A DNA stretch of 64,000 nucleotides from Candidatus Zhuqueibacterota bacterium (lineage in GTDB: Bacteria > Zhuqueibacterota > Zhuqueibacteria > Residuimicrobiales > Krinioviventaceae), in contig JAFGSB010000134.1 of the NCBI GenBank assembly GCA_016934825.1, positions 1 through 64,000 of the forward strand, given 5' to 3'. A program made the translations under genes and the position numbers. The stretch's first letter is position 1. Each line of letters starts with the position of its first letter. This document shows, piece after piece, positions 1 to 64,000 of the stretch. The notes beneath the pieces are model-generated. The model had not been told where the DNA came from. It saw nothing but the letters and a program-made list of their open reading frames with translations, and searched no databases.

Positions 1-411
1 AACGTACCGGATGAGCCGTTTACCAACGCGGGAGCGGAAGATCCCGGTTACCATAATCTTGTCAATTCTTCCACCTGGGCGATCCTGGATTTTTCCAAAA
101 AGTACGCAACGGGTATTAAAAACGATTTTGATGGGAATCAACCGGTTGATTTTCAATTAAGTCAGAATTATCCGAATCCGTTCAATCCGACAACGACGAT
201 AAGATTCAGTATAGATCAAACAATGCCCGTGACTTTAAAAGTATACAATACTCTCGGTCAAAATGTTGCCACATTAATTGACGGGAAATCCTATAGTGCG
301 GGTAAGTACAGAGTTACCTGGAATGCATCCACTTTATCAAGCGGTGTTTATTTTTACAAATTGGAAGCGGGCGGTAAAGCGGAAACAAGAAAAATGTTAT
401 TGATCAAGTAA
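1..411 (+). CDS. Secreted protein, C-terminal part with type IX-like sorting domain (5' end outside window)
   Basis: The reading frame is open from the first base of the window, so this is the last 136 residues of a larger protein. It carries the 'LSQNYPNPFNPTTTIRFSI' linker followed by a beta-rich tail ending 'GVYFYKLEAGGKAETRKMLL' plus IK. In FCB bacteria this tail directs secretion and surface attachment by the type IX system or a related one. The body of the protein is missing, so its activity cannot be named. An in-frame ATG at 223 lies inside the sorting domain and is not a real start. Transcription probably ends at the hairpin just downstream. Confidence 0.85.
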   Translation, partial: NVPDEPFTNAGAEDPGYHNLVNSSTWAILDFSKKYATGIKNDFDGNQPVDFQLSQNYPNPFNPTTTIRFSIDQTMPVTLKVYNTLGQNVATLIDGKSYSAGKYRVTWNASTLSSGVYFYKLEAGGKAETRKMLLIK

Positions 412-421
412 TGGAATAATA

Positions 422-452
422 CGGGGTAGCATGTTTCCGGCATGTTACCCCG
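422..452 (+). terminator. Hairpin terminator after the sorting-domain gene
   Basis: Arms at 422-433 and 441-452 pair over 12 positions with a single G-U wobble around a 7-base loop, and are GC-rich at the base. Only a short T-run follows, so it may need help from Rho or act as a transcript-end stabiliser. It separates the partial gene from the alcohol dehydrogenase gene. Confidence 0.65.
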
Positions 453-502
453 GCTTTAAAGGTTATTATTGTTTAATTTATCCTGTAATGTGGAGTAAGA
501 AT

Positions 503-1453
503 ATGAAAGCAGCCGTGCTTTATGATGCTCATGATTTTCGAATAAAAGAATTACCGCGGCCTCAAATAGAAAAAGATGAATGTTTATTAAGGGTAAAGGC
601 GTGCGGCGTCTGCCATTCCGAAATTCATCAATGGGATGTCAAACTGGACGGCCTTGAATATCCCCGCTATATTGGCCATGAAGTTGCGGGGGAAGTTATT
701 CAGACCGGGACCGGTGTGAAAGAGTTTAAAGCCGGCGACCGGGTTGCGGCATGGATCGACGGAAAAGGTTATGCTGAGGAGGTTGCTGTCAAAACCAATG
801 CACTTTATCCGCTCAACTCTAACATGCCATTTAAATATGCGATGGCGGAACCTATCGCCTGCACGGTAAACGGTATTGAGAAAACAAATATTCGGCTGAG
901 TGATTCCGTTGCCCTTGTCGGTACCGGATTTATGGGGCTTATCCTGTTACAGGAACTTTTATTGAAAGGGGTGAATCAGCTCATAGCTATCGATGTCCGG
1001 GAGGACATGCTGGAATTGGCCCGGAAACTTGGAGCTGATGTTACAATTAATCCGTTGAAGCAAGATGTTGTTCAACATGTTAAAAAATTGACCGGCGGTA
1101 AGGGGGTTGATGTTTCATTCGAAATCGGCGGCAATGAACAAACCCTCAATTTAGCGGCCGATATATGCCGTATGGAGGGGAAACTGGTTATTTTCGGGTA
1201 TCATCCCGGGCCCCGTTGTATTAAAGATCTGGGATACTGGAACTGGATGGCATTTGATATCATCAATGCCCATTTTCGAAACATGAATACCATTTTAACC
1301 GGCAGTCGTATTGGAATGGAACTTCTGAATGCCGGAAAATTAGATATGTCATTATTAATAACACATGAATTTCCTTTGGAAAAAATTGAACAAGCATTTC
1401 AAACCGCTAAAGATAAACCGAAGGGTTTTGTTAAATCGGTTATTGTTATTTGA
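503..1453 (+). CDS. Zinc-type medium-chain alcohol dehydrogenase
   Basis: 316-residue member of the medium-chain dehydrogenase/reductase family, expected to oxidise an alcohol or polyol with NAD(P). The N-terminal GroES-like half has 'CGVCHSEIHQW' and 'GHEVAGEV', which supply catalytic zinc ligands (Cys, His/Glu); the conserved 'EPIAC' follows near residue 120. The Rossmann half has 'VGTGFMGL'. The four-cysteine structural zinc loop is not visible, as in some sub-branches. The start at 503 is chosen because a GGAG lies 7 bases upstream; an in-frame ATG at 431 falls inside the terminator hairpin. Substrate is unknown; its position before a sugar-uptake unit suggests a sugar alcohol or sugar, which is inference. 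Confidence 0.85.
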   Translation: MKAAVLYDAHDFRIKELPRPQIEKDECLLRVKACGVCHSEIHQWDVKLDGLEYPRYIGHEVAGEVIQTGTGVKEFKAGDRVAAWIDGKGYAEEVAVKTNALYPLNSNMPFKYAMAEPIACTVNGIEKTNIRLSDSVALVGTGFMGLILLQELLLKGVNQLIAIDVREDMLELARKLGADVTINPLKQDVVQHVKKLTGGKGVDVSFEIGGNEQTLNLAADICRMEGKLVIFGYHPGPRCIKDLGYWNWMAFDIINAHFRNMNTILTGSRIGMELLNAGKLDMSLLITHEFPLEKIEQAFQTAKDKPKGFVKSVIVI

Positions 1454-1523
1454 ACGGAAGGTATAATATAAAGGTTTGAATTAAATGAAAACTTTTCGCG
1501 CTAAATATTTAAGAGGCAGCGCC

Positions 1524-4379
1524 ATGAAAATTGTAAAATTTCTTTTCACAACAACTGTACAGGTCATTATTGTATTAATGATTCTGAATAGTATCCATTC
1601 TTTTTGTATTGCCGGCACAACCGGAAAAATAACAGGCAAGGTTGTGACGGTGGATACCAAAGAACCACTGCCGGGTGCAAATGTAATGATTGAAGGCACT
1701 ACAATGGGTGCGGCAACGGATATCGATGGTGATTTTTTCATCATTAACATACCGCCGGGGAATTATCAGGTGCGTGCGTCTATGATGGGGTATACATCAT
1801 TATTGAAAACCGGCGTGCGGGTGAGTTCCAATCATACGACAACAGTAAATTTTCAGTTGGAGGAAACAGTTCTGGAGGTTGGAGAGGCAATTGTTATTGA
1901 AGCCGAGCGCCCCCTTGTGGAAGTTGATGAAACATCAACACGCCATTATGTTGAAGCCAAGGAAATTGCGTCAAGGCCCGCGCGGCAGCTATCCGAGATT
2001 TTGACGACATTGCCCGGTATTGATGAAAGCGGCGGCGAATTAGTGGTACGCCGCGGAAGTTTGGACCAGGTTTCCTTTTTGATTGACGGCATTCGCGCAC
2101 GTAATCCCCTGGATTTTCAACCTTACCAAAATATAAATCTGACTGCCATTCAGGAATTGGAGGTTATTACCGGCGGTTTTAACGCTGAATACGGGGAAGC
2201 CCAATCCGGTGTTTTTAATATTGTCACCAAGGAAGGCGGTGATAATTTTGAAGGCTACGCGGAATTGAGGTGGACGCCTCCGGGAGTTCATCATTGGGGA
2301 TCCAATTTATATGATTACAGTACAACACGATATTGGGAAAACACGCATGCCCGACATTTGCAGTGGTGGATCGACAACCCGGACCAGTGGGTGGATGAGA
2401 CCGGAATTTATGGGAACGATCCCAATGTTACACAAACTCCGGAGCAGGCCTACCAGAATTACATAAATACTCATCAACCCCTTACCGACTATACCAAAAG
2501 AAACACCTATCAAACCGAATTATCTTTAGGCGGTCCTTTATTATTAAAGAATTTGTATTTTTTCGTATCCGCCAAGTACCGCGAAGCCCCTCCCGTTACA
2601 CCCAACAGTTATCGTAAACTGGGAACCTGGTATGACGGTACCGCCAAACTGACATACCGTTTGAATGATAATATGAAATTGATGCTGTCCGGTTTTTATG
2701 GGCAGGAGAATATAAGTCATGGTATGACATATATGGAGCTTGATTTTAGAAATGTGGACAAATATGTTTATTATGATTGGTATGGATTGCCGGAACGACG
2801 GACTGATGGTCAAATTCTCAAATTTACACATGTTTTAGGGGCAAATACTTTTTATGAACTGGAATTAAGCCGTTTGTTCGAATATCGAGCACAGACAACC
2901 TTTCCAGGTGATGATGATGGATGGGATACAGGCACAACTGATTTTGACAACCTGCGCGCCAAAGATTCCACAGGAACGGAAGTTCCCGACGCTTACAATA
3001 ATCCCATAGGTTTGCATTCGACCGGATATATCTATCGGGGAGAAGACCGGAATACGGATATTACTTTTTCCGGGGACATAACGAGTCAAATAAATAAAAA
3101 TACGCAGGTAAAGGGAGGATTTGATTTTACTTACTATGTACTTGACCGGTTCCAGGAAGCAAAATTTTATTCGGCCATCGAAGATGAGGTTTATCACCCG
3201 TATGAAGGAAATATTTACATTCAGGGTAAATTGGAATTTCAGGGACTTATTATGAATTTGGGTTTTCGGTATGATTTTTATAATCCGAATGATAGAGTAT
3301 ATACCGATATATTTGATCCGTTCGATTTGATTAAAGCCGAGGAGGAAAACAGGGCCCCAAATCCAAAATCAGTGCCGACGTCCACATTCGGACAACTTTC
3401 GCCGCGGATCGGTATTTCTCATCCGATTTCCGATAAAACCGTATTACATTTTTCGTACGGCCATTTTTTCCAGCGGGCAAACTTTGGCGACTATGGAGAA
3501 GGTATCGAGAATTACGTATCCGGTATCCTGAATACCTATTTAAGTGATCCGGCTTATGGAGTTCAAACTCCTTATAATCTGGGTAACCGGGAATTGAAGC
3601 CGAGAAAAACCGTCGCTTTTGAACTGGGTCTGGAACGTAATTTTAACGGTTTGATATTGGATATTACCGGTTTTTACAAGGATATAACCAAAACAATTCG
3701 TGATGTTAAAATTATCATGTATAATAACACCAGCTATTTAACGACCGGGAATTCCGATTACGCCGACGCAAAAGGGATAGAAGTGCAAGTTCGTAAACCT
3801 TTGCGGAGATATTGGGGAGGTTATTTGAACTACACCTGGAGCACGGGTATTGGCGGGACCTCCGGTGATCCCAATGTTATTGCCGCTCCGGGAACAATGG
3901 TTCAGGCCGAGCAACTGACGGACATTGGAGATTACATAGAGTATGATCCGTCACGCTTAAAATTCGGCATCACATTGGCAACACCGGCAAAATTTTCCGT
4001 ACTGGGCGGCATATTGTCCAGAATGCAGTTCGCAATTGATTATCAGATTTATTTCCCTCATTCACAAATACCCAGTGATAACTATCGCGGCGAATATGCA
4101 TTTATACGTCCTGCCGATAAAAATGCCAATGTCAGATTACGTAAAGAAATTTCAATTTTTGGTTTACGGCCGTCGCTGTTTATTGAAATTGATAATGTAT
4201 TTAACGATAAATGGATAAATTTTTCGCTACCGATGGATGAAGAAGCGCGTGTCCGTTTTATTAATTCGAATATGAATGTATTCCCGGAAACTGAAATAAA
4301 TGGCACTTCGTTCCCTGATTTTATACGGTACAGAAATTTACCCCGTCAAATTGTCTTTGGATTTGCAGTTGGTTTTTAA
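1524..4379 (+). CDS. TonB-dependent outer membrane receptor (SusC-like)
   Basis: 951-residue outer membrane importer. A signal peptide is followed by a carboxypeptidase-regulatory-like beta-sandwich (about residues 33-118, 'GKVVTVDTKEPLPGANVMIE'), a plug domain (about 148-245, including 'LDQVSFLIDGIRARNP') and a long beta-barrel ending in Phe ('IVFGFAVGF'). This order is typical of SusC/RagA-type receptors for oligosaccharides or other large ligands. The start at 1524 has a GAGG 7 bases upstream and begins the signal peptide directly; an in-frame ATG at 1485 would add 13 residues before it. The next two genes encode a secreted protein and a PorV-like protein. No SusD homologue is adjacent. 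Confidence 0.92.
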   Translation: MKIVKFLFTTTVQVIIVLMILNSIHSFCIAGTTGKITGKVVTVDTKEPLPGANVMIEGTTMGAATDIDGDFFIINIPPGNYQVRASMMGYTSLLKTGVRVSSNHTTTVNFQLEETVLEVGEAIVIEAERPLVEVDETSTRHYVEAKEIASRPARQLSEILTTLPGIDESGGELVVRRGSLDQVSFLIDGIRARNPLDFQPYQNINLTAIQELEVITGGFNAEYGEAQSGVFNIVTKEGGDNFEGYAELRWTPPGVHHWGSNLYDYSTTRYWENTHARHLQWWIDNPDQWVDETGIYGNDPNVTQTPEQAYQNYINTHQPLTDYTKRNTYQTELSLGGPLLLKNLYFFVSAKYREAPPVTPNSYRKLGTWYDGTAKLTYRLNDNMKLMLSGFYGQENISHGMTYMELDFRNVDKYVYYDWYGLPERRTDGQILKFTHVLGANTFYELELSRLFEYRAQTTFPGDDDGWDTGTTDFDNLRAKDSTGTEVPDAYNNPIGLHSTGYIYRGEDRNTDITFSGDITSQINKNTQVKGGFDFTYYVLDRFQEAKFYSAIEDEVYHPYEGNIYIQGKLEFQGLIMNLGFRYDFYNPNDRVYTDIFDPFDLIKAEEENRAPNPKSVPTSTFGQLSPRIGISHPISDKTVLHFSYGHFFQRANFGDYGEGIENYVSGILNTYLSDPAYGVQTPYNLGNRELKPRKTVAFELGLERNFNGLILDITGFYKDITKTIRDVKIIMYNNTSYLTTGNSDYADAKGIEVQVRKPLRRYWGGYLNYTWSTGIGGTSGDPNVIAAPGTMVQAEQLTDIGDYIEYDPSRLKFGITLATPAKFSVLGGILSRMQFAIDYQIYFPHSQIPSDNYRGEYAFIRPADKNANVRLRKEISIFGLRPSLFIEIDNVFNDKWINFSLPMDEEARVRFINSNMNVFPETEINGTSFPDFIRYRNLPRQIVFGFAVGF

Positions 4380-4399
4380 GTCAATCATGAACTATTATT

Positions 4400-6628
4400 A
4401 TGAGAGTTAACATGATGAAATTGAATAAATTAATACAAACCACACTATTTACTCTTGCAATTTTGAGTACAATTTTTTGTTCCAATGTTTTGGCGCAATA
4501 TGTAGCAACCCATACCCGCGGGAAATTATGGGAAACTTTGGAAAATTTCGGGTTTATCGGCAGCTCGGATACATGGAATTATGAGGAACTGACCGGAGTC
4601 GGATTTTACCCCGGATTTTCAGGATATTCTTTTCCAAACAATGAGGAGTATGTGTGGGTATGGCCCAAGGTCACGGCGAATTTCCATAATTTCAGAAGCG
4701 GCCCCTGGATCATCGTTAAGGACGCGAATACATTAGTACCGCCGGATTATCATCCGGAACCGCGGGAGTTTTTATTATATCATAGTTCCATGGCCGGAGG
4801 TAAAAATGGTTTGTTGTACAGCAATCCCCCGTTTGTACGCACAGAGAATTATGTCGGATCGCCGGACTTTAATCCCCTGCTGCCTGAGGAAATGAATTAT
4901 AACTGGTTTCCGACGGCTACCGGGATAACCGTGAAACAGCGTTCCATGGCCTGGAGTTTCCCTGATTATGATGATTTTATTATTTATGACTATGTATTCA
5001 AGAATACCGGCGATATGGCAATCCCGGCACTCAACAAGACCATAAATTATCAGCAGACCCTTAAAGAAGTCTGGATTGTTTTTCATAGCGGAATCCAGGT
5101 TTCAACCAAGGGATTGCTTAATTTTCACTGGGACGATGATTTTTTACCATCTATTGCTCCGGCGGGTGGTTTTGGAGGCTGGCGGTCAACCAAATATAAT
5201 CCCAACGGTTTTTCCGATTATTACTCAATCGAGAATGACGGTATTGACGGCAATGGAGTGTTATATTACAGTTATGATTTCAACGGCGGCCGGGAACCGG
5301 TACCATGGGACGATTATCAAATCCGTTCCGATTGGAAAACTTTTGTCCGGATTAAAACCGACTGGCTGCCGGAATTACAGGACCCGGCTTGTTTTGGCTT
5401 TATGTTTCTATACCGGACACCGCCTGTCGGGGCGGATCCGAATCCATTTGAAGCGGATCCGGACTTTTTGAATATTTATAGCGACGAACGCGAAACTTTT
5501 AGCAATATATTGTTTGATTTCGAAAATTTCGGACCAGGCACGTTCACTAATAAACAGCTCTACGACTTTATAAAACATTCAAAGCTGCCCCCGAATGACG
5601 GAAGACAATTCTGCTGGACCACCAGTAGTTTTGGGCCTTATAAACTGGCGCCCGGTGACTCCATACATTTAATCGTTGCTGAGATTGCTGGCGTAATGGA
5701 CCTGAAACAGGTCGCAATGGGAGATCCCAACCACTGGTTCCCGGACAGTTCCCAGGCAGCCATTCGCCGGAATGCCGAAAATGCAAGGAAAGTATTGAAA
5801 TGGGGTTTAGGCGCTCAGGCAGGAGGCATTAATCTTGTGGGCGATGCCCCGGAATCTCCCCCGGCGCCGAATTGTGAAGTATCGACCATTTCCATGGGTA
5901 CCGATACGGCCATTATTTCTGTGCGATGGGACCGACTTGCCGAAGAAACAGTCATTACCGATGGATCCGAAAGCGTTTTTTATGACGGCAGTGTCGATCT
6001 GGATGGATATCGTATTTTTCGTACAGAAGACGAGACCGGAGTCTGGTGGGATTTTATTATAGATATTCCCATCTCTGATGTTAACTATTATTGGAATCAG
6101 GAAAAGGAAATGTACGAATATCTGGATAAAAATTTAAATTTTGGAGATGAGTTTAGATATTATGTGCAGGCATATAACAAAAATCCCGGAGAGTGGACCT
6201 CCGCCAATGGTACGGTAGTATCGGATTTGGGTGAACTGGTAAGCGATGATTACAATCAAACAGATTTTATCAATGCGCGTCCGGGACCCGAAGACTTGAT
6301 TAAGGGATGGGATGTTTTTGTAGCGCCAAATCCCTATGTTGAGGGTGATCCGAAACGCAGTTTTGAGGGACCAAATCCGCGAAAAATTGAGTTCCGAAAA
6401 TTACCTGAAATGGCGACGATAAAAATTTTCAGTATTTCAGGTGATTTAATAAAAACCATAGAACACGGCCCGGACCAGTACGGCAATCTATTCGGCAGCA
6501 CGGCATGGGACCAGCGTTCGGATGCCGGCTTACTTGTAGCGCCTGGACTTTACATTTATGTTATCGAATCATCCACAGAGGGATTTGAGGGATGGCGATC
6601 AAGCGGAAAGCTGATGATAATCCGCTAA
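4400..6628 (+). CDS. Secreted protein with Fn3-like domain and FlgD-like C-terminal tail, partner of the TonB receptor
   Basis: 742 residues with an N-terminal signal peptide ending near 'SNVLAQ'. The first 480 residues match no family I recognise; they are rich in Trp, Tyr, Asp and Pro, as in extracellular glycan-associated proteins. Residues about 483-630 look like a fibronectin type III module ('LDGYRIFRTEDETG', 'EFRYYVQAYNKNPG'). The last 105 residues ('VFVAPNPYVEGDP' to 'GLYIYVIES ... GKLMIIR') form a FlgD-like or type-A sorting tail. It sits between the receptor and the PorV-like gene, so it may be a surface lipid-free counterpart of SusD; this is inference. In-frame ATGs at 4412 and 4415 are alternative starts. 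Confidence 0.75.
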   Translation: MRVNMMKLNKLIQTTLFTLAILSTIFCSNVLAQYVATHTRGKLWETLENFGFIGSSDTWNYEELTGVGFYPGFSGYSFPNNEEYVWVWPKVTANFHNFRSGPWIIVKDANTLVPPDYHPEPREFLLYHSSMAGGKNGLLYSNPPFVRTENYVGSPDFNPLLPEEMNYNWFPTATGITVKQRSMAWSFPDYDDFIIYDYVFKNTGDMAIPALNKTINYQQTLKEVWIVFHSGIQVSTKGLLNFHWDDDFLPSIAPAGGFGGWRSTKYNPNGFSDYYSIENDGIDGNGVLYYSYDFNGGREPVPWDDYQIRSDWKTFVRIKTDWLPELQDPACFGFMFLYRTPPVGADPNPFEADPDFLNIYSDERETFSNILFDFENFGPGTFTNKQLYDFIKHSKLPPNDGRQFCWTTSSFGPYKLAPGDSIHLIVAEIAGVMDLKQVAMGDPNHWFPDSSQAAIRRNAENARKVLKWGLGAQAGGINLVGDAPESPPAPNCEVSTISMGTDTAIISVRWDRLAEETVITDGSESVFYDGSVDLDGYRIFRTEDETGVWWDFIIDIPISDVNYYWNQEKEMYEYLDKNLNFGDEFRYYVQAYNKNPGEWTSANGTVVSDLGELVSDDYNQTDFINARPGPEDLIKGWDVFVAPNPYVEGDPKRSFEGPNPRKIEFRKLPEMATIKIFSISGDLIKTIEHGPDQYGNLFGSTAWDQRSDAGLLVAPGLYIYVIESSTEGFEGWRSSGKLMIIR

Positions 6629-6642
6629 TGTTTAATTATCGA

Positions 6643-6660
6643 TCTTTATTTAAATAAAGA
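6643..6660. repeat. Perfect AT-only palindrome between the secreted protein and the PorV-like gene
   Basis: TCTTTATTTAAATAAAGA is fully self-complementary over 18 bases. It lies in the 53-base gap between the two genes. It could be a weak hairpin or a protein-binding site; no function can be assigned. Confidence 0.35.
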
Positions 6661-6681
6661 GATAAAAATTGAGGGCATAAG

Positions 6682-7671
6682 GTGAAAAAATATATTATTA
6701 TTCTGACAATCAGCTTGTTTATGGCTGGAAGCGGTTTTTCCGCAGAATCATTCAACAAAGCAGGACGTACCGCATTACAATTCCTGAAAATTGGTGTCGG
6801 CGCCCGGCCGGCAGCTCTCGGCGAAGCTTGTATCGCCAACATGCAGGACGTAAACTCGGTTTTCTGGAATCCGGCGGCAATCACCGGTATCGAAAAGAGA
6901 GAGGCCTCTTTTTCCTATACCCGATGGTTTGGCGACATAAATATTACCGCCGGGGCACTCGGCTATCGTATGGGTACTTTCGGAGTAGTAGCGCTTAACT
7001 ATATTGCCTTAAATTACGGAGATATTCAGGAAGCTTATTCAACAGTTACCGGCGGCGGGGTGGATACACGAACCGGCAACTATTTTAGCGGCAGCGATCT
7101 TGCTGTCGGATTATCATTTTCACGGGAATATACAAACAAATTATCGATCGGCGTCAATGTAAAATATCTGCGGGAAGAACTTTTTACGTATACAAATTCC
7201 CAATGGGCTTTTGACGTTGGCAGTTATTATGATACGGAGTGGAAAGGGATACGGCTGGCAATGAGCGCCCAGAATTTTGCCCAACAGGCGAGATGGATGT
7301 ATACTCGTGAAAAACAGCAGCAACAGTATGAATTACCGCTTGTTTTCCGGGTTGGATGGTCCATTGATCTTTTGGGAGGAGAAAAACTATTATTCGGCGG
7401 CAACCCCAACTCGCACCGGTTAACTTTTAACATGGATGCGATTCACTCAAATGATTACGCCGAAAGAGTACATATTGGAGCAGAATACTGGTTTTACAAT
7501 TTTATTGCACTCCGCGGCGGCTACAGGTTCAATTATGAAGAAGGAAATATTAGTATGGGAACCGGCATTAATTATAATATGGGCTCTTTAAAATTTAAGC
7601 TGGATTACGCGTTTGTGAGTTATGATTTTCTGGATTCACCGCACCGGATTTCAGTCATGATTGAGTTTTAA
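6682..7671 (+). CDS. PorV/PorQ-family outer membrane beta-barrel protein
   Basis: 329 residues, GTG start with GAGGG 7 bases upstream. After the signal peptide ('MKKYIIILTISLFMAGSGFS') comes the family hallmark 'LKIGVGARPAALGEA' and 'SVFWNPAAI', followed by alternating beta-strands and a terminal Phe. PorV and its relatives are FadL-like barrels that take part in type IX secretion, shuttling cargo with sorting tails, or act as species-specific porins. Its place behind a receptor and a protein with a FlgD-like tail suggests a dedicated export or surface-display role for that protein. Confidence 0.85.
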   Translation: MKKYIIILTISLFMAGSGFSAESFNKAGRTALQFLKIGVGARPAALGEACIANMQDVNSVFWNPAAITGIEKREASFSYTRWFGDINITAGALGYRMGTFGVVALNYIALNYGDIQEAYSTVTGGGVDTRTGNYFSGSDLAVGLSFSREYTNKLSIGVNVKYLREELFTYTNSQWAFDVGSYYDTEWKGIRLAMSAQNFAQQARWMYTREKQQQQYELPLVFRVGWSIDLLGGEKLLFGGNPNSHRLTFNMDAIHSNDYAERVHIGAEYWFYNFIALRGGYRFNYEEGNISMGTGINYNMGSLKFKLDYAFVSYDFLDSPHRISVMIEF

Positions 7672-7735
7672 TTCGGATTTTATCTGAAAATGTTAATAAT
7701 ACAATTACACAGGAAGCAGCAGGTTAGGAAGTGAT

Positions 7736-10700
7736 ATGGTATTTTCAAAAATAGTTTTAAACGGTACAAAACTGACAAAGGAAAGTTTTCAAACTCCCCC
7801 CAAAGAGATGGGGATTTTGCCCTTTTGGTTCTGGAATGGGGAACTGGAAGAAAAGGAAATGGAATGGCAAATGCGGGAATACAAGGATAAAGGTATTACC
7901 GGCTTGTTTATCCATGGCCGCTTTGGTTTAAAGGTCCCTTATTTATCCGAAGATTGGTTTGAACGGGTCAAATATGTTGTAAAAAAGGCAAAAGAGATAG
8001 GTATCGACGTATGGGTCTATGATGAGATGAACTGGCCGAGCGGAACCGCGGAGCGCCAGGTTTTACAAAAGTACCCCGCTCTAAAGCAAAAATACCTGGA
8101 ATTAGTTGTTCTGGATGTATACGGGCCTTTATTCACGTTTTTAGAGGCCACCGATCATCGTTATGTCAATACGGGAGATTCAACTCCCATAGCCGCCTTT
8201 GCCTGTACGGCGGAGGAATTCGAAAATGGTATTAAAAATATCATCGATCTGACACCAAATTTATCATTCAATAAAGTTATACCGTGGGAAGCTCCGGCAG
8301 GGCATTGGAAATTGCTTTATTTCCTGGAAAAAGAAGTAGACTATTACATCGACACCCTTAATCCGGAGTCGACCAACCGGTTTATTGAATTGACCCATGA
8401 TAAATACAAAACAGCGGTTGGTAAGGACTTTGGTTCCATCGTTCCCGGTTTTTATACGGATGAACCGGCGATGTATTATTACCAGGTTGGAGTGGATAAT
8501 TATGTTATCCCCTGGTCCTCTCAAATGTTTAAAATTTTTAGAACACGACGAGGATACGATCTGAAAGCATTTTTACCCGCACTGTATACAAGCATGGGTG
8601 AAAAAACCGTTCAAATACGTTATGATTTCTGGCGAACCTTGACCGAACAATATAAAGAATCGTACTATAAACGTTTACGTGACTGGTGCGAGGAAAACGG
8701 TGTAATCTTTACCGGCCATCTTTTATTTGAGGACTGGTTAAGAGCGCACGCCCGTTGTGAAGGGAATATATTCAAATATCTGAAACAAATGCATTTGATA
8801 GGGGTTGACCATCTTTATCCCAAGATTGGTTCCGAAAAAGAGCCGGCCGAACATGTCGCATTAAAAATCGGCAGTTCTGCAGCGCATCATTTTGGCAGTA
8901 CCAGATTGCTTTGCGAATCCATGGGCGGAACTTATTGGGATTGTACACTCGAGCGAATGAAATGGATCGCTAACTGGGAATATGTGCTGGGAGTGAATCT
9001 TTTCAATAATCACGGCTACCATTATTCTATCGAGGGTGAAAGAAAAAGAGACTGGCCCCCTTCTCAGTTTTACCACCATACCTGGTGGAAATATTATGAC
9101 AGGTTTACGACATATATGTCGCGTCTTGGTCATATACTTTCCGGCGGTAAACATATTGCCAAATTGCTTGTGCTTTACCCGATTAACAGCACCTGGATCA
9201 ATTATGTTCCGCAAAAGAATACACCGGAAAACAGCGTAACGGAATCAGATTTTAACTATTTGACAGACACATTACTACGCCTGCACTATGATTTTGATTA
9301 CGTGGATGAGGATGTGTTGGCCGAGGCACAAATTAAAGACGGGAAAATAATTATTGCCGATGAAGAATATGAACTTTTTATTTTACCGCCGGTAACTCAT
9401 ATTAAACGCTCCACATTTGAGCAATTACACAAATTTGTTCACTCAGGAGGGAAACTCATTGCTGACACACTACTACCCATATCGCTTTTAGAGGCGGACA
9501 ATGATTTTGATCTGAATGAGATCGAAGAATTATTCGGTATTAATCCTGAAATGATGCTGGATAATTTTAAAAACGGAGCACAATTCGACATAACAAAGAA
9601 AAATACCAGTGGTAAAGTTTGTGTTATTCATGGTAAGGGGCTATACACTGAAAATAAAAAAGAAAAACTTGATAATATAATAAGTGAATGTATTGTTCCG
9701 GATGTTATTATAAATAACGAAAAGATATTTTATTTACACCGGATCAAAGATGATTATAATATATACTTTTTTGTCAACACGACACAAGACGATATTAGTA
9801 AAGTTGAGATTTCATTCGAACAGGTGGCAAAACCCGAGTTATGGGACCCAAATACAGGAGAAATAACCCCTCTTCATAATTATCTCATAAAGAACAACCG
9901 GTTATTAATTACGCTCGATTTCCCGGCCACAGAATCCGTTGTCGTTGTACTAAAAGATAACATCGAGAAACCGTTCATATCAGATTGTACACTCAAAATT
10001 GACCGCTTTGATGAACATGCTCTTGTTGGTTATCCGGACGGGCCCGCAGATCATGTATCGGCTATTGTTGAAACAAAAGATGGCGTGAAGGAACTGACTG
10101 CTCCTGTAAAGCCTGAACAACCACCCCTTAAATTGAGCGCCCAAATGAATTTTCACCTGGAAGATGATAATGTATTGTCTATATCCAAATGGAAAATGAA
10201 GGAAGCGTTACAAAATGAACCGTGGAATGATTATGTTTTACCGGACTTTGATGATTCCGGGTGGTTAGATGTTTCACAGGGCGCCTGGGAAATGCAATTA
10301 CCACAGGAACGGGATGAGGCGGTGTATCCCGTCACTTTATGGTATCGGACATCATTTGAAATTGCTGAAATGCCGTCAAATACTCGGTTACTCATAGATG
10401 GATTTAGCGGCCGGGAATATCAACTGTTCATTAATGGATCAGAGATAGACGATGAGGGGGAGAGATGTAAATTTGATGCTGAAATCAGGCAGGTGCCAAT
10501 CCAGTCCAGTCTGAAACCGGGACGGAATGTTGTTGCTGTAAAACTGGTAGTAACCCGGCGTACGGACGGAATGCTGGATTTACTTAAAATTGTAGGCGAT
10601 TTCGCTCTGGCACAGTCTGGAAACGAGTTTAAAATTGTCGGCTCGAAATCGACAATAAATGTGGGCGATTGGACAAAACAGGGTTATCCGTTCTTTTCCG

Positions 10701-11002
10701 GCACCGGTTGTTATCAAACACAATTCGATATACCGGGGGATTACCTGAAAGGTAAACTTTTTCTTCAGGTTGACTGTGGTGAAGATGTTCTCGAGGTCAT
10801 CATCAACGAGAGTGAAAGTGTAATTGTCCCCTGGCATCCCTATCGTATTGATGTTACAAATATGGTAAAACCTGGCAGGAATAAAATACAATTCAAAGTA
10901 ACGAATACGTTAATTAATATGTTGGAGGCAGTACAAAAAAATTCAGGTATTAAATCCGAACCCCAATTAATTCATAAACCTGTTTATCGATTGTCTTTTT
11001 AA
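7736..11002 (+). CDS. GH106-like glycoside hydrolase (possible alpha-L-rhamnosidase), cytoplasmic
   Basis: 1088 residues without signal peptide. The N-terminal part has the 'PFWFWNGEL', 'GLFIHGRFGL' and 'VWVYDEMNWPSG' segments seen in GH106-like TIM-barrel proteins, with 'GFYTDEPAM' near residue 240 as a likely active-site strand. A middle region resembles a beta-galactosidase-type Rossmann-like domain. The C-terminus has two galactose-binding-like jelly rolls, about residues 815-960 and 973-1065 ('YPFFSGTGCYQTQFDIP'). Members of this family remove terminal L-rhamnose or related deoxysugars; the exact sugar here is not shown. It opens the large operon, 64 bases after the PorV-like gene, with AGGAA upstream of the start. 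Confidence 0.65.
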   Translation: MVFSKIVLNGTKLTKESFQTPPKEMGILPFWFWNGELEEKEMEWQMREYKDKGITGLFIHGRFGLKVPYLSEDWFERVKYVVKKAKEIGIDVWVYDEMNWPSGTAERQVLQKYPALKQKYLELVVLDVYGPLFTFLEATDHRYVNTGDSTPIAAFACTAEEFENGIKNIIDLTPNLSFNKVIPWEAPAGHWKLLYFLEKEVDYYIDTLNPESTNRFIELTHDKYKTAVGKDFGSIVPGFYTDEPAMYYYQVGVDNYVIPWSSQMFKIFRTRRGYDLKAFLPALYTSMGEKTVQIRYDFWRTLTEQYKESYYKRLRDWCEENGVIFTGHLLFEDWLRAHARCEGNIFKYLKQMHLIGVDHLYPKIGSEKEPAEHVALKIGSSAAHHFGSTRLLCESMGGTYWDCTLERMKWIANWEYVLGVNLFNNHGYHYSIEGERKRDWPPSQFYHHTWWKYYDRFTTYMSRLGHILSGGKHIAKLLVLYPINSTWINYVPQKNTPENSVTESDFNYLTDTLLRLHYDFDYVDEDVLAEAQIKDGKIIIADEEYELFILPPVTHIKRSTFEQLHKFVHSGGKLIADTLLPISLLEADNDFDLNEIEELFGINPEMMLDNFKNGAQFDITKKNTSGKVCVIHGKGLYTENKKEKLDNIISECIVPDVIINNEKIFYLHRIKDDYNIYFFVNTTQDDISKVEISFEQVAKPELWDPNTGEITPLHNYLIKNNRLLITLDFPATESVVVVLKDNIEKPFISDCTLKIDRFDEHALVGYPDGPADHVSAIVETKDGVKELTAPVKPEQPPLKLSAQMNFHLEDDNVLSISKWKMKEALQNEPWNDYVLPDFDDSGWLDVSQGAWEMQLPQERDEAVYPVTLWYRTSFEIAEMPSNTRLLIDGFSGREYQLFINGSEIDDEGERCKFDAEIRQVPIQSSLKPGRNVVAVKLVVTRRTDGMLDLLKIVGDFALAQSGNEFKIVGSKSTINVGDWTKQGYPFFSGTGCYQTQFDIPGDYLKGKLFLQVDCGEDVLEVIINESESVIVPWHPYRIDVTNMVKPGRNKIQFKVTNTLINMLEAVQKNSGIKSEPQLIHKPVYRLSF

Positions 11003-11124
11003 TTATTTGCGTATTGTTACAGGATAAAGTTTTTACTTCCTTTGAAGTTTTTGGCAGGGATTTTTGAAATGATATTGTTGGTTGGTTTTGATGAAGATAT
11101 GTATAATTTTATAAGGGATAAATT

Positions 11125-11526
11125 ATGAAAAAATCAGGAATTCTTAATTCTAAATTGGCGGAACTTGTTGCGAAAGCGGGTCATGGTGATCAGTTGATTG
11201 TAAGCGATTGCGGTTTACCCATTCCCGGACATGCAGTCGTCGTAGATTTGGCTGTAACGACAAATATTCCTCGTTTCATCGATACGGTTAAGGTTATTCT
11301 GGAGGAATTACATGTTGAAAGCGCGATCATTGCGACTGAAATGGAATCAATTAGTCCGGAATTATATAAAGAATTGAAATTAATTTTACCGGATATACAA
11401 ATTAAAAAAGTAAATCATGAGAAATTTAAAGAACTTACAATGTCCGATAAAAATATAGGATTTGTAAGAACAGGTGAAGCGACGTCATACGCCAATATAA
11501 TATTAATTTCCGGTGTTACCTTTTAA
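11125..11526 (+). CDS. rbsD: D-ribose pyranase / RbsD-FucU family mutarotase
   Basis: 133 residues. 'GHGDQLIVSDCGLPIP' gives the catalytic His20 and Asp28 at the positions normal for RbsD, and the C-terminal 'RTGEATSYANIILISG' matches the family closing motif. RbsD enzymes interconvert pyranose and furanose forms of ribose, and FucU relatives act on fucose anomers; the acceptor here may be another pentose or deoxyhexose. It follows the GH106-like gene with 122 bases between, and has AGGGAT before the start. It would speed conversion of released monosaccharides to the form used by kinases or isomerases. Confidence 0.85.
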   Translation: MKKSGILNSKLAELVAKAGHGDQLIVSDCGLPIPGHAVVVDLAVTTNIPRFIDTVKVILEELHVESAIIATEMESISPELYKELKLILPDIQIKKVNHEKFKELTMSDKNIGFVRTGEATSYANIILISGVTF

Positions 11527-11597
11527 TTCAAACATTTAATAAGTATATATGTTAAATTCAAATATATTTGTTGAAAATTAAATAAAAAGGACTCGAG

Positions 11598-13037
11598 ATG
11601 TTTAAAATAATCGTAAAAATTGAGATTTTAATATTAATTATACTTTTTCAGACATGTTATTCACAAATTAAACCCGATTATGCGCGCCTGATACGCGGTC
11701 AGGATGAAGTATATTACCATGTACCGGTGGGCCTGTGTGAGGATTACCCTGAAGAAACAACGACTATGGAAATCATTCGAAATGATTTTGAGTTGTTGAA
11801 ACGAACGGGGGTGGATTTATTAAGAATATCCTTTGGCTGGGATGCGATAGAATATGAAAAAGATAAGTATGACTGGTTATTCTGGGATGATTTTGTCAAA
11901 CTTGCGGTGGATGAGTACGGGATTACACTCATTCCGTATATATGCTATACTCCCAGATGGAACTCGGAAGGCGATAGTCTTAATTTCTGGAACCATACAC
12001 CGATTGATTACGATGAATTCGGAGAGTTTGTCGGTGATCTGGTGAAACGATATAAAAATCGTATTTTTTCATGGGAATTATGGAATGAACCGGATATTAC
12101 GGTATACTGGTCCGGAACGGCGGAGGATTATTCCAGACTGGTTAAAATCGGCTCAAAATCGGTCCGCGAAGCCGATCCGGATGCGATCATTGTGTTGGGC
12201 GGTCTTGCGCATCGTACAGAATTTACTCTGGAGTTGTTCCGGGATCATAACATCAGTCCGTATGTGGATGTGGTGAATATTCATAATTATTTTGAGACGT
12301 GGCATAGCTTTCCGGTTGAAAGAATTGTCGACTATATTGGCGAAATCTATGATATTGTACAGCGTTACGGTAATAACCAATCCATTTGGATGGCAGAAGT
12401 CGGGTACAGTACGTTTCGTAAAGGCGGTTATGTATCCAGTATTTATGATGCCAATTATGAATACGAACACACACCGGCTTATCAGGCTGTTGATCTTTTC
12501 AAACGGCTCACGCTGGTGTTATCCACGCAGAAAATTGCAGCCGTGGCTTGGTATGAGATAAAAGACCTTCCGCAGTCGGAAGAGGTTATCGGTGATGAAT
12601 ATAATAATCGGCACCTGGGTGTGGTTTTTAGTGATTATACCCCCAAACCCGCGGAAAAGTCTCTGGTATTTTTTAATAAACTGTTCTCACAAAAATATAA
12701 AACAGTAGATCAGAATGTTAAAATTGAGTGTCCGGTCGGCTCGGAAAGTCAGGTTTATTGTTTTGAAAACCAGGACGGTTCGGTAATCATTGTCGGCTGG
12801 TTAAAAACGAAAATTTTTGGTAAACATGCCCATGACGATTCCGGCGACGCCAAAGATAACCGGAAAGAGGTTGTAAAATTGACCCTGCCGGGTTCATTCC
12901 AGACCAATGCAGCGATGTACGACCATTTGGGTAATGAGACAACCCGGAAAAGTATCAAAATATCCGGGCAAAATACTGTACTGGAAAATATAGAGCTCAA
13001 CGGCGATCGGGTTACCATTATTAAACTAAATAAATAA
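11598..13037 (+). CDS. Exported clan GH-A glycoside hydrolase (GH39/GH5-like)
   Basis: 479 residues with an N-terminal signal sequence ending near 'CYSQ'. The barrel carries the clan GH-A acid/base motif 'WELWNEPD' (Glu164) and a candidate nucleophile in 'WMAEVGYST' (Glu267), the spacing normal for retaining enzymes of the clan. The 'LRISFGWDAIEYEKDKYDW' segment is as in GH39/GH5 proteins. A C-terminal beta-sandwich with no hallmark follows. Beta-xylosidase or related activity is plausible but not shown. The start has AAAGGA nine bases upstream. Confidence 0.7.
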   Translation: MFKIIVKIEILILIILFQTCYSQIKPDYARLIRGQDEVYYHVPVGLCEDYPEETTTMEIIRNDFELLKRTGVDLLRISFGWDAIEYEKDKYDWLFWDDFVKLAVDEYGITLIPYICYTPRWNSEGDSLNFWNHTPIDYDEFGEFVGDLVKRYKNRIFSWELWNEPDITVYWSGTAEDYSRLVKIGSKSVREADPDAIIVLGGLAHRTEFTLELFRDHNISPYVDVVNIHNYFETWHSFPVERIVDYIGEIYDIVQRYGNNQSIWMAEVGYSTFRKGGYVSSIYDANYEYEHTPAYQAVDLFKRLTLVLSTQKIAAVAWYEIKDLPQSEEVIGDEYNNRHLGVVFSDYTPKPAEKSLVFFNKLFSQKYKTVDQNVKIECPVGSESQVYCFENQDGSVIIVGWLKTKIFGKHAHDDSGDAKDNRKEVVKLTLPGSFQTNAAMYDHLGNETTRKSIKISGQNTVLENIELNGDRVTIIKLNK

Positions 13038-13067
13038 TCGTTTGTTATGTGTTAAAAGGTGATGATA

Positions 13068-13742
13068 ATGAAAAGATCAGAAATAAACAAAATACAAAGA
13101 GAAGCGGTCGATTTTTTCAAAAAAAATAAATTTTATCTTCCACCGTGGGCCTACTGGACCAGGGAGGACTGGGTTAAAAATCAGCATCGTGTAAGTGAAG
13201 TCATCAAGAACGGACTGGGATGGGATGTGACCGATTTCGGTACGGATAACTTTGATGAAAACGGTTTATTACTATTCACATTACGGAACGGGAATTTATC
13301 AAACTCACAGGGGAAACCCTATGCCGAAAAAATAATGATCGTACATGAAAGACAGGTTACACCCTGGCATTTCCATTGGAATAAAATGGAAGATATTATC
13401 AACAGGGGAGGAGGAAACCTTGTTATCGAGTTGTCCAATTCTCTGAATGAATATAATTTCGCGGACACAAAAGTAAAAGTGAAACTTGACAGCGTTGATT
13501 ATGAATTTGAACCCAAAGAACAAGTGGTTTTAAAACCGGGTGAGAGTATCAGTTTGCCGCAGTTTTTATTTCACACATTTTACGGCGAAGAGGGCGCTGG
13601 TCCAGTGCTGGTCGGCGAAGTTTCCGCGGTGAATGATGACGCCAAGGATAATAATTTTATGGGGCTAAAAATGCCACGTTACCCGGAAATTGAAGAAGAC
13701 GAACCGCCTCTATATTATTTATGTTGGGAATATCCCGTATGA
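13068..13742 (+). CDS. D-lyxose ketol-isomerase family cupin
   Basis: 224 residues. The cupin core has 'TPWHFHWNKMEDI' (His101, His103, Glu108) and 'FLFHTFYGEEG' (His169), the metal-binding set of D-lyxose isomerases, which convert D-lyxose to D-xylulose and also act on D-mannose. The start at 13068 is taken because AGGTGAT lies just upstream; GTG 13059 and ATG 13062 are also in frame. It sits in the operon between a glycosidase and a second cupin, consistent with feeding pentoses to the xylulose branch of the pentose phosphate pathway. Confidence 0.85.
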   Translation: MKRSEINKIQREAVDFFKKNKFYLPPWAYWTREDWVKNQHRVSEVIKNGLGWDVTDFGTDNFDENGLLLFTLRNGNLSNSQGKPYAEKIMIVHERQVTPWHFHWNKMEDIINRGGGNLVIELSNSLNEYNFADTKVKVKLDSVDYEFEPKEQVVLKPGESISLPQFLFHTFYGEEGAGPVLVGEVSAVNDDAKDNNFMGLKMPRYPEIEEDEPPLYYLCWEYPV

Positions 13743-13761
13743 TTAATTCTGGAACAAAAAT

Positions 13762-14229
13762 ATGAAAATAAAATCAAACAGAATAAATAAAGAAAACTTT
13801 AATAAATTTGGCACCGTTATCATTATACCTTCCGGTTATCCTAATGCTCAAACGGAAGATTATAAATTCTGGTCCGATATCGGGCATTATCAGATAGATG
13901 GTAAAACGGAAATAGGGATTTGTACGGTATTTAAACATGCCCTGAACAGGGTCACTACGATGGAGCGGCACAAGCAAACACCGGAAATACTTATTCCAAT
14001 TGATGCTCCTTTTGTCGTTCCATTATTATCCGATAATGATGTAAAAACGCCCATTCAGGCCTTTCAGGTCAACATCGGAGAAGGTATTATTATAAACAAC
14101 GGAGTTTGGCATGGACCGGCTATACCCGTAGGACAGGATCAATCGTCCTATTTTGTTATATTCCGCCTCGGTACACCGCATCAGGATGTTGATGAATTAA
14201 ACATAACACCGGTAATTATTGATATTTAG
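13762..14229 (+). CDS. Ureidoglycolate lyase (AllA)-like cupin
   Basis: 155 residues resembling the ureidoglycolate lyase/hydrolase family: 'MERHKQTPEILIPI', a hydrophobic 'PFVVPLL' strand and 'NNGVWHGPAIPVG' match family motifs. No other ureide or purine catabolic gene is present, and the gene sits 19 bases after a D-lyxose isomerase and just before a glycosidase-like gene. A role on a sugar acid or sugar is therefore as likely as ureidoglycolate cleavage; that is inference. No strong ribosome-binding site is visible. Confidence 0.7.
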   Translation: MKIKSNRINKENFNKFGTVIIIPSGYPNAQTEDYKFWSDIGHYQIDGKTEIGICTVFKHALNRVTTMERHKQTPEILIPIDAPFVVPLLSDNDVKTPIQAFQVNIGEGIIINNGVWHGPAIPVGQDQSSYFVIFRLGTPHQDVDELNITPVIIDI

Positions 14230-14236
14230 GAATTAT

Positions 14237-15910
14237 ATGGTAAAATCCATACAAACATTACATATTTCAAGCCAGATAAATGATAAATCATCCGATTTCG
14301 ATCGGATTTTTATTTTACCCAAAAGAACGGATGTCTGCTTATCGGGCAAGCAGAAAATTCTTATTCGTTCATATAATGCGGTATCCGAGCCGGTTGTATT
14401 ACTCGCTTTTAAAATTTCAGAAAAAGAGGACTCGGGCCTGCAAATCGATTTTTCAGATACGGATCGACAGAATACAGCGGTTTTATTTATTCAATCAACG
14501 GATTTGGGTTTACGGTTTGATATCAGTGTTCAAGCCCGGGAACCTGTATGGTTGATTGAATGGCAATTGACCGGATTTGACTTTGACGAGATCATTATTC
14601 CCGCACTGGGAGGGCAGTCCATATCGAATGATATGCCGGAAGAGACAACGCTTTCCTTCAAGTACCCTTTCTGGTGGAACGCGCAATTCGCCATCGGCAT
14701 GAAAGAAAATTCAGGTTTGTATATTTATTCGCGGGAGACCGATCCGAATTTAAAATTCCTCCGCATTGGTCGTAATAATGGCCGTTTCGAAATATCCTAT
14801 GGATTTGAAGCGCAGGCCGTGGAAAAATCGAATAGTTTACAGGCCACCTGGTTTATGGATGGATTCGAAGGCGACTGGAAGATTGCCGTAAACAGGCACA
14901 GGGAGTGGATGGAAAAGGCTTTTCAACTGCAGCCCTTGAGCAATAATTCTTTTTTCCCCCGGTGGATGGAAAAAATAAACTTTATCCTTGAAATTTGGGG
15001 AGCGAGAAAAGATTGGAACGAGCCCCTGCATACATACCCGCAAATGGAAAAACGTCTGCAGGAGTTCAGCCAGATGCATGATCCCGAACAAACCCTGATT
15101 TATTTAGCAGGGTTTGCGGAACATGGTATCGATTCCAACGCGCCGGATTACAATCCGGGTTCTTTAATGGGCGGTGAAGCACAGTTCAAATCATTAGTAG
15201 ACAGGGCTCACTCGCTGGGTTACAGGGTCATGATCCACACAAATATTCTAGCGATGACTCTTCATCACCGTCTTTACGCAGAATTTCAAAAATACCAGGT
15301 CATCGACGCATTTGGCCGTCCGCAATACTGGGGTCTGGATATTGACGGCGACTGGTTGACCGAACCGTATTTTGCCTATATAAATCCCGGATTCGAAGAA
15401 TGGAGTGAACTGATGATCCGGGTTATCGGCCAACTGATTGACAAATTCAGTGTCGATGCGGTATTTCTCGACCAGACCCTGCTTGCATTTAATGTCAGCC
15501 GGGGACCGAATTTTCTGCAAGGTATGCGGGATCATATTAAACGGTTACAACGGGCATTTCCGAACATATTGTTTGCCGGGGAAGGAATGCATGAACATAT
15601 TGTCAATCCTCTGCCCGTTGCCCAGATACATGGTATCGACAGTATTGCCGAGGTCCATGGTCTGGAGGGGAACATGCTCTGGCGCAAAGCGCATCCGGTG
15701 TCGACGTATCTGTTCGGCAAATATGTCAAATTTACCGCGCATTTACTGACCAAACATCCGTCGAACCCGCTGTTTGAATTTCAGGAAGATGCATACCGGC
15801 AGTTAGGTATACTTCCGGCGCTTTGTTTATATAATTACCGCCAAAAGATGGATTTACCGGCGGTAAAAAAAATGATAAAACGGGCAAAAAAATTGACCGA
15901 GAACAGTTAA
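14237..15910 (+). CDS. Unclassified TIM-barrel glycosidase-like protein, cytoplasmic
   Basis: 557 residues, no signal peptide. Residues 1-230 look like a beta-sandwich that ends with the 'FEGDWKIAVNRHREWMEKAF' linker seen in several glycosidase families. From about residue 245 a (beta/alpha) barrel follows, with 'DAVFLDQTLL' and 'ILFAGEGMHEH' at strand ends; Asp and Glu in these are candidate catalytic residues. I cannot assign a GH family. The start at 14237 has AGG 6 bases before it and avoids overlap with the upstream gene; ATG 14219 is also in frame. Context implies action on an imported oligosaccharide. Confidence 0.6.
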   Translation: MVKSIQTLHISSQINDKSSDFDRIFILPKRTDVCLSGKQKILIRSYNAVSEPVVLLAFKISEKEDSGLQIDFSDTDRQNTAVLFIQSTDLGLRFDISVQAREPVWLIEWQLTGFDFDEIIIPALGGQSISNDMPEETTLSFKYPFWWNAQFAIGMKENSGLYIYSRETDPNLKFLRIGRNNGRFEISYGFEAQAVEKSNSLQATWFMDGFEGDWKIAVNRHREWMEKAFQLQPLSNNSFFPRWMEKINFILEIWGARKDWNEPLHTYPQMEKRLQEFSQMHDPEQTLIYLAGFAEHGIDSNAPDYNPGSLMGGEAQFKSLVDRAHSLGYRVMIHTNILAMTLHHRLYAEFQKYQVIDAFGRPQYWGLDIDGDWLTEPYFAYINPGFEEWSELMIRVIGQLIDKFSVDAVFLDQTLLAFNVSRGPNFLQGMRDHIKRLQRAFPNILFAGEGMHEHIVNPLPVAQIHGIDSIAEVHGLEGNMLWRKAHPVSTYLFGKYVKFTAHLLTKHPSNPLFEFQEDAYRQLGILPALCLYNYRQKMDLPAVKKMIKRAKKLTENS

Positions 15911-15937
15911 ACCGGAAAATTTTAGATATCCGGTTTT
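15909..15937 (+). terminator. Hairpin overlapping the stop codon of the glycosidase-like gene
   Basis: AAACCGGA and TCCGGTTT pair over 8 bases around a 12-base loop, starting within the TAA stop codon. Only a short T-run follows. It could be a weak terminator or an mRNA-end stabiliser inside the operon. Confidence 0.4.
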
Positions 15938-15994
15938 GAATAAGCAGAAAAACGTATAATAAAATACAGATTTATTTTTAACGGGAGAATTTTT

Positions 15995-16921
15995 ATGAAA
16001 TTGGGTTTTTTAACCGCATGTTTACCGCAATTGGGATTGGAAGAAATTGTCGAATGGGCGTCCGGGAACGGATTTCAAATGCTGGAACTGGCGGCATGGC
16101 CCGTGGATTCGGACCGTGATTATAAGGCGCGTCAGATCGATGCGGCGAATTTTACAAACGATGATGCAAAATGGGTAAAGGATTTGTTTGCAAAATATGA
16201 TCTGGGTATTTCCGCAATGGCATATTATGATAATAACATTCACCCCGATATGAACAAGCGAAACAGTTATATTGCCCATCTGAAAAAAGTCATCGATACC
16301 GCGGCAAAACTCGATGTGGAACTGGTCGGAACATTTGTCGGCAGCCGGCCGGATAAATCCCCGACTGAAAATTTAAAAGAAATAGGCAAAGTGTTCCGGG
16401 AACTGGTCAAATATGCCGGGGACAAGGGCGTTAAACTGATGATCGAAAACTGTCCGATGGAAAACTGGGTGCAATTCGGTTTGCCCGGGAATTTTGCCTA
16501 TTCGCCGGAATTATGGGAAACTTTATTCAACGAGGTTCCGGATAAAAATTTCGGTTTGAACATGGACCCGTCTCATCTGTACTGGCTGGGGATCGATTAT
16601 ATTCTGGCGGTTAAAGATTTTGCGCCCAGAATTTTTCATGCCCACGCCAAGGATACGGAAGTTCTGGCCGATGGAGAATACAAATACGGTATATTCGGGC
16701 GTCAGATCGAGCCGGTCCCCTGGAAATCGGGCTGGTGGAGATACCGTATGCCGGGACTGGGAGAAATTGACTGGAACAGGTTCATTACGACTTTGCAGGA
16801 AACGGGATATGATTTTGTCCTTTCCATTGAACATGAGGACCCGATATGGGAAGGTTCTGTTGAAAAAGTTAAATCCGGTTTGATTTTGGGATATAAACAC
16901 CTGTCTCAATTTGTTGTATGA
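15995..16921 (+). CDS. Sugar phosphate isomerase/epimerase (AP endonuclease 2-like TIM barrel)
   Basis: 308 residues of the xylose-isomerase-like TIM barrel family. Metal-binding positions are visible as Glu in 'LMIENCPM', Asp in 'LNMDPSHLYW', His in 'IFHAHAKDTE' and Glu in 'LSIEHEDP'. Members isomerise or epimerise keto-sugars, inositols and related compounds. No signal peptide is present. GGGAGAA lies 7 bases before the start. The presence of this gene between a glycosidase-like gene and a GH42 gene fits monosaccharide processing in the cytoplasm; the substrate is not evident. Confidence 0.8.
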   Translation: MKLGFLTACLPQLGLEEIVEWASGNGFQMLELAAWPVDSDRDYKARQIDAANFTNDDAKWVKDLFAKYDLGISAMAYYDNNIHPDMNKRNSYIAHLKKVIDTAAKLDVELVGTFVGSRPDKSPTENLKEIGKVFRELVKYAGDKGVKLMIENCPMENWVQFGLPGNFAYSPELWETLFNEVPDKNFGLNMDPSHLYWLGIDYILAVKDFAPRIFHAHAKDTEVLADGEYKYGIFGRQIEPVPWKSGWWRYRMPGLGEIDWNRFITTLQETGYDFVLSIEHEDPIWEGSVEKVKSGLILGYKHLSQFVV

Positions 16922-16941
16922 TGACCGGCAGTTGAAAAAGT

Positions 16942-16950
16942 TGGTATAAT
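16942..16950 (+). promoter_or_regulatory. Candidate extended -10 promoter upstream of the GH42 gene
   Basis: TTGGTATAAT contains a perfect -10 hexamer (16945-16950) preceded by TGG, an extended -10 pattern. No good -35 is present at the usual distance. It would allow an internal transcript start about 84 bases before the GH42 start codon. Confidence 0.35.
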
Positions 16951-17033
16951 ATAATTTAACCGGGAGAAATATTTCATTCCCGCCGGATTTAAACGGATAA
17001 TATTATAGACAGGAAATTTATGCAGGAGATTTT

Positions 17034-19169
17034 ATGCGTCGGCTATTAAAAGACGAATATATACCCTTTGGCACCCAATATTATCGCGCGCCGTCGCCGC
17101 ACCGGCAGGATTGGGAACGCGATTTAGAGAACATCGGCAAACTGGGCATGAACATGTTGAAATTTTGGGTTCAGTGGCGATGGAACCACCCCGAAGAAGA
17201 TAAATTTTATTTTGATGATATCGATAAATTGATGGATATCGCCTATGCCAATAAATTAAAAGTTATGCTGAATACCATATTCGATGTTGCACCGGCCTGG
17301 ATTTATCGGAAATACCCCGATGCTTCGATGCTTACGCTTGACGGACGCCGGATCGGTCCGCAAACGCAGCCGCACCGGCAGATCGGCGGCCTTGGTTACT
17401 GTTTTAACCATGACGGTGTAATGGAACATTTTTTCAAATTTTTGCAGGTGACAATTCAACGTTATAAAGATCATCCGGCGCTGGCAATATGGAATGTCGG
17501 CAGTGAACCGGAACTGACCAGCAGCATGGCGGAAATGCGGCAGTACGCGGATAACGCGGAGAAAATGGGAGACATGCTGTGCTTTTGTCCCAATTGTCAG
17601 AAAAAGTTCCGTTTGTGGCTGCAGGAAAAATATACCGATATCGAACGACTGAATGAAGCCTGGAACCGAAATTACCAGTCTTTTGACGACGCGGAGATAC
17701 CGATCACCCGCAATACATTTAATGATATGATCGACTGGCGGATGTTTTTTGTATACACCCTGGGTGAAAATGTCAAACGCCGTTTCCGGGTCGCACAGAC
17801 GGAAGATAAGGGCAAACACCCGTTAATGTGTCATCATGTTTTTATTCAGGGATTCCCGCTGGTTTCAACAGCGAACGATCCCTGGAATGTCGGTCAATAT
17901 GGCGATTTGCACGGATTTACGCAGATGGATGACGCCATGATGACTGATATTCTAAGGTCCTGCGCCAAGGACAAGCCCGTCATTTCGGCCGAAATGCTGA
18001 TGCTGCCGGGGTACACGCTTGACCTGCCGCCCGTAATTGACGAGAATGATATCAAAAGGTTTATCTTTACGGGGATTGCCGGTAATCAAAAAGGATTCAT
18101 TTTCTGGCAGTACCGGCCCGAAATTCTCGGGCGTGAAGCGCCGACATGGGGATTGTCATTTCCTGACGGTTCGGAAACCCCGTGGCTGAAATCCTGGGCG
18201 ACAGTCGGCCGCGTTGTGCAAAAACACGCCGCGTTTTTACTGGATGCAAAGCCTGTAAAGGCGGAGGTCGCGTTGATTTATAACCCGGAAAATCAAATTT
18301 TTGCCTGGATGTCGACCCAAAATGAAAAATCGGCAACTGATTCCTTGCTGGGAACGCACAAAGCGCTGTATCAGCATAATTATAATATTGATTTTATTCA
18401 CCCGAAAGAATTTGATTTGAATATTTTGAGTAATTATAAAGTTGTTTATATTCCTTTCCCTTACTGCCTGAATGAAAAAATGTGCCGGGCCCTGGAAGCA
18501 TGGGTAAAAGCGGGTGGTGTTTTGATCGGCGAGAGCTATTTCGCCGGCTGGAACATGGAGCGCGGATTTCATGAAAAAATTGTACCGGGTTACGGACTGC
18601 ACCGGGTTTTCAAGACCAGACAGGGTGTGGTAAATCCGGCGGGAGAAGATGGCGTTGAGATTCGCCTGTGTAAAGATATGCCTTACCTGCACAGTGGTGA
18701 AATATTTACCGGGGCGCTGGTGCAGGAGTCTCTGGTATGCGAGGGATCGGAAAAAATTGCCGAGTTTGCCGACGGCTCTCCGGCGGCGACATACGCGCAA
18801 TATGGAAAGGGCAAAGCCGTTCTGATCGGTTCTTATATCGGGCTTGTTTTTCAAAGACAGGGGGCAACCAATAACGGTGAGTTTATTGCCTCGCTGGTTC
18901 GGATGGCTTCGGATATACAGCATCCGCAGGTCGATAACAATGTTAAAGCGCGTGTGGATGTTTTGCAATCCGATAAACATGAAATCATGATCATTGTACA
19001 AAATTTAACCGGTCGGGCGGTTGAAGTAACGGTGAGGATTCCTTTTATTCAACCGAAAACCTGCAAAGAAATTTTTATGGATACGGATTTAACTTTATCC
19101 CGGTATGATGATGGCGTATCAACTGTCATCAAAATGCAGGCAAAGGAGGTAAAAGTTTTTCGTGGTTAA
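17034..19169 (+). CDS. GH42 beta-galactosidase-like enzyme, cytoplasmic
   Basis: 711 residues, no signal peptide. The barrel shows GH42 features: 'MNMLKFWVQWRWNHPEE', an acid/base Glu158 in 'IWNVGSEPEL', a cysteine cluster 'CFCPNCQKKF' followed by 'LNEAWNR', and a nucleophile candidate Glu320 in 'PVISAEMLML'. The trimerisation-type domain starts near residue 405 ('VALIYNPENQIFAWM'), and a C-terminal beta domain follows. GH42 enzymes cleave terminal beta-galactosides, some alpha-L-arabinopyranosides. A GCAGGAG lies upstream of the start. The downstream MFS gene overlaps its last 8 bases, so the two are likely co-translated. Confidence 0.85.
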   Translation: MRRLLKDEYIPFGTQYYRAPSPHRQDWERDLENIGKLGMNMLKFWVQWRWNHPEEDKFYFDDIDKLMDIAYANKLKVMLNTIFDVAPAWIYRKYPDASMLTLDGRRIGPQTQPHRQIGGLGYCFNHDGVMEHFFKFLQVTIQRYKDHPALAIWNVGSEPELTSSMAEMRQYADNAEKMGDMLCFCPNCQKKFRLWLQEKYTDIERLNEAWNRNYQSFDDAEIPITRNTFNDMIDWRMFFVYTLGENVKRRFRVAQTEDKGKHPLMCHHVFIQGFPLVSTANDPWNVGQYGDLHGFTQMDDAMMTDILRSCAKDKPVISAEMLMLPGYTLDLPPVIDENDIKRFIFTGIAGNQKGFIFWQYRPEILGREAPTWGLSFPDGSETPWLKSWATVGRVVQKHAAFLLDAKPVKAEVALIYNPENQIFAWMSTQNEKSATDSLLGTHKALYQHNYNIDFIHPKEFDLNILSNYKVVYIPFPYCLNEKMCRALEAWVKAGGVLIGESYFAGWNMERGFHEKIVPGYGLHRVFKTRQGVVNPAGEDGVEIRLCKDMPYLHSGEIFTGALVQESLVCEGSEKIAEFADGSPAATYAQYGKGKAVLIGSYIGLVFQRQGATNNGEFIASLVRMASDIQHPQVDNNVKARVDVLQSDKHEIMIIVQNLTGRAVEVTVRIPFIQPKTCKEIFMDTDLTLSRYDDGVSTVIKMQAKEVKVFRG

Positions 19170-20457
19170 CAGCATAATGGTAGAACAATATACAGAGAAA
19201 TATGTTAAACGTAACTTTGTTTCGAACTGGCTGGACGGCTCTTTTTACGCATTTGCGATGAGTTTTGTATCCAATGTAACGGTAGTTCCGGTATTTGTAA
19301 AATATCTTGGCGGCAGTAATGTTGCGGTCGCCCTGATATATGTGATCTGGAATATCGGTTTTAATCTGCCGCAAATATTTATATCAAACTATGCCGGCAG
19401 GCTGGAATTCAAAAAAAGATTTGTTTTGAAAACCGCTTTTATTCAGAGAGTTCCCTGGTTGCTGATGGCGTTATTCAGCTTTTTTATCGTCAGCCGGATC
19501 AGCCGGACATCGGGATTAATAATGTTCTTTGTGATATTTGCCATTACAGCAATAACCGGAAGCATAAATATGCCGGCGTGGTTTGATCTGGTGGCCAAAG
19601 TCACCCCGGTGCATCTGCGCGGCCGGTTGTTCGCCGCGCGTTCAATTTTAGGCTCAGTGCTTGGTATAACCGGAGGATGGGTGGTCGTGCACGTTTTGGA
19701 AAATATTAATTATCCCTATAGTTTCGGGCTGCTTTTTTTGTTAACCTTTATTGTAACCCTGATTTCCTATATTTTTGTTGCCATGATCAGGGAATATTAC
19801 CCGAATTCGAAAAAAAAGGCTATACCGCATTACATATATTTCAGGCGTTTGACAAAAATCCTGAAACGTCATCACAATTTTCGAAATTTTATCATTGCGG
19901 ACGCACTGTTAAAAATCGCGCTGATGGCAGATGTATTTTATTCCGTACACGCGTTGGAGAAATTCTCCTTATCCAACAGTACGGTCGGGAAATTTACCAT
20001 TGTAATGATGGTGAGTATGATTGCGGGCAATCTTTTATTTGGTCAAATTGCCGACCGGGTCGGCCACCGTATAAACCTTGTCATTGCTTCCGTTGCCACG
20101 ACCGTATCCTGCGTATTTGCGTTTTTTTCAACGCATGTTTATTTATACGCCATTGTATTTGTCGGTTCCGCATTTACGGTACTGTTGGTCAATATTTCGC
20201 GTCTGTCGATTATCTCGGAATTATGTAATGAGGAGGACCGGCCAACCTATGTGGCGCTTGCAAATCTTATGACTTCTCCGTTCATTTTATCGAGTTTGCT
20301 GGGCGGATGGATTGCCAACAGTCAGGGTTATAATATAGTTTTTATCATATCGGGCCTGTTTGCGTTGTGCGCTACTTTTTGTTTGATTTTTTTTGTGAAG
20401 GAACCGAGAACAACGAAAGAAAGGCCCATGATTCCGAACCTGAAAGTGACTCCATAA
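19162..20457 (+). CDS. MFS transporter
   Basis: 431-residue integral membrane protein with about 12 hydrophobic segments; the loop 'VHLRGRLFAARS' after segment 4 and 'FGQIADRVGHRINLV' after the central loop are major facilitator signatures. GTG at 19162 is preferred as start because a full AAGGAGGT lies 11 bases upstream, inside the GH42 gene; the ATG at 19177 would be too far from it. The coupling with GH42 suggests it imports the galactosidase substrate or exports a product; direction and ligand are unknown. Confidence 0.85.
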   Translation: MVNSIMVEQYTEKYVKRNFVSNWLDGSFYAFAMSFVSNVTVVPVFVKYLGGSNVAVALIYVIWNIGFNLPQIFISNYAGRLEFKKRFVLKTAFIQRVPWLLMALFSFFIVSRISRTSGLIMFFVIFAITAITGSINMPAWFDLVAKVTPVHLRGRLFAARSILGSVLGITGGWVVVHVLENINYPYSFGLLFLLTFIVTLISYIFVAMIREYYPNSKKKAIPHYIYFRRLTKILKRHHNFRNFIIADALLKIALMADVFYSVHALEKFSLSNSTVGKFTIVMMVSMIAGNLLFGQIADRVGHRINLVIASVATTVSCVFAFFSTHVYLYAIVFVGSAFTVLLVNISRLSIISELCNEEDRPTYVALANLMTSPFILSSLLGGWIANSQGYNIVFIISGLFALCATFCLIFFVKEPRTTKERPMIPNLKVTP

Positions 20458-20477
20458 CAATTATATTGGAGAAATTT

Positions 20478-21860
20478 ATGAAAAAGTCTCTGTTAATAAA
20501 TTTAGTTGTTCTGATTTTTTTATTTACGATTTGTGTATATAAGTCATTGGCGCAGCTTTCCGAGGCGCCGCCGAATCCCGAACCGGATGCACGGTATAAA
20601 TCGGATATATTGTTAATTGTCGCTCATCCCGATGATGAAACGGCCGTCGGCAGTTACTTGGCCAAAGCGGTATTTGATCTGGGGAAAAAAGTCGCGATAA
20701 TATATATCAATCGCGGCAGTGAGGGTGGTAATACTACGGGAAACGAACAGGCGGATGCAATGGCGGCGATGAGAGAGATTGAGGTGCGCCGTGCCGTAGC
20801 GGAATTTGGTATTTTTAACGTCTGGATATTGAATGGTAAGGATACACCCGGTCAGGATGTTCTGCGTTCGTTGAGCGTTTGGAAGCATGGCGATATCCTT
20901 GAGCAGGTGGTCAGGCTGGTTCGTCTCACCCGACCCGAGGTGATCCTGACCTGGCTGCCGCATTTTTCAATCGGTGAAAATCACGGCGACCACCAGGCTT
21001 CAAGCGTTATCGCCATTGAAGCATTCGATATGGCGGGCAATCCGACTGTCTTTCCCGCGCAGGTCATTACACCGCGTGAACGGTACGATATAAATAATTT
21101 TACGGAAGGACTGCGACCCTGGCAGCCGAAAAAACTGTATTTTTTTTCGGACGCTTCACATCCTTTTACGGCCGAAGGCCCGGAGTTCGATATCTCCGAA
21201 ATATCACCTTCACAAAACGTCGCCTATTATAAATTGGCCGCCAGACTGCATATGCCGCATTTGACCCAGGGCGATGTGTCCGATATTGCTTTGGAAGCAC
21301 AAAAAACAGGTGATTATAAAAATTTTATTGATTGGATGTCCTCATTCAAACTGATATTTGGTAAATCCGTCGTGAAATGTAATCCCGGTGGAGATGTATT
21401 TGAGGGTATTACGGAATCGGTCCATCCGTTTACGCCGGTGAGCGGCTATGTCGCGGAACAACATAAAGGTGTAACAATGGAATTCGGAGGTCCGTTTTTA
21501 TTTTACCGTGATTTCTGGAAAGCACATGATATCGGGCATATCGGTAAAATCTTTGAACCGGAAATCGGTATATCATACGGCGGATACCTGCATATTCCGC
21601 TGGTGTTGCGGAACGGCACGTCCGATACGGTGTCCGTTAGTTTAACGGGTGCATTCCCCGAAGGCTGGCAGGAGTCGGCCGGGTCCGCTATATATACTCT
21701 TTCCCCCGGAAAAGTGTACCCGGTACAGACGTTTGCTTTTGCCCCGGACGAAGGAGTTGATGAGGACCAATTCATTGTCTGGACCGCTAAAATGAAAAAT
21801 AACGTAATCGGTTCACTCAGGATGAAAGTCAGTTTATCAGAGTGGACTTTACCCCAATAA
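20478..21860 (+). CDS. Exported PIG-L family deacetylase
   Basis: 460 residues with signal peptide ending 'YKSLAQ'. The zinc-binding 'AHPDDE' motif begins at His50, and 'ENHGDHQAS' supplies the later His172, both standard for LmbE/PIG-L de-N-acetylases. About 150 C-terminal residues form a beta-sandwich. PIG-L enzymes remove acetyl groups from N-acetylated sugars and related amines. The start at 20478 has TGGAGA 6 bases upstream and heads the signal peptide; the frame is open further upstream inside the MFS gene but without reason to start there. It may deacetylate a decorated glycan fragment in the periplasm. Confidence 0.85.
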   Translation: MKKSLLINLVVLIFLFTICVYKSLAQLSEAPPNPEPDARYKSDILLIVAHPDDETAVGSYLAKAVFDLGKKVAIIYINRGSEGGNTTGNEQADAMAAMREIEVRRAVAEFGIFNVWILNGKDTPGQDVLRSLSVWKHGDILEQVVRLVRLTRPEVILTWLPHFSIGENHGDHQASSVIAIEAFDMAGNPTVFPAQVITPRERYDINNFTEGLRPWQPKKLYFFSDASHPFTAEGPEFDISEISPSQNVAYYKLAARLHMPHLTQGDVSDIALEAQKTGDYKNFIDWMSSFKLIFGKSVVKCNPGGDVFEGITESVHPFTPVSGYVAEQHKGVTMEFGGPFLFYRDFWKAHDIGHIGKIFEPEIGISYGGYLHIPLVLRNGTSDTVSVSLTGAFPEGWQESAGSAIYTLSPGKVYPVQTFAFAPDEGVDEDQFIVWTAKMKNNVIGSLRMKVSLSEWTLPQ

Positions 21861-21909
21861 TAAATTGTGCAGAGCACGAATAAATTTTAATCGGAAACAG
21901 GGAAATAAT

Positions 21910-23577
21910 ATGAATCGCCGATCTTTTATCAAAAAAACCTGCTGTGCAGGTCTTGGTACAACCGTTTTGACGCAGGCCGCTTTGTCCAACGCGCTTGTGC
22001 TGACGGACAGCAAAACCGAAAAGCCAACGGAACAGGGAGAACTGGTATTTACACCTGCCTATGTCCAGCGCGGAGAAGGTCCGCACCTGCTTGACTGGGC
22101 ATACGCCAGCGATATAAACCATGATTCGTTCTATTCGAATATTTCATCGTCAAAAGACGGTGTGAAAATTTCGGATGTCAGGGGACAAAATAAGTTCGGC
22201 ATCAATGTCCGCTGGAACGTGGAAGGATTCGGTTATATTTATATCACGGCGGATAACGGCGGCGAATTTTATGAATTACCCCGGGCAGGCTCCACAACAA
22301 TCCTAAACCTGAACTTCGAGTTGGCCAAAAGCCGTGTTTTACGGAACCGGAAACGTCTTAAAGAACTGACACAAAACGGCTGGGAACCCTCCCGGCAGGT
22401 AACGGGTTACCAGGATATTGCCGACTTTTATTATCAGGATGCAAACCGCAAGCAAGGCAATCAAGAATTATGCGGAAAATTGTCACAACAAGCTTTATAT
22501 TTTGCCATGCTCGTGGGTGAAAGCATGGAACTGGACCGGGCCCGTTTCGATATTCGGAAAAACGGTTATCGCCCGGATTTTTTTATCGGCTGCGACGCGC
22601 GGGGATATTACCAGATGGACCAGGACCTTTTCCTGGAACGGTTTACGGGTCTTTTTAATTACGCGACGATCACCCATTACCTGCTGAGCGGCTATTTTCA
22701 GGATTTCGAACCGATTGAAGGCCGGAAACAATTTGATTTGAGAACGGCGGTCCTGAAAACGTTGAAAAAACATAATATAACGGTAGAAGGACGACCGCTG
22801 TTCTGGTTTTACCGGACAACCACGCCGGACTGGCTGAGAAATAAAAAGTATGATGATCTGCTCAGGTATGTGGAAAGCCACACGCGTACGGTTATGAGCC
22901 ATTACGGCGACCAGATGTACGCCTGGGAGATCGTTAATGAACTGCATGACTGGGCCAACGAAGTTCAGTTATCCCCGGAACAGACCGTGGAACTGACAAA
23001 GCTGGCCTGTGACGTGGCCCGCGACACCAACCCGAAAGTCAACCGGCTGATCAATAACTGCTGTCCTTTCGCTGAATACGTGCAGTTAAAAAAATGGGGT
23101 GAACTGGACGCAAAATACCCGCAGCGGACACCGCACAAGTTTATGCGCGACCTGGTAGACGCCGGTGTGGATTTTACAATTACCGGACAGCAGATGTATT
23201 TCCCGTACCGGGATTTATCGGACACGATACTGCTGGTGGAACGATTCCGTGAATTCGGCAAACCGGTGCAACTCACGGAAGTCGGCGCCCCGTCAGGCCC
23301 GAGTCGGGAATCTCTTCTGTCCGGCACGTCTGAGTTGCCAAAAGAACCTTATATATGGCGCCGGTACTGGGATGAAGAATTACAGGCGGATTGGCTGGAA
23401 GGTGTTTATACGCTCGCTTACAGCAGACCGTGGATCGAAGCGGCGAACTGGTATGACTTTGTCGATCCGCATTCTTTTATCATAAACGGGGGTTTGCTCA
23501 GATCTCCAAAAGGCGAACCCAAAGCGGCTTACAACCGGTTGCTCAAATTACAGAACGAATGGAAATCGTTGGGTTAA
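21910..23577 (+). CDS. GH10-like protein 1, with Tat-type signal
   Basis: 555 residues. The start has AGGGA upstream and the N-terminus 'MNRRSFIKK' followed by a hydrophobic stretch is a twin-arginine export signal. Residues about 40-170 are a beta-rich module ('VEGFGYIYITADNGGEFYEL') shared with the next two genes. The barrel keeps the acid/base Glu344 ('WEIVNELHDW') and nucleophile Glu457 ('QLTEVGAPSG') of GH10. Residues normally holding xylose in subsite -1 seem replaced: 'THY' at 255-257 and 'GRPLFW' (Arg295) stand where GH10 xylanases have Glu-Asn-Lys and a 'GHxLxWH' segment. Xylanase activity should not be assumed. Confidence 0.75.
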   Translation: MNRRSFIKKTCCAGLGTTVLTQAALSNALVLTDSKTEKPTEQGELVFTPAYVQRGEGPHLLDWAYASDINHDSFYSNISSSKDGVKISDVRGQNKFGINVRWNVEGFGYIYITADNGGEFYELPRAGSTTILNLNFELAKSRVLRNRKRLKELTQNGWEPSRQVTGYQDIADFYYQDANRKQGNQELCGKLSQQALYFAMLVGESMELDRARFDIRKNGYRPDFFIGCDARGYYQMDQDLFLERFTGLFNYATITHYLLSGYFQDFEPIEGRKQFDLRTAVLKTLKKHNITVEGRPLFWFYRTTTPDWLRNKKYDDLLRYVESHTRTVMSHYGDQMYAWEIVNELHDWANEVQLSPEQTVELTKLACDVARDTNPKVNRLINNCCPFAEYVQLKKWGELDAKYPQRTPHKFMRDLVDAGVDFTITGQQMYFPYRDLSDTILLVERFREFGKPVQLTEVGAPSGPSRESLLSGTSELPKEPYIWRRYWDEELQADWLEGVYTLAYSRPWIEAANWYDFVDPHSFIINGGLLRSPKGEPKAAYNRLLKLQNEWKSLG

Positions 23578-23611
23578 TTGTACCGCAAAAAATTTTGAGG
23601 ATTTTATTTAT

Positions 23612-25153
23612 ATGGCAAAACAGGAACTTTTATTTAAACCGGTCTTTGTACAGAAAGGCCGGGGACCCCATTTGGCGCAGATGGTGTACCTGACGGATGA
23701 AAAAGGCGACACATTCCGGGCGGATATCAGGATTGACAATTCGGGAATTAAAATTGTGAATACCTACGACCATCACAAATTCGTTCTCTATGTCCGCTGG
23801 AATGTGGAAGGTTACGGGTATCTATATATGCCTGCCGACAATGGCGGCGAATTTCATGATTTATCCGGGTCCGGCACAGGTGTCTGTAATTTGAATTTCG
23901 AACTGGCCAAAACGCGGATTGTCAGGAACCAACAGCGCCTGAAATTATTCGCGGAAACAGGTTATAAGCCGTCCGTTGAAGTGAAGACAATGCTTGATCT
24001 GGCATTGACATTATTGAATGATGCTGACAGAAAAGTTAGTGATTTGTTACTATGCGGTGAATTGTCGCAAAAATCATTGATGTACGCACTGATCGCCAGC
24101 GATATGATGGAAATGGAAAAGCTCCGTTTTGATCTGAAAAATCAGTCTCCCCGTTCGGATTTTTTCGCGGGTTGTGATTCCCGCGGTTACCTGCAGATGG
24201 ACAAGGATATATTTTGGGAACGGTTTACGGAATTGTTCGGTTATGCAACCATTACCCATTATTTAAAAGGCGATGTTATAAATTTCGAACCGGAAGAAGG
24301 TAAAAAGCAGTTCGCCGAGCGTGACAAACTGGTTGATGAACTGTTAAAACGAAATATTGTCGTCGAAGGCAGACCGCTGTTCTGGTCGCATTCCTGGGTC
24401 ACGCCGGACTGGCTGCGGCAAAAGTCTTTTGACGACGTTTTGATATACCTGGAAAAACACATCCGAACCGTCCTCGGCCATTATGGCGACCGTATCCGGG
24501 TCTGGGAGGTGGTCAATGAACTGCACGATTGGGCGAACGAACTGCAACTGAATCATGAACAAACCATAAAACTGACGCGGCTGGCCTGCGAAACGGCCCG
24601 GGAAGTGAATCCGAAAATCCGCCTGTTAATTAACAACTGTTGTCCGTTTGCCGAATACGTGCAGGGCGGCAAATGGACGCAAATTCCGGCAAAGTATCCG
24701 CAGCGGACACCGCACCAGTTTATCACACAGTTAATTGAAGCAAATGTGGATTTTGATATTGTCGGTGTGCAAATGTATTTTGTCAAACGGCCGCCCGCCG
24801 ATAGTATATTATTAATGGAACGCTATGCCGATTTCGGGAAAAAAGTACAAATTACCGAAGTCGGCTCGCCTTCGGCCGGCATTACCCTCGAATTTGATGC
24901 GCCGGACGAAAACTTTTCAATTTATCCCTGTGAATGGCGAAGACACTGGGATGAGGACTTGCAGGCGGACTGGCTTGAATATATTTTTTCCTTTGCCTAT
25001 AGTAAACCCTGGATTGAAGCGGCGAACTGGTACGATCTGGTTGACCCGTACAGTTACTTGAAGAGCGGCGGGATATTGCGTTCCCCGAAAGGTGAAAAAA
25101 AGACCGCGTTCGACCGGTTAGGATTTTTACTTCAGCAATGGCAAAAAAAATAA
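23612..25153 (+). CDS. GH10-like protein 2, no export signal
   Basis: 513 residues, second of three tandem paralogues. It begins directly with the shared beta-rich module ('VEGYGYLYMPADNGGEFHDL') and has no signal peptide, unlike its neighbours, so it should stay in the cytoplasm. Catalytic glutamates are kept at Glu303 ('WEVVNELHDW') and Glu416 ('QITEVGSPSA'). The same changes around the active site are present ('ITHYL', 'GRPLFWSHSWVTPDWL'). GAGGA lies about 11 bases upstream of the start. It may act on imported oligosaccharides of the type cut outside by the exported copies. Confidence 0.75.
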   Translation: MAKQELLFKPVFVQKGRGPHLAQMVYLTDEKGDTFRADIRIDNSGIKIVNTYDHHKFVLYVRWNVEGYGYLYMPADNGGEFHDLSGSGTGVCNLNFELAKTRIVRNQQRLKLFAETGYKPSVEVKTMLDLALTLLNDADRKVSDLLLCGELSQKSLMYALIASDMMEMEKLRFDLKNQSPRSDFFAGCDSRGYLQMDKDIFWERFTELFGYATITHYLKGDVINFEPEEGKKQFAERDKLVDELLKRNIVVEGRPLFWSHSWVTPDWLRQKSFDDVLIYLEKHIRTVLGHYGDRIRVWEVVNELHDWANELQLNHEQTIKLTRLACETAREVNPKIRLLINNCCPFAEYVQGGKWTQIPAKYPQRTPHQFITQLIEANVDFDIVGVQMYFVKRPPADSILLMERYADFGKKVQITEVGSPSAGITLEFDAPDENFSIYPCEWRRHWDEDLQADWLEYIFSFAYSKPWIEAANWYDLVDPYSYLKSGGILRSPKGEKKTAFDRLGFLLQQWQKK

Positions 25154-25210
25154 ATAATGCAGCTTATTTTATAGTTGTTGTGCCTGCGATAGAATTATTT
25201 TGAGGATTTT

Positions 25211-26863
25211 ATGAGAGAATTATCCAGAAGAAGTTTTTTTAAAACCGGCGCTGCGGCAGCCGCATCAATGGCACTGCCATTCACGGCAGCCGGTTTGAAT
25301 TCAGTTTTTGCACAAACAAATCATGAACTGATTTTTCGTCCCTATCCCCATCCCTGGATGCCGGAATTCACTTACGCCTATGCGGCAGATGAAAATGAAG
25401 ATCCGTTCAAATCTTCGATTTCGGTAAATCGTCAAGGCGTTGTGGTACCGACTGATTTCGGCGACCGCAGATTTTCAGTTAACGCGCGCTGGTTCGTTGA
25501 AGGTTTTGGATATATATGGCTGTCGGCGGACAATGGCGGTGAATATTATTCCTTAAAGGATTTTAAAAACGGAAATCCTTTGAATTTGAATTATGAATTC
25601 GCCAAGAGCCGCATTTTCCGTAACCGCGAAGTAAAAGAGCGATATAATAAAAACGGTGTGATCTTTTCCAGCGAAGTGGAACATTTGTTTGACCTGTCGG
25701 AGGAATTATTCAAAGAGGCGTCCAAAGTAACTAATAGCGGGGAAAAATGCGCCGGCTTATCGGACAAAGCCCTGTTTTATGCGTTGAATACGGGGGAAAA
25801 AATTGAACTGGAAAAAGCGGCCTTTGATATCATCAGGTATAACCGCCGTGACAATGTATATTTTGGCTGTGAAACCAGGCAGTATATATGGGCAAGATCC
25901 GAAGAATTTACCAAACGTTTTGTCGAGTTGTTTAATTTTGCTACAGTTACCCATTACGTGTGGGATACCTGGTATGAAATATTTGAGCCCCGTGAGGGTT
26001 ATTATAACTGGGGAATAAAAGATAATATTGTCAACTGGCTGACGGAGCACAACATCACCATCCAGGGACGTCCGTTGTTCTGGTTTCACCCGGTTGTGAC
26101 CCCGGATTGGCTTAAGGAAAAGAATTTTGATGAACTGAAAAAATATGTGGACCGTCATGTTAAAGATGTGGTCGGTCATTATGGGGATAAAGTATTACAA
26201 TGGGAAGTCGTCAACGAGTACCATGACTGGGCCAATATTCATAATCATTCACCGGAACAGATTACGGAAATCGTCCGACAGGCCTGTGACAGGACCGCTG
26301 AAATCAATCCGAAAGTCGTCCGTATCATCAATAATTGTTCTCCGTTTTCAGAATACGCGGCATGTGGGAGAAGCGCACGACAAAAGGAACCGTCAAAGCG
26401 TCCGTTAAGGTCTACCCGTAAATTTATCGAGGACCTTGAGCAAGCCGGTGTGGATTATGATGTACTCGGAATTCAAGTCTATTTCCCGCGCCGCGATCTA
26501 TCCGATATTGTGCGGATGCTGGAACGGTTTGAAAAATTCAACAAGCCCATATATATCACGGAAATTGGCGCAACATCTGGTCCCACGAAAAAGTCGCTGG
26601 ATGACGATAAAATGAATATTTCGCAGGAACCTTATGAATGGCACCGGCGCTGGGATGAGAAATTACAGGCGGATTGGCTGGAACAGGTTTATACATTGTA
26701 CTATAGCAGGCCCAATATCAAAGCGATTAACTGGTACGATTTTGCCGATTTTCGAACGTTCATTGTTAACGGGGGATTAGTGACTGAAAATTGTACGCCA
26801 AAACGTTCATTTTATCGATTAAAAAATTTACTGGCATCGTGGAACCGATTGCCCAAATCCTGA
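25211..26863 (+). CDS. GH10-like protein 3, with Tat-type signal
   Basis: 550 residues, third tandem paralogue and the most divergent. The N-terminus 'MRELSRRSFFKTGAAAAA' is a twin-arginine signal with cleavage near 'VFAQ'. The beta-rich module ('VEGFGYIWLSADNGGEYYSL') and barrel follow, with Glu336 ('WEVVNEYHDW') and Glu451 ('YITEIGATSG') as acid/base and nucleophile. 'VTHYVW' and 'GRPLFWFHPVVTPDWL' repeat the unusual active-site pattern. GAGGA lies 6 bases upstream of the start. The conserved changes in all three copies argue for a shared, non-standard substrate. Confidence 0.75.
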   Translation: MRELSRRSFFKTGAAAAASMALPFTAAGLNSVFAQTNHELIFRPYPHPWMPEFTYAYAADENEDPFKSSISVNRQGVVVPTDFGDRRFSVNARWFVEGFGYIWLSADNGGEYYSLKDFKNGNPLNLNYEFAKSRIFRNREVKERYNKNGVIFSSEVEHLFDLSEELFKEASKVTNSGEKCAGLSDKALFYALNTGEKIELEKAAFDIIRYNRRDNVYFGCETRQYIWARSEEFTKRFVELFNFATVTHYVWDTWYEIFEPREGYYNWGIKDNIVNWLTEHNITIQGRPLFWFHPVVTPDWLKEKNFDELKKYVDRHVKDVVGHYGDKVLQWEVVNEYHDWANIHNHSPEQITEIVRQACDRTAEINPKVVRIINNCSPFSEYAACGRSARQKEPSKRPLRSTRKFIEDLEQAGVDYDVLGIQVYFPRRDLSDIVRMLERFEKFNKPIYITEIGATSGPTKKSLDDDKMNISQEPYEWHRRWDEKLQADWLEQVYTLYYSRPNIKAINWYDFADFRTFIVNGGLVTENCTPKRSFYRLKNLLASWNRLPKS

Positions 26864-26886
26864 CACGTTACCAAGAGGTTTAAAAT

Positions 26887-28035
26887 ATGACATCAAAAGA
26901 ACGATTAATCATTGCCATGAATTGTGGTCAACCCGACCATGTTCCGGTCAGTCCCGATATTTCCGTAATGGTGCCGGACAAGCTTGACGGACGACCTTTT
27001 TACGACATACATCTGGACGGCCGGGAACATTTCGGCTGGACTTCCGCCACGCATGGTGAAGTATATGTACGGGCCGTCAGGCATTTTGATATGGACGGTT
27101 TTTACATGTACGGAGGGTTAAAACAAATTAAACCTCAGGACCGCCCGGAATTTGAGGAAGAAATATTGGATGTCCCGGAAGGAAAACTGGTTAAACGGGT
27201 CTGTCATACTGCGCTGGGGGAATTAACGGAACAGGAACTCTTCTTTGCGGATGAACCGCCGTGGCGCAGTGAAAAACCGATTAAGGATTTACAAAAGGAT
27301 TTTGACAGGATGAAACTAATGCTGGGTGAATCCGGATGGGAATGGGAAAAGGAATATCGCGACATGCATGTGATGGGTGATCTGGGTGTGTATCTGGGAA
27401 TGGTTCCGGTTTTTCAGGATTGGTACTTTCACAACCGTCAGGGTGGTTTTGAACAGATGATAATGGATTTTTTAGGCGACGAAGAACAGGTCGAAAAAAT
27501 TCATGAGTACTGGATGGAATGGGCATTGGCCAATGTCAGGGCCATGCTTGCCGCCAAAGCTGATGTCATTATGCTGGGGGGCTCCAGCGCCAGTCTCAGT
27601 GTTAGTTCGCCGGAATTTTTCCGAAAATTTGAACTGCCTTTTGTTCAAAAAGCTTCCGTTTTATGTAAAGAGGCCGGTATTCCTTCACATTTGCATGTTT
27701 GCGGTCGTTCATGGCAACTTGTGCAAATGGTGGGAGAAGAATCGGAATTGACATCCATGGAACCCATTGAAGAACCGCCGTCCGGTAATGTCGATTTAAA
27801 AGAAGCCAAACAACGGTATGGTAAAAAACTCTGTTTAAAAGGTAATATCAATACCACTAATTTTATGCTGATGGCCACGCCTCAGCAGGTGGAAGACAAA
27901 TGCAAGGCATTAATAGATGCCGCTGCGGAAGGCGGCGGTTTTATTTTGTCGACCGGCGATCAATGCGGACGTGATACACCCGAAGCAAACCTTTTTAAAA
28001 TGGTTGAAGTAGCTAAAACATACGGGAGATATTAG
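26887..28035 (+). CDS. Uroporphyrinogen decarboxylase-family protein (MtaA-like methyltransferase fold)
   Basis: 382 residues of the URO-D superfamily, which includes HemE and cobalamin-dependent methyltransferases. 'TSKERLIIAMNCGQPDHVPV' is the typical N-terminus. 'SHLHVCGRSW' gives the His-x-Cys pair and 'STGDQCGRDTPEANL' a later Cys, which together resemble the zinc site of MtaA/MtbA-type methyltransferases rather than HemE. No heme pathway or corrinoid protein gene is adjacent. It lies 23 bases after the GH10-like cluster and 2 bases before the GH13 gene. A role in removing methyl groups from methylated sugars is possible but only inferred. Confidence 0.75.
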   Translation: MTSKERLIIAMNCGQPDHVPVSPDISVMVPDKLDGRPFYDIHLDGREHFGWTSATHGEVYVRAVRHFDMDGFYMYGGLKQIKPQDRPEFEEEILDVPEGKLVKRVCHTALGELTEQELFFADEPPWRSEKPIKDLQKDFDRMKLMLGESGWEWEKEYRDMHVMGDLGVYLGMVPVFQDWYFHNRQGGFEQMIMDFLGDEEQVEKIHEYWMEWALANVRAMLAAKADVIMLGGSSASLSVSSPEFFRKFELPFVQKASVLCKEAGIPSHLHVCGRSWQLVQMVGEESELTSMEPIEEPPSGNVDLKEAKQRYGKKLCLKGNINTTNFMLMATPQQVEDKCKALIDAAAEGGGFILSTGDQCGRDTPEANLFKMVEVAKTYGRY

Positions 28036-28037
28036 TT

Positions 28038-30389
28038 ATGTCAACTCGTAACATGATTTTTGTTTTGTTATTTTGCCAGTGTATGATTACTTCATTGTCG
28101 GCAAAAATTGTAATTAATAAAAAAGATGCTACGGTATGGGAACAGGACCAGACCATAACCGGTAAAATTGTGGGATTCAATGCGGATCAGGGTATTTTGT
28201 ATCACAATAGTGAGCCGGTTTCATTCGATATTTCGCCTGCAGATCAAACATTCTCGGTGCAGATTTTTGTCGAATATGGTGTAAACAGGATTTACGTACA
28301 GGCTGACAGTAATGGAACAACGGTCACTTCTCCAATTCTTAACCTGACACTCGGGTATAAACCCAAACCGGAAATGTATATCTGGGCAACGGTGGCAGAC
28401 CGGTATGTAACATTACACAGCAAGGTCATTGATAATCCCGGCGGGACATCATTACAATATTATTGGGAACAGGATCCGGCAAATCCGGCCGCGGTCAATC
28501 TTGTCGTTAATAATGACAGTACCGCAAATTTTGATATTCCGGACGGTTCGCCTTTTGGAGAATATTATTATGATTTGTGGGTTGTTAATGAAAATTCAGA
28601 CTCGTCCCGGGCCAGAACATTCGTTACGGTCTCGGAGGAAGGTATATTGCCCTTTCAGATCAAAACCGACCACGCCGACTGGATAAATAAAGCGATTATT
28701 TATGAAATCACTCCCTCTATATTTTGCTGGAACAGCCAATTCCCGGATATTACTGAAAAAATTCCGGAGATAAAGGAACTGGGAGTGACCACGATATACC
28801 TGCAACCGGTGAATAAAACACACGGCTATGGCCACGGATATGATTTTATTGATTTTTTCTCGATCCGCGACGATCTGGGAACAGAAAAACAACTGGGGAA
28901 ATTAATCTCTACAGCGAAGAGTTACGGTCTGCGGGTCCTGTTTGATTTTACTCCGAATCATTGTTCAAAATACCACCCTTATGTGCTGCATGCGGCTCAA
29001 TATAGAGAGAATTCACATTATTTTCATTTTTTTCAGAGAGAATTAGACAATGTGCCTTATTCTGATATATATAAAAAAAATGCAGATGGTTTTGTGTATT
29101 ATCTCTGGTCAGGTCTGGTAAATTTAAATTATCACAATCCCGAGGTGCAGAGATGGATGACTGAGGCCCTGAAATACTGGATCAACCGGTTTGATATTGA
29201 CGGCTACCGTCTCGATGCCATGTGGGGGGTGAACGCACGGAATCCGGAGTATACCCAACAACTGCGTTTATCTTTAAAAAGGATGAAACCGGAATTATTA
29301 TTATTGGCCGAGGATAAAGCGACCTGGCCGATGGTATTCGAAGAACGGTTCGACGTCGCTTACGATTGGATGCCGGAAGAAAACTGGATTTCACACTGGT
29401 CATGGCAAACCTATTGGTCTGAAACCGGATACCCCACAATTTTTAATGATCCGACCGAAGGGAACCGCGATGACCTGTTACGAACTGCAATAACAAATGA
29501 CGGCAACGGTTATCATCCGCGTGCAAAAATTTTACGTTATATGGAGAATAATGATTCAGAGCGATTTATCGCGTTTCATAATCTCAATCAAACCAAAATG
29601 GCCTCCGCGTTTATGTTTTCCATACACGGGATACCGTTGCTGTTTAACGGTCAGGAATCGGGTAATAAAATCCATCCTTATATGCCGTGGGGTATATATA
29701 ATTCATTTGAGACGATAAAAGAAACCGATGAATACGGACTTTTTAATCATTATAAGTATCTGTGTTTTGTACGTAAAAATTTACCCGCTTTAACCGGCGA
29801 TAATTTTGAACAAGTAACAGTCAGTTCGAATAAACCTGTGTATGTTTACCGGCGCTGGGAAGGAGAACAACAGGTATTCGGAGTGATGAATATGTCCGGC
29901 AATTCGGCAAAGTCCGAAATTTCCCTGCCGATAGAAAAAATGAATATCGATTCCACGCAAAATTGTTATTTAACGGATGTGTTGACCGGTGATGTAATTA
30001 CCGCTACCGGCTCCGAACTGCAGAATATGGTTATTCAGTCAGGTCCCTATAGTGTAAAACTTTATGTTGTAGCAGACTCTGTATTTACCGTCAATATTGA
30101 CAGAACTAATTATTCTTCGCAGCCGATTGAGCTCCGATTGGAACAAAATTACCCGAATCCGTTTAACGCATCAACTACTCTGCAATATAGTGTCCCTGCA
30201 GACTGTATTGTACATATTAAATTATTCAACATTTTGGGACGTGAAATAAAAACACTGGTCAATGACTTTAAACAGCGTGGTAATTATCAGATCACTTTTG
30301 ACGCACGTGATCTTGCCAGCGGTATTTATTTTTACCGGTTGGAAGCGGACGGACAGTATAAAATCAAAAAAATGACCCTTTTGAAGTAA
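28038..30389 (+). CDS. Secreted GH13 alpha-amylase-family enzyme with sorting tail
   Basis: 783 residues: signal peptide, N-terminal beta modules (to about residue 210), GH13 barrel, C-terminal sorting domain with 'LEQNYPNPFNASTTLQYSV' and 'GIYFYRLEADGQ'. GH13 regions are readable: 'DFTPNHCS' (I), 'GYRLDAMW' with nucleophile Asp393 (II), 'LLLAEDK' with acid/base Glu425 (III) and 'MENNDSERF' with Asp506 (IV). In region IV the usual His before Asp is Asn505. GH13 enzymes act on alpha-glucans, so this is an outlier in a hemicellulose-type locus. GGGAGA lies upstream of the start. Confidence 0.85.
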   Translation: MSTRNMIFVLLFCQCMITSLSAKIVINKKDATVWEQDQTITGKIVGFNADQGILYHNSEPVSFDISPADQTFSVQIFVEYGVNRIYVQADSNGTTVTSPILNLTLGYKPKPEMYIWATVADRYVTLHSKVIDNPGGTSLQYYWEQDPANPAAVNLVVNNDSTANFDIPDGSPFGEYYYDLWVVNENSDSSRARTFVTVSEEGILPFQIKTDHADWINKAIIYEITPSIFCWNSQFPDITEKIPEIKELGVTTIYLQPVNKTHGYGHGYDFIDFFSIRDDLGTEKQLGKLISTAKSYGLRVLFDFTPNHCSKYHPYVLHAAQYRENSHYFHFFQRELDNVPYSDIYKKNADGFVYYLWSGLVNLNYHNPEVQRWMTEALKYWINRFDIDGYRLDAMWGVNARNPEYTQQLRLSLKRMKPELLLLAEDKATWPMVFEERFDVAYDWMPEENWISHWSWQTYWSETGYPTIFNDPTEGNRDDLLRTAITNDGNGYHPRAKILRYMENNDSERFIAFHNLNQTKMASAFMFSIHGIPLLFNGQESGNKIHPYMPWGIYNSFETIKETDEYGLFNHYKYLCFVRKNLPALTGDNFEQVTVSSNKPVYVYRRWEGEQQVFGVMNMSGNSAKSEISLPIEKMNIDSTQNCYLTDVLTGDVITATGSELQNMVIQSGPYSVKLYVVADSVFTVNIDRTNYSSQPIELRLEQNYPNPFNASTTLQYSVPADCIVHIKLFNILGREIKTLVNDFKQRGNYQITFDARDLASGIYFYRLEADGQYKIKKMTLLK

Positions 30390-30394
30390 ACTGT

Positions 30395-31429
30395 ATGAAT
30401 ATTTTGGTTATCGGTGGAACCGGATTTATCAGCGGCAGCACCGTTAAAATTTTGTTGGAAAAGGAACATCATGTTACGGTATTTACCCGTGGTAAATCCA
30501 AAAATATGCTGCCGGAGCATCCTAATCTGAGAATGGTATATGGAGACCGGAACAGGATTTCCGATCTGGCCGGTGCGGTCGGTTATCGAATTTATGATGC
30601 GGTTTATGATTTTGTCGCCTACTTACCCCGGGAATCCGAGTTAGCCATACGTGTTTTACGCGGAAAAACAAAACGGTTCATTCATTGTAGTACCGTCTCC
30701 GTCTATATGGTTTCAAATGAAATACAATGTCCGATAACAGAGGACCAGGCCAATGCTCCGCTCATGCCGTTCCAGCCCCGTAATCCGTTTGGTATGGATT
30801 ATGGCATATTAAAACGTCAATGTGAAGACGTGCTGTGGCGGGCTCATGACGAGAAGCAATTCCCTGTGAGTATGCTTCGTCCACCTTTTGTCAGTGGTCC
30901 CGGAGACCCGGGAGCAAGGGATTATTTTTGGATAGAGCGAATCCGTGATGGTCACCCAATACTGGTCCCCGGTAACGGCGATTTTGTATTTCAGCAGGTA
31001 TACGTGCAGGATGTCGCAAAGGCTTTCGTCAGTCTACTGGAGTATGAGGCTTCCATTGGTCAGGCTTACAACGTCGCCGCTGAAGAAATTTTTTCGTTAA
31101 ATGATTATTTGAAATTATTAGGTCGTTTGCTGGAACGTAATGTGGAGCTTGTGCATGTGCCCCAGGACGTTTTTGACGGGCTGCCGATAAGCACAAATCC
31201 TTTCGGAGACGTATTTCCGTTTAATACGAGGAGAAAAGCCGTTTTCAGCCTGTTAAAGATAAAAAAAGATCTTCATTATATCTCGACTCCATTTAAAGAG
31301 TGGTTGCCGTTGACCATCGACTGGTACCTGAACGACTTTGGAAAGCATTCCACGGGATACGACCGGCGTGACCAGGAACTGGATTTTATTCAAAAATGGC
31401 GGCGTGCTCAATCAGAATGTGTGAAGTAA
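30395..31429 (+). CDS. NAD-dependent epimerase/dehydratase family protein (SDR)
   Basis: 344 residues, extended short-chain dehydrogenase. 'ILVIGGTGFISGS' is the nucleotide-binding loop; 'HCSTVSVY' and 'YGILKRQCE' give the Ser/Thr and Tyr-x-x-x-Lys catalytic set. Such proteins epimerise or dehydrate nucleotide sugars, or act as isoflavone-reductase-like or mRNA-binding relatives. It starts 5 bases after the GH13 stop with only a weak ribosome-binding site, suggesting translational coupling. The substrate is not evident. Confidence 0.8.
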   Translation: MNILVIGGTGFISGSTVKILLEKEHHVTVFTRGKSKNMLPEHPNLRMVYGDRNRISDLAGAVGYRIYDAVYDFVAYLPRESELAIRVLRGKTKRFIHCSTVSVYMVSNEIQCPITEDQANAPLMPFQPRNPFGMDYGILKRQCEDVLWRAHDEKQFPVSMLRPPFVSGPGDPGARDYFWIERIRDGHPILVPGNGDFVFQQVYVQDVAKAFVSLLEYEASIGQAYNVAAEEIFSLNDYLKLLGRLLERNVELVHVPQDVFDGLPISTNPFGDVFPFNTRRKAVFSLLKIKKDLHYISTPFKEWLPLTIDWYLNDFGKHSTGYDRRDQELDFIQKWRRAQSECVK

Positions 31430-31600
31430 TTTGAAAAAGAATAACAAAAACCGAATAAAAAAAAATGAACCCGTCGTATTGTTGTAGTTGTATAAATTTT
31501 TCACTCAAGATCAGCGTCGACAGCACATGTTTGTATTTTAAGTTTAGGAAATATTTCTCCAACAGTACGAAGCCCTATACCGGCGGAAGCAGGTGGAAAG

Positions 31601-32914
31601 ATGAAAGTTAAAATCATTATATTGCTTGTTGTTGTTTTGAGCCTGCAAATTTTTTCAAGCTGCGGCGTGAAACGGGAAAAAGATTTAAATGCGGTTACTG
31701 TCACCTTCTGGCATAGTTTTGTTGCATCAACCCATCCGGCATTAAAAGAGCTGATAAAAAAGTTTGAAGAGGAATACCCGGACATTCATGTGAAAGCGCA
31801 ATACATACCGACCGGTGACGCGCTTGTTCAGAAACTTATTACCGCGGTACAAAGCAAAACAGTCCCCGATATTTCCTGGATCCATTCCGATTTCCTGGAC
31901 AAACTGGTATTGGCCGGGTCCATCTACAGGATGGAAGAGTTTATTTCTGGTGCAAACGGTTTGTCACAGGACATTCTGGACGATATATTCCCGGCATTAT
32001 TACAATCCGCTTCCTGGCGCGACACGCTGTACGCGATACCGATGGAAGCGACCAGTCTGGCCCTGCTTTATAACCGGAGCGCTTTTCGCAAAGCCGAGCT
32101 GGACCCGGATTCGCCGCCGCAAAATTGGGATGAACTGCAAAAATACAGCAAAATTTTAACGATTGATGAAAATCATGATGGGATATACGATCAATACGGT
32201 TTTTACGTTCCGGTTTTCCCGGCGTCGGGCTCGCTGAGTATTTGGATGGTCCTGCAGTGGACACCGTTTTTATGGCAGGCAGGTGGACAGATCATAAATA
32301 CGGAACAAAGCAATGTTCTTTTCAACAGTGATGCGGGCGTTCAGGCGCTCACCATGTGGAAAAACATATATGATGAATTGAATCTGAAAACATTTACATT
32401 ATCTCATGACATGGGTTTTGCGGCAGGCAGACTGGCAATGATTTTGGATGGTCCCTGGAATCTGCCCCGTTACCGTAACATAAAAGAGCTTGACTGGGCC
32501 GTGGCCCCGCTTCCTGCCGGACCGGTTCAAAGGGCGACTTACCTGGCCGGGGAACATCTCGCAATATTCCGGCAGAGCAGGAATCCAGCGGAAGCATGGA
32601 CTTTTATAAAATGGATTTTAAAGCCGGAAATTCAGGCCATGTTTTCCATTCAATCGGGCTATCTGCCGGTTCGAAAATCTGTTTTAACGTTAAGGTCTTA
32701 TCAGGATTATCTTGAAACAGATCCGTATCTCAGAGCTTTTGTCGAACAGATGCAATACGCCCGGGGGCGGCAGCCGGTTGATTATTTTCATACGGAAATA
32801 AATCAAATTATTGCCGAGACCATAGAAAAAGTGATACTGGGCGGTGGCGATCCCGAAACCGAACTGAATAAAGCGGCAATGGAATCAAATCAACTGCTGC
32901 GGTCGAAACAGTAA
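31601..32914 (+). CDS. ABC sugar-binding lipoprotein (family 1 extracellular solute-binding protein)
   Basis: 437 residues. The signal ends in a lipobox-like 'QIFSSC' with Cys21 as the lipidated residue. 'VTVTFWHSF' , 'LIKKFEEEYPDI' and 'LTIDENHDGIYDQYGF' are typical of maltose/glycerol-3-phosphate-type binding proteins. It should capture oligosaccharides in the periplasm for an ABC importer. AGGTGGAAAG precedes the start. A MalK-type ATPase follows at 33557, but no MalF/MalG-type permease is in the window. Confidence 0.85.
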   Translation: MKVKIIILLVVVLSLQIFSSCGVKREKDLNAVTVTFWHSFVASTHPALKELIKKFEEEYPDIHVKAQYIPTGDALVQKLITAVQSKTVPDISWIHSDFLDKLVLAGSIYRMEEFISGANGLSQDILDDIFPALLQSASWRDTLYAIPMEATSLALLYNRSAFRKAELDPDSPPQNWDELQKYSKILTIDENHDGIYDQYGFYVPVFPASGSLSIWMVLQWTPFLWQAGGQIINTEQSNVLFNSDAGVQALTMWKNIYDELNLKTFTLSHDMGFAAGRLAMILDGPWNLPRYRNIKELDWAVAPLPAGPVQRATYLAGEHLAIFRQSRNPAEAWTFIKWILKPEIQAMFSIQSGYLPVRKSVLTLRSYQDYLETDPYLRAFVEQMQYARGRQPVDYFHTEINQIIAETIEKVILGGGDPETELNKAAMESNQLLRSKQ

Positions 32915-32931
32915 AATATTCGGAGTATTAA

Positions 32932-33465
32932 ATGGGTAAGATTCTCATATTATATGACAGCGCGACCGGCAATACAAAAAAAATGGCGGAATATGTTGCC
33001 GCCGGAGCGAAAAAAGTATCCGGGATGGAGATCAGACTTTTACATGTCGATCAGGCAAAAAAGAAGGATGTGGTCTGGTGTGAAGGCATTGCCGTCGGCA
33101 GTCCCACCAATCTGGGTATATTGTCATGGAAGATGAAACGGTTCTGGGATGAGGAAATGTTAGATCTGTGGAGTAAAATTGACGGCAGGATCGGCTGCGC
33201 GTTTTCTTCGTCGGGGGGATGGGGAGGCGGATCCGAGTTGACATGTAATTCAATTTTAACTATATTAATTAATTATGGTTTTCTTGTTTTTGGCACCCCC
33301 GATTATGTCGGTAATCGATTTACATTGCATTACGGTGCGGTGGTAGCGGGAGAACCACGAAAGGAAAAGGAAATATCCGCATGCAAAAAGATTGGTGAAC
33401 GTCTGGCGCAATGGGTGGGTTTTTATATTGACGGGAAAAAGGAGTTGTATCCGTTATCGGTATAA
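32932..33465 (+). CDS. Flavodoxin/WrbA-like flavoprotein
   Basis: 177 residues. 'ILYDSATGNTKKMAEYV' is the FMN phosphate-binding loop, 'AVGSPTNLG' and 'SSSGGWGGGSE' the later flavin-contact loops. Flavodoxin-fold proteins of this type carry electrons or reduce quinones. It sits 17 bases after the binding-protein gene and before the ATPase gene, an odd place for a redox protein. Its partner is unknown; a link to the URO-D-family methyltransferase, if that needs a reduced corrinoid, is speculation. Confidence 0.8.
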   Translation: MGKILILYDSATGNTKKMAEYVAAGAKKVSGMEIRLLHVDQAKKKDVVWCEGIAVGSPTNLGILSWKMKRFWDEEMLDLWSKIDGRIGCAFSSSGGWGGGSELTCNSILTILINYGFLVFGTPDYVGNRFTLHYGAVVAGEPRKEKEISACKKIGERLAQWVGFYIDGKKELYPLSV

Positions 33466-33556
33466 TAACTGTTAATTAAAAAATATATTTTAATAAATGT
33501 TATAATGATTAATTTATGAAACATTTGATTCAATAACACTAAAGTCAGGAGAAAAA

Positions 33557-34657
33557 ATGGCATCCGTTGAAATAAAAAATGTCACAAAAATATTTGATAA
33601 AAAAGTGACCGCAATAGATAATGTGAGTTTAAAAATCGATGATAAAGAATTTATCGTACTGGTCGGACCATCCGGGTGCGGGAAATCGACTTTATTACGC
33701 ATGATCGCGGGACTGGAAGAAATCACCACGGGAGAGATATATATTGATGGTGAAATGGTCAATGAAGTTCCCCCCAAGGATCGCGATATTGCCATGGTTT
33801 TTCAAAATTACGCGCTTTATCCTCACATGTCCGTTTATGATAATATGGCTTTCGGGTTAAAATTGAGAAGATTCCCGAAACAGGAGATCAAAAAAAGAGT
33901 ACAGGAAGCTGCGGAAATACTAGATATAAAAGATTATTTGCAACGCAAGCCCAAAGCCCTGTCCGGAGGCCAGCGGCAGCGTGTTGCGGTTGGAAGGGCC
34001 ATAGTCCGGCAGCCCAAGGTTTTTTTGTTCGATGAACCGTTATCTAACCTGGATGCTAAACTGCGCGTGCAAATGCGCATTGAAATCAACCAGCTTTATA
34101 ACCGTTTAAAAACAACAATGATTTATGTCACCCACGATCAGATCGAAGCCATGACCATGGGAAGTAAAATCGTTGTATTAAAAGACGGCGTTGTACAACA
34201 GGTCGATTCTCCTTTGAATTTATATAATGATCCCGCCAATAAATTTGTTGCCGGATTTATCGGCAGTCCCGCAATGAACTTTTTCAACGGCAAAATTACA
34301 GGTAATAAAGAATTATGTTTTGAATCGAGTATTTTTACCGTGAAAATCTCTGATTTGCTTTCATCGGCTTTGGAGCCGTACAGGGAAAAGCAGGTTATAT
34401 TAGGTATACGTCCGGAAAACATCGTTGCTGTTTCAGACCGTGATAATAAAAATTTAAACGATCCTTTCGCCGTGAATGTTGACGTATCCGAACCTGTCGG
34501 TAATGAAATATTTGTTTATTTTCATGATAAACAACAAAGTTACTGCATGCGTATGCCGCCCCTTAAAGTTTACAAAGTAGGAGAAAAAATTAAAGTCGCT
34601 TTGAATATACAAAAAATATATTTTTTTGATCCTCAAAATGAACAACGAATTTGTTGA
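33557..34657 (+). CDS. ABC transporter ATP-binding protein, MalK/UgpC/MsmX type
   Basis: 366 residues. Walker A is 'GPSGCGKST' (residues 37-45), signature 'LSGGQRQR' near 134 and Walker B 'VFLFDEP' near 155; a C-terminal OB-type regulatory domain of about 120 residues is present, as in MalK. These ATPases drive sugar importers and several serve many permeases. AGGAGAA lies upstream of the start, and the 91-base gap before it may carry its own promoter. The matching permeases are not here, so it may energise importers encoded elsewhere. Confidence 0.9.
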   Translation: MASVEIKNVTKIFDKKVTAIDNVSLKIDDKEFIVLVGPSGCGKSTLLRMIAGLEEITTGEIYIDGEMVNEVPPKDRDIAMVFQNYALYPHMSVYDNMAFGLKLRRFPKQEIKKRVQEAAEILDIKDYLQRKPKALSGGQRQRVAVGRAIVRQPKVFLFDEPLSNLDAKLRVQMRIEINQLYNRLKTTMIYVTHDQIEAMTMGSKIVVLKDGVVQQVDSPLNLYNDPANKFVAGFIGSPAMNFFNGKITGNKELCFESSIFTVKISDLLSSALEPYREKQVILGIRPENIVAVSDRDNKNLNDPFAVNVDVSEPVGNEIFVYFHDKQQSYCMRMPPLKVYKVGEKIKVALNIQKIYFFDPQNEQRIC

Positions 34658-34985
34658 TTATCAAAACCTGGTTTTCCAAAGGGGGACTATCATCTTTGTT
34701 ATTTTATTTTTGGTTTCAATTTTTTTAGTAATTTATTTTTTAACCCTCCTGAAAAGGTATACATTTTCAAAATAATATTATACGACAAAATTATTAAAGA
34801 TTTTTTCTTACAAATACCCACCCACTGAAGAATGTTTGGGGTTTTATATTTATTTGCTTTAGTATGCCCGTTAATCAAAAAATAAAAAAAATTATGAATT
34901 TAATTGAATTAATTAAAAATATTTTGTAGAATGTTTTAGAAAAGAATTGTAAAAAATCATCTCAAATTTTATAAGGAAATGTGTG
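34658..34985. other. AT-rich intergenic region before the exported enzyme block
   Basis: No convincing open frame was seen. The region is strongly AT-rich and holds a candidate promoter near its 3' end. It separates the transport genes from the GH51 gene and probably marks the beginning of a new transcript. Confidence 0.6.
34904..34932 (+). promoter_or_regulatory. Candidate sigma-70-type promoter for the GH51 block
   Basis: TTGAAT (34904-34909) and TAGAAT (34927-34932) are separated by 17 bases and lie about 54 bases before the start codon. The surrounding AT-richness makes chance matches easy, so this is a candidate only. Confidence 0.4.
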
Positions 34986-36920
34986 ATGAACAACACAATT
35001 ATTTTCCTTTTCCTGGTCATTTTCCCTCTGAACAGTTTACTTTATGCTCAAATCGATGTAACGGTTGATCTCGAACAAACCGGCGAACCCATATCCGAAT
35101 ATATTTATGGTCAGTTCATTGAACATCTTGGCCGCTGTATTTACGGCGGTATTTGGGCCGAAATGCTGGAGGATCGAAAATTTTATTATCCCGTTACCGA
35201 TAATTTTCAGCCATACGGAATCGCATCCGACAGTTACTGGAATGCTGGGGAATATAAATATTTGAACGCCTCTCCGTGGCAGGTCATCGGACCAGAAGGA
35301 ACCGTTACGATGGACAGCGTTAACGCTTTTACCGGCGCTCATTCACCGGTAATCCATTTGCCGGGCAACGGAACCGCCGCCGGTATCCGGCAGGATGGTT
35401 TGGCGCTGGTACAAGGGAAAGAATACACCGGCAGGATTGCTCTTGCCGGGGACGCCGGGGCGTCTCCCGTAGAAGTAAGGCTGGTGCAGGAAAATGGAAA
35501 AGTCCTCACTCAAAAAATTTATAAACTTGAACCGGAATTTCAGACATTTCCGTTAAAATTCCGGGTAAAAGCTCCGGGTCATAATACCAGGCTTGAAATA
35601 ATAAGTGCCGGCAAAGGAAAGTTTACGGTTGGTACGGTATCAATCATGCCGTCGGATAATATTAACGGCTGGCGCAGGAATGTGGTCGCCCTGCTGAAGG
35701 AGCTCAATTCTCCCATTTACCGCTGGCCGGGCGGTAATTTTGTCAGCGGCTACAACTGGCGCGACGGGATCGGCGACCGCGACAAACGGCCGCCGCGTAA
35801 AAATCCGGCTTGGAAGGGTGTGGAACATAACGACGTGGGAATCCATGAATTTATGGATTTGATGACTATCCTGAACGCCGAACCCTACATTGCGGTGAAT
35901 ACGGGCCTGGGTACCGTGGAGGAGGTTGCCGAAGAAGTTGAATATTGTAACAGTCCCGTTTCTACGCCTATGGGAAAACTCCGGGCTGAAAACGGTCATC
36001 CCGAACCCTGGAAGGTAACCTGGTGGGCGGTCGGCAATGAGATGTACGGGAACTGGCAGCTTGGATATATGCCGCTATCCGAATATGTAAAAAAACACAA
36101 CCGTGTCGCCGAAGCAATGCGGAAAGTTGATCCCGACATCGAACTGGTGGGCGTTGGTGAGACCGGCGAGTGGAGTCAAGCCATGTTAAAAATATGTTCC
36201 GATTACATGAACTTCATCAGCGAGCATATTTATTGTAAGGATAAACCGGATGTGTTCGCCCATACACGCCAGCTTGCGGAACAGATCAAATATAAAGCCG
36301 ATGAACACCGCAAATACCGCAAGGAAATACCCGAACTGCAGGGTAAAGATATCCGCATTGCCATGGATGAATGGAATTTCTGGTATGGCGATTATATTTA
36401 CGGCGAACTGGGCGTACGCTATCATTTAAAGGACGCACTGGGCGTCGCCATCGGACTGCACGAGTTTTTCCGCAACAGCGATCTTTATGATATGGCCAAT
36501 TACGCGCAAACCGTCAATGTGATCGGTTGTATCAAGACAAGCCAAACAGATGCTGTTTTTGCGACAACCGGCCTGCCGCTGAAATTATACCGCGGTAAGT
36601 TCGGAACCGTACCGGTAAAACTGAATGGAGATACGGGTATGCTGGATATTGCCGCAGCGTTAACGACGGATAATGAAATATTGACCGTGGCGATTGTCAA
36701 CCCAACACCCAAATACGAACGGGTCATTTTACAGGGGGCGGGCGACCATTTCAGCAAAGTCGGGAAATGGGTCATAGCCGATGCCGATCCGGAAATTTAT
36801 AATGAACCGGATGTCGAACCGCGTGTTGTGATTAAAGAGGAATCTGTTCGGCTTTCGGAGCCGGTCCTCGAAGTTCCTGCTTATGGAATAGCGCTTTATC
36901 GCCTTGAATTACGTCAATGA
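34986..36920 (+). CDS. GH51 alpha-L-arabinofuranosidase, exported
   Basis: 644 residues with signal peptide ending 'LLYAQ'. 'ISEYIYGQFIEHLGRCIYGG' is the classic GH51 N-terminus; an inserted carbohydrate-binding-like module occupies about residues 95-225. The barrel has acid/base Glu352 in 'WWAVGNEMYG' and nucleophile Glu462 in 'AMDEWNFWYG', with 'YRWPGGNFVSGYNWRDGIG' between. The enzyme removes arabinofuranosyl side chains from arabinoxylan, arabinan or arabinosylated xyloglucan. ATG 34986 is preferred over the in-frame GTG one codon earlier; AAGGAAAT lies upstream. The next gene starts 12 bases downstream. Confidence 0.92.
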   Translation: MNNTIIFLFLVIFPLNSLLYAQIDVTVDLEQTGEPISEYIYGQFIEHLGRCIYGGIWAEMLEDRKFYYPVTDNFQPYGIASDSYWNAGEYKYLNASPWQVIGPEGTVTMDSVNAFTGAHSPVIHLPGNGTAAGIRQDGLALVQGKEYTGRIALAGDAGASPVEVRLVQENGKVLTQKIYKLEPEFQTFPLKFRVKAPGHNTRLEIISAGKGKFTVGTVSIMPSDNINGWRRNVVALLKELNSPIYRWPGGNFVSGYNWRDGIGDRDKRPPRKNPAWKGVEHNDVGIHEFMDLMTILNAEPYIAVNTGLGTVEEVAEEVEYCNSPVSTPMGKLRAENGHPEPWKVTWWAVGNEMYGNWQLGYMPLSEYVKKHNRVAEAMRKVDPDIELVGVGETGEWSQAMLKICSDYMNFISEHIYCKDKPDVFAHTRQLAEQIKYKADEHRKYRKEIPELQGKDIRIAMDEWNFWYGDYIYGELGVRYHLKDALGVAIGLHEFFRNSDLYDMANYAQTVNVIGCIKTSQTDAVFATTGLPLKLYRGKFGTVPVKLNGDTGMLDIAAALTTDNEILTVAIVNPTPKYERVILQGAGDHFSKVGKWVIADADPEIYNEPDVEPRVVIKEESVRLSEPVLEVPAYGIALYRLELRQ

Positions 36921-36932
36921 TGGAGATAATAT

Positions 36933-38822
36933 ATGAAGTCATTTATATATATTATTTTCTTTTGTTTCACAACAATTGCCGGTTCTGAGGTTCCGCAGGG
37001 ATTTTTTCTGGATGATTGGGAGCCTAAAAGTATCTATCGCCCGTCTTTCATGGAAGCCGTAAAACCGGAAGGTGCGGCAGCTGTAAAGGTGACCGTTGAT
37101 TTTGCGGATACCCTGACCAAAGTACCCCGGTATATTTACGGTAACAACGCGAATTGCTGGTGCACCATAATGATCGACCAGCCGGTTTTGATTGACAATA
37201 TTATCAATATGGACCCGCACGTGATACGCTACCCGGGCGGGAATTTATCAAACTCTTTTTTCTGGGACCGTTCAAAAAACGATGAACCGGATGATATACC
37301 TGAAAATATTGATTACTGGGGCGGGATGAATCCGGACCACTGGACCATGTCGGTTGATTCGTATTACGAACTGCTCGATATGACCGGCTGTGATGGAATT
37401 ATCAGCGTGAATTACAGTTATGCGCGGTACGGTTTGAGTGAAAAACCGGTTGAAAAAGCGGCGCATCTTGCCGCCGAATGGATTCGATATGATAACGGGC
37501 ACACCCGGTTCTGGGAGATTGGCAACGAAAATTACGGCAACTGGCAGACGGGATACGAGATTGATACGTCACTGAACAAAGACGGGCAGCCCAAAATCAT
37601 ATCCGGCGATCTGTATGGCGATCACTGCCGTGTTTTCATTGATTCGATGAAGGCCGCCGCCGCAGAGACAGGCCATGAAATATTTATCGGTGTTGTCGCT
37701 TTTGAGGATGAAACATCATGGGACCCGGTGCAGTCAAACTGGAACGAAAAAATGATGCCGCTGGTTGGTGACGTAGCGGATTTTTATGTCGTGCATAATT
37801 ATTTTACCCCTTACCAGCAAAATTCGACGGTTGAAACAATACTCAATTCTTATACATTATCACAAAAATTTATTGGCGCGGTTTGGAAAGACCTGGATGA
37901 AACCGGTTTTGCACCGAAGCCGGTCGCGCTGACGGAATGGAACATCTTTGCGGTTGGGTCCAAACAGCAGGTCTCCCATATTAACAGCATGCACGCCGTA
38001 CTTGTACTGGGAGAGACCATCAGGGACGGATACGGAATGGCGGCGCGATGGGACCTGGCGAACGGCTGGTCGGACGGCAACGATCATGGGACTTTTTCTT
38101 ACGGCGGCGAACCGGGCGTAAATTTGTTTGCTCCGCGGCCCGTATTCTTCCACATGACTTTTTTTCAATATGTTTTTGGGGATGTAATGGTGCAGTCTTC
38201 CGTTGAAGGGAGCCGTGATCTCGTTGCGTTTGCTTCCTCGTTTCAGTCCGGTCACGCGGGACTGGTGCTTGTCAATAAGGGTAGAGAGAACCTGATTGTT
38301 GAAATGAATATCGGAAATTATGAATACGGTGAACGGTATTTCTGGTATACATTGACCGGCGGCGATGATAACGGTGATTTTTCGCGGCAGGTGTTTATAA
38401 ACGATATCGGGCCGGAAGCCGAGGCCGGAGGACCGGAAGATTATTTTGCGATTGATGCTCAATCGGCAGTTATAAACGGAAATATCAGGGTAGATGTTCC
38501 CGCTCTGTCCGTTGTGTATATGCTTGTTGAAGGCAATAAAAAAATAAATCCGACATTTATAGGGGAGAACATTGTCCTTCCCGAAAATTTTATTTCCATA
38601 TATCCCAATCCCGCCCGGCAGAGTTTTACGATCCATGATAACGGTTTCAATTATAAGCAGATTGAAATTTATAATATTTTGGGTCGTAAAGTACTGGAAA
38701 CCGGCAGGCGCGGCGATTTGGGCCAGCCGGAAAAACTCGACGTCCGGCTGGCAAGCGGACTTTATTTCGTCCGTTTAAAAAGCGCGGTACAAATAAAGAC
38801 CGGAAAATTGGTGATATTTTAG
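36933..38822 (+). CDS. Secreted GH51-like glycosidase with sorting tail
   Basis: 629 residues with a short signal peptide. 'YIYGNNANCWC' and 'VIRYPGGNLSNSFFWD' mimic GH51, and the catalytic pair is readable as Glu199 ('FWEIGNENYGNW') and Glu335 ('ALTEWNIFA'). It is clearly more divergent than the preceding gene and may belong to a GH51 sub-branch or a related clan GH-A family. The last 85 residues ('ISIYPNPARQSFTI' to 'GLYFVRLKS') form a type-A sorting domain, so the enzyme is likely at the cell surface or released. GGAGAT precedes the start. Confidence 0.75.
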   Translation: MKSFIYIIFFCFTTIAGSEVPQGFFLDDWEPKSIYRPSFMEAVKPEGAAAVKVTVDFADTLTKVPRYIYGNNANCWCTIMIDQPVLIDNIINMDPHVIRYPGGNLSNSFFWDRSKNDEPDDIPENIDYWGGMNPDHWTMSVDSYYELLDMTGCDGIISVNYSYARYGLSEKPVEKAAHLAAEWIRYDNGHTRFWEIGNENYGNWQTGYEIDTSLNKDGQPKIISGDLYGDHCRVFIDSMKAAAAETGHEIFIGVVAFEDETSWDPVQSNWNEKMMPLVGDVADFYVVHNYFTPYQQNSTVETILNSYTLSQKFIGAVWKDLDETGFAPKPVALTEWNIFAVGSKQQVSHINSMHAVLVLGETIRDGYGMAARWDLANGWSDGNDHGTFSYGGEPGVNLFAPRPVFFHMTFFQYVFGDVMVQSSVEGSRDLVAFASSFQSGHAGLVLVNKGRENLIVEMNIGNYEYGERYFWYTLTGGDDNGDFSRQVFINDIGPEAEAGGPEDYFAIDAQSAVINGNIRVDVPALSVVYMLVEGNKKINPTFIGENIVLPENFISIYPNPARQSFTIHDNGFNYKQIEIYNILGRKVLETGRRGDLGQPEKLDVRLASGLYFVRLKSAVQIKTGKLVIF

Positions 38823-38925
38823 ATTTTTATCGGGTTTCTCTGTGCAAAAAAATCTGTTTTGGAGAGCGACAACTTTATATTAAATGTAATTAATTTGTCA
38901 CTTGAAGAAAGGATGGCGGGACAAC

Positions 38926-40563
38926 ATGAAAAATCTTTTGATCTTTTTTTGTTTGATTTTATTATGCACAGATGTTGCAATTACCGCGGAAGAGGATATT
39001 CGTTTAAATTCTTTGGGTTTTCTGCCGGGATTTGAAAAAAAGGCCACAATCATTACTCAATGCACTGAATTTACCGTGAAAAATGTTTCGGACGGTAAAA
39101 TAATTTTTTCGGGTAAAGTAACCGGGCCGTCACATCAGAATGATGTCGATCAGGACGTATGGATCGCCGATTTTTCCGGGGTACGGGAAAAGGGCAAATT
39201 TTATCTGGACGTGCCGGGTGTGGGCCGCTCGATTAACTTTGAAATCGGGGAATCGGTTTATGATTTTGCCTGGTATACTGCCATGAGGGCTTTTTACCTG
39301 ATAAGGTGCGGTACCGCCGTGCAGGGTGAACATATGGGAATCCGTTTTGAGCATGAAAAATGTCATATGGCCGACGGTTACCTGGATTACATAGATGAAA
39401 ATGGCGGCAGACGGGACGGAACCGGCGGCTGGCATGATGCAGGTGATTATGGGAAATACATCGTCAATGCCGGTATTACTGTCGGCACTTTGTTCCTGGC
39501 GTGGGACCATTTCCACGACCGGCTCGAAAACAAATCGCTCGATATTCCCGATACGGCTCCGGGATATCCCGATTTCCTCAAGGAAATGAAATGGGAAACG
39601 GACTGGATATTAAAAATGTTATATCCCGACGGATCGGGCAAGGTCTCGCATAAACTGACCCGTCTCAGGTTCTCTGGTTTTATTATGCCGGAACAGGATA
39701 CGGAGAAAAGATATTTTACGGACTGGAGTTCAGCGGCCACTGCTGATTTTACCGCCATGACGGCGATGGCGGCGCGTTATTTCAAACCTTATGATTCCGC
39801 GTACGCCGATTCCTGCCTGAATGCGGCAAAAAAGAGTTATGACTTTTTGAAAAATAATCCGGATAATAAAAGGGCCGATCTGAGACCTTTCGCAACCGGC
39901 GGTTATGGCACGTCGGACCCCGATGACAGGTTGTGGGCCGCCGCGGAGTTATGGGAAACCACCGGGGAAACCGTCTACCTGAAAGATTTTGAGGCGGGGG
40001 CGGCAGCATTTGATCCCAAAATCGAAGAGAACTGGGATTGGGGAGAGGTGCGCAACCTGGGTATGTTTACATACCTGTTATCGTCAAGGGAAGGAAAGGA
40101 CGTTTCACTTTTACGGGATGTTGTGCAGTCTTTAACTGCCACGGCCGATTCCATTGTTGCCAGAGGGGATAAAGACGTATACGGCAGGCCCCTTGGGGGT
40201 CGCTATTACTGGGGCTGTAACGGAACGGTTGCCAGACAAACAACCACTTTACAGGTCGCAAACAGGATAACTCCCAGGGCGGAGTATGTGAACACGGTTC
40301 TTGACGCCATCGCCCATTTGTTCGGCAGAAATTATTACGGACGTTCATTCGTCACCGGACTGGGCCTGAATCTGCCCATGAATCCGCATGACCGGCGGTC
40401 GGGCGGCGACAATGTAATAGATCCGTGGCCGGGATATGTCATTGGCGGCGGTCATACCGCAACCGACTGGAAGGATGAACAGGGTGATTTCAGGACCAAT
40501 GAAATTGCCATTAACTGGCAGGCCGCACTGGTTTACGCGCTTGCTGGATTTACAAGTCCTTAG
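38926..40563 (+). CDS. GH9 endoglucanase, exported
   Basis: 545 residues: signal peptide, an Ig-like CelD-N type domain (about residues 25-105, 'IRLNSLGFLPG'), then the (alpha/alpha)6 barrel. Catalytic residues are visible as Asp171 and Asp174 in 'GGWHDAGDYGKY' and Glu526 in 'RTNEIAINWQAAL', matching inverting GH9 enzymes. 'GLNLPMNPHDRRS' is the conserved C-terminal loop. GH9 enzymes cut beta-1,4-glucan in cellulose, xyloglucan or mixed-linkage glucan. ATG 38926 begins the signal peptide; a TTG eight codons earlier is in frame but less likely. Confidence 0.9.
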   Translation: MKNLLIFFCLILLCTDVAITAEEDIRLNSLGFLPGFEKKATIITQCTEFTVKNVSDGKIIFSGKVTGPSHQNDVDQDVWIADFSGVREKGKFYLDVPGVGRSINFEIGESVYDFAWYTAMRAFYLIRCGTAVQGEHMGIRFEHEKCHMADGYLDYIDENGGRRDGTGGWHDAGDYGKYIVNAGITVGTLFLAWDHFHDRLENKSLDIPDTAPGYPDFLKEMKWETDWILKMLYPDGSGKVSHKLTRLRFSGFIMPEQDTEKRYFTDWSSAATADFTAMTAMAARYFKPYDSAYADSCLNAAKKSYDFLKNNPDNKRADLRPFATGGYGTSDPDDRLWAAAELWETTGETVYLKDFEAGAAAFDPKIEENWDWGEVRNLGMFTYLLSSREGKDVSLLRDVVQSLTATADSIVARGDKDVYGRPLGGRYYWGCNGTVARQTTTLQVANRITPRAEYVNTVLDAIAHLFGRNYYGRSFVTGLGLNLPMNPHDRRSGGDNVIDPWPGYVIGGGHTATDWKDEQGDFRTNEIAINWQAALVYALAGFTSP

Positions 40564-40701
40564 ATGATTGAAACAAATAATGAATTATTCCGCTTGATAA
40601 AACCTGGAAACTCACGAGAAATATTACTCCTTAGACATACAAAAGCAATAAAATTAATCCATCTTTTTATTCAATCGTAATAAAAAAGGAGGAGTTGCAG
40701 G

Positions 40702-42570
40702 ATGTTTAATTACATTAATAGATTTGTTAATGTATTTTTGATTTTTATTATGTTTGTGACTGCAGGACATGCGTTTGAAAATTTTAAAGTCGCCGTTTAC
40801 TCCCGCGCTTATGAAACCAAAGAAATGAAGGTCCTCAACTGGCTCGAGCCCCGCTGGGAAAAGATTGCACAGCAGGTCAATGTGGACAAAATTTACCTTG
40901 AAACCCACCGCGATATGCTGATTGTGGACGAAGAAACAATATCCAGGGCGAAAAAGTTTTTCGAAAACAGGGGCGTACAGACTGCCGGCGGCATTACACT
41001 GACGGTCAATGAAAGAAACCGGTTCGAGACTTTTTGTTATACCAAACCGGAACACCGTAAGAAAGTACGTGAAATCGTCGAGTATACGGCGGGACTTTTT
41101 GATGAAGTCATTTTAGACGATTTTTTCTTTACCAACTGCAAATGTGAATATTGTATCAATGCCAAAGGGGATAAAAGCTGGACCCGCTACAGGCTGGACC
41201 TGATGGAAGAGGCGGCAAGGGAACTGATCCTCAAACCCGCAAAATCGGTCAATCCGAATGTTAAGGTCATTATTAAATACCCGAACTGGTACGAACATTT
41301 CCAGGGACTCGGTTTCAACCTTAAAGCCCAGCCGGAGCTTTTTGACGGTCTGTACACGGGTACGGAAACCAGGGACCCGGTCCGCAGTCAGCAGCATCTG
41401 CAGCAGTACCAGGGCTACCTGATCTTCCGGTATTTTGAAAATATCAAACCGGGCGGTAATAAAGGCGGCTGGGTCGATACCGGTGGACTGCCGTACATGG
41501 ACCGTTACGCGGAGCAGCTCTGGCTGACCCTGTTTGCCAAGGCTCCTGAAATTACGTTGTTTGATTTCCGCCAGTTACAACGGCCGTTCATGGAGATGGA
41601 CCGTGCAGAATGGCAGGGAAACGGGACCAGCTTTGATTATGATGAGATGATCAAACCCTTCCAGCTTCAAGACGGCAAAACGGTCACGCCGATCACCATT
41701 GCCCGCGCCGCCGGGTACACTCTGGAAAAGATCGATTCTTTTTTAGGAGAACTGGGAAATCCAGTAGGGATTAAAAGTTACAAACCGTATTTTTCAACCG
41801 GCGAAGACTTTTTGCACAACTTTCTTGGCATGGTTGGTATCCCGATGGATATCGTCCCCGAATTTCCGGACGGGGAAAAGCTGATATTTTTGACGGAATC
41901 GGCGAAATGTGATGAAACGATTGTCGACAGGATCAAAGGACAGTTGATGGACGGGAAAAATGTCGTTATCACATCCGGGCTGCTCAGGGCCCTGCAGGAC
42001 AAAGGAATTAAAGATATCGTTGAACTGGAATTTACCGACAGGAAATCCCTGGTCCGGGATTTTGTCGCCGGCTGGAACCCGGTTTGCAGTGCTGATGAAG
42101 AGGTGCTGATCCCGCAAATCCAGTATTTGACCAACGATTCCTGGGAAGAAATTTCCTGTCTGGATAACGGCATCGGCTGGCCCATCCTGCACTCGGCCGG
42201 ATACGGAAACGGGGTTCTGTATGTATTAACTATTCCCGATAATTTTGCCGACCTGTATAATTTTCCCCCCGACGTGCTGTCACGAATCAAACAAACCCTG
42301 CTGGAAAACCTTTATGTCCGGGTGGACAGCCCTGCAAAGGTCGCCTTGTTTGTTTATGACAATGACACGTTCATCGTCGAATCGTTCCTGCCGGAAAATG
42401 TTGACGTTGGTATTGTAGTCGACAGCCGGGTTAATGAGCTTTATGATATAACCTCGGGCGACGTCCTCAGCGGGCAAGAAATAACAGGATGGGGCGGACG
42501 AAAAACCGGCAAGAAAAGTTTTAAAACTATGGTTAAACCGCATTCATTTCGCGTGTTAAGGTGTAAATAA
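40702..42570 (+). CDS. Unclassified exported glycosidase-like TIM-barrel protein
   Basis: 622 residues with signal peptide ending 'GHAFEN'. The first 310 residues read as a (beta/alpha) barrel: 'VDKIYLETHRDM', 'GGITLTVN', 'EVILDDFFFTNCKCEYC', 'VKVIIKYPNWYEHF', 'FDGLYTGTETRD', 'ITLFDFRQLQ'. 'LDDFFFTNCKCEYC' at a strand end recalls hypothetical glycoside hydrolase families with a 'DDF' motif. A Rossmann-like ThuA/beta-galactosidase-type domain follows (about 375-470) and a beta domain closes the protein. I cannot assign a GH family. AAGGAGGAG lies 8 bases before the start. It stands between GH9 and GH31, so a role on the same glycan is likely. Confidence 0.6.
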   Translation: MFNYINRFVNVFLIFIMFVTAGHAFENFKVAVYSRAYETKEMKVLNWLEPRWEKIAQQVNVDKIYLETHRDMLIVDEETISRAKKFFENRGVQTAGGITLTVNERNRFETFCYTKPEHRKKVREIVEYTAGLFDEVILDDFFFTNCKCEYCINAKGDKSWTRYRLDLMEEAARELILKPAKSVNPNVKVIIKYPNWYEHFQGLGFNLKAQPELFDGLYTGTETRDPVRSQQHLQQYQGYLIFRYFENIKPGGNKGGWVDTGGLPYMDRYAEQLWLTLFAKAPEITLFDFRQLQRPFMEMDRAEWQGNGTSFDYDEMIKPFQLQDGKTVTPITIARAAGYTLEKIDSFLGELGNPVGIKSYKPYFSTGEDFLHNFLGMVGIPMDIVPEFPDGEKLIFLTESAKCDETIVDRIKGQLMDGKNVVITSGLLRALQDKGIKDIVELEFTDRKSLVRDFVAGWNPVCSADEEVLIPQIQYLTNDSWEEISCLDNGIGWPILHSAGYGNGVLYVLTIPDNFADLYNFPPDVLSRIKQTLLENLYVRVDSPAKVALFVYDNDTFIVESFLPENVDVGIVVDSRVNELYDITSGDVLSGQEITGWGGRKTGKKSFKTMVKPHSFRVLRCK

Positions 42571-42594
42571 TTTATCAACCGGGAGATCAGCATT

Positions 42595-45435
42595 ATGATT
42601 AAACACTGGAAAATAATGTTTATGCTGCCATTCGTTCTGCTGGTGGGATGTTCCACACAGACTATCAAAAAGCAGCAAAATGGCGTTATACTCAAACTGG
42701 TTAAGGAAAAGGAAACCGACGCCCGGATGTTGAAAATCCAGGTCTGTACAGATGATATTATTCGAGTTACGGCGTCGCCGGAAAAATCTTTTTCAGCCCG
42801 GCCGAGTTTAATGGTCAATAAAACAGACTGGCCGCCGGTCACGTGGACAATGAAAGAGGATAGCGGGCAGGTCATACTGACAACGGCAAAGTTGTCCGTC
42901 AGGGTCAACCGCGCTGACGGATCGGTCGCATTTTATGATTCCGATAACCGGCTGATCCTGCGGGAAAAACAAACCGACGGTAAAATAATTTCACCGGCAG
43001 AGGTTATGGGGGAAAAGACCCGGCATGTCCGGCAGCTTTTCGATTCCCCGCAGGATGAAGCGTTTTACGGATTGGGGCAGCATCAAAACAACATCATGAA
43101 TTACAAGGGCCATGATGTCGACCTGTGGCAGTATAATGTGGTTGCGTCGGTGCCGTTCCTGGTGTCCAGCAGGAATTACGGGATTTTATGGGACAATAAT
43201 TCGCGGACCAAATTCGGGGATATCCGTGATTTTCAATCATTATCGACGCTCACATTATATGACAAAGAAGGAACAGAAGGCGGGCTGACCGTCGAATATT
43301 TTGAAAAACCGGATTTTACTTCGCTTTATACCTCCCGCGTCGAACCCCGGATCGAACACGAATTCCTCGACGTGAACGACGCCTATCCCGAAGGGTTTAC
43401 CGATAAAGTGACCTGTGTCCGCTGGAGCGGGGAAATATCGAGCGATGTCTCCGGCATCCACAAATTCAGGCTGTACTATTCCGGTTACACGAAAATGTGG
43501 CTCAACGGCGAGCTGATCATGGATTCCTGGCGGCAGAACTGGATGCCGTGGACGTATCTGCCCACACTGAATATGGAAGCGGGTAAACACTACACGATCA
43601 AAATCGAATGGGTGCATCAGGGCGGTTACATCGGTCTGAAATGCCTGACTCCGGAAGACGATATGTATAAAAACAGTATGTCGTTATATTCCGAAGTAGG
43701 AGACCAGATCGATTATTATTTCATCAAAGGCGACAATGCCGACCAGGTCATTCAGGGATACCGCGAAATAACCGGCAGCGCACCCATGATACCGAAATGG
43801 GCGATGGGTTTGTGGCAGTGCCGCCAGCGCTACCAGTCACAGGAAGAACTGCTGAACGTGGTCAGGGAGTTCCGAAAACGGCGGATACCCCTTGACAATA
43901 TCGTTCAGGACTGGTTTTACTGGCCGGAAGACAGGTGGGGAGACCATGATTTTGATAAAGCGCGTTTCCCGGACCCGGACGGCATGGTCAAAGAACTGCA
44001 TGATAAACTGAATACCCGGATCATGATATCGGTCTGGCCCAAGTTTTACGTCGGCACCGAATTTTATAACCAGTTCAAAAAAAAGGGCTGGCTTTATAAG
44101 CGGAATGTGGAGAAAAAAGAGCGGGACTGGGTCGGTAAAGGCTATGTCTCTACATTTTACGATCCTTACAGTCAGGGCGCCCGCGACCTGTTCTGGAAAC
44201 AAATGGAGAGCAAACTGTTCGTCAAGGGTTTTGACGCGTGGTGGCTGGACGCGACGGAGCCGGACATCCATTCCAATTTATCCAGACCTGAAATGCGTCT
44301 GCGAATCGGGCCTACGGCCCTTGGAACCGTTGCAAGGTATCTTAATACATATTCTTTAATGAACGCCAAAGGTGTATACGAAGGACAGCGCGGGAGTGAT
44401 CCGGATAAGAGGGTATTTATCCTCACCCGTTCGGCTTTTGCCGGTCAGCAGCGCTATGCGGCGGCCACATGGAGCGGTGATATCGCGGCGCGCTGGTATG
44501 ATTTAAAAGCGCAGGTTCCCGCCGGTTTGAATTTTTGCTTGTCCGGGATACCGTACTGGACATCCGACATCGGCGGTTTTGCCGTTGAGACCCGTTATCA
44601 TAACGCCACCGGAGAAAACCTGAATGAGTGGCGGGAACTCATGACCCGCTGGTTTCAGTTCGGCTCGTTTTGTCCGTTGTTCCGGGTGCATGGCGAATTT
44701 CCTTACCGGGAAATATATAACGTGGCGCCTGAAGACCATCCGGCATACAGGACAATGGTTGCATATGATAAACTGCGTTACCGTTTAATGCCGTATTTAT
44801 ATTCGTTAACCGGGATGGTCACGCGGAAAGATTATACGATTATGAGGGCGCTGGTCATGGATTTCGGGACGGACAAAAATGTTTTTAATATCGGCGACCA
44901 ATATATGTTCGGTCCCGCCTTACTGGTCAATCCGGTTTCAGAATATAAGGCCAGATTGCGCCAGGTGTACCTGCCCGCCGGGTCCGGCTGGTATGATTTT
45001 TTTTTCGGTCGGTACATCGACGGCGGCCAGACTATCATTGCAGATGCGCCGTATTCCGATATACCCCTGTTTGTCAGGGAGGGGGCAATCATTCCCTTCG
45101 GCCCGGAATTGTTGTATAGCGATGAAAAGCCTGCCGATCCGATTTTATTGTATATTTACTCCGGTAAAAACTGCTCCTTTGAACTCTACGAGGATGAAAA
45201 CGTCAACTATAATTACGAAAAGGGCCTGTTTTCGGTCATTCCTTTGACGTACGACGAAACAACACGTACCCTGACCATCGGCGACCGGCAGGGAGAGTTT
45301 GACGGCATGCTGAAGGACCGGACATTTTTTATCGTGCGGGTCGGACGGGACAGGGAAAGGGGTGTGGATTTCGATATAAAACCGGACAGAACGGTGCTTT
45401 ATAGCGGCAGCGAATTGTCCGTAAAACTGGATTAA
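42595..45435 (+). CDS. GH31 alpha-xylosidase-like lipoprotein with PA14 insert
   Basis: 946 residues. The signal ends 'LLVGC' with Cys19 as lipid anchor. After the N-terminal domain a PA14 module is inserted at about residues 231-355 ('GIHKFRLYYSGYTKMWLNGE'). The GH31 barrel follows with nucleophile Asp552 in 'WWLDATEPD' and acid/base Asp629 in 'TWSGDIAARW'. The PA14-in-GH31 arrangement is that of Cellvibrio japonicus Xyl31A, a xyloglucan-specific alpha-xylosidase. Context with GH9 supports xyloglucan, though other alpha-glycosides remain possible. GGGAGAT precedes the start. It ends the enzyme block. Confidence 0.88.
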   Translation: MIKHWKIMFMLPFVLLVGCSTQTIKKQQNGVILKLVKEKETDARMLKIQVCTDDIIRVTASPEKSFSARPSLMVNKTDWPPVTWTMKEDSGQVILTTAKLSVRVNRADGSVAFYDSDNRLILREKQTDGKIISPAEVMGEKTRHVRQLFDSPQDEAFYGLGQHQNNIMNYKGHDVDLWQYNVVASVPFLVSSRNYGILWDNNSRTKFGDIRDFQSLSTLTLYDKEGTEGGLTVEYFEKPDFTSLYTSRVEPRIEHEFLDVNDAYPEGFTDKVTCVRWSGEISSDVSGIHKFRLYYSGYTKMWLNGELIMDSWRQNWMPWTYLPTLNMEAGKHYTIKIEWVHQGGYIGLKCLTPEDDMYKNSMSLYSEVGDQIDYYFIKGDNADQVIQGYREITGSAPMIPKWAMGLWQCRQRYQSQEELLNVVREFRKRRIPLDNIVQDWFYWPEDRWGDHDFDKARFPDPDGMVKELHDKLNTRIMISVWPKFYVGTEFYNQFKKKGWLYKRNVEKKERDWVGKGYVSTFYDPYSQGARDLFWKQMESKLFVKGFDAWWLDATEPDIHSNLSRPEMRLRIGPTALGTVARYLNTYSLMNAKGVYEGQRGSDPDKRVFILTRSAFAGQQRYAAATWSGDIAARWYDLKAQVPAGLNFCLSGIPYWTSDIGGFAVETRYHNATGENLNEWRELMTRWFQFGSFCPLFRVHGEFPYREIYNVAPEDHPAYRTMVAYDKLRYRLMPYLYSLTGMVTRKDYTIMRALVMDFGTDKNVFNIGDQYMFGPALLVNPVSEYKARLRQVYLPAGSGWYDFFFGRYIDGGQTIIADAPYSDIPLFVREGAIIPFGPELLYSDEKPADPILLYIYSGKNCSFELYEDENVNYNYEKGLFSVIPLTYDETTRTLTIGDRQGEFDGMLKDRTFFIVRVGRDRERGVDFDIKPDRTVLYSGSELSVKLD

Positions 45436-45591
45436 TATTATCTTTTACCGCCTTTGTCCGGTAAACGGGCGCAGCCGGTTTTTGGAACTGTTAAAGAAAT
45501 TTTGTATTACCGGTGGTACTGCCGCGTATTGCCGGCCCGGTTTGCCGGTGCGGAATATAGATTTTTTCAATATTTTCTCTTTATTATGGGG

Positions 45592-46566
45592 CTATTTTGT
45601 ATAATGCGTCGTTAAAATTTTATCGAGCCTGCCGGGGAAGCAGGTTTCGATCTCTTCAATAGTTCTTAAACCGAAAATAAAGGCGATGGTCACCGGGTCC
45701 GTCCGCCAGCCGGTATGGCCTTCGTAAAAACCGTAACGCATAATGTACATGGGTTCCATTTCGCCGGTCAATATCTCCGAGAGCCGTTTTATCATGGCGT
45801 CCATCTGTTCGGGGGACAGGTGCGCGTACCGCTGCCGCAGAAATTCCATCTCTTTTTGGTCCGGTGTTCGTTTTATGTCGATATAGAAAGCGCCATCAAT
45901 GCCGTCGTCAAATATGGATAACTGTCCGCCCTTGGTGTCATGCGCTTCCAGGTAGACGGTTTTGTTGTTGTAGATCAGATACAACATGTTCTCCCAGACG
46001 TGTCCGGCCATGTTCCAGCGGCCCAGTTTTAAATCCAACTGCATCATGTTCCAGATGTGTAACAACGGTCTGGCCAGGTCCGGGTGTGTTAACTGTAATT
46101 TTCTGACCAGCCGGTTGTCGCCGAGCATAACGGAAATAATGTCCTCATCCGCGGCCATAAAACCGTCGCCGGACAAGCCGCCCGGGCGGCCCAGTCTGGT
46201 GATCTCCGCAGTCGACCGGCCGGTGATCCTTTTTGTCTGCTGCAGTTCAATATCCGAATGCAATCCGGTTTGGGCCAGTACGGGAAAATCCAGAGAATCA
46301 ACATATAGCTGTTGCCCCTTTTCTTCGCTGTTTTCCACCGTGACCGGAACAATCGCGTATCGATTGTCTTTGGTAATGCCGATGACCGTTTCAAGTCCCT
46401 CCGGCGTCGTGTAAGGCGAAGGTATGTCCGGTTTTGTTTCCAGGGTCATTGGATAAAGATCATAGCTTTTTTGATTGTAAGATATTTGGGGCGATTGCGG
46501 GAAGACCAGCGCGGGAATACAGAAGCACAATCCCAACAGGATCAGTGTGTTCAGTTTGTTTGCCAT
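45592..46566 (-). CDS. Secreted protein of unknown function
   Basis: 324 residues, minus strand, with signal peptide ending 'ALVFPQ'. I recognise no family. The protein has no cysteines after the signal region, a central 'HVWENMLYLIYNNKTVYLEA' stretch and a helical C-terminal half ('HLSPEQMDAMIKRLSEIL'). The start at 46566 has GAGGGAT upstream; an in-frame ATG 14 codons earlier would place charged residues before the signal peptide. It faces the GH31 gene tail to tail and is probably transcribed apart from it. Confidence 0.65.
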   Translation of the reverse strand: MANKLNTLILLGLCFCIPALVFPQSPQISYNQKSYDLYPMTLETKPDIPSPYTTPEGLETVIGITKDNRYAIVPVTVENSEEKGQQLYVDSLDFPVLAQTGLHSDIELQQTKRITGRSTAEITRLGRPGGLSGDGFMAADEDIISVMLGDNRLVRKLQLTHPDLARPLLHIWNMMQLDLKLGRWNMAGHVWENMLYLIYNNKTVYLEAHDTKGGQLSIFDDGIDGAFYIDIKRTPDQKEMEFLRQRYAHLSPEQMDAMIKRLSEILTGEMEPMYIMRYGFYEGHTGWRTDPVTIAFIFGLRTIEEIETCFPGRLDKILTTHYTK

Positions 46567-47117
46567 ATAAATCCCTCGTTTATGTAAATAATTTTTTAGT
46601 ATTGACACTAATTAAATTCCATAAAAAAACGGATTTTATCTGACTTTTTTGGTTTACGGTATTTTGTAAAGAAGGTTTCAACTATACTCATTTATGGATA
46701 CATACAGGATTGGAGAGATTTCTGAGGTTGATTTTAACTCAGTTCAGTTTTGGCTTGTCGCATATAATGAACGTTAATACTGTTTAAAGTATAATCAGGA
46801 TGTAACATATATAAATATATAACGAACACGTAAAATGCGAATTGCAGTGAAATAAAATGTGTATAATAATTGACATCAGGTCAATATATTATTATATTAA
46901 TTTAATTGAATTAAAACTATATCTCATGTTGATGTTAGAATTCACTGGATGTGCCAAACTATCAGTTCTACATTTTTCTACACTCTTTTAAAAGGATAAT
47001 TTTCTTTAGGTACCATTTCAAGCTATAATCCATATTAATATCAGGAGTTGTAATTTCGATTGTTTCCAATCTTAATTCGATAAATTAAACATTTAATTAC
47101 GAAAAAGGAGGGAAATA
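46567..47117. other. Divergent intergenic region upstream of the metalloprotease gene
   Basis: About 550 AT-rich bases between a minus-strand and a plus-strand gene. No open frame with coding character was seen. It contains a candidate promoter at 46870 and probably control regions for both genes. Confidence 0.6.
46870..46898 (+). promoter_or_regulatory. Candidate promoter with overlapping inverted repeat
   Basis: TTGACA (46870-46875) and TATATT (46893-46898) are 17 bases apart. The -35 is part of an inverted repeat, TTGAC then GTCAA with 5 bases between (46870-46884), which could bind a dimeric regulator. It lies about 220 bases before the metalloprotease start, a long leader. Confidence 0.4.
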
Positions 47118-49475
47118 ATGAAAAATTTCAAATTTAGCATATCTGCTTTATTAATTATTGTTTATCTTTGTTTTACATCAATTGTTTTTTCCAGGCCGCC
47201 GGACCCACCCGCAAAAATATCTTTTTCGCAGTTACAAGCAGAACCGTTGGAAATGAAACTTGAAAATGGCAATTTAATATTCCCTGTGGAGATAGACTTG
47301 CTTAATATTGAAGATGAAAAGGTCCTGAGAGATTTTGAGGAAGGTTTTTCTTTAATTGCCGTTATATCGGACCCTGAAGACACAAAAATGAAAAAACGTC
47401 CTGTTTTCAGCAAATTCTTCCCATACACACCGGACAAAGAAAAACAATCGTTGATGGTGGATATCTCTGATGTCCCTCGTGGTGATACAAAACTGGAACT
47501 TTCAATAGAACTGGCCAATAAAAAAGGAATAATTGACAGGAAGATCATTTATATCCGTTCCGAAAGAGAGGGAAGTGTTATTCTCTTTACTCCAAAACAA
47601 TACAATTATGATAGACAAAATAAAAAGTGGCAGTTATTTAAAAACAGTATCCGCGAGAATCCTGACGATATTGATGTCCGGCTTTTATGGGATGATACGG
47701 AAAAAATAAGCGGAGAAGACATTGTCCCCATAATACCCCCCGAGGAATTTTTGTCCGTTCGACCAACGGGCCCTTCGGACGGGTTAAAAGAATACATAAA
47801 CGAGGAACAGGATGTCAGTTGGGACAAAACAGACCCTCTCACTATTAAAGGTAAACTAACATTTAAGGATTTCGATGGCGTGTGGCGTCCTCTTGTCAAT
47901 GTGAGTGTAAATATTTACGATGAGGATACCGGAGTTGATGATCATCTTGGTGTCACCGGAACAGACGGAAACGGTAATTGGAGTTTTACCTGCAATAACG
48001 ATGACGGCTGGCTGCAGGATGGACGCGATATCTATTATAAATTCAAATTGGAGAATACACGTCTTCGTGTTCAGGATTGCGGTCCATGGCCCGATGTGAC
48101 GTATTCGTGGAAATCCTCTGTGCACAGTAATTTATCCGATGGCGCGGTGGTAGATTTTGGCAGCGAAACCGGTTCAACCAATAAGGGATCGATGATCATC
48201 TGGTCTTTTTTAAATCGCGCCTGGCAGCATGTGGTATCAACAGGAGGACAAGATCCAGGTTTCGTGGATTGCTGTTTCCCGGAAAATAATACACAGTGGG
48301 ACAGGTATTGGGAGGAAGTCGATATTGAAAGTCAATACACTGACGGCCCCGATGTTGTTATGCATGAATATGGTCATGCAGTGATGTGGTATGCCTATGG
48401 TGAAAGTAACCCAAGTCCCGGCGGATCGCACAATTTTTCAGATACCAATCAAAATACCAGTCTGGCATGGAGTGAAGGATGGGCCACCGGTTTTATGCTG
48501 TCGGTATGTCCGGATGGTCTTTATAACTGGCATGAGGGCAGTTCCGAATCCGCCGGTGAATATCCTTCCTGCGGTGTACAGAACGATTGGGGCTGGCCGA
48601 TCGAAGCAGCCTCTTCTTCTAACAGGGATGGAAGCCGTTCAGAAGCGAGGGTTGCGGCGGCGATAAATGATATGCTCGATTCTCACAATGACTCGCCCGG
48701 TACGAACGCAAATTTAGGTCGTACCGACCGTGAAGACGCAAACAGTTCAAACCGGGTTTCTTTGAAAAAAATGGTCAAAGATGTTTTATGGGGATCTTAT
48801 CATAAGGAATTTTTGAACTTTTGGAACGAATTATCGGGTGAATTGAGCGGTAATACTTTAAGTTTGGCCCGGGAGGCCTGTCAATATAATTATATGTCCA
48901 TTTCCGATCCGATTGTTATTTGCGTTGCCTCCAAAATTACGACCGCGAATACACCAAACCAGGAAACACTTTTGGACGGCCTCCGGTTATTCAGAGACAA
49001 CGCGTTGAAAAATAATTTTAACGGCCGGAATTTAATGCAAACGTACTATAAAAACAGTCCGGAGCTTGCCGTCATCCTGTTAAAGGATGAGGAGGCGCGT
49101 AGGGGCGCTCTGGAAATTATCCAATACTTTTCCAAAATCGGCGGTATGATTTCGACTAATGAAAACCAGCGGGAACTACTGTTGAGGGACGGTCCGTTTA
49201 TCGATGATAAAATGGTTGTACTCATTCATGATGTATTGAACCGAATTGAGGAAAAAGCGGGGGATGATTTAAAAGCCGACTGTTTCGAACTGCGCCAGTT
49301 GCTTAATTCCGTTCAAGGGTACACTTTTAGACAAATTCAGATGAGAATGAGCCAAAAAGATGTGATTAAACATTACCGTTCGAAAAATATTGTTGTCCCC
49401 TCGGAGGTGACGGAGGAAAGTAAGGAAAGCCTGCGAAAACTGAATAACAGGCAGGAGGATAAAAATCAATATTAA
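47118..49475 (+). CDS. Secreted HEXXH zinc metalloprotease-like protein
   Basis: 785 residues with signal peptide ending 'SIVFSR'. The N-terminal 240 residues look like beta domains; a transthyretin/regulatory-like module spans about 255-330 ('VNVSVNIYDEDTGVDDH'). The zinc motif 'VVMHEYGHAVMW' gives His416, Glu417 and His420, and 'LAWSEGWATGF' offers Glu453 as third ligand, a gluzincin-like layout. The C-terminal 250 residues are mostly helical. The sequence supports a secreted zinc peptidase, but I do not assign a MEROPS family. AAGGAGGG lies before the start; a strong terminator follows. Confidence 0.75.
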   Translation: MKNFKFSISALLIIVYLCFTSIVFSRPPDPPAKISFSQLQAEPLEMKLENGNLIFPVEIDLLNIEDEKVLRDFEEGFSLIAVISDPEDTKMKKRPVFSKFFPYTPDKEKQSLMVDISDVPRGDTKLELSIELANKKGIIDRKIIYIRSEREGSVILFTPKQYNYDRQNKKWQLFKNSIRENPDDIDVRLLWDDTEKISGEDIVPIIPPEEFLSVRPTGPSDGLKEYINEEQDVSWDKTDPLTIKGKLTFKDFDGVWRPLVNVSVNIYDEDTGVDDHLGVTGTDGNGNWSFTCNNDDGWLQDGRDIYYKFKLENTRLRVQDCGPWPDVTYSWKSSVHSNLSDGAVVDFGSETGSTNKGSMIIWSFLNRAWQHVVSTGGQDPGFVDCCFPENNTQWDRYWEEVDIESQYTDGPDVVMHEYGHAVMWYAYGESNPSPGGSHNFSDTNQNTSLAWSEGWATGFMLSVCPDGLYNWHEGSSESAGEYPSCGVQNDWGWPIEAASSSNRDGSRSEARVAAAINDMLDSHNDSPGTNANLGRTDREDANSSNRVSLKKMVKDVLWGSYHKEFLNFWNELSGELSGNTLSLAREACQYNYMSISDPIVICVASKITTANTPNQETLLDGLRLFRDNALKNNFNGRNLMQTYYKNSPELAVILLKDEEARRGALEIIQYFSKIGGMISTNENQRELLLRDGPFIDDKMVVLIHDVLNRIEEKAGDDLKADCFELRQLLNSVQGYTFRQIQMRMSQKDVIKHYRSKNIVVPSEVTEESKESLRKLNNRQEDKNQY

Positions 49476-49513
49476 ATGAGTTGTTTTAATAAATTTCGAG
49501 TTTACATTTAGAA

Positions 49514-49550
49514 ATGTGCTGCGCGTATTTACCCGCAGCACATTTTTGTT
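49514..49550 (+). terminator. Rho-independent terminator of the metalloprotease gene
   Basis: A perfect 10-base stem (ATGTGCTGCG at 49514-49523 and its complement at 49534-49543) with a 10-base loop is followed directly by a T-run. It lies about 40 bases after the stop codon. Confidence 0.85.
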
Positions 49551-49579
49551 ATAATACCTCTTTTAATTGTTTTTGGAAG

Positions 49580-49672
49580 CTATTTCATTAGTAAACATTT
49601 TTTCAACCCGGTGTAGCCCTCCGCTTGCAGGCGGAAAAAATATGTGCCGGACTTGTCATTCTTATCAGTAAG
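49580..49672 (-). pseudogene. Remnant of a sorting-domain C-terminus
   Basis: On the minus strand this frame reads '...LTDKNDKSGTYFFRLQAEG' then YTGLKKCLLMK and a TAG stop. It matches the closing strands of the sorting domains found elsewhere in the window ('GVYFYKLEAG ... KMLLIK'). The frame continues upstream to about 49724 but loses any resemblance after the Leu at 49672, and no larger protein precedes it. It is best read as the left-over 3' end of a deleted secreted-protein gene. Confidence 0.65.
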
Positions 49673-49698
49673 GTGAATGAAAAACGGCATAAATATGA

Positions 49699-49929
49699 AA
49701 AAGCTTTTTTCTATATAAAAATTTTATTTTCGACCACCTCCCATCCTTCACCGGCTTTCTGTACCGCCACGTTGCCGGCACCGAGCCGGAGATGTTCATC
49801 CACGGGCCGAAAATGGCCGGGGCGGGCGCCGTCCTGTCGCTGGACAGCGCGTTCATCTCAAACACCACGGTACGGTATGACCGTTTATCCAGCCTCACCG
49901 CCTTTGATATCCAGTATCCGGTTATGTAA
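49699..49929 (+). pseudogene. Orphan coding frame, possible 3' fragment of a lost gene
   Basis: From 49732 the frame reads 'DHLPSFTGFLYRHVAGTEPE' and ends 'LTAFDIQYPVM' with a TAA stop. Third codon positions are strongly GC-rich and second positions AT-rich, the pattern of real coding sequence, unlike the other frames over these bases. There is no start codon with a ribosome-binding site and no recognisable family. High GC3 also differs from neighbouring genes, hinting at foreign origin. It overlaps the upstream non-homologous part of the sorting-domain remnant on the other strand. Confidence 0.5.
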
Positions 49930-49990
49930 GCGATAAAATTATGTATAATCGACGTGGAAATATTGTACGGTAAAAGGTAGAATAATGTTC

Positions 49991-50025
49991 AGAAGGGTGA
50001 ATGGTGTGATTTTATTCACCCTTCT
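49991..50025. terminator. Strong hairpin between the orphan frame and the VWA gene
   Basis: Arms at 49991-50002 and 50014-50025 are perfectly complementary over 12 bases with an 11-base loop. It lies between a plus-strand frame end and the stop codon of the minus-strand VWA gene, and may serve both strands. T-runs are short on both sides. Confidence 0.6.
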
Positions 50026-50040
50026 TTATCGAATTTTAGT

Positions 50041-51891
50041 TTATTTCATCAATAAAGCCGCCCGTTCCGTCAGGTCCATGAATTCTTTTCTGTAACCGAA
50101 CGGGTCCTGCCCCAACGAGGAAGCGGCCAATTTTTTGACGCTGTTAATGTCGGCCGTGCCTTTGAATTCGGAATCCCTCAATACCATGGCAAACTCGGCC
50201 ACGGCGGCGGAAAATCTGAAATTGTCCGATGTCGCGGCAAGTTTTGCGGGTTTGCCTTTGAGCACGGAACTGAATTCTGTGCTTGTTTTGCCGTCGGGTT
50301 CTTTGTAACGGATACGCACGGTCAGAATTTCATCGGATTTTTCCGCGTCTTTTTTGATCGTCCTTTCGGTATATTTCAGATCATAGGTTTTGGTATTTTG
50401 GTCGTCGGCGGGAACAACTTCATATAAAGCGGTGACGGTATGGCCCGCGCCGATCTCGCCGGCGTCTTTGGTGTCGTCGACAAAATCTTCATCTTGTAAT
50501 TCCCTGTTTTCATAGCCGATCAGCCGGTAGGATTTAATTTTGACCGGATTGAATTCCACCTGGATTTTAACGTCTTTGGCAATGGTGAATAACGTGGCCG
50601 TCAGGTCGTTTACCAGGACTTTTTTGGCTTCCAGAATATTGTCGATATAGGCGTGATTACCGTTGCCCCGGTCGGCCAGTTCCTGTAAACGGTAGTCTTT
50701 GTAATTCCCCATACCGAAACCGAGGACGGTTAAAAAGATGCCGTCGTCACGTTTTTCCTCGATGAACCGGGTCAGTTCCGCCGTGCTGGAAATACCGATG
50801 TTAAAATCCCCGTCCGTTGCCAGTATAACCCTGTTGTTCCCTCCGGGAATCAGGTTTTGTTTGGCGATTTTATATGCCAGTTGAATACCGGCGCCGCCCG
50901 CGGTCGATCCTCCCGCGGAAAGTCTGTTTATCGCGTCTTTGATGACCTCTTTTTCCGAACCGGGCGTCGAGGGCAGCACCAGTCCGGCATTGCCCGCGTA
51001 AACAACCAGCGCGACATGATCTTCCGCTTTGAGCTGGTCAACCATTAAATTAAAAGATTTTTGTAACAGTGGAAGTTTTTTCGGATCATTCATGGAACCG
51101 GACACATCGATCAGAAACACCAGGTTGCTGGGTTTCTGATCCGCTTTGGATAATTTTTTGCCCTGTAAGCCGATATGGATCAATTGGCACTTTTCGTTCC
51201 AGGGACATTCGGAATACTCCATGTTAATGGAAAGAGGATGTTCGTCCTCAGGGATCTTGTAATCGTAGTTAAAATAATTGATAAATTCTTCCGACCTGAC
51301 GGCATCCTTATAGGGTAACTGGTCCCGCATAATAAAGCGGCGCGCGTTAGAGTAGGAGGCCGCGTCCACATCCGCGGCAAAGGTAGAGAGCGGGTGCTGT
51401 AATACCTCCAGGAATCCGCTTTCATTGATTTTGCTGTATTCTTCGGTGTTGAAATCGATGTATCCTTCACCAGGTGCGGGTGGAGCAAGCGCGCCCTTGA
51501 CCATCATGGAACTGGACATATCCATTTGTGTTTTTGGCTTTTCCTCTACGATTGTGATCATTTCACCTTCAAGTTTGGAAGGCTCCAGTTTAAAATTCAT
51601 GGTCGTGATCGTGTTCGCTTTTACATTAACATTTTTCTTTAAAATCTCTTCGTAACCGATCATGGATATTTTGAGCGTATACGTGCCCTCCGGAACATTT
51701 TTGATCTCATAAAAACCGTTCATATCCGTAGCGGCGCCCAGTTTGGTGCCCGTTACGAAAACATTCGTTCCCGGTAAAGGGTCCCCGGTCTGTTTATCGG
51801 TGATCGTGCCGTTAATCGTCCCCGTCTGTGCTGGAAGTAGCAGAGGTGTAATTAAGAGCAGCCCAAGAAAAGCAAAGAATATTTTTTTCAT
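50041..51891 (-). CDS. Exported VWA protein, YfbK-like, with carboxypeptidase-regulatory-like N-terminus
   Basis: 616 residues. After the signal peptide ('LLLPAQ') a carboxypeptidase-regulatory-like sandwich spans about residues 24-103, followed by a YfbK-type N-terminal segment ('STFAADVDAASYSNARRF'). The von Willebrand A domain (about 256-440) has an intact metal site, Asp262, Ser264 and Ser266 in 'IDVSGSM'. The YfbK C-terminal domain follows. VWA proteins of this type bind partners through a divalent metal; the partner is unknown. AAAAGGAG precedes the start. It stands alone, with intergenic regions on both sides. Confidence 0.88.
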   Translation of the reverse strand: MKKIFFAFLGLLLITPLLLPAQTGTINGTITDKQTGDPLPGTNVFVTGTKLGAATDMNGFYEIKNVPEGTYTLKISMIGYEEILKKNVNVKANTITTMNFKLEPSKLEGEMITIVEEKPKTQMDMSSSMMVKGALAPPAPGEGYIDFNTEEYSKINESGFLEVLQHPLSTFAADVDAASYSNARRFIMRDQLPYKDAVRSEEFINYFNYDYKIPEDEHPLSINMEYSECPWNEKCQLIHIGLQGKKLSKADQKPSNLVFLIDVSGSMNDPKKLPLLQKSFNLMVDQLKAEDHVALVVYAGNAGLVLPSTPGSEKEVIKDAINRLSAGGSTAGGAGIQLAYKIAKQNLIPGGNNRVILATDGDFNIGISSTAELTRFIEEKRDDGIFLTVLGFGMGNYKDYRLQELADRGNGNHAYIDNILEAKKVLVNDLTATLFTIAKDVKIQVEFNPVKIKSYRLIGYENRELQDEDFVDDTKDAGEIGAGHTVTALYEVVPADDQNTKTYDLKYTERTIKKDAEKSDEILTVRIRYKEPDGKTSTEFSSVLKGKPAKLAATSDNFRFSAAVAEFAMVLRDSEFKGTADINSVKKLAASSLGQDPFGYRKEFMDLTERAALLMK

Positions 51892-52344
51892 TGCACTTCT
51901 CCTTTTAGATCCCTGACTGTTTACAGTAATAAAACTATTCTAATTTTTAAAAGTTCAATTTAAGAGCGTGTAATGGTCCGGGAAAAAGTCAGTAACGGAA
52001 TTTGTGATGTGCAAAAAGGTGTTGACTTTTTAATATTTTCATTTTATTATTTGTTATAATTATATTCAAATCAATATTTTACTGGTATACGGAAATAACC
52101 GGACAACGGGGATAATGATTAATGATTTTCGATATGTCAGGTTCAAAATCTTAGTCACTAAATAAATGTTAAAAGGTTTGTGGAAGTGAATCCAACTAAT
52201 TTATTTTTAAGACGAAAGAAAAGAGTGGTGTTATAATCAGGACTAAATAACGACATTCTTGTGTTGTAATATTTAAATTTTTTCAACATTTATTTATCAA
52301 GATAGTATAATTGTATAATTAATTAAATCTTTATGGAGGAGATA
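51892..52344. other. Divergent intergenic region between VWA and DUF2911 genes
   Basis: About 450 AT-rich bases with no coding frame. It should hold promoters for both divergent genes; one plus-strand candidate is listed separately. Nothing else was recognised. Confidence 0.6.
52022..52050 (+). promoter_or_regulatory. Candidate promoter for the DUF2911 gene
   Basis: TTGACT (52022-52027) and TATTAT (52045-52050) are separated by 17 bases. It lies roughly 295 bases before the start codon, which would give a long leader, and the AT-rich setting lowers confidence. Confidence 0.3.
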
Positions 52345-52926
52345 ATGAAACGTTCAAACCTAATTTTTATTGTTGCACTTTTATTTTCTTTTCTGGTCAC
52401 TACAATCCCTGTTTTTTCCCAGCCGGGTAAAGTCCGGGTTAGTTTAAAAGCCGGCGTGTCGCAGACCCTTGGGGTTGACACCGAAATCAAAATCGTATAC
52501 AGCAGGCCGGGTGTGAAAGGGAGAAAAATCTGGGGAGACCTTGTGCCATATGGAATGGCCCCGGGAAACAAATATTCCAAAGATAAACCTTATCCGTGGC
52601 GGGCCGGTGCCAATGAAAATACAACGATTGAATTTAATAAGGACATTTTAATCGAAGGGCAGAAATTACCAGCCGGTAAATACGGTATTCATATGATCCC
52701 GGGCGAAAAAGAATGGACCATCATTTTCAGCAAAAACAATTCCGCGTGGGGCAGTTTTTCCTATAACCAGGAAGAAGACGCGCTGAGGGTAAAAGTTGTA
52801 CCCGAAGAAGTCCCTTTTCAGGAATGGTTGAGTTTCGGCTTTGATGAATTGGCAGGAACTTCGGCAACCGCTTTCCTGCGTTGGGAAAAGCTCAGAGTCC
52901 CTTTTAAAATCAAATTAGCCGAATAA
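52345..52926 (+). CDS. Exported DUF2911 protein
   Basis: 193 residues with signal peptide ending 'PVFSQ'. The DUF2911 signature is clear: 'GRKIWGDLVPYG', 'WRAGANENTTIEF', 'LPAGKYGIHMIPGEKEW' and 'DALRVKV'. The family is common in FCB bacteria, is exported and has no established function. The start at 52345 has GGAGGA 4 bases upstream; the ATG at 52333 precedes that ribosome-binding site. It appears monocistronic. Confidence 0.9.
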   Translation: MKRSNLIFIVALLFSFLVTTIPVFSQPGKVRVSLKAGVSQTLGVDTEIKIVYSRPGVKGRKIWGDLVPYGMAPGNKYSKDKPYPWRAGANENTTIEFNKDILIEGQKLPAGKYGIHMIPGEKEWTIIFSKNNSAWGSFSYNQEEDALRVKVVPEEVPFQEWLSFGFDELAGTSATAFLRWEKLRVPFKIKLAE

Positions 52927-53045
52927 TTATTTTCATTTAACAACTTTATAATTTTTTGTTTATCACCGGAAAAGGGGAGTAAATGCTTCGAAATAATGGC
53001 TTCCGGGTGTAAATTTTGACTGTAAAGTGTTTAAGGGACTGACCG

Positions 53046-53072
53046 GGCCGGTATATGAGTTCGGCCTTCTTT
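53046..53072 (+). terminator. Weak hairpin downstream of DUF2911
   Basis: GGCCG (53046-53050) pairs with CGGCC (53062-53066) and is followed by TTCTTT. The stem is only 5 bases, so this is a weak candidate. Confidence 0.3.
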
Positions 53073-53162
53073 AGAATTTAGTTGTCACTATTGTTTGATT
53101 TCCTCAGGAAAACAATGGCGTGAGTTGCTGACAAAAATAATGGATTAAATGAAATTGACGTT

Positions 53163-55658
53163 ATGAAAAGATATTTCAGCATACCTTCATTTCTTTTTAT
53201 TTATACGTTTTTTATTACTTTTAGTGTTCATTCACAATCCGCTGAAACAGAAAACGCCGGCGAACTACAAACAGCTTTACATAAATTAAATGTACTCGGC
53301 AGTGTGCTTTATATCGCCGCGCACCCTGATGATGAAAATACGGGATTGCTGGCTTATTTGTCCAAGGGGAGAAAATACCGGACGGAGTATCTTTCCCTGA
53401 CACGCGGAGACGGCGGTCAAAACCTTATCGGTGCGGAAAAGGGCGCGGAAATCGGTATACTGCGTACCCAGGAACTCCTGGAGGCACGAAAATTCGATAA
53501 AGCCGAACAGTATTTCACACGCGCGATTGATTTCGGTTATTCGAAAACCGCCCGGGAAACATTCGATTTTTGGGGAAGGGAGCAGATCCTTTCAGATATC
53601 GTCTGGGTGATACGGACATTCCGGCCCGATGTGATCATTACACGTTTTACGCCGGACGGGGACAGCGGTCATGGTCATCATACGGCATCGGCGCTGCTTG
53701 CGGAAGAAGCTTTTACAGCGGCCGCGGACCCTGAAAAATTTCCCGAACATTTAAAATATGTCACACCCTGGCGGTGTAAAAGGATATTCTGGAACAACTG
53801 GCGCCCCGGCCGTGATGACACAGGATATCTGCTCAATGTCGATATTGGCGAATATAATCCGCTGTTGGGAAAATCATATTCGGAGGTCGCCGCGTTAAGC
53901 CGCTCCAAACATAAAAGTCAGGGTTTTGGAGCCGTCGGACAACGGGGAAGACGTTTAGAGTATTTTGAACTGATCGCCGGAGAACCCGCAAAAACCGATA
54001 TTCTGGAAGGAGTCAATACTACCTGGAACAGAGTCCCCGGCGGACAAAAGATCGCCCCGATGCTGTCGGCAATTCTGTCGTCATTTGACTCCCGTAATCC
54101 GTCCGCCTCAATACCCGCCTTGCTTGCCGTTTATAAAGAACTTGAAAAACCGGGTAACAATTACTGGGTGGAAATTAAAAAACAGGAATTACTCGGTATT
54201 ATACGCTCCTGTGCCGGACTGTGGATGGAAGCCATAACGGATGACTATGCCGTTGCGCCGGGGGATGAAATTCAAATGCAGGTGACGCTGGTAAACCGTT
54301 CCGATTTTCCTTTTAAACTAAATCAAATTACGATCGAGGCAACCAATTCGGATTCGATTGTAAATTTATTTTTAAAAAATAACGAATCGGTTACCATTAC
54401 AAAAATGATACGCGTCCCGGCAGATTTTCCGATTTCACAGCCATACTGGCTACAAAAAACACCTCAAACGGGTTTATTTACAATAAAAGAACAGAATCTA
54501 ATCGGGTTGGCCGAGAATCCCCCGGCAATTCCGGTAACTGTAACATTAAGGTTTAACGGCCAAACCTTGATTTATACGATACCTGTATTATATCGCTGGC
54601 GTGACAGGGCCGCCGGTGAATTATACCGGCCGCTGGAAATCAGGCCGCCGGTAACGGTCAATCCGGAAGATAAGGTGAGTATTTTCCCGGATAATCAATC
54701 CAGAACATTAAAAATCAGGGTAAAAAGCCATTCCCGTGATATTACCGGAATGCTTTCACTTGTCGGTCCTGAAGAATGGGAAATCGTTCCCGCCGGAATT
54801 CCGTTTACGTTAAAAAATAAATATGAAGAAAAAATATTCACTTTTACCGTATCGCCGCCGAAAGAACAGGTTACGGCACTTCTGACCGCCGCTGCGGAAA
54901 TTAACGGGCAAAAATTCGACAAAGCGCTTGTCGAAATTTCCTATCCGCACATCAGCACACAGGTGTTTTTCCCGGAAAGCCAGGTCAAAGTCGTAAAACT
55001 GGATATTAAAAGAAACGGCAAAATGCTGGGTTATATAACGGGTTCCGGCGACGAGATCCCAGGGGTATTGAGAAATATCGGTTATGATGTGGTATTACTG
55101 GATGATACCATGCTGGAAAACGACGACCTTTCGAATTATGATGCGGTAATCACAGGCATCCGGGCGTATAATACGCGGGAACGTCTCAAATATGTTCAGC
55201 CCAAACTGTTACAGTATGTTCAAAACGGCGGCACATTTATCGTGCAGTATAATGTGGCGTCCGGTTTACAAACGGAAGCCGTCGGTCCGTATCCGTTTTC
55301 AATCGGCCGCGAACGGGTCAGCGATGAAACCGCACCCGTTTCTTTTATTCATCCCGATCATCCGCTTTTAAATTTCCCGAATAAAATAACACTGAAAGAT
55401 TTTGAGGACTGGGTCCAGGAGAGGGGTTTGTACTTTGCATCGCAGTGGGATGAACAATATACGCCTTTATTATCAAGTCACGATCCCGGCGAACCGGCGC
55501 GAACCGGCGGCACCTTATTCGCGCGCTGCGGTAAAGGCGTTTTTATTTACACCGGATATTCCTGGTTCCGTCAATTGCCGGCGGGCGTGCCCGGCGCGTT
55601 CCGGCTGTTTGTGAATATGATATCCGCAGGACAAATTTATGATAAAGAATCAAAGTAA
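53163..55658 (+). CDS. Large exported PIG-L deacetylase with C-terminal GATase-like domain
   Basis: 831 residues with signal peptide ending 'SVHSQS'. The PIG-L domain (about 45-260) has 'AHPDDE' beginning at His54 and 'GDSGHGHHTAS'. A central beta-sandwich region follows. Residues about 615-825 resemble a class I glutamine-amidotransferase/ThuA-like fold ('YDAVITGIRAYN', 'GGTFIVQYN'). De-N-acetylation of an amino sugar conjugate is the family expectation. No good ribosome-binding site is seen at 53163. The following small membrane protein gene overlaps its last 20 bases, so they form one unit with the symporter. Confidence 0.88.
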   Translation: MKRYFSIPSFLFIYTFFITFSVHSQSAETENAGELQTALHKLNVLGSVLYIAAHPDDENTGLLAYLSKGRKYRTEYLSLTRGDGGQNLIGAEKGAEIGILRTQELLEARKFDKAEQYFTRAIDFGYSKTARETFDFWGREQILSDIVWVIRTFRPDVIITRFTPDGDSGHGHHTASALLAEEAFTAAADPEKFPEHLKYVTPWRCKRIFWNNWRPGRDDTGYLLNVDIGEYNPLLGKSYSEVAALSRSKHKSQGFGAVGQRGRRLEYFELIAGEPAKTDILEGVNTTWNRVPGGQKIAPMLSAILSSFDSRNPSASIPALLAVYKELEKPGNNYWVEIKKQELLGIIRSCAGLWMEAITDDYAVAPGDEIQMQVTLVNRSDFPFKLNQITIEATNSDSIVNLFLKNNESVTITKMIRVPADFPISQPYWLQKTPQTGLFTIKEQNLIGLAENPPAIPVTVTLRFNGQTLIYTIPVLYRWRDRAAGELYRPLEIRPPVTVNPEDKVSIFPDNQSRTLKIRVKSHSRDITGMLSLVGPEEWEIVPAGIPFTLKNKYEEKIFTFTVSPPKEQVTALLTAAAEINGQKFDKALVEISYPHISTQVFFPESQVKVVKLDIKRNGKMLGYITGSGDEIPGVLRNIGYDVVLLDDTMLENDDLSNYDAVITGIRAYNTRERLKYVQPKLLQYVQNGGTFIVQYNVASGLQTEAVGPYPFSIGRERVSDETAPVSFIHPDHPLLNFPNKITLKDFEDWVQERGLYFASQWDEQYTPLLSSHDPGEPARTGGTLFARCGKGVFIYTGYSWFRQLPAGVPGAFRLFVNMISAGQIYDKESK

Positions 55659-55785
55659 TAATTTCGATACCACGGAAGAACGGCCGCCGGTTTTATCTTC
55701 CTGGAATAAATTGTACGCCGTGGTTCTTTTTAATCTGGTATTTCTCATTGTGATATTTTATCTATTTACAAAAATTTTCAGTTAA
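55639..55785 (+). CDS. Small single-span membrane protein between PIG-L and symporter
   Basis: 48 residues. A charged, Asn-rich N-terminus is followed by 'SSWNKLYAVVLFNLVFLIVI' and 'FYLFTKIFS', a single membrane helix. It overlaps the 3' end of the PIG-L gene by 20 bases and ends 56 bases before the symporter start. Small one-helix proteins of this style often accompany sodium:solute symporters, so it may be an accessory subunit; that is inference. The composition (Trp-Leu-Tyr then aliphatic run) is too membrane-like to be a chance frame. Confidence 0.7.
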   Translation: MIKNQSNNFDTTEERPPVLSSWNKLYAVVLFNLVFLIVIFYLFTKIFS

Positions 55786-55841
55786 CCGGGATTTTAATCA
55801 AGTTGTAGTTAATAGAATTGTATAATTAACGGATTTTTTGA

Positions 55842-57545
55842 ATGAGCAATCGTGACTGGATAGTCCTCATCGGTTTTCTCTCATTCGTCGTTGTGTACGG
55901 GATTTGGAAAACGCGCGGCAAGAGGGATATCAAGGACTTTTTGCTGGCAAATAAATCGACACCCTGGTACACGGTTACGCTGTCGATTATGGCGACGCAG
56001 GCCAGCGCGATTACATTTCTCTCCACCCCGGGCCAGGCGTATGTTGACGGTATGCGTTTTGTCCAGTTCTATTTAGGGTTGCCCATTGCCATGATCGTTC
56101 TGTCCGTAACAGCCGTTCCCATATATCATAAATTAGACGTATATACCGCGTATGAATATCTGGAACAGCGTTTTGATTTGAAAAATCGTACCCTGGGGAG
56201 TGTTCTCTTTTTGACGCAGCGCGGCTTGGCGGCCGGATTCACCATATTCGCGCCGGCGCTGATTATCTCGGTTCTGCTTGGCTGGGATATACGCCTCACT
56301 ATTTTTATGATCGGCGGTCTGGTCATTATTTACACCGCCTCCGGGGGTACGGACGCGGTCAACAAAACCCATCTCCTGCAGATGATCATTATAACCATCG
56401 GCATGTTCTCGGCTTTTGTGGTGATCTTTTATAAATTGCCGTCCGATATTTCGTTTCTGGACGCCACGCACATAGCCGGTAAAATGGGCAAGTTGAACGC
56501 CATTACTTTCTCCTTTGACTGGAAAGACCGTTACAATTTCTGGTCAGGACTGATTGGCGGGACCTTTCTGGCGCTGTCGTATTTCGGCACGGACCAGTCG
56601 CAGGTGCAGCGTTATCTGTCCGGCAAATCCATTGCGCAAAGCCGCATGGGCCTGCTCGCCAACGGTATGGTCAAAATACCCATGCAGTTCACCATTTTGT
56701 TCATCGGCGCCATGATCTTTGTGTTTTACCAGTTTGTCACACCGCCCTTGTTCTTTAATTCGGTTGAAACGGAAAATATCCAAAACAGTTTGTATTCGGC
56801 GGAGTATAAAAAGCTGGAGACCGATTACAGTCAACTGCATGCGGTAAAGCAGGAAAACATCCGGGGAATGCTGGACGCGTTTTATGAGAATAATGACGGG
56901 GAACTGGATACCTATTTACAGAATATCCGCAACATGAATATATCCGAACTGGAAATAAAAGAGGACGCAAAAGATCTCATCCACAAAGTAAATCCCCAAG
57001 CGGACACCAATGATACCAATTATATCTTTTTGAGTTTTGTTATCAATTTTTTACCGGCGGGGCTTGTCGGGCTTGTGCTGGCCGCGATCCTGTCCGCCTC
57101 GATGTCGTCAACATCCGCAGAACTGAACGCGCTGGCGTCGACAACGGTGATTGATATATATAAACGGCTGTTCAAAAAGAAAGCATCTGACCGTCATTAC
57201 CTGATCGCGTCAAAAGCGGCCACAATATTTTGGGGGATATATGCCATCAATTTCGCGTTATTCGCCAACCGGCTCGGTTCGCTGATCGAGGCCGTAAATA
57301 TATTGGGATCGCTTTTTTACGGAACAATTCTGGGTATTTTCCTGGTGGCGTTTTATTTTAATAAAGTGGGGGGGACTGCCACATTTTTCGCGGCCATTAT
57401 CGCCGAGATCGTTGTCCTCGCCTATTATTTTTTCACAAAGATACCGTATCTATGGTATAATGTGATAGGATGTATTACTCTTTTGATTATCGCGAATTTG
57501 ATCAGTGTACACCGTTTGTTTTCCCAAAACCGGGGTACTGCATAA
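55842..57545 (+). CDS. Sodium:solute symporter (SSS family)
   Basis: 567-residue membrane protein with about 13 hydrophobic helices. 'DFLLANKSTPWYTVTLSIMA' is the typical first-helix signature and 'FGTDQSQVQRYLSGKS' the central family motif. A hydrophilic insert of about 100 residues (290-385) between helices 8 and 9 is longer than in compact family members. SSS proteins couple Na+ entry to uptake of sugars, amino acids or anions. The pairing with a PIG-L deacetylase suggests uptake of an amino sugar or related product; this is inference. Confidence 0.9.
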   Translation: MSNRDWIVLIGFLSFVVVYGIWKTRGKRDIKDFLLANKSTPWYTVTLSIMATQASAITFLSTPGQAYVDGMRFVQFYLGLPIAMIVLSVTAVPIYHKLDVYTAYEYLEQRFDLKNRTLGSVLFLTQRGLAAGFTIFAPALIISVLLGWDIRLTIFMIGGLVIIYTASGGTDAVNKTHLLQMIIITIGMFSAFVVIFYKLPSDISFLDATHIAGKMGKLNAITFSFDWKDRYNFWSGLIGGTFLALSYFGTDQSQVQRYLSGKSIAQSRMGLLANGMVKIPMQFTILFIGAMIFVFYQFVTPPLFFNSVETENIQNSLYSAEYKKLETDYSQLHAVKQENIRGMLDAFYENNDGELDTYLQNIRNMNISELEIKEDAKDLIHKVNPQADTNDTNYIFLSFVINFLPAGLVGLVLAAILSASMSSTSAELNALASTTVIDIYKRLFKKKASDRHYLIASKAATIFWGIYAINFALFANRLGSLIEAVNILGSLFYGTILGIFLVAFYFNKVGGTATFFAAIIAEIVVLAYYFFTKIPYLWYNVIGCITLLIIANLISVHRLFSQNRGTA

Positions 57546-57582
57546 TATTAATACCGGTATGTATCGTCATTCTGCCGGTTTG

Positions 57583-58224
57583 TTAAAACATCCAACCGAT
57601 TGTAAAGGTGAATGTGGGCAAAACCGGGATAAACGCTGGCCAGGGGGAGAAAAACCAGTCATGACCGGGACTTGTATGTTCCAGGCTCGACCAACTGTAA
57701 ACAAAAATTGTCTGATTTAACCGGATATCGTAAAACAGCCTGCCGATTTGTTTCCGATACCCGAGGGTCAAATAAGGGGACAGATTTAAAAAATGGACCT
57801 TTGTGTACCGGTTGTAATAATCCCAGAATTTTATAAAACCGCCTATATACAGATTTTTGGGTCTTATATTTAGTTTACGGAATAGAAAATAATTACTTCC
57901 GGCATGCAGTTGCCCTGTAAAGGCCAGTTTGTTCACGTATCCCAGTGCCAGGCGGGATTCGATGCAGTGATTGGAATTAAAAAAATATCCTCCGCTGACG
58001 GCAAAACCGTATTCCAATCCGGTCATGATGGGGAGATAACGTTTGACATCATCCTGTACCTGAAAGGCGGCGGGCAATGCCAGGGGATTGATACCGGCAT
58101 AAAATTTTGGTTCGTTTAAAGTCAAACCGGGATTTTTCTGCAAACCGGTTTGTAAATCCTGCTGAGGGAAAACCATCTCCGAAACAAGGAACAGCAACAA
58201 TAGTGTGATTTTCAGTGTTTTCAT
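57583..58224 (-). CDS. Small exported beta-rich protein, probable outer membrane barrel
   Basis: 213 residues with signal peptide ending 'VFPQQ'. Alternating hydrophobic strands, many aromatic residues and a terminal Phe ('FTFTIGWMF') suggest a small outer membrane barrel. I recognise no family. Its ATG overlaps the stop of the nitrilase gene by 4 bases (ATGA type), so the two are translationally coupled. GGAGT lies upstream, inside the nitrilase gene. Confidence 0.65.
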   Translation of the reverse strand: MKTLKITLLLLFLVSEMVFPQQDLQTGLQKNPGLTLNEPKFYAGINPLALPAAFQVQDDVKRYLPIMTGLEYGFAVSGGYFFNSNHCIESRLALGYVNKLAFTGQLHAGSNYFLFRKLNIRPKNLYIGGFIKFWDYYNRYTKVHFLNLSPYLTLGYRKQIGRLFYDIRLNQTIFVYSWSSLEHTSPGHDWFFSPWPAFIPVLPTFTFTIGWMF

Positions 58225-59102
58225 TCGTATACTCCAATGCGATAGTATTCATAGCGTTCATCACCCTGTCCCCCGATCCGTATTGTTCCCGCCGGGTCTG
58301 AAATATAACAATTACCGGAATATACATTTTCTTTTTCGTCGCCGCAGCGGTTGGCAAATATGGCCCAGGCGTTAAATTGCCGGGCAACCGCGTCAATGCG
58401 GAATTCGAGTGCGTTTGATGCCAGCGCGTGGATGAGTATTTTTATATTGTCTTTGACAAGTTCTTCGGTTAACTTTAAACTTTGAACATCCGCGCATACG
58501 ATCATGCCGGTTTTTATTCCATCTATCGTGACGACTGTTTTGTGGTTTCCCGCGGTAAAACCGCTTTTTTCGTCCCAATTGACCAGATTAACTTTTCTGT
58601 GCACGGCCTCAATATTTCCATTGGGATTTAATAAAACGAGCGAATTGTATATATTTTCGTTCTCATTCACCCGCTCCGTCATACCAAAGGCGACATACAT
58701 ATTCAGCGAATCGGCAAGCGCGCCGATGACCTGTGTAGCCGAGCCGGGTATTGTCTCGGCAATATTCTTCTGATAGGCGACCGGATTGCCGGGGTCGTAA
58801 TACCAGCCCAGAATGGTTTCGCCAACAACGACAAGCCGGGTTGCCGGCTTTTCCGTTTTGATGCGCCGGAGAATACCGGTCATCTTTTGCAGATTTTCCT
58901 GTTTGTCCCTGGAACATGACATACAAACCGATGCCACGTTTAGATGTTTTGTTGCTTTACTGTCATCATATTTTAGCGGCGCCCCTGAGATATCCATCAG
59001 CCCCTGAATGATTTTATCCGAATCACCGCATGCCGCGCAAAGCATTACGATGAATAAAAGCGGAAGAATAATCAGGTGCTTTCGTCTTTCTTGCCATTGC
59101 AT
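58221..59102 (-). CDS. Carbon-nitrogen hydrolase (nitrilase superfamily) lipoprotein
   Basis: 293 residues. The catalytic triad of the nitrilase superfamily is readable as Glu95 ('VVGETILGW'), Lys170 ('VHRKVNLV') and Cys203 ('IVCADVQ'). The N-terminus is a lipoprotein signal ending 'MLCAAC' with Cys25 as anchor, so the enzyme would sit on the periplasmic side of a membrane, unusual for this mostly cytoplasmic family. Extracytoplasmic relatives include Lnt, but that is a much larger multi-span protein. Substrate is unknown. No clear ribosome-binding site is visible. Confidence 0.82.
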   Translation of the reverse strand: MQWQERRKHLIILPLLFIVMLCAACGDSDKIIQGLMDISGAPLKYDDSKATKHLNVASVCMSCSRDKQENLQKMTGILRRIKTEKPATRLVVVGETILGWYYDPGNPVAYQKNIAETIPGSATQVIGALADSLNMYVAFGMTERVNENENIYNSLVLLNPNGNIEAVHRKVNLVNWDEKSGFTAGNHKTVVTIDGIKTGMIVCADVQSLKLTEELVKDNIKILIHALASNALEFRIDAVARQFNAWAIFANRCGDEKENVYSGNCYISDPAGTIRIGGQGDERYEYYRIGVYE

Positions 59103-59343
59103 AATAGTGTTCGTCAGCCTTAAAAAATTTTTAGTATTGAATAGTTGGGTAAAATGATGTGAACGTACTTTGAATATAATATTCTCGAATTTTATAATTT
59201 AACATTATTTTGGGTTTTTCAAATAGAAAATTTTCAAGAATTCTACAAAATCCGCAGATACAGGGATACAAAATAAGAAATTATACAGTAGAAATTGTAT
59301 TGAAAGGCTGGTGAAAGAGGAAATAATAATAAAAGAATATAGC

Positions 59344-60654
59344 TTATGCCGATAATTTTTTTATCACTACCATCGTCATATCATCCATTTGTGGCCGGTT
59401 ACCGGAATGTTTTTTGACTGCCGATATAATTGTATCGATCAACGCTGTGGCCGGTAACTCCATGTTCTCACTGACTATTTTTATTATACCTTCTTCGCCA
59501 AATTCATTTTCAGCCGTATCCATTGCTTCGGAAATACCGTCCGAATAGATCAACAGTATATCGTTATCGGTAAAGGAAATGGATGTTTCACTGTATGAAT
59601 ATTTCTCCAAAAAGCTTAAAGCAATGCCTGCATCCTGTAGTATTTTCGGGTTTTTACTTTTTGAAAAGAGAATGGGCCGGTCGTGTCCCGCGTTGGCGCT
59701 GCAGAATTGATGTTTCTTAAAATCCAGAATACCGTAAAAAAATGTGGCAAATTTATTGGAGGCCGTACTATGAAAAAGCAGTCTGTTGGAACGTTCCAAA
59801 CATAATTTCGGGGAACAGTTTTCCAGGCTTTGTCCCCTTATAGTTGCCTGCAGATTCGCCATTAATAAAGCGGCTGGTAATCCTTTGCCGGATACATCTC
59901 CCAGGCAGACGATCAATCTGTTTTCACCGGGTGATATAAAGTCATAATAATCGCCGCCTACAAGTTGTGCGGGTAAACTTTTTCCGGCAATGTCATAACC
60001 GGGAATGTTGGGAGCGGTTTTGGGCAGTAATCCCGTCTGGATCTCGCGTGCCAGCCGGAGTTCCTCCTGCACGCGTAACAGGTCCTGTTCCTTTTCATAT
60101 AATCTGGCGTTTTCGACAACCTGGGCGGACTGCCCGGCTATTATGGCGAGTAATTTCTGGTCGTCTTCGTTAAATCCCCCGCCGTCTCTTTTGTTATAGA
60201 CTGTTAAAATACCCTTTAATTCCGATTTAATCAATAACGGGACGCATAAAAGTGACTGTATAGATTTATCCCATTGAATACCCTTAAAACGGCTGTCTGA
60301 TTTAGGTTCATTAATAACCAGGGGTCTTTTATTTAAATGCATCCATCCCAAAAGAGCTTGGTCAAGATGAAAAGCCTGGTGTTCGCTGGAACTGACCATG
60401 CTTCTGATCAGGGTTTGCATGGAATCACCGGACTGCGGCTCAACAAGTGTGATCATGCCCTGCTCGGCGTGAACGGCCCGGATTGAGCGGTGGATCACTT
60501 TTTTCATGATCTCCTCGGAATTTACCGATGCACCGATTTCACGTGCCAGGTCATTCAGGATTGATAGTTCTTCGACCGCTCTTCTAAGTCTCTGATTTTC
60601 TTTTAATAGTGAACTTTTATTGAATTTTTCTTCATTCATAGAATTAGGAACCAT
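59344..60654 (-). CDS. GAF-domain SpoIIE/RsbU-type PP2C phosphatase
   Basis: About 436 residues. A short coiled-coil start ('LLKENQRLRRAVEEL') leads into a GAF domain (about 30-185) and an RsbU/SpoIIE PP2C domain with 'LVGGDYYDF', 'CLGDVSGKGLPAALLMA', 'IYSDGISEAMD' and 'QMDDMTMVV', all metal-binding positions present. Such proteins dephosphorylate anti-sigma-factor antagonists in partner-switching pathways after sensing a ligand by GAF. No anti-sigma gene lies next to it. Start choice is uncertain: TTG 60669, ATG 60654 and ATG 60639 are in frame, none with a strong ribosome-binding site. Confidence 0.88.
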   Translation of the reverse strand: MVPNSMNEEKFNKSSLLKENQRLRRAVEELSILNDLAREIGASVNSEEIMKKVIHRSIRAVHAEQGMITLVEPQSGDSMQTLIRSMVSSSEHQAFHLDQALLGWMHLNKRPLVINEPKSDSRFKGIQWDKSIQSLLCVPLLIKSELKGILTVYNKRDGGGFNEDDQKLLAIIAGQSAQVVENARLYEKEQDLLRVQEELRLAREIQTGLLPKTAPNIPGYDIAGKSLPAQLVGGDYYDFISPGENRLIVCLGDVSGKGLPAALLMANLQATIRGQSLENCSPKLCLERSNRLLFHSTASNKFATFFYGILDFKKHQFCSANAGHDRPILFSKSKNPKILQDAGIALSFLEKYSYSETSISFTDNDILLIYSDGISEAMDTAENEFGEEGIIKIVSENMELPATALIDTIISAVKKHSGNRPQMDDMTMVVIKKLSA

Positions 60655-60695
60655 GATTTTTGTTAACAATTTTTTATATCATATTCATTATCACT

Positions 60696-60716
60696 GGTGT
60701 CCGGTTAACGGACACC
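60696..60716. repeat. Inverted repeat, copy 1
   Basis: GGTGTCCG, five bases (GTTAA), then CGGACACC: a perfect 8-base dyad. It lies about 40 bases upstream of the phosphatase start codon, a fitting place for an operator or promoter element. A related repeat occurs at 60841. Confidence 0.6.
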
Positions 60717-60840
60717 GCTGCCTGATCAGGTTTACAAGTTAAATAAAATCAGGTTATATAATTGTAAAAATTTATTTATTCCAAACAAATTAATAAATGA
60801 TGTTATATCCGAAAACGTGAATATTATAAATATGTTACGA

Positions 60841-60867
60841 GTGTCGCGTCCGGGTTTAACCGGACAC
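60841..60867. repeat. Inverted repeat, copy 2
   Basis: GTCCGG, GTTTAA, CCGGAC forms a 6-base dyad (60848-60865) and shares TTAAC-GGACAC with copy 1, about 150 bases away. The extra GTGTC on its left makes a second, offset partial dyad with GACAC on the right. Confidence 0.55.
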
Positions 60868-60969
60868 TGATGATTCATTATATAATTTTTGTAGATATAT
60901 TCAACTAGAATGATATCAATCCGTCCGTTTCATTATAATTGTTTTAATAAAAATGGCAATTTTTATCAG

Positions 60970-61725
60970 CTATTGAAAACTCTTTCCTGTAACAATTTGA
61001 TAATATGCCACGGAAGGATCATCGCTTGTTACTGTTTGTTTTTTTTCTTTTTCGAGTGCTAATTTCCACTGATACAATTCCGTAAAAGTATGTTTTACTT
61101 TGTCCAATAATTGTTTAAACTGTCCTTCTTTTTCATAATTATCCGCATCCTCTTTACTGTCCCACATTGTAAGACTTAATACCTGGTTTTCCTCTTCTAA
61201 ATTCTCGGATATATAGGCGTAACGGCAACCTTTTATATTTTTTAATTTTGGGTCAATTTCTTTTTGATAAATTTCCCGAAAAGTGTTCATCATGCCGGGT
61301 TTGATTTTTATGGATAAAAAGCGTAAAAACAAGTACGGTATCGCTTTCCGGGAAAATGTTTTTTCATCTTTATCGGATAATGTCCTGAATGATTTTATAA
61401 CGGGTTCATCAGGTACTGGTTGGTATTCTAAATTCAGGTCTTTGGATAATTGAACTTTCCATTCGGATGAATCCGATAAAAACGGCATGATATAGTCCAG
61501 TAATTCTTTGAATACGCCGCTTTTTTCATAGGCTTCGGCGTGTTCATGGGTGTCCCACAATGTTATTGAAATTCCTTCATCCGGCTGCTTTTCGTTTTGC
61601 ACCAAAGCCGCGAATAAACAACCGGGAACTTTCTGCAGCCGGGGTATGATCTTTTCATCATATATTTGATGAATATTTGATAATGAATAGGATTTATATT
61701 TTGCCTGCACAAATCTTAAATACAT
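60970..61725 (-). CDS. Tandem ABM (antibiotic biosynthesis monooxygenase-like) domain protein
   Basis: 251 residues made of two dimeric alpha-beta barrel domains, about 1-95 and 130-225. Each carries the ABM pattern of a first strand, 'PGCLFAALVQNEKQPDEGIS' or 'IKGCRYAYISENLEEENQVL', then 'LWDTHEHAEAYEKS' or 'MWDSKEDADNYEKE'. ABM proteins oxidise aromatic compounds without cofactors, degrade heme, or serve as stress-related sensors. No heme-binding residue can be singled out. GAAGGAT precedes the start; it starts 27 bases after the kinase gene, so they are likely one transcript. Confidence 0.78.
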   Translation of the reverse strand: MYLRFVQAKYKSYSLSNIHQIYDEKIIPRLQKVPGCLFAALVQNEKQPDEGISITLWDTHEHAEAYEKSGVFKELLDYIMPFLSDSSEWKVQLSKDLNLEYQPVPDEPVIKSFRTLSDKDEKTFSRKAIPYLFLRFLSIKIKPGMMNTFREIYQKEIDPKLKNIKGCRYAYISENLEEENQVLSLTMWDSKEDADNYEKEGQFKQLLDKVKHTFTELYQWKLALEKEKKQTVTSDDPSVAYYQIVTGKSFQ

Positions 61726-61752
61726 TTTATCGATCCTTCATAAATATTAAAA

Positions 61753-64000
61753 TTATTTATTAAGAAGGTTTTGAAATTTTGGATGTTCCCGCAACGGATC
61801 CCAGATCGGATCAATTTTCAGTATTGCAACGGAAATTTCCGACGGAATGGACAAAAGGTACTGAAGTTGATTTATTGCCTCTTCATACTCGCCGGCCAAA
61901 ATATATATACGTGTCAATTCCTGCAAATAAAAGTAACCCGCCAGGGCATCTTTTGAAACGGGGCAAATCTCCACGGCGCGTTGGCCTTCCCGAACCGCAT
62001 CGGTTTTGCGTCCGAGATAAGCGTATGCCAGCCCCAGGGACATCCGGTGCCTGGGATCATCGGGATAATTTTGCACCTGTTTTTCAAAGATCATCCGGGC
62101 CGTATCAGCATGGATTTGTACAAGAGAGGGTTTTTGCATTAAATGATAAACTGCTGCAAAACCAAAATTTTTTTGAAATAGACTATACTGGAGTTCAAAA
62201 ATGTCTGATGGTAGTGAGTTAATCTGACTCAGCATTTTATTGTAATTTCGCTCAACTCTGTTCAGATTTAAACGAATATTTTCAAATTCAAGGGTTTGAG
62301 GCAGCTTGCCGGCAATTTGCTGAGCTTCTTTAATATCGCCTTTCCACAATATTGTTGTTAGTGCCTTGAACTCTATACTGCTATAAAAGTTCGGATTTAT
62401 TGCAAATGAACGTTCAAACCACAACAGGGCATCCTGATATTTTCTCATCACCAAAAATGTCAATCCTTGTTGTTGGATTAACATTGCATCACGGGGATTG
62501 AGTTTATATGCCTCATTCAACGATTTAATGGATTCTTCCCATTTACCCTGTCGGCGCTGAATGTAGCCAACCACTTCGGGTGAAAAATTAGGACGGATTT
62601 TTTTTATATATTCAAATTCTTTCAGGGCGCGGTCATAATCAAGAAAACCCCTGTAATAATAGAGAGCCAGCATATTATGGGCTATTGGCAATTCCGGAGA
62701 TATTCGTAAAGCTTCATCAATAGCTGCTTTTGATTGTGCCAGACGTTCTTTTGTACGATCAATGCCGCTAAAATACAGCCAGGAGTGTCCCTGTGATAAC
62801 CAGGCGTAGGCTACGGCAAAATCGGGATCCAGTTCGACTGCTTTTTGATACATTTCAATAGACCTCTCCAGTTCCTCCTTTCTATCGGCAGCCAGGCCAA
62901 GAGTCTGATGATTAAATCCCCGTAAAAAATAATCATAAGCATCGAGATTTTCAGTTGGCCTGGCATTTAAAGCCCGGCGTTCCGGTTCAAGCAACTTGAG
63001 ATCGAGTTGTTTTGCCACCTGTTCGGCCATTTCGCTTTGAACGTCAAAAATTCTGTCTATTGTCCGGTCGTACTGTTCGGTCCAGATGTGCGTATCATCG
63101 GATATCCGGATTAATTGCGGGGTTATTCTAACCCGTCCGGTTGTGACAGATTGTTGCTCCCAGCGTATTGTGCCTTCAAGTATAAAATCGACTTCCAGTT
63201 CTTTTCCGATCTGTTTCAAGGTTTTATCGCTGTTTTTATATTTCAACGCGCTGGTTCGGGAGATAACACCCAGTTCATGTAAACACGCAAGGCGGCTGGT
63301 GATCTCTTCCGTAATACCGTCAGCGAAATATTCCTCTTCCGGAGGCCCAAGGTTCACAAAGGGTAATACGGCGATCATTTTTCTTTCAAGCATTGAAACT
63401 CCAGACTCTTTATCGCCAGTGATCCTGGTTACCAGGAAAAGAGCGGCTATAATTAAAATGATCACAGTACCAACTGCGATGAATGTTTTTCGATTTTGAA
63501 TTTGATTGAAAGTTTTTATTTCTGTTAAATGTTCACTTTTAGGGGCGGTGTCCTGTTGTATTGCACTCAGGTCTTCAATCAAAACACTTACGGATTGATA
63601 TCGTTTATCCGGATCTTTAGATAATGTTTTGTGAATAATTTTTTGCATGTACTCAGGTAATTCCGTATTCAGGGAGGTAACCGGGGCGGGTTCCTCATTT
63701 AAAATGGAATACACAACAGCCTGTTCATAATCGCCCTTGAAAGGACGCTGGCGGGTGAGCATTTCGTACAGGATGGTTCCCAGAGACCAGATGTCTGAAC
63801 GAAAATCAACATCTTTGCCGCTTGCCTGTTCCGGCGACATATAAGCCGCGGTGCCAACAGTCGATCCCGTAGTCGTAATATGCGCCCTGCCGGCCAGTTT
63901 AGCCAGACCGAAATCCATGATCTTGACCTGATTTTTTGTCGTGACCATGATATTAGCGGGTTTGATATCACGATGGACAATTTTATTGTCGTGCGCTTCT
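61753..64000 (-). CDS. Ser/Thr protein kinase with TolB-like and TPR domains (N-terminus outside window)
   Basis: The frame is open through the right edge, so the kinase N-lobe is missing. The catalytic loop 'HRDIKPAN' and 'MDFGLAKL' lie right at the edge, followed by the rest of the C-lobe ('[13 protein letters not shown]'). A transmembrane helix ('[18 protein letters not shown]') leads to an extracytoplasmic TolB/FlgO-like domain ('[20 protein letters not shown]', 'LEGTIRW', '[10 protein letters not shown]') and about eight TPR-like helices pairs. This architecture is common for Hanks-type kinases and adenylate cyclases in environmental bacteria. The signal and target are unknown. An ATG at 63948 is internal. 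Confidence 0.92.

Follow-up and report, generated by a model that had tools for sequence, protein, structure and literature searches.

Three adjacent genes in a stretch of 64,000 nucleotides of contig JAFGSB010000134.1, from a Candidatus Zhuqueibacterota bacterium (the whole stretch is called the window here), resemble GH10 endoxylanases, and they raise the question of whether they encode xylanases, decaying copies of such enzymes, or a related family with a different substrate, as an earlier note on this DNA had proposed. We find it probable, from comparisons of sequence, that P0001, P0002 and P0003 are retaining glycosidases of a distinct GH10-derived family that act on a substrate other than xylan, recognise the same sugar in subsite -1 and are split into Tat-exported and leaderless members. 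The clade, the invariant residues, the conservation of the array and its locus, and the pattern of leaders are direct observations.

21910..23577, + strand: P0001, GH10-like paralogue of group B, 555 aa, with a Tat-type signal (NRRSF); from ORF, Pfam and family tree
23612..25153, + strand: P0002, GH10-like paralogue of group D, 513 aa, signal peptide absent; from ORF, Pfam and family tree
25211..26863, + strand: P0003, GH10-like paralogue of group E, 550 aa, with a Tat signal (SRRSF; Pfam TAT_signal); from ORF, Pfam and tree

The three open reading frames are intact and stand in tandem, separated by 34 and 57 bp, with a pairwise identity of 40-54% among their products. All score above the cut-off of 22.1 bits for Pfam GH10 (PF00331; 54.7, 80.6 and 83.2 bits for P0001 to P0003), which bears out the three GH10-like paralogues that the earlier note had placed at 21910-26863; ordinary GH10 proteins of the same phylum mostly score well over 100 bits. 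The GH10 match is confined to the C-terminal part, and weak matches to GH113, GH53 and Glyco_hydro_cc were also obtained. No other GH10 gene was found in the genome.

When a profile of the family was aligned with canonical GH10 by hhalign (probability 99.3%, E 3.4e-20, 315 columns), GRPLFW was paired with GHTLVW, with a two-residue insertion after GRPLFW, NE with NE, QMY with QGH and TE with TE. The placement of THY on PEN was read from a MAFFT alignment, which agrees with hhalign elsewhere. The changes originally seen by eye are thus upheld by both methods, and misalignment by eye is ruled out. Six residues (numbered as in P0001 throughout) are invariant in 87 of 87 aligned family copies: Glu344, Glu457, Asn343, Gln428, Arg295 and Tyr430. 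Four of their codons are:

22792..22794, + strand: Arg295, replacing the conserved GH10 His of GHxLxWH; from alignment
22939..22941, + strand: Glu344, predicted acid/base (WEIVNE); from alignment
23197..23199, + strand: Tyr430, replacing the GH10 His of QxH; from alignment
23278..23280, + strand: Glu457, predicted nucleophile (QLTEVG); from alignment

Retention of both catalytic glutamates, first noticed in three proteins, therefore extends to 87, which rules out decay or pseudogenes; the residue pattern is conserved over many genomes, so the change is not due to chance or decay. The change of Gln-x-His, read by eye as Gln-Met-Tyr, proved right in the same copies as regards its invariant Gln and Tyr. 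The replacement of GHxLxWH by GRPLFW holds for the first His, which is invariably Arg; the second His is missing at its aligned place, but P0002 and P0003 have a His one residue later, and Phe also occupies this position in several canonical GH10 proteins from the window's phylum.

Thirteen subsite residues of T. maritima XynB were taken from PMC6163442 and followed through the family. The equivalents of Asn152, Glu153, Gln228 and Glu259 are kept in every copy and that of Trp108 nearly always, whereas His104 and His230 have become Arg295 and Tyr430 in every copy. On the -2 side, Glu67, Asn68, Lys71 (which also serves -1), Gln111 and Trp300 are replaced or missing, and the position of Trp308 is usually aromatic, with Trp in the majority of group B copies and Phe, Tyr or His elsewhere. 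The GH10 set for subsite -1 (His, Trp, Asn, Gln, His, Trp) is thus incomplete in the family, both His being replaced, and the set for -2 (Glu, Asn, Lys, Gln, Trp) is not retained; the latter is partly missing in the xylanase 8b73 too. By comparison, the positions of Arg295 and Tyr430 are His in 14 of 14 other GH10 proteins compared. The earlier note had taken THY, in place of Glu-Asn-x-x-Lys, as a mark of subsite -1; the motif is indeed absent, but its Glu and Asn are mainly -2 residues and only its Lys serves both subsites (PMC6163442). Loss of this motif as proof of a new substrate is ruled out, since 8b73 is without it as well. Judged from the alignments, Arg and Tyr are a better mark of the family, and the departure from GH10 in the pocket is greater on the -2 side than the earlier note assumed. 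In the clan GH-A families GH5, GH1 and GH2 a Tyr lies on strand 6 near the nucleophile, and this residue may have been regained when the His of Q-x-H became Tyr.

An AlphaFold2 model of P0001, built from an alignment of 85 sequences (mean pLDDT 91.8), consists of strands (residues 44-133), long helices (134-218) and a barrel (225-552), giving two domains:

22036..22575, + strand: N-terminal domain of P0001, residues 43-222, beta strands followed by three long helices, holding ADNGGEF; from model
22582..23565, + strand: GH10-like barrel of P0001, residues 225-552; from model, fold search and hhalign

In the model, Glu344 and Glu457 lie at the ends of barrel strands 4 and 7, as GH10 requires, and in a whole-fold comparison the best PDB match was 8b73, followed by other GH10 xylanases. 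The N-terminal module shared by the three copies corresponds to the N-terminal domain of the model, which is predicted with pLDDT 96.6 when taken alone. Searches of Pfam, PDB sequences and PDB folds returned no significant match to it, and its assignment to a known carbohydrate-binding module was rejected for want of a convincing match in the three.

Searched with patterns from the N-terminal domain, which relatives devoid of that domain would escape, the family was found in 27 loci of the contig collection and in further whole genomes. Its hosts are Ignavibacteria, KSB1, Neomarinimicrobiota, Calditrichota, Kryptoniota and a few others, and within the window's phylum 8 of 82 genomes carry it. 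Arrays lying whole within a contig comprise 2-5 genes, most often 3-5. A tree of 89 copies resolves five groups, A-E, which on this evidence are old orthologous groups; support for B is less sharp than for C, D (n=17) and E (n=20), and E is the last gene in every array not cut off by a contig end. Distances within the groups run parallel over genomes (r 0.59-0.88, permutation p <=0.002), the pattern that inheritance or transfer of the whole array in one piece would give. One group B copy (L048:5788-7560), in an array that has no A, carries a Tat leader like that of group A and looks like a fusion after deletion.

A quick tree was built with 50 further GH10 rows, among them proteins from the window's phylum and three enzymes of solved structure; in it the family forms a single clade with full SH-aLRT support on a stem of 1.94 changes/site. 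The separate clade with a consistently altered site that the earlier note had looked for is thus present, with the same changes in every copy. The nearest rows (8b73, L010 and L013) are also long branches, which leaves the exact sister unsure. A motif scan found other divergent GH10-like proteins of the phylum outside the clade, namely L098 (GRSLVW) and L100 (GYQIY). Several array genomes hold an ordinary GH10 in addition to the array. A plasmid search gave only weak matches, with <60% coverage and mostly annotated as xylanases, and a literature search found no description of the family; in the M. roseus genome paper, a xylan cluster is described as containing one GH10 with CBM4/9.

The copies differ in their leaders. 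A Tat motif (RRxF/L) with a hydrophobic stretch is present in P0001, P0003 and most members of groups A, B, C and E, and P0002 is without it. The leader is found in 20/20 group E copies and is absent from 17/17 group D copies, and in arrays without D it is B that is leaderless in 5 of 7 (Fisher p 0.017, the arrays not being independent). Most arrays combine at least one leaderless with at least one Tat member; two (L048 and L052) have no leaderless member. TatC is encoded in 12 of 13 array genomes, that of the window included.

The array is embedded in a conserved locus for carbohydrate degradation, which is about 25-35 kb long and lies at 7736-34657 in the window:

7736..11002, + strand: GH106-like (alpha-L-rhamnosidase family), no signal, conserved
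11125..11526, + strand: D-ribose pyranase RbsD, above NCBIfam cut-off
11598..13037, + strand: GH5/GH42-like protein, N-terminal signal-like stretch, conserved
13059..13742, + strand: D-lyxose isomerase
13762..14229, + strand: ureidoglycolate-lyase-like protein, conserved in most loci
14219..15910, + strand: DUF6259 protein, conserved
15995..16921, + strand: xylose-isomerase-like TIM barrel (sugar isomerase/epimerase), conserved
17034..19169, + strand: GH42, no signal, conserved
19162..20457, + strand: MFS transporter, conserved
20367..21860, + strand: PIG-L deacetylase-like, in some loci
26887..28035, + strand: uroporphyrinogen-decarboxylase-family protein, in some loci
28038..30389, + strand: GH13 with Por secretion tail, conserved
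30395..31429, + strand: NAD-dependent epimerase, conserved
31601..32914, + strand: ABC solute-binding protein
33557..34657, + strand: MalK-type ABC ATPase

A similar neighbourhood was seen in 19 of 19 genomes examined (11, then 8 more). Its order is GH106-like, ribokinase, RbsD, aldo/keto reductase, GH5/42-like, ureidoglycolate-lyase-like, DUF6259 and Gfo/Idh/MocA, then isomerase, GH42, MFS, (PIG-L), the array and (URO-D), and finally GH13, epimerase, GH2, cupin, aldo/keto reductase, nucleoside-hydrolase-like and ABC parts. Individual members are absent, relocated or past the contig edge in single genomes; the window's own locus is without ribokinase and GH2, among others. No GH43, GH67, GH115 or xylan esterase was found among the conserved genes of the locus in the 19 genomes. 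Ribose pyranase and ribokinase are usual there: RbsD occurs in 7/8 array genomes versus 10/74 others (Fisher p 3.6e-5, with related genomes and hence counts that are not independent), and in six of those seven it lies on the array's own contig. Proteins with no Pfam match were also noted: a conserved locus protein of about 394 aa (L074:6276-7457 and orthologues), a 786-aa protein adjoining the array in some loci (L075:11620-13977), and the products of window ORFs 4400-6625 (742 aa), which is flanked on one side by a TonB receptor (1485-4376) and on the other by a PorV-family protein (6682-7668), and 40702-42567 (622 aa). Downstream, at 34983-45432 and outside the conserved block, lie alpha-L-arabinofuranosidase-like, GH9 and GH31-PA14 genes.

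Taking into consideration the clade, the uniform changes, the kept catalytic residues, the N-terminal module and a context unlike that of xylan degradation, the proposal of a GH10-related family with a changed pocket, and not of decay, stands; the change of substrate is what we infer from them. By analogy with GH10, these enzymes would follow the double displacement of clan GH-A, in which the anomeric carbon is attacked by Glu457, Glu344 serves first as acid and then as base, and Asn343 and Gln428 hold the -1 sugar. Because the residues that read xylose at -2 have been exchanged, and Arg and Tyr occupy the places of the -1 histidines, this sugar is probably not the xylose of a xylan chain, and it is probably one sugar for all paralogues. 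Groups A-E have a common core and differ at single fixed places, which suggests that they act on different bonds, or at different chain ends, of a single complex glycan. Most paralogues would be exported by Tat, and the leaderless D (B in several arrays without D) would work in the cytoplasm with GH42, the GH106-like protein and DUF6259, the conserved locus serving to take up and degrade the oligosaccharides. Ribose pyranase and ribokinase hint at D-ribose as one product, and a ribose-containing glycan as substrate is only a lead. A stronger form of this idea, in which the family is specific for a sugar of ribo configuration (C3-epimeric), for instance a beta-D-ribopyranoside from some little-known glycan, is a long shot; it draws on the same ribose genes, on the retention of Asn343 and on the fact that residues facing O3 of the -1 xylose are among those lost from GH10.

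Could the proteins still be divergent xylanases, or enzymes of decorated xylan, whose altered residues are tolerated replacements, as the -2 motif is in AcXyn10A? Their closest match in sequence and fold is that xylanase (8b73), itself devoid of Glu-Asn-x-x-Lys, and the window has plant-polysaccharide genes downstream. However, 8b73 retains both histidines and the equivalents of Trp300 and Trp308, Arg295 and Tyr430 never vary in the family where other GH10 have His, the conserved locus offers no xylan accessory enzymes, and several array genomes have an ordinary GH10 besides; we judge this quite unlikely. That some or all copies are transglycosidases or binding proteins, as their number, the replaced -2 site and an activity that is only predicted might suggest, seems highly improbable given that the Glu pair, Asn and Gln are invariant in all groups, although this alone does not exclude transglycosylation.

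A further possibility, compatible with the non-xylan glycosidases that we favour, is that the paralogues assemble through the N-terminal domain into a single heteromer that folds in the cytoplasm, and that the leaderless D (or B) is carried across the membrane by Tat partners. The Tat pathway exports folded proteins, most arrays mix both kinds of member, B takes the leaderless place in most arrays without D, and the groups stay together and co-vary; group D may hitch-hike on a Tat partner. On the other hand, two arrays have no leaderless member, and the GH42, GH106-like and DUF6259 proteins show no signal either, so that a leaderless member needs no partner and a cytoplasmic role for D is simplest. 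We hold such a complex to be unlikely.

Pfam would call genes of this kind GH10, that is, xylanases; should the substrate of the family prove to be a different one, the ability of these phyla to degrade xylan is overestimated, and the presence of 2-5 jointly inherited paralogues of a single enzyme in a conserved degradation locus indicates a glycan whose breakdown has yet to be described. The Arg/Tyr signature and its contrast with GH10 make the question of specificity directly testable.

The named system for comparison is the GH10 endo-beta-1,4-xylanases (CAZy GH10, PF00331; XynB of T. maritima and T. petrophila, 1vbr and 3niy). The family shares with them the barrel, the catalytic Glu pair, the Asn before the acid/base, the Gln of QxH and the Trp of GHxLxW. 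It departs from them in the Arg and Tyr that stand for the -1 His pair, in the replacement or absence of all five -2 residues, in extra residues after GRPLFW, in an unmatched N-terminal domain and in its tandem arrays. AcXyn10A of Acetivibrio clariflavus (8b73), called an endo-xylanase in PMC12485897, is the best single match to P0003 (1.9e-17), the ADNGGEF domain being outside the aligned part; like the family it is without Glu-Asn-x-x-Lys, but it keeps GHPLCWH and QSH. The family is nearer in sequence to GH10 than to the clan GH-A families GH5, GH1 and GH2, and we regard it as a variant that belongs inside GH10 or next to it rather than as a novel type of enzyme.
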